From the NCBI GenBank assembly GCA_021846395.1, contig JAJZXB010000013.1:1-40013 (forward strand): a stretch of DNA of 40,013 bases. The letters are read 5' to 3'. The notes under the pieces are model-generated. The model saw nothing but the letters and a program-made list of their open reading frames with translations, searched no databases and was not told where the DNA came from. The stretch comes from Thermoplasmata archaeon. Its GTDB lineage: Archaea; Thermoplasmatota; Thermoplasmata; Thermoplasmatales; Thermoplasmataceae. The position numbers and the translations under genes were made by a program. Position 1 is the first letter of the stretch, and each line of letters starts with the position of its first letter. Shown here in pieces: positions 1 to 40,013 of this stretch.

Positions 1-105
1 TTATTGGTTGTGTTTATATTCCTATTGTAACTGTTATTTATATTGTTTATTATTGATCTGTTTATATTATTGGATAATATCGTTCCATTATTTTTTATAA
101 TGAAA

Positions 106-264
106 TTATGCATGTATGTTATATTTCTTATTTTTTGTATAATTATTGGATGCAGGCCTTTCATTAATATTCTTTAAATCGTTTTTATAAATATCCCCTG
201 AAAATGAAACCATTATAAACATTGCTATAATTATTATTGTTATTATGGCAAGGTATTTGTTCAT
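106..264 (-). CDS. Small single-pass membrane peptide, 52 aa, unknown function
   Basis: I do not recognise a family. The minus-strand frame opens with ATG at 264 and closes with TAA at 106-108. It reads MNKYLAIITI, an almost pure Ile/Met/Val/Ala stretch to about residue 20, then a polar Asn/Lys-rich tail. That is the shape of a signal anchor or small single-pass membrane protein facing outward. The DNA before the start is a long AT tract with several TATA-like stretches. It lies downstream of the permease gene on the same strand, about 135 bases away. Such short Ile-rich frames can also arise by chance in AT-rich DNA, so I hold this loosely. Confidence 0.35.
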   Translation of the reverse strand: MNKYLAIITIIIIAMFIMVSFSGDIYKNDLKNINERPASNNYTKNKKYNIHA

Positions 265-398
265 AATATAATAATATGTAGTAATATATATTATTTTTCA
301 TATATATGTATATATATTTACAATAAAATATATAGAATATTGAAATTTTTAATAATTTATAATATTATACAGGTGTAAAAGTTACTTTTTTCCATAAC

Positions 399-2231
399 CT
401 AAGTTATGTCAGAACTCTTATTGTTTACCGTTCCAAGCTGCAATAAAACCTCCCTCTCGGATATTGTTCCTGAGCATTTTCCAGAATTGTCAACTATGGA
501 AAGTATTGGCACATTGTTTTCCTTCATCAATTTTATGGCGTTTGTAATATTTTCATTTTCCTCTATATTCACAATTTTTTCTATCCTCATCTGATTTATT
601 TTGCCCTTTTCTATTGCAACCTGCGGAAGAAGCAGTATATCTATAAGATAAACCGTTCCTACAGATTTTAAATTGCTGTCAATTACCACGGCCGCAGGAT
701 GATTTTTTGAAAGCATTTTTTCCATTGCAGATTTTATTGTATCGTTTACATTTATTATTATATCATTGTCCGGTATCCTCCCGGCCATTACCGTTAAGCT
801 TGCAAGATTTTCCGCAACAATTTTTCCTTCTTTGCCTATATCTGGCATATAGGGAGTCTGTGTAACAATGCTTTTTACCTCAGATAATATAAATCCTATA
901 ACAATCCATGTGAGAAAAAGGGTCGTATATGAAGGGACTGTGGAATATGCTGAATAAAAAAGCACGATTGAACTTATGATTGCACTTACGCTTGCAAGCA
1001 TAAATTCCCTGTAGTCAGAAATGTAGTTTATAACTGTTTTTTCCATTCTTGATATAAGCCTTTTGCCTCTCCTGTATCCTATCCTTATCAGTGAAAAATT
1101 TGAGCTCAAGTGTATGAAAAGCCCCGCCAGAGATGATATTGTTCCAAGAAAAATAAAAGTTTCCTCGGCGGTTGTAAATTTGAAAAGGGCTGCAGGTATT
1201 ATTACCATCAGGGCACTTACACTTACAACTGAAACCACGGGATTGTCCTTGATTTTTTTTGCAAATATAGTCGGTATGGTTCTGTCAAAACCCATTTTGA
1301 AAAGTGTTCTCGAGGCAGCGGAACCAAATGACAGAAATGCAAGAATTGCATCGTTTATTGTTGCAATGACGGCAGCATAATATACATATATTCCTGCATG
1401 GCCCAGGTCTCCCCTTAAAATTTGAACAACAGGCAATTTATCGGCAAATGGTATTACAAAATTGGTGTTTATTACCAGATCTATTATTGCATATAGCATC
1501 AATGTAGCCAGAATCCCTCCTGACAGTATCACAGTGATTACACTTCTGCCAATAACCTTTTTTGGATTCTCAACTTCACCGGAAATTGGGGCTATTGATC
1601 CATAACCCGTTGGTATGCCCATTGCAAAAAGTACTCCAAGGAAAAAATTCCCAGTGGAAATGGGGTATATTGACGGGGATGGTACGTAAAGTTTCCCGCC
1701 GGCAAATGTAAATGACAGAATTATAACCAGAACCATCAGCGCAATTTCAAGGGAAACTGCATACATTGCATATCTTGAAGATAATTTTATGCCCATTATA
1801 AGAAATGTAACCGAGGGTATTGCAATCAAAAGAAAAGCATAAAATACAGGGATTCCAAGCACAAGAGTTATGATAAAAACTGCTCCTGCAAGATATGCAA
1901 GGCCATACAGGATTGAATAAAACATGTACATCCATCCCGTATCAAAACCTATGCTTGCCGACAGTGCCTGAAAGGCATATGTATAATATCCTCCTGTGGA
2001 TGAAAACCTTTTTGACAGCTGGGTTACAACCAGGCCATTTATCAGAACAAGCAGGGTGCCAATTACCATAACAATGGGAGCATCATAACCGGCAAGTGTT
2101 ATGGCAAACGCTCCATACGTAAGTATGCTCAATAATGGAGACATGCCACCAAAAGAAAGGAAAAAAACGTCCTTGAAAGTTAAATGCCTTTTAAATTCCT
2201 CTGAACTGGATGAATTATTCATCGGCTTCAT
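399..2231 (-). CDS. APC-superfamily amino acid permease with C-terminal CBS domain pair
   Basis: Probably imports amino acids or related amines by proton symport across the cell membrane. After a polar N-terminus, residues about 18-460 form around twelve hydrophobic segments with APC-type features, including FLSFGGMSPL near TM1 and a Gly-rich STGGYYTYAFQAL stretch. A cytoplasmic tail from about residue 485 carries two CBS repeats (INVNDTIKSAMEKML and VNIEENENITNAIKLMKE), each ending in a G-T strand (SVGTVYLIDILL, CSGTISEREVLL). CBS pairs usually bind adenine nucleotides, so transport may be gated by energy state; this is family knowledge, not seen here. The 610 aa length suits an APC carrier plus a CBS pair. 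Two ATGs lie close together (codons 1 and 4) and I keep the first. A TATA-like CTTTATTTA lies just upstream. Substrate unknown. Confidence 0.85.
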   Translation of the reverse strand: MKPMNNSSSSEEFKRHLTFKDVFFLSFGGMSPLLSILTYGAFAITLAGYDAPIVMVIGTLLVLINGLVVTQLSKRFSSTGGYYTYAFQALSASIGFDTGWMYMFYSILYGLAYLAGAVFIITLVLGIPVFYAFLLIAIPSVTFLIMGIKLSSRYAMYAVSLEIALMVLVIILSFTFAGGKLYVPSPSIYPISTGNFFLGVLFAMGIPTGYGSIAPISGEVENPKKVIGRSVITVILSGGILATLMLYAIIDLVINTNFVIPFADKLPVVQILRGDLGHAGIYVYYAAVIATINDAILAFLSFGSAASRTLFKMGFDRTIPTIFAKKIKDNPVVSVVSVSALMVIIPAALFKFTTAEETFIFLGTISSLAGLFIHLSSNFSLIRIGYRRGKRLISRMEKTVINYISDYREFMLASVSAIISSIVLFYSAYSTVPSYTTLFLTWIVIGFILSEVKSIVTQTPYMPDIGKEGKIVAENLASLTVMAGRIPDNDIIINVNDTIKSAMEKMLSKNHPAAVVIDSNLKSVGTVYLIDILLLPQVAIEKGKINQMRIEKIVNIEENENITNAIKLMKENNVPILSIVDNSGKCSGTISEREVLLQLGTVNNKSSDIT

Positions 2232-2275
2232 ATAATAAAGATGTAAATAAAGCTAATTGATAATGTTTAAATATT

Positions 2276-3487
2276 TTATTTCCTGTTTTTAAGATGCATT
2301 TGAATAACATCTGCAATGTCTTTAATATTCCCATTTCTTGAAAGGGAATAAAGGCATATTGGGCATGATGTCACAATATTTCCGGAAATATTCTTAAGTT
2401 GATTGTACCTTTCCGCGGAAATATTTTTTGAAATGTCCGGGAATAGCAGTTCGTCTGGGCCTCCACAGCAGTATGTTCTGCTTCCATTTCTCTCAGGATA
2501 GGAAACATTTCCCATGTTCTCAATAATTTCCCTTGCGTTGTTATATAGGTGTTCCCCCTGAAAATGGCAGGGATCATGGAAAGCAAAATATTCATTCGAT
2601 TTATACAACATATTTTTGTCAACCATATCCAGGTAATATATAACATTTAAATTGAAATCAGGAATGTATTTTGGATATTCGTATTTCAATAGATTGTATG
2701 TATGTGGATCAATGGTTATGATGTTTTGATATTTGCCCAGTATTTTATATATGCGCTTTATATATTCCCTGAACTCCACAATATACCCGTATTCATAAAG
2801 TAAACTCCCGGGATAGGGTTCCTCTTCCTCAAGAAGGTCGAATGAAACATCCGAACTTTTTAAAGCATATACTATATTTTTTAATGTTTTATTTGCCCTT
2901 TTCACCCCTGAAGGATCCGGCTTCAATAATTTTGTAATTCCTGGCATTGCTTCCGCAAGTGAAATTATAGCATAAAACAATCTTTTACCCATCTTTTTCC
3001 TGAGCCTTTCCAGATTTTCTGTGTAGGGCATTAACTGGTACATCAGGCCAGTATAAAGCAGTGTATCACATTTTTCTGCTTTCACATTATCATACCATGA
3101 ATAGGATTCATCCCTAAATATCAATGGCTTACTGTATTTCATTATATTCCTGACTATGGCCTTTGCCTCAGGTTTTTCATATTTTTTTACTGAAGATATG
3201 ATGGTTTTTGACAAATCGCTTATTCTTCCAGAATCAACTCCTGTTGGGCATACCTGCAAACATACATGGCATTCCAGGCAGGAATAAAATGTATCGGAAA
3301 CATTTATTCCAATATTTCCTGATTTTAATTCCTTAAAAAGGCTATAACCGATCTGTGCCCTTCCCCTTGAGGTTTTTGTCATATCATAGCCTGAAGTTTT
3401 ATAGGTTGGGCATACGGAATCACAGAACCCACAGCTGATGCATTTTGATGATTCCCTTTCAAGCTCATTTAACAGGTCATCAATCAT
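2276..3487 (-). CDS. Iron-sulfur subunit of a D-2-hydroxyacid dehydrogenase (GlcF/GlpC-like, CCG domains)
   Basis: Electron-accepting partner of the FAD protein encoded just upstream. The N-terminus has two 4Fe-4S motifs: CISCGFCDSVCP (Cys 16, 19, 22, 26) and CLECHVCLQVCP (Cys 70, 73, 76, 80). The C-terminal half holds the CCG-type region with HDPCH, CCGGPDE and CPICL motifs, as in heterodisulfide reductase B and glycolate oxidase GlcF subunits. I choose ATG at 3487: GGGTGG lies 5 bases before it, and it sits across the stop of the FAD gene (TGA 3480-3482). The longer frame back to 3505 would need a TTG start. Electrons probably pass from FADH2 to the quinone pool. Which hydroxyacid is used (glycolate, D-lactate, other) cannot be told from sequence. 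Confidence 0.85.
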   Translation of the reverse strand: MIDDLLNELERESSKCISCGFCDSVCPTYKTSGYDMTKTSRGRAQIGYSLFKELKSGNIGINVSDTFYSCLECHVCLQVCPTGVDSGRISDLSKTIISSVKKYEKPEAKAIVRNIMKYSKPLIFRDESYSWYDNVKAEKCDTLLYTGLMYQLMPYTENLERLRKKMGKRLFYAIISLAEAMPGITKLLKPDPSGVKRANKTLKNIVYALKSSDVSFDLLEEEEPYPGSLLYEYGYIVEFREYIKRIYKILGKYQNIITIDPHTYNLLKYEYPKYIPDFNLNVIYYLDMVDKNMLYKSNEYFAFHDPCHFQGEHLYNNAREIIENMGNVSYPERNGSRTYCCGGPDELLFPDISKNISAERYNQLKNISGNIVTSCPICLYSLSRNGNIKDIADVIQMHLKNRK

Positions 3488-4868
3488 AATTGCCACCCAG
3501 TGCAAAATTATCCGGATTCAATATATTTTCAGGGTCAAACAATTTTTTTACTGACTTCATAAATTCAAGGGTTTTTATCTGATTTTTGTATTTTAATTGA
3601 CCAACAAATTCTTCCTCCTTGATTTTTCCTATGCCATGTTCCCCTGATATTGATCCTCCAAGCCTCACAGCAAGATCGTTTATCTCCCTGACTGATTTTT
3701 TTGCATTCTCCCATTCTGAAGCGTTATTGGGATTGCCGCCAACCTGGGGGTGCAAGTTGCCATCCCCAGCATGGCCACATGTGGCTATATAAACATTATT
3801 CTTCATTCTTATCTGATTTATCCCTTCTATTGCATCCCTTAATTTTGAAAGTGGAACGACAATATCACCGTCTATAAATCCACTGTATAGAATGCCTGGT
3901 GCAGCAAAGGCTATCCTCCTTATTTCAAATATATTATTGTATTCCTCCTCATTTTGTGGTATATAAATTTTGAAGGCATTGTTTTCCTCAAGCACCTTTA
4001 GAATTTTGTTTAAATAATTTTCCCCGTAATCTGTATCAACAAGGACCATGCCTCCATGAGCTTCCGGATAATTCCATTTTTTTATTTCATTCGCAGCCTT
4101 AATTCCATAATAATCGGCATATTCCAGTATTAAGGGATTAAGGCCATTTTTCCTTATGCTAAAAATTGCATTTGCAGACTCCTCTATTGTATTGAAAAAA
4201 CCTGCAATTCTTGTTATTTTTTCAGGAAAAGGCATAATTTTTAAATATGCTTTTTTTACTATGCAAAGAGTGCCTTCACTGCCACATATAAGGTCAACAA
4301 AATTGAAACCTCCCCGGTTTTTATATATGGACTCTCCAAATGATGTTTCATCCCCGCTGGGCAACACAACATCTATTTTCAATACCCAGTCCTTTACCAC
4401 ACCATATCTCGCACAGCGCATCCCGCCGGAATTTTCATTTATGGCTCCGCCCACAGTTGAGATTGAAACGCTTGATGGATCTGGAGGGAAGAAAAATCCG
4501 TATTTTTTCAGCTCACGGTTAACCTCCTCAAGGGTTGCCCCTGCATTGGCTTCCACATAGCCATCATCTATATTTACCTTGATTTCATTTAATGGCCTCA
4601 TATCAAGGACAATTCCCTTTCTTGCTGGAACCACTGCACCAGTCGGGCTTGACCCCCCGCCCCTCGCAATTACAGGAATTCTATATTTATGGGCAATTTT
4701 CATGACTTTTGATATGCTTTTTTCATGGAATATTTTAATTACAGTTTCTGGCATTTCTTCCATTCCATCTATGCTGCCCCTTTTATATGGAAAAAGATTC
4801 TTTTCATCATATAAGACATTGCCATCACCTGCAGCATCAATAAATTCTGATAGTATCCGTTTATCCAT
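3480..4868 (-). CDS. FAD-linked D-2-hydroxyacid dehydrogenase (GlcD/D-lactate dehydrogenase family)
   Basis: Oxidises a D-2-hydroxyacid to the 2-oxoacid with FAD. The PCMH-type FAD-binding half includes PVIARGGGSSPTGAVVP (about 69-85) and DPSSVSISTVGGAINENSGG (about 135-154). The C-terminal half has the family signatures CGHAGDGNLHP, whose His residues normally bind the catalytic metal, and SGEHGIGK near residue 415. At 462 aa it is full length for the family. It is the first gene of a two-gene operon overlapping the Fe-S subunit by 8 bases. An AT-rich TATA-like stretch 20-30 bases before the ATG suggests a leaderless transcript. The promoter region is shared with the divergent phosphoesterase gene at 5029. 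Confidence 0.88.
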   Translation of the reverse strand: MDKRILSEFIDAAGDGNVLYDEKNLFPYKRGSIDGMEEMPETVIKIFHEKSISKVMKIAHKYRIPVIARGGGSSPTGAVVPARKGIVLDMRPLNEIKVNIDDGYVEANAGATLEEVNRELKKYGFFFPPDPSSVSISTVGGAINENSGGMRCARYGVVKDWVLKIDVVLPSGDETSFGESIYKNRGGFNFVDLICGSEGTLCIVKKAYLKIMPFPEKITRIAGFFNTIEESANAIFSIRKNGLNPLILEYADYYGIKAANEIKKWNYPEAHGGMVLVDTDYGENYLNKILKVLEENNAFKIYIPQNEEEYNNIFEIRRIAFAAPGILYSGFIDGDIVVPLSKLRDAIEGINQIRMKNNVYIATCGHAGDGNLHPQVGGNPNNASEWENAKKSVREINDLAVRLGGSISGEHGIGKIKEEEFVGQLKYKNQIKTLEFMKSVKKLFDPENILNPDNFALGGNYD

Positions 4869-5028
4869 AGTACAATATAAACATATATATTATATAATAA
4901 TTATTTCTCAGTTCATTGTTAAAAATTGTTTAGACCATGCCGAAAAATTCAAATATAAATGTGGTTCACTTTACACTATAAGATGCATAAACATGAAAAT
5001 ATTGTGCATTGGTAAATATTAATATTGA

Positions 5029-5775
5029 ATGTTAAATAAAGGTTTATTGAAAGAAATACAGATACTGCAAGATGTTTTTATTTCGGATCTATACTGTGTA
5101 TATTTAAGGGATATATCAGCTGTTGTTATTTCGGATCTTCATCTCGGGTTTGAGGATGAAATGAATTTGCACGGGTTATTCTTGCCAAAATTGCAGAGGG
5201 ACCATGTTGAAAAAATGGTTGATAACATCATGGACAGGTATTCACCGGAAAAACTGATCATAAATGGGGATTTCAAGCAGGAATTTTCCAGAAATTTGCC
5301 CCAGGAATGGGAGGATGTGAACCATTTTATAGATAGGTACAAAAAGGATGCCAGCATGATATTTATAAGGGGAAATCATGATAACTATTTGATGACAATA
5401 CTCAAGCATAGCAATATTGAAATAAAAGATCGGCTTGAAACCGAGAGATACTATATTTATCATGGAGACAGGGATATGTCCCTAAAAAAATTGACCATTC
5501 TGGGGCATGAGCACCCATCCATAGTTCTGAGGGATGAAATTGGGGGCATTTTCAAGATTCCTGCATTTGTATTCAACAATGATGCTAAGGTGCTGATAAC
5601 TCCTGCAATGAGCTTCTTTTCCTCCGGAACAGATGTCTCTGAATCCCTTTTGAGCAACGAACATTTCACCCCTGTGCTGAAGCATGTTTCAAAAAATTTC
5701 AGGGCATATGGAATAACAGAGGAGTTTGGCCTGCTTGATTTTGGCAATATAGGAGACCTGTCACAGAAAATTTAA
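5029..5775 (+). CDS. Calcineurin-like metallophosphoesterase (ICC/PdeM-like)
   Basis: Predicted two-metal phosphoesterase of the cytosol. All five metal-binding blocks are in order: SDLHLG (Asp36, His38), INGDFKQ (Asp81), RGNHDN (Asn116, His117), YHGDRD (His145) and GHEHPS (His160, His162). The 248 aa length and the late GHEH block fit the archaeal ICC-like phosphoesterases related to bacterial PdeM, some of which sit beside DNA repair helicases or ligases. No such neighbour is present here, so the substrate is open. The gene stands alone, divergent from the hydroxyacid dehydrogenase operon, and converges on the citrate synthase gene with a 38-base gap. Confidence 0.82.
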   Translation: MLNKGLLKEIQILQDVFISDLYCVYLRDISAVVISDLHLGFEDEMNLHGLFLPKLQRDHVEKMVDNIMDRYSPEKLIINGDFKQEFSRNLPQEWEDVNHFIDRYKKDASMIFIRGNHDNYLMTILKHSNIEIKDRLETERYYIYHGDRDMSLKKLTILGHEHPSIVLRDEIGGIFKIPAFVFNNDAKVLITPAMSFFSSGTDVSESLLSNEHFTPVLKHVSKNFRAYGITEEFGLLDFGNIGDLSQKI

Positions 5776-5813
5776 ATTAAATAATACAGGAAAAAATAAT
5801 ATTGAAAAATATG

Positions 5814-6938
5814 TCAGTGAATCTGGGTGTATTTTCTTTCTCCTGGCCCTTTGTAAATTGCTCTTGGCCTTATGAGCCTCTCCTGTGTTTCAACGTATTC
5901 AATAATATGTGACAATATTCCTGATATTCTTGATAAGCCAAAAAGTGTTGTAAACATATAAAGTGGAAATCCTATTTCATTGAAAACAAGGCCAGAATAA
6001 AAATCCGTATTTGTATATATGCCCTTTGATCCAAAAGCTTTCACTCCAAGCTCCTCAAGCTTTTTTGCAATTTCCAGCATTTTTTTCTGGTTTTCTGTTT
6101 CCACTAGCTTATCTGCATATTTTTTGAATGATTTTAACCTGGGGTCGTAGGTTCTGTAAACCCTGTGGCCAAACCCGACAAGCCTTTTTTTGTCCTGAAG
6201 AATGTTCTTATTGAACCATGATTCCACATTGTCCGGATTTCCTATTTCCTCAAACTGTTTATACGCGGATTCGGCTGCACCGCCGTGCAATGGTCCCCTC
6301 AGGGCAGCTATGGCAGAAGTTAGCGATGAATACATATCAGATAATGATGATGCCGTAACGATTGCCGCAGTTGTTGATGCGGGGATTTCATGATCCATAT
6401 AAAGTATAAGGGCAGAATCCATGGCCCTTGCCCTTTCCTCACCCACCATGCCAAAGCATGCCTTTAAAAATGTCGTTGCATAGTTTTTATCAAACACAGG
6501 ATCCTTTATGGGCAGTTTGCTTTTTATTCTGTAGATATTTGAAACAATTGATAGTGTGTTTCCCAGTATTTTTGGTATCAATTTTAGGTCGTTCTTTTCA
6601 TTCCATTGGTAGTTTACGTATGTTTCAGATAAGGCGGATAATGCAGTCTGCATAATGCCCAGTGCATCAGCATTTTCAGGGGCATTTTTTATTATATCAT
6701 GTATATACTGTGGCAATGCAAGATTTTCTGAAATTTTATTTTTAAAATCATTGAGCTCATCCAGTGAGGGTATATTTCCAAAGAGCATCAAGTATGATAC
6801 CTCTTCAAAGCTTGATTTTTCAGCAAGTTCATTAACATCATATCCTCGATATCTCATTATTCCCTTGTTTCCATCTATAAATGTTAAATTTGTATATTTT
6901 ATATAAACGTTTTCAAGACCTGGGCTTATTTCTTCCAT
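5814..6938 (-). CDS. Citrate synthase / 2-methylcitrate synthase
   Basis: Condenses acetyl-CoA, and possibly propionyl-CoA, with oxaloacetate. The catalytic triad is visible: His218 in GPLHGGAAESAY, His258 in GFGHRVYRTYDPR and Asp312 in NTDFYSGLVF. The 374 aa length matches the short archaeal/Gram-positive type II enzymes. The start is supported by a TATA-like TTTTTATATATAG about 27 bases upstream, typical of a leaderless message. About 0.9 kb upstream on the same strand lie prpB and prpD homologues, so this enzyme may serve as the methylcitrate synthase (PrpC role) as well as or instead of the TCA enzyme. Archaeal enzymes of this group are often dual-specific; sequence alone does not decide. 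Confidence 0.9.
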   Translation of the reverse strand: MEEISPGLENVYIKYTNLTFIDGNKGIMRYRGYDVNELAEKSSFEEVSYLMLFGNIPSLDELNDFKNKISENLALPQYIHDIIKNAPENADALGIMQTALSALSETYVNYQWNEKNDLKLIPKILGNTLSIVSNIYRIKSKLPIKDPVFDKNYATTFLKACFGMVGEERARAMDSALILYMDHEIPASTTAAIVTASSLSDMYSSLTSAIAALRGPLHGGAAESAYKQFEEIGNPDNVESWFNKNILQDKKRLVGFGHRVYRTYDPRLKSFKKYADKLVETENQKKMLEIAKKLEELGVKAFGSKGIYTNTDFYSGLVFNEIGFPLYMFTTLFGLSRISGILSHIIEYVETQERLIRPRAIYKGPGERKYTQIH

Positions 6939-7070
6939 ATGGATTTATGCAGAATCTATATATAAAAATTTGGAAGTTCACCATGCCGGCATCTATAAGA
7001 AATAACATATATTCCGCTGATTTATTCTAAATAAAAACGAGTGAAACGATACTTTGCCTATTTGGGCACT

Positions 7071-7492
7071 TTATTCCTTCAAAAGATTGCGGGAATCCTG
7101 GCCTATCCATTTTAACCTGTCTGAACGGTATAAGCCCTTTATCCAAAAAGACTTCAAATGCCCATCCAGGGTATAATGTAAACGGTTATTGTTTATTGCT
7201 ATCGACGCTACAATGGCATCAATTCCTGAAATGGATTTTCCCTTTAGCCCAGCACTTAATTCTAAAATTGGTGATAGTTCCCTGTCCTTCTTGCTGTATC
7301 CCGGTGTGGGTAGTTACAAAACCAAACGAGAATATTTTGGGTATTTTTATATGCCGTAAAGCACCTCGTGCATGTTCACCGAACTCGTGCAGTATTCTTC
7401 TCAGCTTTCAACAATTTAAAAATGAGGGCCTGCCCCTTATTTGAGTTCTTATCCAGCACTTCGATGACCACATCTGTATCCAGAAGAATCAA
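7071..7492 (-). pseudogene. Frameshifted VapC (PIN-domain) toxin remnant
   Basis: The gene begins with TTG at 7492, overlapping the antitoxin stop (TTGA), with GGAG just upstream. The first segment reads ILLDTDVVIEVLDKNSNKGQ, a PIN N-terminus with its first acidic residue, and stops after about 38 codons. A second frame continues as SSVNMHEVLYG and stops. A third continues with the PIN C-terminal half: LELSAGLKGKSISGIDAIVA, followed by INNNRLHYTLDGHLKSF. At least two frameshifts therefore break what would be a VapC ribonuclease of about 130-140 aa. The conserved acidic residues can still be traced across the frames, so decay looks recent. It cannot make a full toxin unless there is recoding or a sequencing error. 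Confidence 0.75.
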
Positions 7493-7701
7493 TTTCTCCT
7501 CTCCCACCGTTTTTTTTCTATCTCCGCGAGAAGTTTCTCCTTATCTTCAAATTCAATACTTCCCCTAAGAGATAATAACAGATCTTTCTTGTTTTGGGAT
7601 TTCATAAGTCGATCCAGAAGTTCACTGAAACTTTCATCATTTTTCTTGAACCCTATTAATTCATCGTATATCGATTTTATAATAGTAATTGTTTTTGACA
7701 C
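7489..7701 (-). CDS. VapB-type antitoxin (UPF0330-like), orphaned
   Basis: A 70 aa protein starting with GTG. The pattern is that of archaeal VapB antitoxins: an N-terminal strand SKTITIIKSIYDEL, then KKNDESFSELLDRLMKS, then a basic/acidic helical tail ending EIEKKRWERRN. Such proteins bind the operator DNA and block a PIN-domain RNase. The partner toxin gene follows at once (4-base overlap) but is broken by frameshifts, so this antitoxin now appears to have no local target. It may be a relic or may still act on a related toxin elsewhere in the genome. Confidence 0.72.
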   Translation of the reverse strand: MSKTITIIKSIYDELIGFKKNDESFSELLDRLMKSQNKKDLLLSLRGSIEFEDKEKLLAEIEKKRWERRN

Positions 7702-7811
7702 GGCTTATATCTATGTTTAAACATTATTTAATTTTTAACCATTCATCAATTACGGCAATCTGTTGTTAGATCACTTTTAGATATTATCCCACGGAATGCT
7801 GGATGGAAAAT

Positions 7812-8660
7812 TTATTTTTTTATTTTTTCATTGGCCATGTTTTTATCAAAGTCCTGGTAAAACTGGTAGTTTATAACTTCATACTGTTCCTTTCTTGTCA
7901 TCATATCATTTATGATATTTTCCTGTGTACCATCCTGCTTTAATGCTATCAGGGCATCGTTCATGGCCTTTGCTGCTATTCTGAATAGCGTTACTGGAAA
8001 AATGACAAATTTATAGCCCATTTCCTCAAATGTTCTTGCTTTAATAAAGGGTGTTTTTCCAAATTCTGTCATATTTGCAAGCAATGGTGAATCAACCTTC
8101 TCTGAAACATATCGGAACTCATCCTCCGTCGATAGGGCTTCTGGAAATATTATATCTGCACCTTCATCTATGAATAATTTCGCCCTTTCTACAGCCTCAT
8201 CAATGCCCTTGACTGCTCTGGCATCTGTCCTTGCTATTATAAGCGAATTTTTTCTTGCTGAATATGCTGATCTTATTCTCTCAACCATATTCTCTCTGCT
8301 TACCACTTCCTTGCCATCCAGATGGCCACATCTTTTTGGTGAGACCTGGTCCTCAATCTGTATGGCGGATGCCCCAGCTTCCTCAAGCAATTTTACCGTC
8401 CTGTAAACATTCAGTGTTTCTCCAAAACCTGTATCGGCATCAACAATTATGGGTATATCTGTTATTTCATGAATTGATCTTACCATATCTGCGAGTTCAG
8501 TTAATGTTATTACACCCAGGTCCGGCAAACCATAGGATGCTGTTAATCCACCTCCTGATAAATAAACGGCATTGAACCCGTTTCTTTTTGCCAGCAAGGC
8601 AGAAAATGGATTGTATACTCCAGGAACCACTGTGAATTTATTATTTAAAAGATTAGACAA
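7812..8660 (-). CDS. prpB: Methylisocitrate lyase (isocitrate lyase/PEP mutase superfamily)
   Basis: Splits 2-methylisocitrate to pyruvate and succinate in the methylcitrate cycle. The metal-binding DADTGFG (74-80), the ED pair (103-104) and the catalytic KRCGH loop with Cys111 are all present, and the 282 aa length fits PrpB rather than the longer isocitrate lyases. The start is TTG at 8660, supported by a strong ribosome site (AAGGAGGT) 8 bases upstream; an ATG start would lose conserved sequence. It overlaps the end of prpD by 8 bases, so the two are translationally coupled. A related carboxyphosphonoenolpyruvate mutase activity is possible, but pairing with prpD makes the lyase much more likely. 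Confidence 0.86.
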   Translation of the reverse strand: MSNLLNNKFTVVPGVYNPFSALLAKRNGFNAVYLSGGGLTASYGLPDLGVITLTELADMVRSIHEITDIPIIVDADTGFGETLNVYRTVKLLEEAGASAIQIEDQVSPKRCGHLDGKEVVSRENMVERIRSAYSARKNSLIIARTDARAVKGIDEAVERAKLFIDEGADIIFPEALSTEDEFRYVSEKVDSPLLANMTEFGKTPFIKARTFEEMGYKFVIFPVTLFRIAAKAMNDALIALKQDGTQENIINDMMTRKEQYEVINYQFYQDFDKNMANEKIKK

Positions 8661-9942
8661 GGTCGTTGACCTCCTTGTCTTCCATGTTCCATAAATCGGT
8701 TAAAAGTGCACCCTTGCCGGTCAATCTGGTGAATTTGGTTTCAACCTCACGGTCATCCATGGGGTTTTTATAATGGCCCCTTGGTATAATAACCTCATTC
8801 TCAACGCTTTTCCCCTTTGAATTTACAGTTATTTTTATGGGCAATTTGTCAGGATACTGTTTCGTATACTCCTCTTTCTCCATTACCCTGATCTTTTTCA
8901 TCATGCTTTTTACCTTTTCATTGTTTAGATCGTTGTAATTATTGGTCCAGAAATCCTTGTTCAGAAGTGCAGATGCAATAATAAATGGCAGGCTATGATC
9001 TGCTGTTTCCTTATTCCGTGGATCCCATTTTTCCTCATCAGCCAGAATGGAAACTGCTGCCTCGTATGTTTCAACATTTATGGATTCTATATTATTCACA
9101 TCTATTTCATTTGAGAGTTTTAGTGATGCTTCAACTGCAGCCTGTGCATGGTATTCAACGGGATATTTTTTGATGTATGTCCTCATTACTCCATCAATGC
9201 TTCCCCCTTCAAGCTTGGAAAGGTCCATGTCTGGAACCACTATGTTTTTAAATCCAAGTTTTCCAGAGAGTGGTTCTTTGGCAGATGTAAATCCATAAAG
9301 TGTTGCAACGGCAGAAAATGCTGCATTTCTTGCTGAATTGGCAGCTGCACCAGCCTTCCACATTGAAAGTTCACCCACTCTGGTCTGCCTCAATGCGATG
9401 TGGGGAACCAGAGCTATTGATATTGCGTTTATTGTCTGGGCAACATCAAAATTCATCAAATTTGATACTGCTGAAGCCATGGCAATCTCGGTGTAATTCA
9501 CATGATCGTATCCCTTCATTCTCAGGGATGCTGAATCGCATAATCTTGTACCAACCTCATAGCCAACAGCCACTGCAGTAATTATGTCCTTTCCGGTTTT
9601 ATGGAACATTGACCCTAGAGTCACCAGAGGCCCAAACATATCACTAGGATGCAGGGGTTCCAGAGACAGATATGTATCATTGAAATCCATGTATCTTATA
9701 ATCAAAGAATTGAAAAAGGCTGAAAAATCTGGTGATGCGTTATCCATGCCAATCATTCTTGCATTTCCCGGATACAGTGGTGCCATCTTTTTAATTTTGC
9801 TGGCAGCTTCATTATCCATTGAGGAATACGCAACACCAAGAGTATCAATAAAGCGTCTCTTCACTTCATGTTTAACATTTTCCGGTACATCTTCATATTT
9901 GATGCGGGAAATGAATTCCGCAAGATTTTCCTCTATATTCAT
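8653..9942 (-). CDS. prpD: 2-methylcitrate dehydratase, MmgE/PrpD family
   Basis: Dehydrates 2-methylcitrate toward 2-methylaconitate in propionyl-CoA oxidation. The 429 aa protein has the MmgE/PrpD layout: a helical N-terminal domain with FIDTLGVAYSSMDNEAASKI and NSLIIRYMDFNDTYL, a central ALVPHIALRQTRVGELSMWK stretch, and a C-terminal domain with DHSLPFIIASALL and RGHYKNPMDDREVE. First gene of a prpDB operon. A TATA-like CAATATATTACA about 28 bases before the ATG suggests a leaderless start. With prpB and the citrate synthase homologue it can give the core route from propionyl-CoA plus oxaloacetate to pyruvate plus succinate. Confidence 0.87.
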   Translation of the reverse strand: MNIEENLAEFISRIKYEDVPENVKHEVKRRFIDTLGVAYSSMDNEAASKIKKMAPLYPGNARMIGMDNASPDFSAFFNSLIIRYMDFNDTYLSLEPLHPSDMFGPLVTLGSMFHKTGKDIITAVAVGYEVGTRLCDSASLRMKGYDHVNYTEIAMASAVSNLMNFDVAQTINAISIALVPHIALRQTRVGELSMWKAGAAANSARNAAFSAVATLYGFTSAKEPLSGKLGFKNIVVPDMDLSKLEGGSIDGVMRTYIKKYPVEYHAQAAVEASLKLSNEIDVNNIESINVETYEAAVSILADEEKWDPRNKETADHSLPFIIASALLNKDFWTNNYNDLNNEKVKSMMKKIRVMEKEEYTKQYPDKLPIKITVNSKGKSVENEVIIPRGHYKNPMDDREVETKFTRLTGKGALLTDLWNMEDKEVNDLV

Positions 9943-10290
9943 GGGTGATTATATTGAAATGTAATATATTGTTTTTGATTATCCAAATAACATAAATATA
10001 ATATATATTGTGTGGTATAAATTCGAGGGATATTGTTGCAATATATATGGTTCTAAATTCCATCTATATGGTGCAAAACCAGCTGGAATTATAGTTACGG
10101 CCACCATTGAGATGCCATTGCAGTATTTCGCCGGTGATCATGATTTGCATGCAAAGAGTGCAAGATGCCAGGGCAATGGTCTATTCAAATTATATAAAAT
10201 ATGGAATGGCAATAGGCGCGGATACATAGAAGTGTGCACTAATAGTATATTTTATATATTAAATCATTATATATATTTTGTGATTGTAGG
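9943..10290. other. Intergenic region between prpD and the DUF929 gene
   Basis: Divergent promoter region of about 350 bases. The outer parts hold the TATA-like tracts of prpD (near 9965-9975) and of the DUF929 gene (ATTATATATATTTT near 10264-10278). The middle, about 10020-10230, is less AT-rich and carries an open frame from a GTG at 10010, but its predicted protein resembles nothing I know and its end runs through the promoter. I see no RNA gene or clear repeat. Confidence 0.4.
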
Positions 10291-11124
10291 ATGAGCAAAA
10301 GCAAAAATGGTAGCGATTCAAACAAAAATCGAAAGAATCAATCGAATATAAAAAAGAGTTTTTCTTTTCATGGTATTCATAAAAATAAATACACTGTTGT
10401 ATCCATTATTTTATCCATAGTGCTTGTCATTATAATAATAATCGCAGTTATTGCCCCGTACTATAGCGAACCATCGTCCATAAGCCCGGAAAAATATACC
10501 AAGGTTTCCCACGGTGATTTATTGGCAAATGGCTCATCAGCTATATACTATATTTCATGGTACGGATGCCCAGTAGGTGCAACTGATTCATGGCCTTTAT
10601 ACTATGCAATGAACTCAACTAAAGATATATACTCCACGGTAACTCTCCACCATTCAAACCCAAATGATATCTTTGCAAGTAACCCCGGACTTTTATTCAA
10701 TAAAAATATAACGTTCAGTAATGCAGGTACGAAATTCACATTTTACCCTTTGTACCTGTACAATCAAACGATGACTGGAACAATACACAATAAATCCCTA
10801 AACAGCAGTGCAAGGATAAGCTATGGGCTTTCCCTTATAAACAAAACATTTCCATCTTCCGTTGCCAACATATTTAATAAATATTCCTCTGATATATCCC
10901 GCAAGGGGCACCTTACAACAACATTCATTATAACAGGGCCGCATGGAGCGTATATTTACAATTTATTTATGTACAATCCAGAAAATGCAACTTTGCTCGG
11001 ACATGGTACGATATCACACTGGACACCAAATTCGCCACAAAATGTAACGGCAAATTTAAATTCATCGACAACAATAAAAAAGGCAGGATCAACATTTGAA
11101 AGCTATCTTACGAAGGTGAAGTGA
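10291..11124 (+). CDS. DUF929-family membrane-anchored, thioredoxin-fold-like protein
   Basis: A 277 aa protein with a basic cytoplasmic N-terminus (Lys/Asn/Ser-rich, 1-35), one membrane anchor (about 37-60, Ile/Val-rich) and a large outer domain. After the anchor, KVSHGDLLANGSSAIYYISW leads into YGCPVGATDSWPLYYAMN, which lines up with the active-site region of archaeal DUF929 proteins (typically ...YCPYCA...WPLYYAL). Here the second Cys is replaced by Gly (CPVG), so disulfide exchange by a CxxC centre is unlikely. The outer domain is rich in Asn-X-Ser/Thr sites, as expected for a glycosylated surface protein of an acidophile. Function unknown. A TATA-like tract 15-25 bases upstream suggests a leaderless message. 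Confidence 0.65.
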   Translation: MSKSKNGSDSNKNRKNQSNIKKSFSFHGIHKNKYTVVSIILSIVLVIIIIIAVIAPYYSEPSSISPEKYTKVSHGDLLANGSSAIYYISWYGCPVGATDSWPLYYAMNSTKDIYSTVTLHHSNPNDIFASNPGLLFNKNITFSNAGTKFTFYPLYLYNQTMTGTIHNKSLNSSARISYGLSLINKTFPSSVANIFNKYSSDISRKGHLTTTFIITGPHGAYIYNLFMYNPENATLLGHGTISHWTPNSPQNVTANLNSSTTIKKAGSTFESYLTKVK

Positions 11125-11177
11125 AAAAATATAGCATGGCAACATTCACTGTAAAATTAAATAACTGACTTTTTTTA

Positions 11178-11321
11178 TCATTTTATTTCATATCTGTGTT
11201 TTATAAATCCTTGGCAGCAGTCCAGCAAAATTATGTGGCCACAATCCGGGCACATCTGATTATGCCGGTACAGATAGCAACGTGCGCATTCACAACTTTC
11301 ATCCAGACAGTCCCCACACAT
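11178..11321 (-). CDS. Small Cys-rich zinc-binding protein, 47 aa
   Basis: The minus-strand frame runs from ATG at 11321 to TGA at 11178-11180. Its 47 residues include nine Cys, with CGDC, CECARC, CPDCGH and a CC pair, the spacing of one or two zinc knuckles or a small zinc ribbon. A TATA-like CTTTATAATAAA lies about 25 bases before the ATG, the right place for a leaderless transcript, and no in-frame start lies further upstream. Cys and His codons at this density are unlikely by chance in AT-rich DNA. I do not recognise the family; small zinc proteins of this type in archaea often act in transcription or RNA binding, which is only a guess here. Confidence 0.62.
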   Translation of the reverse strand: MCGDCLDESCECARCYLYRHNQMCPDCGHIILLDCCQGFIKHRYEIK

Positions 11322-11407
11322 GCATTTAAGATATTGTTTTATTATAAAGAAATTTTGATATGTGTTTAGCTTATAAACTGGAAAGGATACAATTATATAA
11401 ATGAAAG

Positions 11408-12154
11408 CTAGAGGTTATATTTCAAATCATAATTTCTCGGCGTAATCATGTAATTTTTGTATTGATAGGATGAAGAATTTCCAACAATGATTGTTGTGAA
11501 CATGTCAATATCAAAGTCCAGGAATTTCTCCAGGTTTGTTACAAAACTTTCCTGATTTTCCCTATAGGCATTTTTTATAATTCCAACAGGTGTAGTTTTA
11601 TTTCTGTATTCCATTATTATGTCCCTTGCCTTCTTTATGCCCTCTGTTCTTTTCTGGCTTTTGGGATTGTAAAAAACTATGACAAAATCGCCTTCTGCAG
11701 CAGATTTTATTCTTTTTTCTATTGTTTCCCATGGGGTGAGCTTATCACTCAAGCTTATTGAACAGAAATCATTCATCAATGGCGTTCCAATAAGCGATGA
11801 ACTAGATGCCAACGATGTTATTCCAGGTATGATCTCAATTTCAATATCATAGTTATGATGCGAGATCATTTCAAATACTAATCCCGCCATTCCATATATT
11901 CCAGAATCGCCACTTGATATTACAGATACTTTTTTCCCCTCCATGGCATATTTAATTGCCATATCTGCACGGGCAATTTCATCAACAACGCTGCTGCCAA
12001 GAATTGTTTTATTTTTCACAACTTCATAAATCATTTCAATATATTTGCTGTAACCTATAATTATATCACTTTCCTTTAATTTGCTTAATGCTCTTGATGT
12101 GGTATTATCCAAATTGCCTGGACCGATGCCAATTAAACTCAATCTTCCTGTCAT
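11408..12154 (-). CDS. cbiH: Precorrin-3B / cobalt-precorrin-3 C17-methyltransferase
   Basis: SAM-dependent methylase of the anaerobic cobalamin pathway that methylates C17 with ring contraction. The tetrapyrrole methylase fold is clear: N-terminal SLIGIGPGNLDNTT, the SAM-binding ISSGDSGIYGMAG (about 80-92) and IPGITSLASSSSLIGTPL, followed by FCSISLSDKLTPWE, which is typical of CbiH/CobJ rather than other Cbi methylases. The 248 aa length is normal. No other cobalamin gene lies in this window, so the pathway must be completed elsewhere. The start at 12154 is preceded by AT-rich TATA-like DNA. Confidence 0.88.
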   Translation of the reverse strand: MTGRLSLIGIGPGNLDNTTSRALSKLKESDIIIGYSKYIEMIYEVVKNKTILGSSVVDEIARADMAIKYAMEGKKVSVISSGDSGIYGMAGLVFEMISHHNYDIEIEIIPGITSLASSSSLIGTPLMNDFCSISLSDKLTPWETIEKRIKSAAEGDFVIVFYNPKSQKRTEGIKKARDIIMEYRNKTTPVGIIKNAYRENQESFVTNLEKFLDFDIDMFTTIIVGNSSSYQYKNYMITPRNYDLKYNL

Positions 12155-12286
12155 TTACCATTTATATTATCTACTTATATTATGTTATTTGTCACTGAAT
12201 CTACTGGGCAGGTGATCTACAATTTTCCCTTATTGTAAAAACAGCATGTTGAAATTATGATTGACTAATGTGCACATATCATATGT

Positions 12287-12520
12287 TCATTCCTTGATGG
12301 TGAAACAGTAGAACAACATGAAAACTACAAAGGAAAGAGTATATCAAGGGGTATTTTCAAATCATCCAGCGGTACCATGATAAACGCAGATGTTAATGCA
12401 TCATACAATATGATGAAAAAGGCACTCCCGAAATTGTTTAAGGACGGGATACAGGATATTGTGCTACATCCAGAGAGTTTGACTGTAGGAAGGATGATAA
12501 CTCTCAAAAGTTACAGTTAG
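12287..12520 (+). pseudogene. C-terminal remnant of an IS200/IS605-family TnpB
   Basis: One open frame of about 78 codons ending at TAG 12518-12520 reads [20 protein letters not shown], then [20 protein letters not shown], then a helical tail. This is the conserved C-terminus of archaeal TnpB proteins (RG-F-SS-G-INADVNGAYN block, which holds the last RuvC Asp). The RuvC-I and RuvC-II regions and the whole N-terminus are missing upstream, where the DNA is non-coding. No TnpA is seen. It marks an old IS605-type insertion between cbiH and the protease gene. The 3' flank after the stop is where a reRNA/omega RNA and right end would lie, but I see no intact end. Confidence 0.8.
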
Positions 12521-12713
12521 TTAAATTATAACGTAACAAGCACAATATGGATCTAACGGATACATCATTACATTCCACTGTAAAGCATACCTTAAAATTT
12601 TAATCAAATCCTAATCGGCCTATACTTATTTGGGCTCATATCTACGGTTCGATTAATTGGAAAAGCAACGCTATAGCAGGAATATTTATATTGCCAAATA
12701 AGTTATCCGCCAT

Positions 12714-13823
12714 ATGGAAAGCTCCGGTGTACAGAAGTATCCATGGTACGACTATGAAAAAGATGCCAGAGGAAAAAAATATTACAAATCTATCATTCGC
12801 ACCATGAAATTGACTGGCTATCTCATGTTCGTTTATCCACCTTTCGCATTGATAGGCATTATATTTGTACTTAGAAATCTGCCTGGTATAGCAATTTTGC
12901 TTTTTATCTACTGGGCCCCATTCTATTTTCTGCTTCGCTCAAGGTTCAAGAAAGACAGAGCATTCAAAGGGCTTTCAATTACTTTCCTGAAATATGCTAC
13001 TAAAAGTCCGGTTGGGATAACTTACTGGAAATCTGCTGCTTTCACAATGTTTGCCATTTTTGTTATGTACCTTTTTGCATCTTTAAGCCTCCAGTGGTAC
13101 GAGGGTGTAATATTCATTGTTGTGGCCCTTGCAGTAGTTTATTTCATCTTGTTCAGGTTCAGCTGGATAGGGGTATTTGCTTCAAACTCAGTCGAACTGG
13201 AGTCACCGGAAATCATCGCAAGCGTGAAAGATATAGAGAGTGAGGCAGGCCTCCCGGAAGTCAATTTTAGAGTTATGAAGGCAAGCGAGTTTAAAATTGC
13301 AAATGCCTTTTGCTATGGTATCTTTACCCCGGTTGTGTACATCACAGATTATCTCCTAGAAAACATTTCCCGGAATGAAGCCATAGCAGTGCTATCCCAC
13401 GAACTAGGGCATGTCAAGTACAGGGATACGCTGAAAAAAGGCGTTCCACCGATGGTTTGTTTTTCTATTGCTGGCATAATTACAACTGTTGTGGGATTGG
13501 CTTTTGCAAATTACATACCATTCCCTCCCCTTCGTACGATATTTGCGCCAATTTATGCCGCAGTAATAATCATACTCTTTGCTGGCGTTTTTATCCCTGC
13601 ATTGGCATCATCAAGGAGGGAATTTCGGGTTGACCGTTTTGCTGCCAAATATTCAGATGCCCCAGATTTCATTTCGGCACTTGCAAAGATCACATTTCTA
13701 AATTATGCACCACTATCAGGAATTTCCAGAACAAGGAGAGGATTAATTGCCAGAATAAACCGGATTGAAAAGTATTCCAAGGATCTAGGCCAGAACGAAA
13801 AAATTCACATAGAACAACAATAA
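12714..13823 (+). CDS. HtpX-like M48-family membrane metalloprotease
   Basis: Zinc protease expected to degrade or process misfolded membrane proteins. Membrane segments lie at about 36-53, 58-75, 107-125, 131-150, then 245-267 and 281-299 after the catalytic helix. The zinc site is HELGH (His229, Glu230, His233) with the third ligand Glu303 in SRREFRVDRFAA. The 369 aa length exceeds bacterial HtpX because of a longer N-terminal membrane part, as in several archaeal relatives. A TATA-like TATTTATATTG about 25-30 bases before the ATG fits a leaderless start. Flanked by the TnpB remnant, so a recent rearrangement of its left side is possible. Confidence 0.88.
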   Translation: MESSGVQKYPWYDYEKDARGKKYYKSIIRTMKLTGYLMFVYPPFALIGIIFVLRNLPGIAILLFIYWAPFYFLLRSRFKKDRAFKGLSITFLKYATKSPVGITYWKSAAFTMFAIFVMYLFASLSLQWYEGVIFIVVALAVVYFILFRFSWIGVFASNSVELESPEIIASVKDIESEAGLPEVNFRVMKASEFKIANAFCYGIFTPVVYITDYLLENISRNEAIAVLSHELGHVKYRDTLKKGVPPMVCFSIAGIITTVVGLAFANYIPFPPLRTIFAPIYAAVIIILFAGVFIPALASSRREFRVDRFAAKYSDAPDFISALAKITFLNYAPLSGISRTRRGLIARINRIEKYSKDLGQNEKIHIEQQ

Positions 13824-14155
13824 CAAGAAATATTCTTCTTACTGAAATTCTATGATGCTATTAGGGATAACCATGTTTGAATAGAATATCCTCGGAACGT
13901 TCATACCGACGGTTGCCCAATAGGCATGCATGATTCACCGCTGAGATTTCTGATTATTCCATAGGTTAGTTTGCCTCCAACTGTTCTGATAAGGTTTCAG
14001 TCTGCACCTGCCCAAAGGGGAATGGATAATTCACGGATAAGCAGGATAAACCATTTAAATGGCAATAAAAATGGTTTTTGGGTATTTTTATTTCAACACT
14101 TGTATATTGCATTTGGCAGGGGTAAATAATAAATAATTGTAATATATATAAAATT
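13824..14155. other. Intergenic region, no gene recognised
   Basis: About 330 bases after the protease gene. It contains no frame with recognisable protein similarity on either strand and no tRNA-like fold. The last 60 bases become very AT-rich and probably hold the promoter of the small gene at 14156 (for example AAATAATAAAT near 14124-14134). Confidence 0.4.
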
Positions 14156-14356
14156 ATGAATAAATGCACTACAATTTCTCCTAAAATCCCCGGGGAAGAA
14201 AAAAATGAATTAAAAAAGTTAAATTTGAATTGCACAAAAATCATAGAAAAAGCGATTGCACGGAAAGTAAAAAAAGAAGAAATTATTTCCTATACACAGT
14301 ATGATATAGAATGTGATTTATTGTGTTCAAAACTATTAACTAATGTGGTGTATTAA
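14156..14356 (+). CDS. Ribbon-helix-helix (VapB/CopG-like) DNA-binding small protein
   Basis: A 66 aa protein. Residues 5-43 follow the archaeal antitoxin pattern: a short strand ending in a Pro (ISPKIPGEEKNELKKLN), then LNCTKIIEKAIARKVKKEEI, the equivalent of the common 'INVSEVIRKALEEEVKRRE' helix pair. Such proteins bind DNA as dimers and often neutralise a toxin. The C-terminal 20 residues contain two Cys and do not match a PIN-binding tail that I know. The stop is only two bases before the next ATG, so the two genes are co-transcribed. Whether it is an antitoxin or simply a regulator of the downstream gene cannot be said. Confidence 0.6.
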   Translation: MNKCTTISPKIPGEEKNELKKLNLNCTKIIEKAIARKVKKEEIISYTQYDIECDLLCSKLLTNVVY

Positions 14357-14358
14357 AT

Positions 14359-15270
14359 ATGCTTGAAATAAGTAAAAATCGGATTAAACGGCGTAAAGCA
14401 ATAGCCATAGTTACGGCACAGGTGCTATTCAGTATAGATCCCGACGTTGACTTGAGGGGAGATGTGAAAGAATTTGCCATGATTTTGAAGGATGAAAAAG
14501 GACTTGTTTGGACATTCTATGGCCAGACTTCGGGTGAAGAAGTGGCTAAATTGATTTTGGAAGAAGGTCTGGATACTGACGAAGTTAAACGTAGAATTTT
14601 AAAATATATAAATCGCAGAAATTTGAGCGAAAAAAAACGCAGGTATGCCCTAATAAACCATCTCGCTGATTATTTGTGTAATTATTGTTCAAAAACAGAT
14701 ACATATAAAGAACTGGTAGATGATGTTAAAAGGGCAGTGACGACGATTCAGATGCCTACAGATGTTCAGTTATCCATATCCCCCGAAAATATACCAGATC
14801 TCTTAGAAACACTCACGGAAGATGAAAAAGCAAGGCTTCTTCATACCCTTAATAGGAAGATTGACAGGAGGGATTCAGATTTCAAGCGTGGCGAGGAACT
14901 TGAAAAACACATTAACAATTTTGGGAAGAACTATGGGATTGATTGCGATATGGTAGAGTTTATAAGTGAAGGCCATGATGTTTTTGGAATCAAGGTATTT
15001 ATTGGAAATAGTGAGATATTTGGCTGGTTTAATGTCACCTTTAATGAATTGAAAGAAGCTTTGGAGAAGCAAGTTAGGTTAGAAGCCAAAGATAAAGTAA
15101 CGTGCCCATTCTGTGGAAATAAGATAATCAGATATGTAGCCATGAACAAATTGAAAAAATGTGATTGCGGTGCTAGAATAGAGCTTGCGGATTATTCAGA
15201 AAAAAAGGAAAATACTACTTACATGAAGAAAGATATAGTTTTTCTGAAATCCCCGAAAGAGGATGACTGA
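14359..15270 (+). CDS. Unrecognised 303 aa protein with C-terminal zinc ribbon
   Basis: I do not recognise a family. The N-terminal third (1-60) is basic then strand-rich (AIAIVTAQVLFSIDPDVDLR); 60-190 is predicted mostly helical and highly charged; 195-235 looks alpha/beta (VEFISEGHDVFGIKVFIGNS). The end has a zinc ribbon, CPFCGNKI (Cys249, Cys252) with CDCGARI (Cys268, Cys270). No membrane segment and no PIN, HEPN or nuclease motif is visible. It follows the RHH gene by two bases, without a visible ribosome site. The zinc ribbon suggests nucleic-acid or protein binding. The layout resembles a regulator-effector pair. Confidence 0.6.
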   Translation: MLEISKNRIKRRKAIAIVTAQVLFSIDPDVDLRGDVKEFAMILKDEKGLVWTFYGQTSGEEVAKLILEEGLDTDEVKRRILKYINRRNLSEKKRRYALINHLADYLCNYCSKTDTYKELVDDVKRAVTTIQMPTDVQLSISPENIPDLLETLTEDEKARLLHTLNRKIDRRDSDFKRGEELEKHINNFGKNYGIDCDMVEFISEGHDVFGIKVFIGNSEIFGWFNVTFNELKEALEKQVRLEAKDKVTCPFCGNKIIRYVAMNKLKKCDCGARIELADYSEKKENTTYMKKDIVFLKSPKEDD

Positions 15271-15629
15271 AAATCTTGGTAGGCACATGGATCGTATTAT
15301 TTTGAAAACTCCTGTTTTATCTAAATAAAGGGACCAAGGCAATTCTGAAGACAATTGAAACCCATGAAGAAAGTTGGGCTGGTTGCTTCCATACAAATAT
15401 GTTGTTGGATCCATACCCACCAATATATCCTGTTGGTTATCCAATTCTGTTCACCAGCCAATATCCCCATGGCAAAGAACACGCAGGAAAATGGCATTTG
15501 AACCATGGAATGGCATTAATAAGAAATTTCAACATCCGATACCGGCATAATTCTATCGCACGGATTTATTGCTGTATGCAAACATCCGGAAAGTGGAACG
15601 GATTGCTGTTTTTATTCTGCATGCGGAGC
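15271..15629. other. Intergenic region between convergent genes
   Basis: About 360 bases between the zinc-ribbon gene and the SWIM gene, which point toward each other. Short open frames exist on both strands but none matches a known protein. Base composition is mixed and closer to the GC-richer SWIM gene than to the cas region, so this may be part of the same imported segment. Confidence 0.35.
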
Positions 15630-17567
15630 TCACAGATCCATTATTCTCTTTCCACTGAGCATGTCAAGGGTTTTGAGGAAGCGGGACTTCCTGGAATTTG
15701 CCTGCCTTAATTCAGAGGTGTAGGCTTCCCACTCTCCTTTCCTGCCTTTCTCTTCCATCAACTTTCCAAGCTCCGAAAGGTGGTAAACCGCCGCTTCATA
15801 GGAATTCTTGTTTGTCTGGGCGATTTCATTCTCGACACACCCTTTAAATATGGAAATTGCCCTGTCAGGAAATTCACCGAAAATCGCCCTCGCAACTCGT
15901 AATTCCCCAGTGGGCCAATTCCAGTCGTGCTGCTTCCCATTAGGGTCTGCCTGTGACAGGTCATACCAGTGCAAAACTATGGATGGAATATTCTCATAAA
16001 TTGCAACCTCAATCAGGTCACTGTACTTGGGAAAACGTGTTCTGTATTTAGCTTGTGGTATTTTCAGGCCAGTTTCTGGCAAGGGCCATACATCAAGCAC
16101 AGCCTTACCACCTTTGCCACCCTCTGTGCCTGGAAGGTTGCCTGTCTCCAGAAATCGTAAAATGTGCTGCCTGACGGGTGGCCATACTTTAACTTTGCCG
16201 CACGCTTCTTCCAGCATTTCATATGTTTTTATGCTTGGTTGTTCCATATATTCCTCAGCAAGCAATGATGAAACACCCAACCAGTCTTTCTCCTTTTCCT
16301 TAACATCTTGAAGAATCTTCCGCAGTTCCCCTGCAATCCCCGGCAACGAATCTGCAGTTTCATCCACTCCCCTGCGTATCCATTCCTCTGCCTCTTCATG
16401 CATTCCAGCGTTGACAAGTTTCTTCACAAGACGGACATAGCTGTGTGTCCTTTCCGCCTCTTCCCTGCACAGTGAGAGGGATTCAGCGCTACGGCCTGAA
16501 TTTTCCATAGCTCTGATTATCCAATCCGTCAGCTTGTTTCTTTGATATTCTTTCGAAAATGAATGCAAATCTAACGATTCTTTATTTAGAAGCGTGACCT
16601 TCAGGGAATCCGCCAGTGCACTCCAGTCAGATGGCTCAAAATGATGTGCCCAGAACTCTTCTAACCCGCGGGTCATGCCGTACTCATCCTCGAGCCCCGC
16701 CTGCACAGCCCACATCATTTTATCCACAGCAGGCATACTTGAGGGCAGTAGAGCCTTGAAAACAATATCCATGCAGGATGCAATCTCTTCCTCAGTTTCA
16801 CCCTCATCGTTACTGTCGCCCACCTGTTCGGTACCCTTTGTTAAAAGAATTTTTCCAAGCCTCAGAACATCGCCATACTGACCGGAGGAGAGGAGAATTT
16901 CAAAACGTTTTCTTATCCCAGAGTAATCTGGCAGTTCATCCTCGTGGTCCCAATGGTCTGCCCACGCGGGCTGCGAAGTAAGATCGTATATTTCACGCTC
17001 CGTTGCGGAAACTATCTTATCCATATTGCCGGAAGATAGGAGGAATCTGTCCGCCATGTATTTATGTACTTCCGGGAAGAGATCCACTATGGATTTCACT
17101 ATGGATCTGGCCTCTTCCAACGAGAGTGTGTCGATCTTGGAAATCAATTCATCATAGGACTCATCGTATTCGGACATGGTGGGAAAAGTTCCAAAAGCAT
17201 CCTTTTTCAGAATAATTAAACGTTCATCATTATCATCCACGGTTTCCAGCAATTTTTTGTTTTTCAAATCCTCCGCATACTGCAGCACTACTGCAACGGC
17301 ATGTTTACAGCGTTCACCATAGAGACAGCTGCATTGCGATATTAAACCTCCCTCTTTAACATCCACAGAGGTAGCATATTGCCATGTTCCAGCTACCCAT
17401 CCCACAAGGCCTTCATCGGTTCTCAAGGCCAGCTTGCGTACTCTGCCTTCATGCTGGTAAGCCATCCCGCGGGACATTACTTCAGAACCTGCCCATTGGG
17501 CAAGGGCGTTCATAGTCAGGTTCTCGAAGAACTCCTTCTTTTCGTGATTCGCCATATAAGAACACAT
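15630..17567 (-). CDS. SWIM zinc-finger protein, 645 aa, probably acquired
   Basis: The SWIM motif CxCx(n)CxH is at residues 79-89 (Cys79, Cys81, Cys87, His89, within SQCSCLYGERCKHA). It is preceded by the usual N-terminal segment (SEVMSRGMAYQHEGRVRKLA). The remaining 540 residues are acidic, helical and TPR-like, with repeated Trp-containing helices (WAVQAGLEDEYG, WLGVSSLLAEEYM). SWIM domains bind DNA or proteins and occur beside SNF2 helicases or in proteins of unknown role. No helicase is adjacent. The DNA is clearly richer in G+C than its neighbours and uses different codons, which points to lateral transfer. Two possible starts (ATG codons 1 and 5); I keep the first. Confidence 0.8.
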   Translation of the reverse strand: MCSYMANHEKKEFFENLTMNALAQWAGSEVMSRGMAYQHEGRVRKLALRTDEGLVGWVAGTWQYATSVDVKEGGLISQCSCLYGERCKHAVAVVLQYAEDLKNKKLLETVDDNDERLIILKKDAFGTFPTMSEYDESYDELISKIDTLSLEEARSIVKSIVDLFPEVHKYMADRFLLSSGNMDKIVSATEREIYDLTSQPAWADHWDHEDELPDYSGIRKRFEILLSSGQYGDVLRLGKILLTKGTEQVGDSNDEGETEEEIASCMDIVFKALLPSSMPAVDKMMWAVQAGLEDEYGMTRGLEEFWAHHFEPSDWSALADSLKVTLLNKESLDLHSFSKEYQRNKLTDWIIRAMENSGRSAESLSLCREEAERTHSYVRLVKKLVNAGMHEEAEEWIRRGVDETADSLPGIAGELRKILQDVKEKEKDWLGVSSLLAEEYMEQPSIKTYEMLEEACGKVKVWPPVRQHILRFLETGNLPGTEGGKGGKAVLDVWPLPETGLKIPQAKYRTRFPKYSDLIEVAIYENIPSIVLHWYDLSQADPNGKQHDWNWPTGELRVARAIFGEFPDRAISIFKGCVENEIAQTNKNSYEAAVYHLSELGKLMEEKGRKGEWEAYTSELRQANSRKSRFLKTLDMLSGKRIMDL

Positions 17568-17608
17568 TTTAACAAATTATGTAAATCTTTCCTTCAACTA
17601 TATTAATG

Positions 17609-17695
17609 TTAAACTTCACCATAAAGATGCTTAATAGCTAACAGATCATCAGTATTCATATCTCTCTGGTAAATTCCTTCCTGTTTTTTAACCAT
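17609..17695 (-). CDS. Possible 28 aa peptide or gene remnant
   Basis: The minus-strand frame runs from ATG at 17695 to TAA at 17609-17611 and encodes MVKKQEGIYQ followed by RDMNTDDLLAIKHLYGEV. A TATA-like TTTATAATATATG lies just upstream. Amino-acid use looks protein-like, but the size is too small to judge and it may be the tail of a decayed gene. Confidence 0.2.
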   Translation of the reverse strand: MVKKQEGIYQRDMNTDDLLAIKHLYGEV

Positions 17696-17739
17696 ACATA
17701 TATTATAAATGTTTATGCAGAATTGTAACTCTTTGGTTA

Positions 17740-17812
17740 CGCCTCGGCCGGGATTTGAACCCGAGTCACGGGCTCGACAGGCCCGTATGATAGGCCGCTA
17801 CACTACCGAGGC
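17740..17812 (-). tRNA. tRNA-Asp (GUC)
   Basis: Read on the minus strand, the acceptor stem is GCCTCGG paired with CCGAGGC (7 bp) and the discriminator base is G. The anticodon arm is CGGGC-CTGTCGA-GCCCG with anticodon GTC, read as Asp. The T arm is CTCGG-GTTCAAATC-CCGG(C). No CCA is encoded and no intron is seen. Length 73 bases. Asp with discriminator G fits archaeal identity rules. Confidence 0.95.
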
Positions 17813-17995
17813 ACATGCTCATAATTGTATCGTTTTATTTAACCTTTTTTTATTTCTAACATCGTTATATATAAACATTTAAATGAAGATATGCAAATAA
17901 TAAAGATAGAATCCAAACTTAAACTAATTATCTGTATAATTCAATGGCACTCTTTTGAAAAATACCCTATCGAGAAATTTGCCTTAAATCAGTTT

Positions 17996-18008
17996 ATTTA
18001 TATAATAA
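17996..18008 (+). promoter_or_regulatory. TATA-box promoter of hemA
   Basis: The sequence ATTTATATAATAA lies about 28 bases before the TTG start of the glutamyl-tRNA reductase. There is no ribosome site between, so transcription probably starts at or next to the start codon (leaderless). Confidence 0.5.
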
Positions 18009-18033
18009 AAAATAATTTCAGTCTGTGATATAA

Positions 18034-19233
18034 TTGGAGGACATTAATTTACTGTCTTGGAATTATAAGGATACCCCCGAAGAGTTCAATGCCATGATTA
18101 AAAGGGATTATCCGTATTTCGAGAATTTAATGCTGGATATGGGCATAAAAAATTTTATAATATTAATTACATGCAATAGGGTGGAAATATATTTCCATGG
18201 GGATTTAAAACCAGATAAAAATATATCTTATATAAAATACCCTGATTCCATAAAACACCTTTTTTATGTTTCCTCCGGGCTTGAATCTATGCTCATCGGT
18301 GAAAACAATATACTCAGGCAAATAAAGGATTCCCTTGAAATTGCAAGGAAAAGGGGGAGTTCCGACAAATTCCTTGATTTTGCATTCCAAAAGGCATTGA
18401 GCCTTGGAAAAAATGTAAGAAACAAAACGGACATATCAAGGGGGAAAACATCCCTTTCTTCCATAGGCCTTGACCTTATAAATAAAAATTATGGGCTCAA
18501 GAAAAAAATATGCATAATTGGAACGGGAAAGATGGCGGAATCCCTGCTTTCATATTTAAAGGATGAAAAAGGCGATGTTACTGTTGCAGGAAGAAATATT
18601 GGCCATGCAAGAGACCTTGCAATGGGCTACGGTGCAAATTATGAGGATTTATCAGATATTGTTTCACTGGTGAATAACCATGATATTATAATAACGGCAA
18701 CATCATCAAAAAAATATATTATAGACAAAAACATGGCTGGAAAAATAAAGGGCCAAAAGATTTTCCTTGATATTTCAAACCCGCCAAATATAGAAAAAAT
18801 TGAGAGGGATGATTTAAAAATTTTAAATTTTGAATCAATAAAAGAAGTAGCAGAGGATACGTTAAAACAGAGAAAGGAAGAAATAAAAAAATCGGAAGGC
18901 ATAATAAAAAATGAGCTTAATTTATTTATGAAAAAAATAAATGAAATGCATTCAGATGATATTATTTCATATTTTTATAAATTTGCAGGGAACGTAAAAG
19001 ATGATGAAATACAGGAATTAAAAAGAAAAATAAACCCTGATGATGAACAGTTAAAATACATAAATTTGATGATGAATTCCTTCATAAATAAAATTCTTGC
19101 CCCCTATACAAACAGTGTAAAATCATTTATTGACAATAATGGCAGATATTCGTATATACTGGGGGAATATGAAAAAATGCTGAACAATGATATGGGGAAA
19201 TCGGAAAAAAAGAAAATAAAAGAGGAGGATTAA
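18034..19233 (+). CDS. hemA: Glutamyl-tRNA reductase
   Basis: Reduces glutamyl-tRNA(Glu) to glutamate-1-semialdehyde with NADPH, the first committed step of tetrapyrrole synthesis (heme, cobalamin). The catalytic Cys47 lies in LITCNRVEIYF; the next block is SSGLESMLIGENNILRQIKD; the NADPH domain has CIIGTGKMAESLLSYL; the C-terminal dimer helix follows. The 399 aa length is normal. The start is TTG: the only earlier in-frame codon after the upstream stop gives nothing better, and the GAG-GAC-ATT that follows aligns with the usual short N-terminus. The gene connects to the cobalt-precorrin methylase at 11.4 kb as a supplier of the same pathway. Confidence 0.9.
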   Translation: MEDINLLSWNYKDTPEEFNAMIKRDYPYFENLMLDMGIKNFIILITCNRVEIYFHGDLKPDKNISYIKYPDSIKHLFYVSSGLESMLIGENNILRQIKDSLEIARKRGSSDKFLDFAFQKALSLGKNVRNKTDISRGKTSLSSIGLDLINKNYGLKKKICIIGTGKMAESLLSYLKDEKGDVTVAGRNIGHARDLAMGYGANYEDLSDIVSLVNNHDIIITATSSKKYIIDKNMAGKIKGQKIFLDISNPPNIEKIERDDLKILNFESIKEVAEDTLKQRKEEIKKSEGIIKNELNLFMKKINEMHSDDIISYFYKFAGNVKDDEIQELKRKINPDDEQLKYINLMMNSFINKILAPYTNSVKSFIDNNGRYSYILGEYEKMLNNDMGKSEKKKIKEED

Positions 19234-19281
19234 TTCTCATACAGAAATATTTAATAATAAAGTTTTAATACCAATGGCTAT

Positions 19282-20718
19282 ATGAAAGGTGAGGAGAAAC
19301 TTGAGCCTTCAAAACGGCAGATAAACATCACCATTGCCCTAATGGCCTTTGCTGGCATGCTCATAATATACGTTGAAACGATGATTGTTCCAGCCATACC
19401 GATTTTTATAAAATTCTTCCACAGTAAATACAATGATGTTTCCTGGATATTAATAGCATATATCATCAGCGGGACAGTTTCGGCGGGCATATTTGGCAGA
19501 GTTGCCGATATTATAGGAAAAAGAAGGGTATTTTTAATTTTATCATTGGTATATGCAATAGCAGTATCATTTGGCGGATTTGCCAAAACGCTGGATGAAT
19601 TAATTGCCATTAGGGTTGTCCAGGGCCTGGGCTTTGGGATGTTTCCGATAGCATTTGCAATTATAAATGATGTTGTTCCAAGAAAAAGATTGGCACTTGC
19701 CCAGGGAATATTGTCGGCAACGTTCGCAATTGGATCCGGCATTGGCCTTGTTTTAGGTGCATATATAACGGAAACATTGGGCTGGCAATATTCATACCAT
19801 ACAGCTATTCCAGCGGCATTTTTATTGTTTATTTTATCGTTTATTTACCTAAAAGATTATGCAAAACCCAGAAAGGAAAAAATAGATTTCATTGGCGTTG
19901 CATTGCTGGGTATACCATTGACATTGTTCATATATGCAATATCCGAGGGCGAGGCAATAGGCTGGACCTCATTTACAATAATTGCAACGTTCATACTCTC
20001 GTTTATATTCTTTGGAACATTTATTATATTTGAATCAAAATCGAAACATCCCTTCATAAATATGAAATTATTAAAGACAAGAAATATTTTCATGGCAAAT
20101 TTCATTGGTTTATTTGCAATGGCGGCAATGTACTTTTTATTTTTCACAATACCAACATTATTGCAGGATCCAAAACCGGCTGGATTCGGCAAAACAATAC
20201 TTGAATCAGGCCTGGTAATGCTGCCTGCAACAATAATGAATATGGTATTTGCACCCGTGGCGGCAAAAATTATAAAGGCAAGGGGGCCAAAATTATCCAT
20301 ATTTCTTGGCCTTTCCACGGATCTCATTGGATTTTTAATGTTGTATTCATATCGTGCTTCAGTTACGGAGATACTGGTTGACACAATGTTTGTTGGTGCC
20401 GGAATATCATTGATGTTAGTGGGGATAATAAATGCCCTATTGATTTCAACACCGAAGGAAAACGCAGGTGAAGCTACGGGAATGAATACAGTTTTTAGGG
20501 ATATTGGAATGGCAATTGCCCCCGCCGTAGGAGGTGTTTTGGAAACAATGTACACCGTTCCTGTTGTTGTTGGCATTGGAATATCAAATGGTGTCCAATA
20601 CAAAATCACCCATAATTTCCCTGATGGAACTGCCTTTGATTACATATATCTAATTGGCATAATCTTTGTGGTAATAGGGTTTATCTTCACAGCGCTGATC
20701 AAAAATAATAAAACATGA
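19282..20718 (+). CDS. MFS transporter, DHA2 (14-TM, EmrB-like) family
   Basis: Probable proton-driven drug or metabolite exporter. The 478 aa protein shows about fourteen hydrophobic segments, TM1 with a VPAIPIFIKFF stretch, and the MFS motif A in the TM2-3 loop (GRVADIIGKRRVFL). TM5 has the antiporter-type motif C region (GIGLVLGAYITETLGWQYSY), which is typical of drug:H+ antiporters. The substrate cannot be inferred. The gene follows hemA by 48 bases with its own AT-rich upstream and converges on the sodium:solute symporter gene. Confidence 0.85.
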   Translation: MKGEEKLEPSKRQINITIALMAFAGMLIIYVETMIVPAIPIFIKFFHSKYNDVSWILIAYIISGTVSAGIFGRVADIIGKRRVFLILSLVYAIAVSFGGFAKTLDELIAIRVVQGLGFGMFPIAFAIINDVVPRKRLALAQGILSATFAIGSGIGLVLGAYITETLGWQYSYHTAIPAAFLLFILSFIYLKDYAKPRKEKIDFIGVALLGIPLTLFIYAISEGEAIGWTSFTIIATFILSFIFFGTFIIFESKSKHPFINMKLLKTRNIFMANFIGLFAMAAMYFLFFTIPTLLQDPKPAGFGKTILESGLVMLPATIMNMVFAPVAAKIIKARGPKLSIFLGLSTDLIGFLMLYSYRASVTEILVDTMFVGAGISLMLVGIINALLISTPKENAGEATGMNTVFRDIGMAIAPAVGGVLETMYTVPVVVGIGISNGVQYKITHNFPDGTAFDYIYLIGIIFVVIGFIFTALIKNNKT

Positions 20719-20786
20719 ACAAAACAGATCCATATACTGGGGATTTAGTAAAAAATAGGAAAATAAATAATAAAAAAATAATAAAT

Positions 20787-22301
20787 TTATTCTATGTCCT
20801 CAAACTCAGAATTGTCAATAATACCCTCATCTTTTACCTTATTCATTAATTTCATTATTAGCGTTCCGATGCCGACCACAACCAAATTAAGTATTAGCGC
20901 AACTATTCCAACGTAGATAAAATTAAGGTTTTTATAAAGGGATGATGTGAAATTAAGCTGGACAAGCATTACAATTGTTGCGGTAAGTCCTACAGCCCAT
21001 CCAGCACCCACTGGATACTTGTTCAACTTCCTTGTAAATAATGCAAAGTACACTGCTGGCAGGGTCTGCATAATTATGGCGCCCCCTATAGTCTGAAGAT
21101 ATATGATCTCTCCAGAGGCTGCAGGCACCAGTGAAAAGATAAGTGCACCTATTATAACTACTATGACAAGTACCCTTGACAGGTTTGTCTGTGTTTTTTC
21201 ACTTGCTTTTGGGTTTATGTATTCAAGGTAAAGATTTCTTGTTAAAAGATTGGCCGATGCCAATGCCATAATTGATGCGGGCACAATGCTTCCAACAACA
21301 ACCGCGGCAAAGACAAATGCTGTGAATGTCGATGGAAATATTTTAAGCACCATAAGCGGGAGAGCCTCGCTTGATATTTTAAAAAGTGGGTTTTTTGGGC
21401 CAGCAAAACCGTTGAAATACACAACTGCCATTATTCCTACAAGTGCAACAAAGAGCAGTAATACATTGTATAAAGGCAATAATGAAGCGTTTCTTCTGAT
21501 TGTTTTTGAATCCTTGGCTCCAAGCGTTCCTGTTATTGCATGCGGATAAAGGAAAAGTGCCAGAGCAGAGCCAAGGGCAAGGGATGTATAGCCAACTTCA
21601 AGCACAGGGGGAATTGCCAAAAGGTTGGGGCTTATTGTCGAAGCATGGGAAAATATTGCTCCAAAACCTCCAAGCTTTATTGGAATGTATATTATTATTA
21701 CTATAATAGCTACCCATATTATTGCATCCTTAACTATTGCCGTTAATGCAGGACCCCTTAGTCCACTTACAAATGTAAATCCGGCCACAAGAAGGAATGC
21801 TATTATCAAACTAAGGGTTATTGGCAGAGACAAGGTGGCAAGAACGTACTTTATGCCCGTGATCTGCAATGCAATATAAGGCATTTCTGCAAGGACTCCG
21901 GTAAGTGCTATCAGAAGTGCAAGGAACCTTGATGAAAAACGATCCTTTACAAAATCCGCTGCTGTAATATACCCTCTCCTCTTTGATACATTCCAAAGCC
22001 TTGGCATTGTGCCATAAACTATTGGGTATATCATTATTCCATATGCAATTGCAAACATTGCAAATGATGCACCTGTAGCACTTGCGGCTAAACCGGGCAC
22101 TGCGATTAATGTATATGCTGTGTAAACATCCCCGCCAAGAAGGAACCACATAACCACAGTTCCAAAACGCCTTCCACCAACACTCCATTCCTCATGGCTA
22201 TCCATACTTTCTGGTTTTCTCCAAAAATAGGACAGATATCCAACCGAAAGAACGACGAATATTATTATGAAAAACAGTGCAATATCAAGATTTGTGAACA
22301 T
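20787..22301 (-). CDS. Sodium:solute symporter (SSS) family transporter
   Basis: About thirteen membrane helices over 504 aa, with SSS-type features such as WSVGGRRFGTVVMWFLLGGD (TM1-2 loop) and GLRGPALTAIVKDAIIWVAI. Likely takes up a carboxylate, proline-like solute or pantothenate using an ion gradient; in an acidophile this may be protons. A strong ribosome site (GGAGGG, 6-7 bases before ATG 22301) lies within the end of the DUF3311 gene, whose stop overlaps by 17 bases, so the two are coupled. The pairing of an SSS carrier with a tiny two-helix partner is widespread and suggests a two-subunit transporter. Confidence 0.86.
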   Translation of the reverse strand: MFTNLDIALFFIIIFVVLSVGYLSYFWRKPESMDSHEEWSVGGRRFGTVVMWFLLGGDVYTAYTLIAVPGLAASATGASFAMFAIAYGIMIYPIVYGTMPRLWNVSKRRGYITAADFVKDRFSSRFLALLIALTGVLAEMPYIALQITGIKYVLATLSLPITLSLIIAFLLVAGFTFVSGLRGPALTAIVKDAIIWVAIIVIIIYIPIKLGGFGAIFSHASTISPNLLAIPPVLEVGYTSLALGSALALFLYPHAITGTLGAKDSKTIRRNASLLPLYNVLLLFVALVGIMAVVYFNGFAGPKNPLFKISSEALPLMVLKIFPSTFTAFVFAAVVVGSIVPASIMALASANLLTRNLYLEYINPKASEKTQTNLSRVLVIVVIIGALIFSLVPAASGEIIYLQTIGGAIIMQTLPAVYFALFTRKLNKYPVGAGWAVGLTATIVMLVQLNFTSSLYKNLNFIYVGIVALILNLVVVGIGTLIMKLMNKVKDEGIIDNSEFEDIE

Positions 22302-22506
22302 GTTTAACCCTCCTTTCTTTTTCTCTTTGTTCTATTGTATATACAATCGATGTAAGTAGGGCTGCTATAAATATCCACATCAATTGGTACCAGTAAAAGA
22401 ACGGGAATCCGCCAAGTTCTGGCTTTACTCTATCATATATGCCTACACCCAAAACCATAAAATAGTATGGAAGTGTCAGCAAAATAAATTTCAATATTTT
22501 GTTCAT
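22285..22506 (-). CDS. DUF3311 small two-helix membrane protein, SSS transporter partner
   Basis: A 73 aa protein (MNKILKFILL...) with two membrane helices (about 4-22 and 38-57) and a basic tail. It matches the DUF3311 pattern, including a short loop with PFFYWYQLMWI. I choose ATG at 22506: a TATA-like TTTATATAC lies about 30 bases before it, and an earlier ATG at 22539 would place this box inside the coding frame. It is the first gene of an operon with the SSS carrier. Such partners are thought to be accessory subunits; direct proof is limited. Confidence 0.75.
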   Translation of the reverse strand: MNKILKFILLTLPYYFMVLGVGIYDRVKPELGGFPFFYWYQLMWIFIAALLTSIVYTIEQREKERRVKHVHKS

Positions 22507-22539
22507 TATAAAATAAATATTTGCATTGTATATAAACAT

Positions 22540-22869
22540 TTGTAGATGGTATACTATAACCTATTAATACATGATTTTATTGTTTTATTTAGGATAGTAA
22601 ATAATTTCTATGTTATTTTTCCAGAATTTAGAAAAATACAACGTTTATAAAAATTAAGAATTTTGAATGAATTATTTTCATATATTAACATATAGGAGGA
22701 TTTAAATAAAATATTTTATGTTTTTTCGCTTATTTTTATTATTTCCATGAAATGTGCAATTATATAGATTTTATTTATATTTGTACAACTTTCGTGACAT
22801 TATGATGAATTCCATAAATATCAAAAAAATTAACTAAATATTTATTTATTTCTTTTTTATTATCATTAT
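22540..22869. other. Divergent AT-rich promoter region
   Basis: About 330 bases between the symporter operon and nadE, very AT-rich. A GGAGG at 22693-22700 is followed by only a ten-codon frame. I see no RNA gene or repeat. TATA-like tracts for both flanking genes are present at the edges. Confidence 0.4.
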
Positions 22870-23592
22870 GTGAATAAAGAAATAAAAGATTTGGAATTGG
22901 TTAAATCATTTCTTCGGGAAAATATAGGGGACAAATATGCAGTGGTTGGGATAAGCTCCGGCATAGATAGTTCTCTTGTATTAAAGGTACTGTCTTCCAC
23001 CATTGACAAGGGTAAAATAAAGGCTATATTTATGGGAGATAAATTTACAAAAAAGGAGGATTATGATGATATAATATTATTGTCGGAGAATACAGGTGTG
23101 AATATAGAAACAATCAATATAGAAAATATATTCAATTCATATAAAAATACACTTAATAGCAATGATAAACGGATAGAGGGAAATATAAGATCCAGAATCA
23201 GGGCAAACATTTTATATTATCATGCAAACGTCTTGAATGGATATGTTATAGGAACAACAAACAGAACTGAATATTTGCTGGGATATTACACAAAATTTGG
23301 AGATGGTGCCTGTGATATAGAACCCATAGAAAAATTGTATAAAACAGATGTAAGAAACATGGCAAAATATTTAAATTTGCCTGAAAGAATTATCAAAAAG
23401 AGACCATCAGCAGGCCTCTGGGAGAATCAGTATGATGAGGATGAGATGAATATGTCCTACAATGAAATAGACAGAATACTTATAGATATATTTGATAAAA
23501 AAATCATGATTGACAACGATAAATACAAAAAGATAATGGACATATATAATCGCTCTGAGCACAAAAGGAAATTACCGGTATCAATGAGATGA
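22870..23592 (+). CDS. nadE: NH3-dependent NAD synthetase
   Basis: Amidates deamido-NAD to NAD with ATP and ammonia. The ATP pyrophosphatase P-loop reads SSGIDSS (29-35), with Ser in place of the first Gly of the common SGGIDS. Later motifs are GTTNRTEYLLGYYTKFGDGA and KRPSAGLWENQYDEDEM, both diagnostic of NadE. No glutaminase domain is present (240 aa), so ammonia must be free. The start is GTG at 22870; the ATG two bases earlier is out of frame and stops at once. It runs one base short of the next ATG and is co-transcribed with the antiporter gene. Confidence 0.92.
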   Translation: MNKEIKDLELVKSFLRENIGDKYAVVGISSGIDSSLVLKVLSSTIDKGKIKAIFMGDKFTKKEDYDDIILLSENTGVNIETINIENIFNSYKNTLNSNDKRIEGNIRSRIRANILYYHANVLNGYVIGTTNRTEYLLGYYTKFGDGACDIEPIEKLYKTDVRNMAKYLNLPERIIKKRPSAGLWENQYDEDEMNMSYNEIDRILIDIFDKKIMIDNDKYKKIMDIYNRSEHKRKLPVSMR

Positions 23593-23593
23593 A

Positions 23594-24883
23594 ATGATAT
23601 CCTCGGTAACCTATGAATATTATGAGATCAGTTTTATTTTGATACTGGCAGCATTTTCCATACCAATTTCACGAAAGGCTTCGATGGTTTATATTCCCAT
23701 ACTGATTGTATTTGGTCTTATTTTTGGCCCAGTTCTCGGGATAATAAACCACAGTTTTGCAATATATATGCTATCCTCATTTGGAACTATAGGCCTTGGC
23801 CTTCTTGGCCTGGTTATAATTCTATACTATGAATCCCACAATATAAATCCAAGAATCTTAAGGAGATATTTGTATAAAATTGTATCTCTGGACACGATAG
23901 GGATGGTTGTAATGGCTATTGGAGCGGGATTAGTTTTTTCCGTTCTTACAGGCTCACCATTTATCATAGGGTTTATATTTGGAGCTATAATATCTCCAAC
24001 AGACCCTGCATCCCTGATACCTACTTTCAAAAAAATCAATATAAGGGAGGATGTGTCAGGAACTTTAATTGGAGAGAGCTTATTCAATGACCCTTTGAGC
24101 ATAATTCTTCTTACAGTTGGAATAGCAATACTGGCACCAGCTGCAGATTATTCTTCCTTTTTTACATTATTGTCATCACATGTAGGAATAATTATTGGAT
24201 CCATATCCTTCTTGCTTCTTGAAATAATTGTTCCAGCTGCTGTAGGAATAAGCTTTGGTTTTCTTATAATATATTTAAATAAATATTTCAATTTTGAAAA
24301 CTTATTGATAGCCCTCACTCTGGGAACGGTATTATTTGAATTCACATCTCTTCAGGCAACCGGAATAACTCCATTTCCTGCAATAATATCAACTGGAGCA
24401 ATAGTGGGAAATTATTCAGACAAGAGTATATTTTGGAACAGGGAAACAAATTTCAATGAGAACCTATCATTCATGGCACAGGCAATAATTTTCATATTTC
24501 TTGGTAGTATTTTAACCAGAACCGAACTTTTGAAGTATGCTTTATTTGGATTTCTCATATCGTTGATTGTGATTTTTATTATCAGGCCTGCTGCAGTTTT
24601 CATATCCCTTGGCGTCCTTGACTTCGGCAAAAATCTTATCAAATTTGATAGAAAAACAAAGACATTCATATCTCTTGTAGGCCCAAGGGGTGTAGTTCCA
24701 GTCGTTCTTTCAACAGTTCCATTTGTTGTGGGAAGTTCGTACCATGTGCCTCTCCTATTAAAATTTGGAACAATAATTTACGCTTCTGTTTCCTTTGTAG
24801 TTCTTATATCGATTATTTTACAGACTGTGTATGTTCCGTATTTGGGAAAATATTTGTTTGGGGAAATAAATAAAGAAATTTAA
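23594..24883 (+). CDS. CPA1-family cation:proton antiporter (NhaP-like)
   Basis: Exchanges Na+ (or K+) for H+ across the membrane. About twelve hydrophobic segments over 429 aa, with the CPA1 motifs SPTDPASLIPTF and GESLFNDPLSI; the Asn-Asp pair is the ion site typical of electroneutral members, in contrast to the Asp-Asp of CPA2. LVGPRGVVPVVL near the C-terminus is also conserved. Coupled to nadE with one base between stop and start. No soluble regulatory tail. Confidence 0.88.
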   Translation: MISSVTYEYYEISFILILAAFSIPISRKASMVYIPILIVFGLIFGPVLGIINHSFAIYMLSSFGTIGLGLLGLVIILYYESHNINPRILRRYLYKIVSLDTIGMVVMAIGAGLVFSVLTGSPFIIGFIFGAIISPTDPASLIPTFKKINIREDVSGTLIGESLFNDPLSIILLTVGIAILAPAADYSSFFTLLSSHVGIIIGSISFLLLEIIVPAAVGISFGFLIIYLNKYFNFENLLIALTLGTVLFEFTSLQATGITPFPAIISTGAIVGNYSDKSIFWNRETNFNENLSFMAQAIIFIFLGSILTRTELLKYALFGFLISLIVIFIIRPAAVFISLGVLDFGKNLIKFDRKTKTFISLVGPRGVVPVVLSTVPFVVGSSYHVPLLLKFGTIIYASVSFVVLISIILQTVYVPYLGKYLFGEINKEI

Positions 24884-24971
24884 GAAAGTGGTTCATCCAA
24901 CAATATTTGGGATTGAATAATATTTGTAATTTGTTTGTGACAAATAGCACATAACTGGCATTAATCAAGAG

Positions 24972-25002
24972 ATTTTCCGCTCACTGCGAAAATATTTTTC
25001 TT
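24972..25002 (+). terminator. Possible terminator of the nadE-antiporter operon
   Basis: An imperfect inverted repeat, ATTTTCCGC...GCGAAAAT, is followed by ATTTTTCTT about 90 bases after the antiporter stop. It is short and weak, but in the right place. The rest of 24884-25228, the trailer side of the CRISPR array, shows no gene. Confidence 0.3.
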
Positions 25003-25228
25003 GGTTGAAATTCTCCTCTTAACCCAATAGGTGATCATGCCATCAGGAAGTTAGATTTAATCTTTCATATACGTTTCCATGCTAAGCGCCCCCAAAATAC
25101 ATGATTGAATTTTAGGTAATATTAACAAAGCAATTTTAAGGAGTCCTATTAATTGACAGAATTTAATAATCCTTTACGAAAACATCCAAATGTGTTTATC
25201 TTCTCATTGATTTTGCTGATAATTCAAA

Positions 25229-28200
25229 ATTTCGAACCTTTATAAAAAGACTATAGACCTGCAGCTGGTGCCAGTATTGCTATTCCAACTGTTAAATTTC
25301 GAACCTTTATAAAAAGACTATAGACATACTTAGAGATATAGTTATACACATGTTTAACACTGATTTCAAACCTTTATAAAAAGACTATAGACTTTTGTAT
25401 GGGAAGGTAGCCATACGGTAAATGTATTATTTCAAACCTTTATAAAAAGACTATAGACTGGGATCGTTGTTCCCATATATTAGAAAATTATATATATTTC
25501 AAACCTTTATAAAAAGACTATAGACCTGTACCACCAAGCGATATTAAGAATTTTCCGGCAAAATTTCAAACCTTTATAAAAAGACTATAGACAAATATGA
25601 TTCAATCTATGAGGGATTTCAAGAACTTAATTTCAAACCTTTATAAAAAGACTATAGACATTTACAACAGTCAATGCCTTACGATATCGGTTCATATTTC
25701 AAACCTTTATAAAAAGACTATAGACATTTACAACAGTCAATGCCTTACGATATCGGTTCATATTTCAAACCTTTATAAAAAGACTATAGACAATAAAAGA
25801 GTGTGAGTTATATGAATGAAAATATAGAATTTCAAACCTTTATAAAAAGACTATAGACGGGTTAAACAATTGAGATACGGATCCCTCACTCATAAATTTC
25901 AAACCTTTATAAAAAGACTATAGACATTTTCCTATAAAAACCTTATAATCAATATAATTTTTATTTCAAACCTTTATAAAAAGACTATAGACGAGGAAAT
26001 AGTAATATGTGGCAATTGTAAAAAAGAAGTATTTCAAACCTTTATAAAAAGACTATAGACTCGTTTATTTTTTTCAGGTTATGCTTGGATATTTCATTAA
26101 TTTCAAACCTTTATAAAAAGACTATAGACTCTGAATGCAGAATGGGCAGAAATATGAATCTCTCAATTTCAAACCTTTATAAAAAGACTATAGACTTCCT
26201 TCATTTCTATTTTTATTTGCTTGGTTTCTCGAATTTCAAACCTTTATAAAAAGACTATAGACGTGAAATAAAGAATATTGTAAATAATACAAATCATTAT
26301 TTCAAACCTTTATAAAAAGACTATAGACTATGAGGATGAGGTTTTAAACGGTGATCGTGTATGAAATTTCAAACCTTTATAAAAAGACTATAGACAATCC
26401 TAAAATAAAATGTATTAGGATCATAAAAAATATTTCAAACCTTTATAAAAAGACTATAGACAAACAAGACTTAAAGGTTCGATGATGAAAGAACCAAATT
26501 TCAAACCTTTATAAAAAGACTATAGACATTCTATTGCTGAACCCCAAAAGAGTGGACAAAAAGAATTTCAAACCTTTATAAAAAGACTATAGACCAAAAG
26601 TTGGAGTATGGATATTATTTATATTCAGAATAATTTCAAACCTTTATAAAAAGACTATAGACTTGCTGAATTTTTTCACTGATAACTTTTCTTTTTGAGA
26701 TTTCAAACCTTTATAAAAAGACTATAGACTTGAAGGGCTTTTTCTGGCTGTCTTTTTTGTTGCCAATTTCAAACCTTTATAAAAAGACTATAGACGACTT
26801 TTATTTGTGGATTTTTATATTATGGGGTGAAATTTCAAACCTTTATAAAAAGACTATAGACAAATCAACAAGGAAAAAGAAGCGGAAATGAAGAGAAATT
26901 TCAAACCTTTATAAAAAGACTATAGACTTACTGACAGTAATTTTATGGTCTCTTTGTGTATGAATTTCAAACCTTTATAAAAAGACTATAGACTCCATTG
27001 TGTATGTTCCGCTGACTTGGATCACTTGGAATTTCAAACCTTTATAAAAAGACTATAGACATATATTATTCCTATTGGTCCATGCTATATTACAATGATT
27101 TCAAACCTTTATAAAAAGACTATAGACTCGTATCCGTCGTTGATGTCGTCATGAATTTTATTTAATTTCAAACCTTTATAAAAAGACTATAGACGGGCTA
27201 TATTTTTTGGGTAACGCCTGTAACATTCCCATATTTCAAACCTTTATAAAAAGACTATAGACCTGAATCAAAGGAAGAATAGTCTTTTTCCATGTATTAT
27301 TTCAAACCTTTATAAAAAGACTATAGACAAAACCGAATTTGGGAAAGGAATAATGGAATACTAATTTCAAACCTTTATAAAAAGACTATAGACTTTTTAA
27401 TTAATGGAAAATTCGCCATATTACTATATTATTTCAAACCTTTATAAAAAGACTATAGACTTATTTTAGGATATTTTGCCATATTACTATATTTAAATTT
27501 CAAACCTTTATAAAAAGACTATAGACAATTGTCTTTAATCAATAAAATGTTAGCACAATACCATTTCAAACCTTTATAAAAAGACTATAGACTTGGTCAT
27601 TTACAATTCCAATAATCGCAATTGAAAACGATTTCAAACCTTTATAAAAAGACTATAGACCAAACACGTCTGGAATAATTCCCTGGCAAACAACAAAATT
27701 TCAAACCTTTATAAAAAGACTATAGACATTAAATCGGGCATGAGTGAAATAGAAGAAAATCCAATTTCAAACCTTTATAAAAAGACTATAGACCAACTAA
27801 GAACATTATCGGCAATATTCCAGAAAACCGATTTCAAACCTTTATAAAAAGACTATAGACAATTATATTTTCTTTGTAATTCGTGTACTTTTTTATAATT
27901 TCAAACCTTTATAAAAAGACTATAGACTTTCCTGCAGATGTGAAATTATTTGCATAAATTGGGTATTTCAAACCTTTATAAAAAGACTATAGACTGGGAT
28001 GTTGAGGCCATATCAGGAGTTACAAAGACGAATTTCAAACCTTTATAAAAAGACTATAGACTTCTGGCTGTTCTTTTTCTTGTTGCCATTATAATATAAT
28101 TTCAAACCTTTATAAAAAGACTATAGACGTTGAATCCCTTATAGAAAAATCCCAATCCGTTTTGATTTCAAACCTTTATAAAAAGACTATAGACATAGAA

Positions 28201-30724
28201 TTAAAATAGCGTCTATTCCAAAATTCCCACCATTTCAAACCTTTATAAAAAGACTATAGACTGTAAGTTGGCCAAATCCAGTGCAAATTTTTCATTCAAT
28301 TTCAAACCTTTATAAAAAGACTATAGACCTTTCATTCATAAATTTTTAAAATTTTTGAGATATAATTTCAAACCTTTATAAAAAGACTATAGACTTAGGT
28401 TTGACTGTTTATGTCCCTTCGCCCAGTTCTATTTCAAACCTTTATAAAAAGACTATAGACAGAATGGAAAACGTGAAATCCACAAGGTTTGAGAATCATT
28501 TCAAACCTTTATAAAAAGACTATAGACTGAAGATAAAAGGAACCATTCCATGGTCCTCCTGGCCTATTTCAAACCTTTATAAAAAGACTATAGACTAAAA
28601 AATTGCTTATCAATCATGCCCGATCACCGTTATTTCAAACCTTTATAAAAAGACTATAGACAGATTTGTTATATCTATATATTAGAAAAATATTTTTTAT
28701 TTCAAACCTTTATAAAAAGACTATAGACCAGGAATAATAGGTATGATATGGACATCTTAAACCTTATTTCAAACCTTTATAAAAAGACTATAGACTTCAA
28801 ATGAAAAAAATAATCCACAAATATATTATAAATTTCAAACCTTTATAAAAAGACTATAGACCGATTATTTCCCATATATTCTGTTCGGCTGAGTTCAGAT
28901 TTCAAACCTTTATAAAAAGACTATAGACCTTTATAGCGGCTGGGGAAAGTCCTTTTACCATTCTATTTCAAACCTTTATAAAAAGACTATAGACACAATA
29001 AGAGCCTTTGTAGGATTCGCATAGAGGGAATTTCAAACCTTTATAAAAAGACTATAGACCTTGAATAAAGCAAAGAACACAATGCAATCAGATAATTTCA
29101 AACCTTTATAAAAAGACTATAGACGAGAATTGGAACTCAAAGGAAAAACCTATTATGGATTATTTCAAACCTTTATAAAAAGACTATAGACCCCATAGAT
29201 ATATATATATATATATATATCGGTATCAAATCCGAATTTCAAACCTTTATAAAAAGACTATAGACATATACAGAGAACGACAAAAAAATAAAAAGAGGTG
29301 AAATTTCAAACCTTTATAAAAAGACTATAGACACTACTGGGACAAGGACGGTGTCTCATCGAAATTAGATTTCAAACCTTTATAAAAAGACTATAGACTA
29401 TTGAAAAGACGATAGAGGCTAATGTGCAGGTGAGTATTTCAAACCTTTATAAAAAGACTATAGACCTCACATGCACTCTGCCACTCGATGACTTGCGTAT
29501 AATTTCAAACCTTTATAAAAAGACTATAGACTTTTATTTTCACTTCCCACTCAACACATTCATAATGAATTTCAAACCTTTATAAAAAGACTATAGACTT
29601 TGCATTCCACCGGGCAATAAACAGAATCATTACTAATTTCAAACCTTTATAAAAAGACTATAGACCAACATATGCAATTCAAGAATTAATCAAAGAAAAT
29701 AAATTTCAAACCTTTATAAAAAGACTATAGACTCATATATAAATGATGATTTTAAATCTCCGTTTACTAATTTCAAACCTTTATAAAAAGACTATAGACG
29801 CCGGAACAGCAGGAACAGACTTACAGTCATTCATATTTCAAACCTTTATAAAAAGACTATAGACAACGTATTTAAAAAATTATATAGACATAAAAAAGAT
29901 AATTTCAAACCTTTATAAAAAGACTATAGACTGATTCTTGGTTTTTCAATACCGGTAAGTTTGACAAAATTTCAAACCTTTATAAAAAGACTATAGACTG
30001 AGGTTGGATATAATCATTCTTCCTACAATCGGAATTTCAAACCTTTATAAAAAGACTATAGACCAGAGATTGTGAGTAAATCGTAATCACTCATAGTAAT
30101 TTCAAACCTTTATAAAAAGACTATAGACGTTTCTTGAGTCTTGAAATCAATCTATTGTAGGATTATTTCAAACCTTTATAAAAAGACTATAGACACCGAT
30201 ATTCTTGGAATGAATATATCCAATATAGTATTTCAAACCTTTATAAAAAGACTATAGACTTCGATATACATAGTATCCATATTTATTTGAATGTAGATTT
30301 CAAACCTTTATAAAAAGACTATAGACTTGAGACAGCGATAAAACAGTTCATTCCTGAGGGATTATTTCAAACCTTTATAAAAAGACTATAGACTGGATCT
30401 TATTCGACGCTGGGACACTCCTGACGAGGATTTCAAACCTTTATAAAAAGACTATAGACTGAAAACTCAATATTTTCACAGGCATATTAAATGCAAATTT
30501 CAAACCTTTATAAAAAGACTATAGACTAGAGACTTTTATAATTATTGAGGCATAAATATGGATTTCAAACCTTTATAAAAAGACTATAGACTAAAAATGA
30601 ACTTTTAATCGATAATCCTTTTATCAGATTTCAAACCTTTATAAAAAGACTATAGACAAAAATTCAACCAAACAAACGGAACAGTATCAATCAAATTTCA
30701 AACCTTTATAAAAAGACTATAGAC
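25229..30724 (-). CRISPR. CRISPR array, 83 repeats of 30 bp, 82 spacers, type I-B
   Basis: I count 83 repeats of 30 bases, each starting ATTTCAAACC and ending GACTATAGAC on the plus strand, separated by spacers of 35-39 bases with a single 44-base exception (29192-29235). Repeats are essentially identical except the first two at the left (25229, 25296), which have G for A at position 6. Read on the minus strand, each repeat ends in TTTGAAAT, the archaeal I-B type 8-base 5' handle, so crRNAs are made right to left. The leader is on the right next to cas2, and the two variant repeats mark the oldest end. Spacers 7 and 8 are identical. Several other spacers are related in pairs. No gene inside is real; the short frames are repeat artefacts. 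Confidence 0.98.
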
Positions 30725-30910
30725 AGCAAAATTATATTACTAGCAAGTATAATATATTTTGGTATCAGCATTGAAACCACTAGCTTCTCAAATTTTTATA
30801 ATGCTATTTTATAAAAAATCATAATAGTAAAAAATAATATTTCTAATATTTGATAAAATTAATAATAAACATAATATAATAATTTTCTAGCCCGTTCTTT
30901 ATTACATTTA
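30725..30910 (-). promoter_or_regulatory. CRISPR leader with TATA-box promoter
   Basis: A very AT-rich, gene-free stretch between the newest repeat and the terminator after cas2. Read on the minus strand it carries AAATATATTATAC at about 30760-30748; a start 25 bases further would place transcription within a few bases of the first repeat. This is where new spacers would be integrated. No second copy of the repeat is found inside it. Confidence 0.7.
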
Positions 30911-30970
30911 CTTCAAAAAAATAATAAGTTGTCGATATCCCTATATTTTTGCACAAAGATACCTCGACAA
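30911..30970 (-). terminator. Hairpin with T-run directly after cas2
   Basis: Immediately after the cas2 stop, on the minus strand, TTGTCGAGGTATC pairs with GATATCGACAA (arms at 30958-30970 and 30929-30939, a two-base GG bulge, about 18-base loop). It is followed by CTTATTATTTTTTTG. This looks like an intrinsic-type terminator that keeps cas mRNA from running into the array; a protein-binding site is the alternative. Confidence 0.6.
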
Positions 30971-31234
30971 TTAAATAAACCTATCATCAGAATTTTTTAC
31001 AATGCCGATATTTTCCTTCTCGGTATATTTCAAGTCTCTCAAAATATAAAATAAAACCGAATCTTCATTTTTATTTATTACCTTATTGATTTCAACTTTC
31101 ATTTTTAAAAAATTTGAGGGCAATATTTCCCCTTCAAGAACTGAATTTTGAATCCATGTTATATATTTTCGTCCGATCTTTAATACCTTATTTACACGCC
31201 TTTCGGATACGTCATACACCATAATGATATACAT
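30971..31234 (-). CDS. cas2: CRISPR adaptation protein Cas2
   Basis: 87 aa, the usual size. The N-terminal strand MYIIMVYDVSERRVNKVLKI carries the conserved Asp of the ferredoxin fold, followed by WIQNSVLEGEI, the typical Cas2 second block. It forms a scaffold with Cas1 for spacer integration. GGTGAT lies a few bases before the ATG and four bases separate it from the cas1 stop. Last gene of the operon, next to the leader. Confidence 0.95.
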   Translation of the reverse strand: MYIIMVYDVSERRVNKVLKIGRKYITWIQNSVLEGEILPSNFLKMKVEINKVINKNEDSVLFYILRDLKYTEKENIGIVKNSDDRFI

Positions 31235-31238
31235 TTAA

Positions 31239-32252
31239 TCACCATTTTGAAATATACGGAAAATATTCGCTATCTCCCAGTATATGCTTTTCTAATTTAT
31301 ATAGTTCCAACCTAATAAGCCTCTGATATGACACTTTATGGGGCATATTTTTATAAGAAATTGTTGTACTTAATTTATTTTCCAACTCATTTAGAATAAT
31401 TTTCTTGCCATTTTCATCAATCGATATTATATCTCCATCTATATTTTTATTTCTTATAAAATTATTTTTATTTAACATTTTTTCATTTACAAGCTTAAAA
31501 ATTACCCTATCTCCAATTATTGATTTGAATATTTCTGCTATATCCAAATTAAGAGTGAATCTTCTAAAATTTGTTTCATGCAAGTATCCGATTCTGGGAT
31601 CTAAATGTGTCTTATAAATCTCTGCCAGAGTTTTAATGTATATAATTGAATTTATAAAACTTATAAGGGAATTAATATTATTTTTTGGAGGCTTTCTTGT
31701 CCTTTTTTCAAATTTAAAATTTTCATCTTTCAGAATCAAATCAAAAGCAGAATAATAAATTTCGTGAATTTTAGCTTCGGATAACATAAGATAATTTATT
31801 GTAGTGTTATCCACAGAGAATTCATTTTCTAATTTTTTAATACTTTCTATTTTATCTTTGAGCTCTATCCCCCTGCTATTATAATATTTGAGATTATTAA
31901 GTATATTTTCAGTTTTACCTATTTCAATTTTCCTTGCTATTTCCAACCTTTTATTAAGATCCAAACAAAACTTGACCTGTTGTAAAATAACGGCCCCTGA
32001 CAAAATATGTTCCCGTGGATATATAGTTCCGGAATAGTAACCAAAATGATTAAAATAATGTAGTAAAATACCTTTTTGGCTTAAATAGTCCAGTATCCTT
32101 GTATTGAAATCAATCTCTCCAAAAAGATATAACTCTGATGTATTTTCTATGGGTATATATTTTTTTATATAGTCATTTTTTATCATTATTGTATTTTGGT
32201 CTCGTTCAAGACGGCCATTAGTAAATATATATACTGCCTTCTTCATAATCAT
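31239..32252 (-). CDS. cas1: CRISPR integrase Cas1
   Basis: Integrates new spacers with Cas2. The catalytic metal ligands can be placed: Glu in LMLSEAKIHEIYY, His in RIGYLHETNFRRF, and an acidic residue in LNLDIAEIFKSIIGD. The N-terminal beta domain (KKAVYIFTNGRLERDQNTIM) is complete. I choose ATG at 32252, overlapping the cas4 stop as ATGA; the longer frame begins with TTG at 32261, and another ATG lies at 32246. Length 337 aa, normal for I-B Cas1. Confidence 0.95.
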   Translation of the reverse strand: MIMKKAVYIFTNGRLERDQNTIMIKNDYIKKYIPIENTSELYLFGEIDFNTRILDYLSQKGILLHYFNHFGYYSGTIYPREHILSGAVILQQVKFCLDLNKRLEIARKIEIGKTENILNNLKYYNSRGIELKDKIESIKKLENEFSVDNTTINYLMLSEAKIHEIYYSAFDLILKDENFKFEKRTRKPPKNNINSLISFINSIIYIKTLAEIYKTHLDPRIGYLHETNFRRFTLNLDIAEIFKSIIGDRVIFKLVNEKMLNKNNFIRNKNIDGDIISIDENGKKIILNELENKLSTTISYKNMPHKVSYQRLIRLELYKLEKHILGDSEYFPYISKW

Positions 32253-32746
32253 GACCAGCAAAATTCATTATATGCACATTTGTTGCAAAATGCATTTTTC
32301 ACTGCAACCGGTATCTTTCCATTTCTTATTATATCTATATCAGAAATTGCATTAGTTAGTTCATTCACATTTTCATTATCAAGGTTTATCTCTATTACCT
32401 TATTTTCCTTTGGTATTTTTAACATGCCTTTTATATTAATATTTATATTCCCTCCTGAAATTTTATACAGGTAATATAAAAGTTGCATTTTAGATGCTTT
32501 TATGGATTTGCTGGATTTTTTAATTTCAATAACGATAGTCTTATTATCTTGAAATTCTATGGCATCAATTCTTGAATTTCCAATTTCTATCTCTTTTTTA
32601 TCTCTGTTGTATGATTCCGCATGTATTAATTTTCCTATAAGCATATTTTCATCGTCTTGGTCTGCTTCTATTGAATGGGAAAGCAACCATACTTCCCTTT
32701 TACAGATATAATAATACCATATAAGTGACCCATTAACTTCATTCAT
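32249..32746 (-). CDS. cas4: CRISPR adaptation nuclease Cas4
   Basis: RecB-type nuclease that trims prespacers and selects their PAM. The N-terminal Cys is in YYYICKREVWL; the nuclease core is IDAIEFQDNKTIVIEIKKSS (the Asp and the E-I-K motif); then QLLYYLYKI; the C-terminal Cys cluster NAFCNKCAYNEFCW completes the 4Fe-4S site. 165 aa is typical for I-B. GGAGG lies 10 bases before the ATG, and it overlaps cas3 by four bases. Confidence 0.94.
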   Translation of the reverse strand: MNEVNGSLIWYYYICKREVWLLSHSIEADQDDENMLIGKLIHAESYNRDKKEIEIGNSRIDAIEFQDNKTIVIEIKKSSKSIKASKMQLLYYLYKISGGNININIKGMLKIPKENKVIEINLDNENVNELTNAISDIDIIRNGKIPVAVKNAFCNKCAYNEFCWS

Positions 32747-35118
32747 ATGAATATAGCCTCCTTATCGTTATATTTTATCCCAGTTTCATTATCATATGCA
32801 TTCTTCAAGCAATTTTTGTGGATTATATAAAAATTATCTGAAACCTTAGACATATTTATAATTCCCATTTTATTAGCATATACAGATATTATATAGCCGT
32901 ATAATTCCTGCTTTAAATTTATTATATTATCACTATTAAAAGAACCATTTATCTTCAAAAGTGCATGATATTCATTAAATAATTCCTCTGCTTTCCCATC
33001 TTTTTCAACAAAAATGCTTATAGTTTTGCTTTTGTCTATAATACTGAAATTGGATATGTAGTCTTCTTCATTATCACCATTAAAATTAAGTTTTTCCATA
33101 GCTTTTTGCAATTGAGATGTGCCTTTTAGTTTGTTAGTGTTATAATATTTTCCGATCAATTCATTATATTCTCTTTCTTCTATTTTGTCCCTACCTTGTA
33201 ATATCTGTAAACTTCTTTCTGTGTGCAATTTTCCATAAATTAATTGGCAGTAATATGCATCTCCCTTATCATTAGGAGCACAGTTAACGACATAAATTTT
33301 GCCATTGTTTGATTCACCATTTCTATTCGTTCTGCCCGATGATTGAATCAGTGAATCTATTGGGGCCATGTCTCTGATAACAGCATCAAAACTTATATCT
33401 ATTCCTGCTTCAAATATCTGTGTTGATATTACACAGATATGCTCCTTATTTTTAATACCATTTCTTATCTGATCAAATCTTTCTTTTCTGTCATTTGGTA
33501 TTAGGTTGGATGATAGATAATATAATTTATACTGTAAATTCAGATCTTTTGCATATGTATATGCATCTATGGAGCTCTGAATCGTATTAAACATAAAAAG
33601 AACAGATTTATAATTGTATTTCATATATTTTTTAATAATTTCCCCAGGCTCTTTTTTTTCTAAATCGATAATCATTTGAACACGTGAAAGTTCATTAAAC
33701 ATTTGGCCAATATTTTTATTTAATTCCTTTGGCTTTTCAATAATATTTGGTTGTGTTGCTGTCATTACAATAAAATGAACATTGAATTCTTTTGCATATT
33801 TTTCTATTAGAAATTTTATATCCTGCCATTTTTCCATTGCTATACTTTGTATTTCATCCAGTATAATAATAGAATTATAAATTCTATAATATTTCTTTAG
33901 GCTTTTATTTTTCCACCCTGCAAAGGCATCAAAAATTTGGACAAATGTTGTGAATATAATTTCACTATCCCAATCTTCCGCAAGCATTAGGCTTACATAA
34001 AGTGGCATATCCTCATCGTTTATGCTTGCACTTAATATGCTTAAATGGTGGTGCTTCAAAATATATCTCTCACTATTACCTTTAAAATTCTGTAAGGAGG
34101 AAAAAATAGAATTTAAAACTTCATAATTTTGATCGACTAAAGTAGTAAATGGCATTGCGTATATTATTCTACTAATGAATTTATTGCTTTTATAAATTTG
34201 ATCTCTTAAAAATACTGCAGCTTTTAGCCCAGCTATTGTCTTTCCCGCTCCTGTTGGAGCTGTTATAGTAAAAATATGATCATTTTCTATATCAATTTTA
34301 CTAATTGAGTCTGAAACATTACGAAATAAATCCGTACGGATATTATCTATAGTTTTATTCTGATTATTTACGCGTAATTTCGCTTGAAACGAGTCGATTA
34401 GATCCCTATTAAAATCATTTTTTCTGCTTAATTGCTTCATTGAAGCTGCATTTCGTTTATCATTGTCTATCAGAGCTGAATATAAAAGTGTAAAGTCCAT
34501 ATATTTAAGATTCAATTTCTTATTTTTAGTTAAATTTCTTTTTGCTATCGATTTTAATTCACAGAAAAATTTATCAATTCCTAAATTTATAAAATTATGG
34601 ATATAATCCAGTTTGATTCCATTTTCTGATGCAAAAGCATAGATTGTATCCATATCTGCTTCTATATATTCCAAATTTTCTTTTATATCTTGCAGTTGAA
34701 TTTTTACATTTGATAAACTGTTAGAGTAATCCCTATTCGGGCCAATATTGTTTATATCTGTATCAAGATTGCACAAATTTCCATGATGGTGTTTTATAGA
34801 TAAATATGCATATAAAACGTACTCATCGGGTAATCCGTTTTCACGGGAGCAGTATGCAGCGTATAATGCTGATATCAAAGCATGTGATTTGTATTTATTT
34901 TTTTTATCTGATACCAGATATTTTTGAAAATACGATGTATATTTGCCAAAATCATGTAAACTTCCTATGATTAAAGCAAGTTTTTTTAAATTTTCATTAT
35001 TAATATTTAATTCACAGATAGATTTATATGAAAATTTTCCAACATCTAATAAATGGTCATGAAGAAGCCTGTACTTATCAGTTCCGTTTTCACACCATTT
35101 ATGAGCAAAAAAATTCAT
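32743..35118 (-). CDS. cas3: Cas3 HD nuclease-helicase
   Basis: Degrades DNA recruited by Cascade. The HD domain at the N-terminus is intact: LLHDHLLDV, LIGSLHDFGKYT and IKHHHGN. The helicase follows with Walker A APTGAGKTIAG, box II ILDEIQSIA, motif III VMTATQP, and motifs V and VI (STQIFEAGIDIS, LIQSSGRTNRNGE). I start at ATG 35118, preceded by AGAGGTTGAT at suitable spacing; the longer frame would need the TTG at 35139. About 791 aa, full length. It overlaps the end of cas5 by 20 bases. Confidence 0.95.
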   Translation of the reverse strand: MNFFAHKWCENGTDKYRLLHDHLLDVGKFSYKSICELNINNENLKKLALIIGSLHDFGKYTSYFQKYLVSDKKNKYKSHALISALYAAYCSRENGLPDEYVLYAYLSIKHHHGNLCNLDTDINNIGPNRDYSNSLSNVKIQLQDIKENLEYIEADMDTIYAFASENGIKLDYIHNFINLGIDKFFCELKSIAKRNLTKNKKLNLKYMDFTLLYSALIDNDKRNAASMKQLSRKNDFNRDLIDSFQAKLRVNNQNKTIDNIRTDLFRNVSDSISKIDIENDHIFTITAPTGAGKTIAGLKAAVFLRDQIYKSNKFISRIIYAMPFTTLVDQNYEVLNSIFSSLQNFKGNSERYILKHHHLSILSASINDEDMPLYVSLMLAEDWDSEIIFTTFVQIFDAFAGWKNKSLKKYYRIYNSIIILDEIQSIAMEKWQDIKFLIEKYAKEFNVHFIVMTATQPNIIEKPKELNKNIGQMFNELSRVQMIIDLEKKEPGEIIKKYMKYNYKSVLFMFNTIQSSIDAYTYAKDLNLQYKLYYLSSNLIPNDRKERFDQIRNGIKNKEHICVISTQIFEAGIDISFDAVIRDMAPIDSLIQSSGRTNRNGESNNGKIYVVNCAPNDKGDAYYCQLIYGKLHTERSLQILQGRDKIEEREYNELIGKYYNTNKLKGTSQLQKAMEKLNFNGDNEEDYISNFSIIDKSKTISIFVEKDGKAEELFNEYHALLKINGSFNSDNIINLKQELYGYIISVYANKMGIINMSKVSDNFYIIHKNCLKNAYDNETGIKYNDKEAIFI

Positions 35119-35872
35119 TGCTATCAACCTCTGGGACAAGCAACATTTCTTCTTTTTCTACATCATTTTCCCTATAGTTTACCTGCAAAACACTTTTGTC
35201 TGTATTTATCTTATAATAGTTATTATTTACGTCATATACATATTCACATGTTTTTGGATTACGGTTAGAGTCATAATTTACTGGTACTATTTCTTTTCTC
35301 AAGTTATTGTTTTCTAATTTTATTTTTTTGATAAATTTTGTTGGTGTTGGAAGTCTTACAGAAATAAGATTTTCTGAATAAATTTTCTTAATTTTAGCAT
35401 CATCTATATAATTCAGGCTTGCAATCATATTGGCAGTTCCAAGGGACACTGGAAATACTGGAATGTTATTTTTAATTTTTTGACTGAGATCGTCCATAAT
35501 TTCTTGAGTTGAGTGGAAAAAAATCCTATATACAATTTGATTTACAAAACTGTCTGGAATGATCATTTCATACGGTATTTGCGTATAATCGTACCCAGAT
35601 TTTGATAAATTTTTATAAAAATTATTGGAATCAACAATTTTCATATAATTTAGTGTTCCAATATACTTTCTTATTCTGGATTGTGTTGAAACTGCTATAA
35701 TTGCATGTTTCAAATTCAACATATCATAATATGAGTCAAAATCGTATCCTAAAATTGATGCTATTATTCCTTCTACTGTTGTTCTGGGTGGAAAATCATA
35801 ACTCAATGATGATGAATTGGAATAAAATTTCCTGAAATGAGCAAACTTTCCTTTTATATCAAATATAATCAT
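35099..35872 (-). CDS. cas5: Cascade subunit Cas5 (Cas5h/I-B type)
   Basis: 257 aa RAMP protein that binds the crRNA 5' handle. The N-terminal strand FDIKGKFAHFRKFYSNSSSL and the signature FPPRTTVEGIIASILGYD are those of the I-B Cas5. A few bases after cas7, without a clear ribosome site. Confidence 0.93.
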   Translation of the reverse strand: MIIFDIKGKFAHFRKFYSNSSSLSYDFPPRTTVEGIIASILGYDFDSYYDMLNLKHAIIAVSTQSRIRKYIGTLNYMKIVDSNNFYKNLSKSGYDYTQIPYEMIIPDSFVNQIVYRIFFHSTQEIMDDLSQKIKNNIPVFPVSLGTANMIASLNYIDDAKIKKIYSENLISVRLPTPTKFIKKIKLENNNLRKEIVPVNYDSNRNPKTCEYVYDVNNNYYKINTDKSVLQVNYRENDVEKEEMLLVPEVDSNEFFCS

Positions 35873-35877
35873 ATTTA

Positions 35878-36738
35878 TCAGAAATTTATATTGTTCGTGT
35901 TTAGCAAATTGCTTTTCCAGTATTTTCCTATTTGGATGTTTTTTGTCTCCAGTACATTTTTAAGAGCGGAAATATCAAGCGAGTAATCACTTATATTTCT
36001 TATTGGATTATTAATCGATTTTAGTTTTATATAATCCCTCATATCGCCAACATATTTATCGGATATTGTCCGGAGATAAAACAGCGGTGTTTGCCCTATT
36101 TTGCTTCTTGACGCCTGTTCGGGAATGGCATTTATGAGCGCGTCATCAAGCGCTTCCATGTCATTTTCAGACAAACCAGACTTTTCTGCACGTTTTCCAT
36201 TAATGATACCATAAAACGAGATTAATGAATAATATAAACGGTAATCTTTCCCAATTGAACTATTTTTATTTCCTATCTTACTTGCAAAACCACCAGTTAT
36301 TGAATATGAGTTCAACAGTTCAACCGCATTTAATGAATATCCCCAAGAAAATTGTACTGGCCCAACTATTTTTACTGAATCATTTGAATTGCCTGCATCC
36401 TTATCTCCCTTTATAGGTACCATTGCACCAAACATCCTTATATCAATGAAATCTTTAAGCCTTTCAAAGTCTTTTTTAAGATCTTTAATTCCAATGTTTT
36501 CCATTGATTCTGTAAGCCTTTCAGTAGCAGTTTGTACATTAGGGTCATGATTTATGAATATCTCCTTGCCCTGATCCAGCATATAGTCCCTTATATACCT
36601 TTTTAACCTTACATCGGAAACAAGGTTTGTTAAGGTCTGGTAATCCATTCTTGGCCTGTTCTCATCGTCAATATCTCCATTTGGGTTTGTTAATTTTGCT
36701 TCGTACGTAAAAATTATTTCTCCATTTTTTATACTCAT
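35878..36738 (-). CDS. cas7: Cascade backbone subunit Cas7 (Csh2 type)
   Basis: 286 aa, forms the crRNA-binding backbone. The Csh2 signature LTNPNGDIDDENRPRMD follows the first strand, then VRLKRYIRDYML and MFGAMVPIKGD; GPVQFSWGYSLN is also conserved. A strong GGAGGAG lies 6 bases before the ATG, and the start overlaps the cas8b stop (ATGA), so production may be boosted to the several copies needed per complex. Confidence 0.95.
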   Translation of the reverse strand: MSIKNGEIIFTYEAKLTNPNGDIDDENRPRMDYQTLTNLVSDVRLKRYIRDYMLDQGKEIFINHDPNVQTATERLTESMENIGIKDLKKDFERLKDFIDIRMFGAMVPIKGDKDAGNSNDSVKIVGPVQFSWGYSLNAVELLNSYSITGGFASKIGNKNSSIGKDYRLYYSLISFYGIINGKRAEKSGLSENDMEALDDALINAIPEQASRSKIGQTPLFYLRTISDKYVGDMRDYIKLKSINNPIRNISDYSLDISALKNVLETKNIQIGKYWKSNLLNTNNINF

Positions 36739-37121
36739 TTTATCTCCTCCTCGTTATTCTTTGCTCTGCTAAGGCTGTATCCAGTCATTATTAAAAAAAC
36801 ATTCTCGTCATCGCTCAACGGCCATTTCTCCTTGTTTACAATATATCTAGACAGTACTTCATGAAATATTTTAAGAGAATCTGGTAATTTTTTTGAGTGT
36901 ATATCGTATTGTTGAATCTTTTCATCTATAGCATTACCAAATCTGAAAATAGACCTAAAATTCATTCCCTGAAAGTTTATTTTGTCCAAAAGAGGATTTT
37001 TCCCAATTTCTTTGCTTGCATAGAGGTATTTCCCAATTTCCCCCATTGCAAACCCCATATTAAAAAGTGCTTCTTCTACATTACTGTAACCCATTTTTTC
37101 TTCGAATTCTTCATTTTCCAT
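36735..37121 (-). CDS. cas11: Predicted Cas11b small subunit from an internal start in cas8b
   Basis: ATG at 37121 is codon 462 of cas8b and in the same frame. Eight bases before it is an AAAGGAGG ribosome site (GGAGG at 37130-37134), as strong as those before cas7 and cas4. The product would be 128 aa (MENEEFEEKMGYSNVEEALF...), mostly helical, the size and place known for Cas11 in I-B, I-C and I-D systems, where the small subunit is made by internal translation of the cas8/cas10d gene. The codons under the site encode KEE, so chance cannot be excluded, but position, spacing and size all agree. Confidence 0.75.
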   Translation of the reverse strand: MENEEFEEKMGYSNVEEALFNMGFAMGEIGKYLYASKEIGKNPLLDKINFQGMNFRSIFRFGNAIDEKIQQYDIHSKKLPDSLKIFHEVLSRYIVNKEKWPLSDDENVFLIMTGYSLSRAKNNEEEIK

Positions 37122-38504
37122 ATTTTTTTCCTCCTTTATTGATTTTATTTCCCCTAAGAATTTTATATATGCATTTTGTTTTAATATATCTTTGTATACA
37201 AATTTTGATTTGCCACTATTAAAAAAATTTGAGGAGTTGTATTTATTGAATCTTTTAATTAATTCAGCCTTCTGGATTGGAGTAGCGGTAAAAATTCTTT
37301 TTACCATAGATATTGATTCTTTCGTATAAAGCGTTACCATCTTACGAAAATCTCCAATATTAAAATATTTATTGCTTTGTAACAAATCAGAGTAGTTGTT
37401 ATATGTGCGAACAAGTGCCCCGTCTATTTCTTTTATTCTGGATACCGGAATTTCGGTTATCATATCTATAATCTTGAAGGAACTATTATTGGGTATATAA
37501 AAGATTATATTTAAAAAATATTCATCTGGCCCAGTTATTGAAAGTGCATTATTTTCTAATTTTATAATTGAATCGATATTATTATTTATTGCCGAGTTTA
37601 CTAGTTTAAAAGCTTCTTTAATGTCAACTTTAATGTCAATATTTTTTTGAACAAACGGGATTTCTTCAGGTATTACCAGTATATTATATCCAAGATAGGT
37701 AGCCAAATTGTTTTTAATGAAATTTTCTCCGGAAATTATAGAATTATAACAATCTTTACACATTTGAAAATTTTTTGAGAAATCTTTAATATTTGATGCA
37801 AATGAATGTTTATCGGTATTATAGTATTTGTAAGATAATTTTTTGGTGTCGGAGGTGACCTTTGTTTTTTTGCCACAAATAAAGCAAATACCGTCATTAT
37901 AGATTAAGTCATCGAGAGAAAGTGAATTTAATAAGATTTCTTTATATTCATTATCATCTACAATTAAATTTCCATCTATGGATATGGTATATAACTTTAT
38001 GTTACTGTAAAAACCGTTTAAATCGGATGTCTGTTTTTTTAACTGATCTATAAGTTCACGTCTATACTCTTTTTTATTTGAGGCAACTTTAGTGAATTTT
38101 ATATTAGTATTATACTTTTTAGAATATATTTCAATAGAAACATCTTCAAAATTTATTTTGTCATCATAGTAATAATTCTCTACTATTTGTTTAAGTTTTT
38201 TAAAATTGTTCTTATATAATCTTGGCACCGCCTCAAATAGATAGCTTAAATTATCTGTAGTTGCATGCCATTGTGGAGTATTTGCTTTTAAATTTCCAAC
38301 CCATAAATATTCTTTTGAAAGTTCTTTGATGGATTGTTTATCAATTGGTTCTAATGTAATATGTATCACTTTATTATTTGTAGAAAAATCTACAGTAGCG
38401 ATAAAGTTTTCTTTTTTTCCTAGCTTTATATTTGAATACATATCGTCTGTAATGGTTCCAGCTGAGGACGCCTGTTCCCCTATTAATTTTATAGCACTTA
38501 TCAT
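36735..38504 (-). CDS. cas8b: Cascade large subunit Cas8b (Csh1-like)
   Basis: 589 aa, PAM-recognising large subunit of type I-B. It is poorly conserved as expected, but the central zinc-binding region is present: CFICGKK (Cys207, Cys210) and MCKDCYNS (Cys249, Cys252). The C-terminal 130 residues are helical and double as the small subunit. One base separates it from cas6, with a weak AGGGGTC before the ATG. The position between cas6 and cas7 is diagnostic. Confidence 0.92.
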   Translation of the reverse strand: MISAIKLIGEQASSAGTITDDMYSNIKLGKKENFIATVDFSTNNKVIHITLEPIDKQSIKELSKEYLWVGNLKANTPQWHATTDNLSYLFEAVPRLYKNNFKKLKQIVENYYYDDKINFEDVSIEIYSKKYNTNIKFTKVASNKKEYRRELIDQLKKQTSDLNGFYSNIKLYTISIDGNLIVDDNEYKEILLNSLSLDDLIYNDGICFICGKKTKVTSDTKKLSYKYYNTDKHSFASNIKDFSKNFQMCKDCYNSIISGENFIKNNLATYLGYNILVIPEEIPFVQKNIDIKVDIKEAFKLVNSAINNNIDSIIKLENNALSITGPDEYFLNIIFYIPNNSSFKIIDMITEIPVSRIKEIDGALVRTYNNYSDLLQSNKYFNIGDFRKMVTLYTKESISMVKRIFTATPIQKAELIKRFNKYNSSNFFNSGKSKFVYKDILKQNAYIKFLGEIKSIKEEKNMENEEFEEKMGYSNVEEALFNMGFAMGEIGKYLYASKEIGKNPLLDKINFQGMNFRSIFRFGNAIDEKIQQYDIHSKKLPDSLKIFHEVLSRYIVNKEKWPLSDDENVFLIMTGYSLSRAKNNEEEIK

Positions 38505-38505
38505 T

Positions 38506-39246
38506 TTAGACCCCTAAAATTTTTATACATCCAAATCCCTCTGAATTCTTTGAACCTATCCCTGCATAATAAATTAGCTTCATAATAGAGGGGTCAGCTT
38601 CTATTGTGAATAAGCCGTTAAAACATTTTATAAAGGTATCTTTAAAATACACAATTTTTTCATCATGCTTATTTTTTATATTATTGGGTCTTATATGAAA
38701 ATTCATTATTTTCATACCATTACCATTGATAGCTTTTAATTTGGTTTCAATATTTGATTTAATTAACTTTTCAAATTCATTACTCCATGGATCATAATAT
38801 ATTCTCTTTTTATCTTCAGATCTAAATACTGTTAAAGGTGATAACATTTCAATCATGTAATGTCTACTATTAGTATAATGATCATCATTAAAAAGTTCAG
38901 ATTTAATATCCATAACTTGTAACTTCATACCGTTGATGTAAAGGTTTTCATCAGTTAAAATGTTATATGCAATCTCTGATACAAGTTCATCATCATAAGC
39001 GGAAAAAATTATATTTATAGGTGAATTAAATAAAATATTTTTGTTTTCCATTTTGAATTTACCAAAAATTTTTGAGAAAGTCATAAGTTTTATTTTTTTG
39101 GGACCTACCATATAACCATAATCGTGAAGTCTAACCCTTTCTTTAACGTCAGAAATATGAGAATAAAAGAAGGCTTGTATGAGATTATTATAATTAACTG
39201 GCAGTGTTAAAATTCCTGAAAACGTAAACTTTATGTTAATTCTCAC
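38506..39246 (-). CDS. cas6: CRISPR repeat endonuclease Cas6
   Basis: 246 aa RAMP protein that cuts the precursor within each repeat, leaving the 8-base handle. The first strand is INIKFTFSGILTLPVNYNNL; the Gly-rich loop near the C-terminus is GIGSKNSEGFGCIKI, diagnostic of Cas6. First gene of the operon. The start is GTG at 39246; an ATG two bases earlier is out of frame. It has no ribosome site, and a TATA box 28 bases upstream fits a leaderless start. Confidence 0.93.
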   Translation of the reverse strand: MRINIKFTFSGILTLPVNYNNLIQAFFYSHISDVKERVRLHDYGYMVGPKKIKLMTFSKIFGKFKMENKNILFNSPINIIFSAYDDELVSEIAYNILTDENLYINGMKLQVMDIKSELFNDDHYTNSRHYMIEMLSPLTVFRSEDKKRIYYDPWSNEFEKLIKSNIETKLKAINGNGMKIMNFHIRPNNIKNKHDEKIVYFKDTFIKCFNGLFTIEADPSIMKLIYYAGIGSKNSEGFGCIKILGV

Positions 39247-39266
39247 ATTTGTTTATATTATCATTT

Positions 39267-39274
39267 CATATAAA
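39267..39274 (-). promoter_or_regulatory. TATA-box promoter of the cas operon
   Basis: On the minus strand, TTTATATG lies about 28 bases before the GTG start of cas6. It is the only good candidate, and no other promoter-like gap exists in the tightly packed operon, so all cas genes are probably on one transcript. Confidence 0.55.
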
Positions 39275-39887
39275 TGTTTCTCGGAATTGCCAGCAATAAG
39301 CCGTTAGAATTTTTCAATAATAATTACGATTAATCAAGTAAAATATTGAGTCTACGAATCAAATATTGTATGAGCATATTATTCCATACAAAAAATCGGT
39401 GTTCCAACCTGTGCTACACAATGAAATGTGTGAAAGTGATCTAACAGTTCTTTGCCGCCATAGAATAAATAGTAAAATTTTTATTGATATTACTTATTAT
39501 CTATTATACGATAAAATAGAACCTTAATAGGATTGGACGACTTTACATCGATTTATTTTAATTGTTTACAAAGCGGGGGAATAATTAGTATTCTTCTAAT
39601 ATTCAAAATTTAATTTTTCGGCATTTACTGCCCTACTTTCCGACCCCTTCCAGATTTAGGTACATGTTATTGATCCCAATATTTCAAAAATTTCCTACTG
39701 TTTTTGTTCTGCCCCTTTCTATCATCATCGTTTCATCAATGTTAATCATCGGGAGTTTTTCCCGTTCCGAAACTGCTTTATCAGTTGAATCTTTCTTGTT
39801 GACATCGAACTGTGCCAAGGATTTGGTATATAGAGAAATAGATTATAGAATCCATTCAGAATGATAAAAATTATACTTTTATAAATA
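39275..39887. other. Gene-poor region, possible coding remnant
   Basis: About 610 bases between the cas operon and tRNA-Ala. The clearest signal is a minus-strand open stretch of about 52 codons at 39684-39842, with protein-like composition (KSLAQFDVNKKDSTDKAVSE, then REKLPMINIDETMMIERGRT) but no good start. It may be a decayed gene fragment. The overlapping plus-strand frame at 39664-39864 is Ser/Ile-rich and looks like its shadow. The rest shows nothing I recognise. Confidence 0.35.
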
Positions 39888-39959
39888 TGGACCGAAGGGG
39901 ATTTGAACCCCTGCCCTCTTCCATGCCAAGGAAGCGATCTACCGCTGATCTATCGGCCC
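39888..39959 (-). tRNA. tRNA-Ala (GGC)
   Basis: Read on the minus strand, acceptor stem GGGCCGA pairs with TCGGTCC (7 bp including the G3-U70 pair that defines alanine tRNAs), with discriminator A. The anticodon arm is CTTCC-TTGGCAT-GGAAG with anticodon GGC. The T arm is AGGGG-TTCAAAT-CCCCT. No CCA encoded, no intron, 72 bases. A TATA-like TTTATACATAATATTATAA lies upstream. Confidence 0.95.
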
Positions 39960-40013
39960 CTTCATACTGTATTATAATATTATGTATAAATCTTATTATA
40001 TTTTGCCCCTATC

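Follow-up and report, generated by a model that had tools for sequence, protein, structure and literature searches.

Described systems with an internally encoded Cas11

According to McBride et al. (2020), as cited in PMC10212523, PMC7684278 and PMC11899642, translation of the small subunit Cas11 from an internal start is widespread in CRISPR-Cas systems of types I-B, I-C and I-D, in agreement with the preliminary description of this DNA, which took such translation as established for the three subtypes. The founding case, as cited in two of these sources (PMC10212523, PMC7684278), is Cas11d inside cas10d of type I-D, which shares the gene-within-gene arrangement with the locus reported here but has Cas10d, not Cas8b, as its large subunit.

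In the archaeon Haloferax volcanii (type I-B), Cas11b is produced from the internal start Met545 of cas8b (Sailer et al., 2025, PMC11899642). An M545A change removes Cas11b (PMC11899642), and effective interference is stated there to require the protein. The present locus is likewise archaeal and of type I-B, with an in-frame start inside cas8b and without a separate cas11 gene. The two differ in that Haloferax has a weak GGATG upstream of a larger, acidic product (25.5 kDa calculated), whereas here a full GGAGG precedes a product of 15.0 kDa, and in that the Haloferax Cas11b has been demonstrated experimentally whereas the one reported here is predicted from sequence. With its full canonical Shine-Dalgarno (SD) sequence, the present lineage could offer a clearer example of internal initiation in archaea than Haloferax, whose SD is weak. 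The preliminary description pointed to an archaeal acidophile case; because Haloferax volcanii already provides an archaeal type I-B Cas11b (PMC11899642), only the acidophile/Thermoplasmatota aspect is new. Among the titles and abstracts retrieved for Thermoplasmatales together with Cas8b no earlier description was found, the matches concerning other matters.

Bacterial counterparts have been described in several subtypes. The type I-B1 system of T. maritima has a 15.1-kDa Cas11 from the 3' end of cas8b; its candidate internal site was inactive in E. coli, where a separate Cas11 gene was needed, and Cas8b1 purified together with Cascade only when Cas11 was provided separately (PMC13199841). 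By comparison, Cas11b would probably have to be expressed separately if the Cascade considered here were reconstituted. T. maritima Cas8b1 is of the TM1802 family and of the same Pfam family (PF09484) as the present cas8b, but comes from a bacterium; it was picked up in the control of the homologue search described below. In type I-C of Desulfovibrio vulgaris, an internal ribosome-binding site lets the C-terminus of Cas8c be produced on its own, as Cas11c (O'Brien et al., 2020, PMC7684278); the large-subunit fold is alike, but the subtype is another one and no sequence similarity to the solved chains is detectable. The type I-B Cascade of Synechocystis PCC 6714 (8H67) contains seven Cas7, three Cas11 and one each of Cas8, Cas5 and Cas6, with Cas11b and the Cas8b C-terminus forming the belly that supports the non-target strand (PMC11096372). 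It too has an internal ribosome-binding site in cas8b, but it is bacterial, and its Cas8b is of the Myxan/Cmx8 branch and the present one of the TM1802 branch.

The cas8b gene reported here carries, with a probability of roughly 0.93, a second ribosome-binding site and start at the Cas8b/Cas11 junction, from which Cas11b would be made. The site, its conservation, its place at a domain boundary and the separate ORFs of two relatives were observed in this study; that Cas11b is produced, in how many copies and with what role in Cascade is drawn from homology. The locus would thereby represent a convincing new case of an arrangement known from bacteria and from one archaeon, and one in which a single ORF call at cas8b would miss Cas11b.

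The type I-B locus

The window, that is, the whole stretch of 40,013 nt that was analysed, belongs to the draft, 1.66-Mb, 97%-complete genome of a Thermoplasmatota archaeon. A type I-B CRISPR-Cas locus lies on its minus strand in the order cas6, cas8b, cas7, cas5, cas3, cas4, cas1 and then the array:

38506..39246, minus strand: cas6, first gene of the operon (TIGR01877, 127 bits)
36735..38504, minus strand: cas8b (TM1802/Csh1 family), 589 aa, large subunit of type I-B Cascade (PF09484, TIGR02591 and fold)
36735..37121, minus strand: predicted cas11b, in-frame internal reading frame, 128 aa, 15.0 kDa, helical bundle
35878..36738, minus strand: cas7 (Csh2) (TIGR02590, 199.5 bits), with its own strong SD of -11.5 kcal/mol
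35099..35872, minus strand: cas5 (TIGR02593, 42.2 bits, cut-off 17.8)
32743..35118, minus strand: cas3, HD and helicase (TIGR01587, 155.7 bits; TIGR01596, 77.1 bits)
32249-32746, minus strand: cas4 (TIGR00372, 96.4 bits)
31239-32261, minus strand: cas1 (TIGR03641, Cas1b, 392.1 bits)
25226..30700, no strand assigned: CRISPR array, a family of 30-nt repeats present about 83 times at a spacing of 66-67 nt, the right end being an estimate from copy number and spacing

Curated cut-offs were exceeded by Cas8b (TIGR02591, PF09484), Cas7, Cas6, Cas3, Cas1b and Cas4, which places the locus in type I-B. The cas8b product scored 257.8 bits against PF09484 (cut-off 25.1) and 110 bits against TIGR02591 (cut-off 104), with 132.2 against TIGR02556, just under the cut-off of 156.95. 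Similarly, cas5 fell just under the cut-off of TIGR02592 (cas5h; 87.7 against 97) and passed the general Cas5 model. The start of cas7 overlaps the 3' end of cas8b/cas11b. A further ORF, placed after cas1 and ahead of the array, is likely to be cas2, judging by position and size alone.

Two minor features of the locus may be recorded. For cas3, the ATG at 35118 with SD CAGAGGTTGATAGCAATG (-9.3 kcal/mol) is a better start than the TTG at 35139 (-0.2 kcal/mol) given in the ORF list. In the array, identical adjacent spacers (ATTTACAACAGTCAATGCC...) at window positions 25630-25760 represent a spacer-repeat duplication.

A proposed internal start site within cas8b

The internal SD of cas8b, AAAGGAGG, occupies 37130..37137 on the minus strand (GGAGG at 37130-37134; minus-strand context ...AATAAAGGAGGAAAAAAATATGGAAAATGAA...) and is followed, after an 8-nt spacer, by an in-frame ATG at 37121, which is codon 462 of the 589 in cas8b and opens a frame closing at 36735. 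The preliminary description of this site (GGAGG 8 bases before an in-frame ATG, codon 462, a helical product of 128 aa) proved exact. The genome's own 16S rRNA carries the anti-SD GGATCACCTCC at its 3' end, which the site therefore matches with a complete GGAGG; the predicted duplex energy is -10.0 kcal/mol. The start at codon 462 is preferred because the alternatives considered and rejected, at codons 471, 483 and 487, have SD duplexes of only -0.3, -0.3 and -5.9 kcal/mol. The cas11b frame aligns to positions 494-601 of PF09484. A profile search of the 97%-complete genome, which a Cas11 of unrelated sequence family would escape, detected no second cas11-like gene of the Cas11b family.

It had also been pointed out that GGAGG sites in the window stand only before true genes. 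This holds for ORFs of at least 100 aa with GGAGG 4-11 nt before the start, the sites being the internal one, those of cas7 and cas4, and those of a 504-aa ORF at 22301 and a TTG-started 282-aa ORF at 8660 (the SSS carrier and prpB, respectively, of the preliminary description). Taken alone the argument is weak because real starts are not the only places where strong internal SDs occur. Over 340 kb of the genome with 271 called ORFs, from which the genome-wide rate was drawn, 13 of the 1,328 internal in-frame ATGs reached -10 kcal/mol or better, which is about 1%, or approximately one per 21 ORFs; SD strength alone was for this reason rejected as a criterion. When synonymous codons of cas8b were shuffled, a site as strong or stronger appeared at the junction in 3.1% of cases (p = 0.031). 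The internal cas8b site taken alone is thus only modestly unusual. Both rates are compatible with a chance SD-like sequence, by which only full-length Cas8b would be made with its C-terminal bundle fused, the SD arising in an A-rich genome as a by-product of the many Lys and Glu codons of the linker (AAG GAG GAA for K-E-E). That the case goes beyond chance is owed to the comparative data and not to the single site.

Conservation of the junction in homologues

The sample was made up of PF09484-type Cas8b genes from Thermoplasmatota genomes, with Thermoplasmatales and DHVE2 among the relatives from the phylum, and from named archaeal and bacterial contigs, and stood at n = 30 after duplicates and split genes had been dropped. 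A contig scan with the window protein as query returned no relatives; an alignment of four closer archaeal sequences worked as query. The start of the C-terminal domain was marked in each gene with a Cas11 profile, and nearby in-frame ATG, GTG and TTG codons were scored by anti-SD pairing of the region from -18 to -4. The taxonomy of several of the metagenome-assembled genomes (e.g. Bacteroidales L047, Levybacteria L051) may reflect mis-binning or horizontal transfer, which leaves the junction test unaffected.

In 25 of the 30 homologues, archaeal and bacterial, the junction zone was the gene's best among about 22 zones of equal width, a ranking that is free of any cut-off yet uses the same zones. 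At a cut-off of -8.4 kcal/mol, zone limits and cut-off both having been chosen after the sites were seen, the junction passes in 25/30 genes compared with 13/664 other zones (Fisher p ~1.6e-31). Chance was still rejected when synonymous shuffles over the genes were combined (Fisher p 5e-9), the genes not being fully independent. Because the genes are related, the all-gene p-values overstate independence; the fairer figure is that for 12 genes less than 40% mutually identical, where the junction passes in 9/12 against 7/273 (p ~8e-11).

An SD-like junction site is present in every one of the ten Thermoplasmatota homologues whose 3' half is intact, nine at -8.5 kcal/mol or stronger and one at -7.7, the haloarchaeal-type L044 being set apart. 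The junction SDs (L002, AAAGGTGAT; L003, GGAGGTAA; L004, CAGGTGAT; L007, AGAGGTGAG; L008, GAAGGTGA; L009, AGAGGTGAA; L010, GGGAGGG; L011, AGAGAGGTGAG; L042, GAAGGAGGG) correspond to differing stretches of the anti-SD complement, and the linker peptides in whose codons they lie vary (K-E-E, K-G-D, G-G, E-V, R-G-E). The junction start is GTG in L042, L050 and L060 and TTG in L058, and it is therefore initiation, not methionine, that is the conserved property. The expectation that relatives keep both ribosome-binding site and start was borne out for the strong junction site, while the ATG itself is swapped in these four genes. Weak junction sites were found in L005 (-7.7), L052 (-6.6) and L064 (-6.3), and among the 30 homologues scored the junction SD is absent from the haloarchaeal-type L044 and from Altarchaeum L048; haloarchaea have been described as SD-poor (PMC11899642).

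The two genes without an SD are what a chance origin would allow. A chance origin does not account for a junction that is the best site in most homologues, built from differing peptides and differing parts of the anti-SD complement, nor for the product being a separate ORF in two relatives (see below), and it is considered quite improbable. An internal SD might also act without initiating translation, by pausing elongation and so helping the C-terminal bundle to fold co-translationally, and the position of the site exactly at the domain boundary would suit that role. A pause has no need of an in-frame start at SD spacing, yet the strong sites have ATG, GTG or TTG, and it leaves the relatives with separate ORFs unexplained; pausing is accordingly thought extremely improbable, and internal initiation remains the preferred reading.

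Naturally split cas8b genes

Two relatives were found in which cas8b is broken into two ORFs exactly at the Cas8b/Cas11 junction:

2570-2986, minus strand, in L040 (G153 contig 4, G153:C4:62000-68500): separate cas11b, first split locus
about 2270-2740, plus strand, in L054 (Candidatus Altarchaeum GA_1_1, JAGTWP010000011.1): separate cas11b, second split locus

The large subunit of L040 has the C-terminus ...LIKEGE*. Its junction reads AAAGAAGGTGAGTAGTATGGAAAAACAA, where a TAG stop is followed after 1-2 nt by an ATG in a different frame; this ATG opens a complete Cas11b of 139 aa with its own SD, followed by cas7. A second type I-B locus of that genome has an unsplit cas8b, which contains an internal SD (L008). 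In L054, cas8b ends ATATGA, overlapping the ATG of a separate Cas11b ORF of about 155 aa (ATGA stop-start overlap) that lacks an SD; L048, with 83% DNA identity to L054, has a single continuous cas8b ORF. A search in the order around G153 for further split loci added none.

Three broken cas8b genes were met (n = 3), two of them broken exactly at the junction. The third, G267/L011, has its frame break at about residue 211, in the N-terminal half, and was put down to decay or sequencing error and not counted as a fission. Because all of the assemblies are metagenomic or draft, sequencing error is possible for any single split locus; it would hardly produce two pairs of complete ORFs that both meet precisely at the start of Cas11. 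Together with the junction counts, the separate ORFs support the earlier proposal that the internal site predicts a separate Cas11b.

The balance tips slightly towards a TM1802-type Cas8b family that alternates between gene-within-gene and two-gene forms, with at least two independent splits at the Cas11b start, one in a Thermoplasmatota relative and one in Altarchaeum. If such switching is real, archaeal Cas11 supply might be tuned through SD strength, start codon or stop-start coupling. No report of naturally split cas8b/cas11b loci was found in the literature covered, which takes in few of the subscription journals; these natural fissions are the freshest element of this work, if a modest addition. 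The naturally split relatives also offer ready-made tests of whether one gene must yield both products.

Predicted structure of the product

The 128-aa product was predicted by AlphaFold2 to form six helices (pLDDT 85.8, pTM 0.81; prediction only). In the model of full-length Cas8b (pLDDT 78), five short segments fall below 50. One of them spans residues 459-464 and contains Met462; in this model it is a flexible linker joining the C-terminal helical bundle to the Cas8b core. The full-length model matches large-subunit chains of type I-C Cascade (Cas8c), with nine hits at E 6.4e-9 to 2.6e-4. For the isolated bundle, the top four Foldseek matches in the PDB are also type I-C Cascade chains, at non-significant E values of 0.8-2.6, and searching PDB sequences with profiles from the alignments of Cas11b or Cas8b yielded nothing relevant.

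A flexible linker near residue 462 would also be open to proteolysis, by which a separate small subunit would arise from Cas8b without internal initiation, and a short Cas8b fragment has been given such an account in Clostridium thermocellum and Methanococcus maripaludis, as quoted in PMC11899642. Proteolysis would, however, impose no selection for an SD and a start codon and would not tolerate split genes, and in Haloferax the Met545 change abolishes Cas11b; this origin is judged very improbable, and a start at codon 462 is retained as the probable source of the separate bundle.

Translation signals and proposed expression

The effector operon (35842-39246, minus strand) shows SD duplexes of -11.5 (cas7), -10.0 (cas11b), -7.3 (cas8b), -2.3 (cas5) and -2.2 kcal/mol (cas6). 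The SD at the start of cas8b itself (38504; -7.3 kcal/mol) lies in a hairpin (MFE -5.8), whereas the stronger one at the cas11b start (37121; -10.0) lies in an unfolded, A-rich stretch (MFE 0). It may be inferred, on the evidence of one operon, that the order of SD strengths parallels the stoichiometry of the Synechocystis type I-B Cascade.

A single operon mRNA would presumably be transcribed from upstream of cas6. Initiation at 38504 would give full-length Cas8b, of which each complex would hold one copy. Ribosomes binding AAAGGAGG and initiating at 37121 would make the C-terminal 128-aa helical bundle alone, as Cas11b. To judge by homologous systems, Cas11b may be present in two or three copies aligned with the C-terminus of Cas8b on the belly of the type I-B Cascade, where they would support the non-target DNA strand in the R-loop.

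Internal sites in other genes

Strong in-frame SD and ATG pairs were also noted in genes of other kinds:

3099-4358, minus strand, in L024 (G000 contig 5): TnpB/IS605 OrfB gene, site AATAGGAGGAATAATG at codon 314 of 420
3094-4392, plus strand, in L023: class I tRNA synthetase (W/Y), candidate site at codon 319
18180-19487, minus strand, in L030: GT20 glycosyltransferase, candidate site at codon 303

The sites in L023 and L030 lie in the same genome as that in L024. The TnpB/IS605 OrfB site adjoins the zinc-ribbon/TNB domain on its 5' side, and its putative product would have 107 aa.
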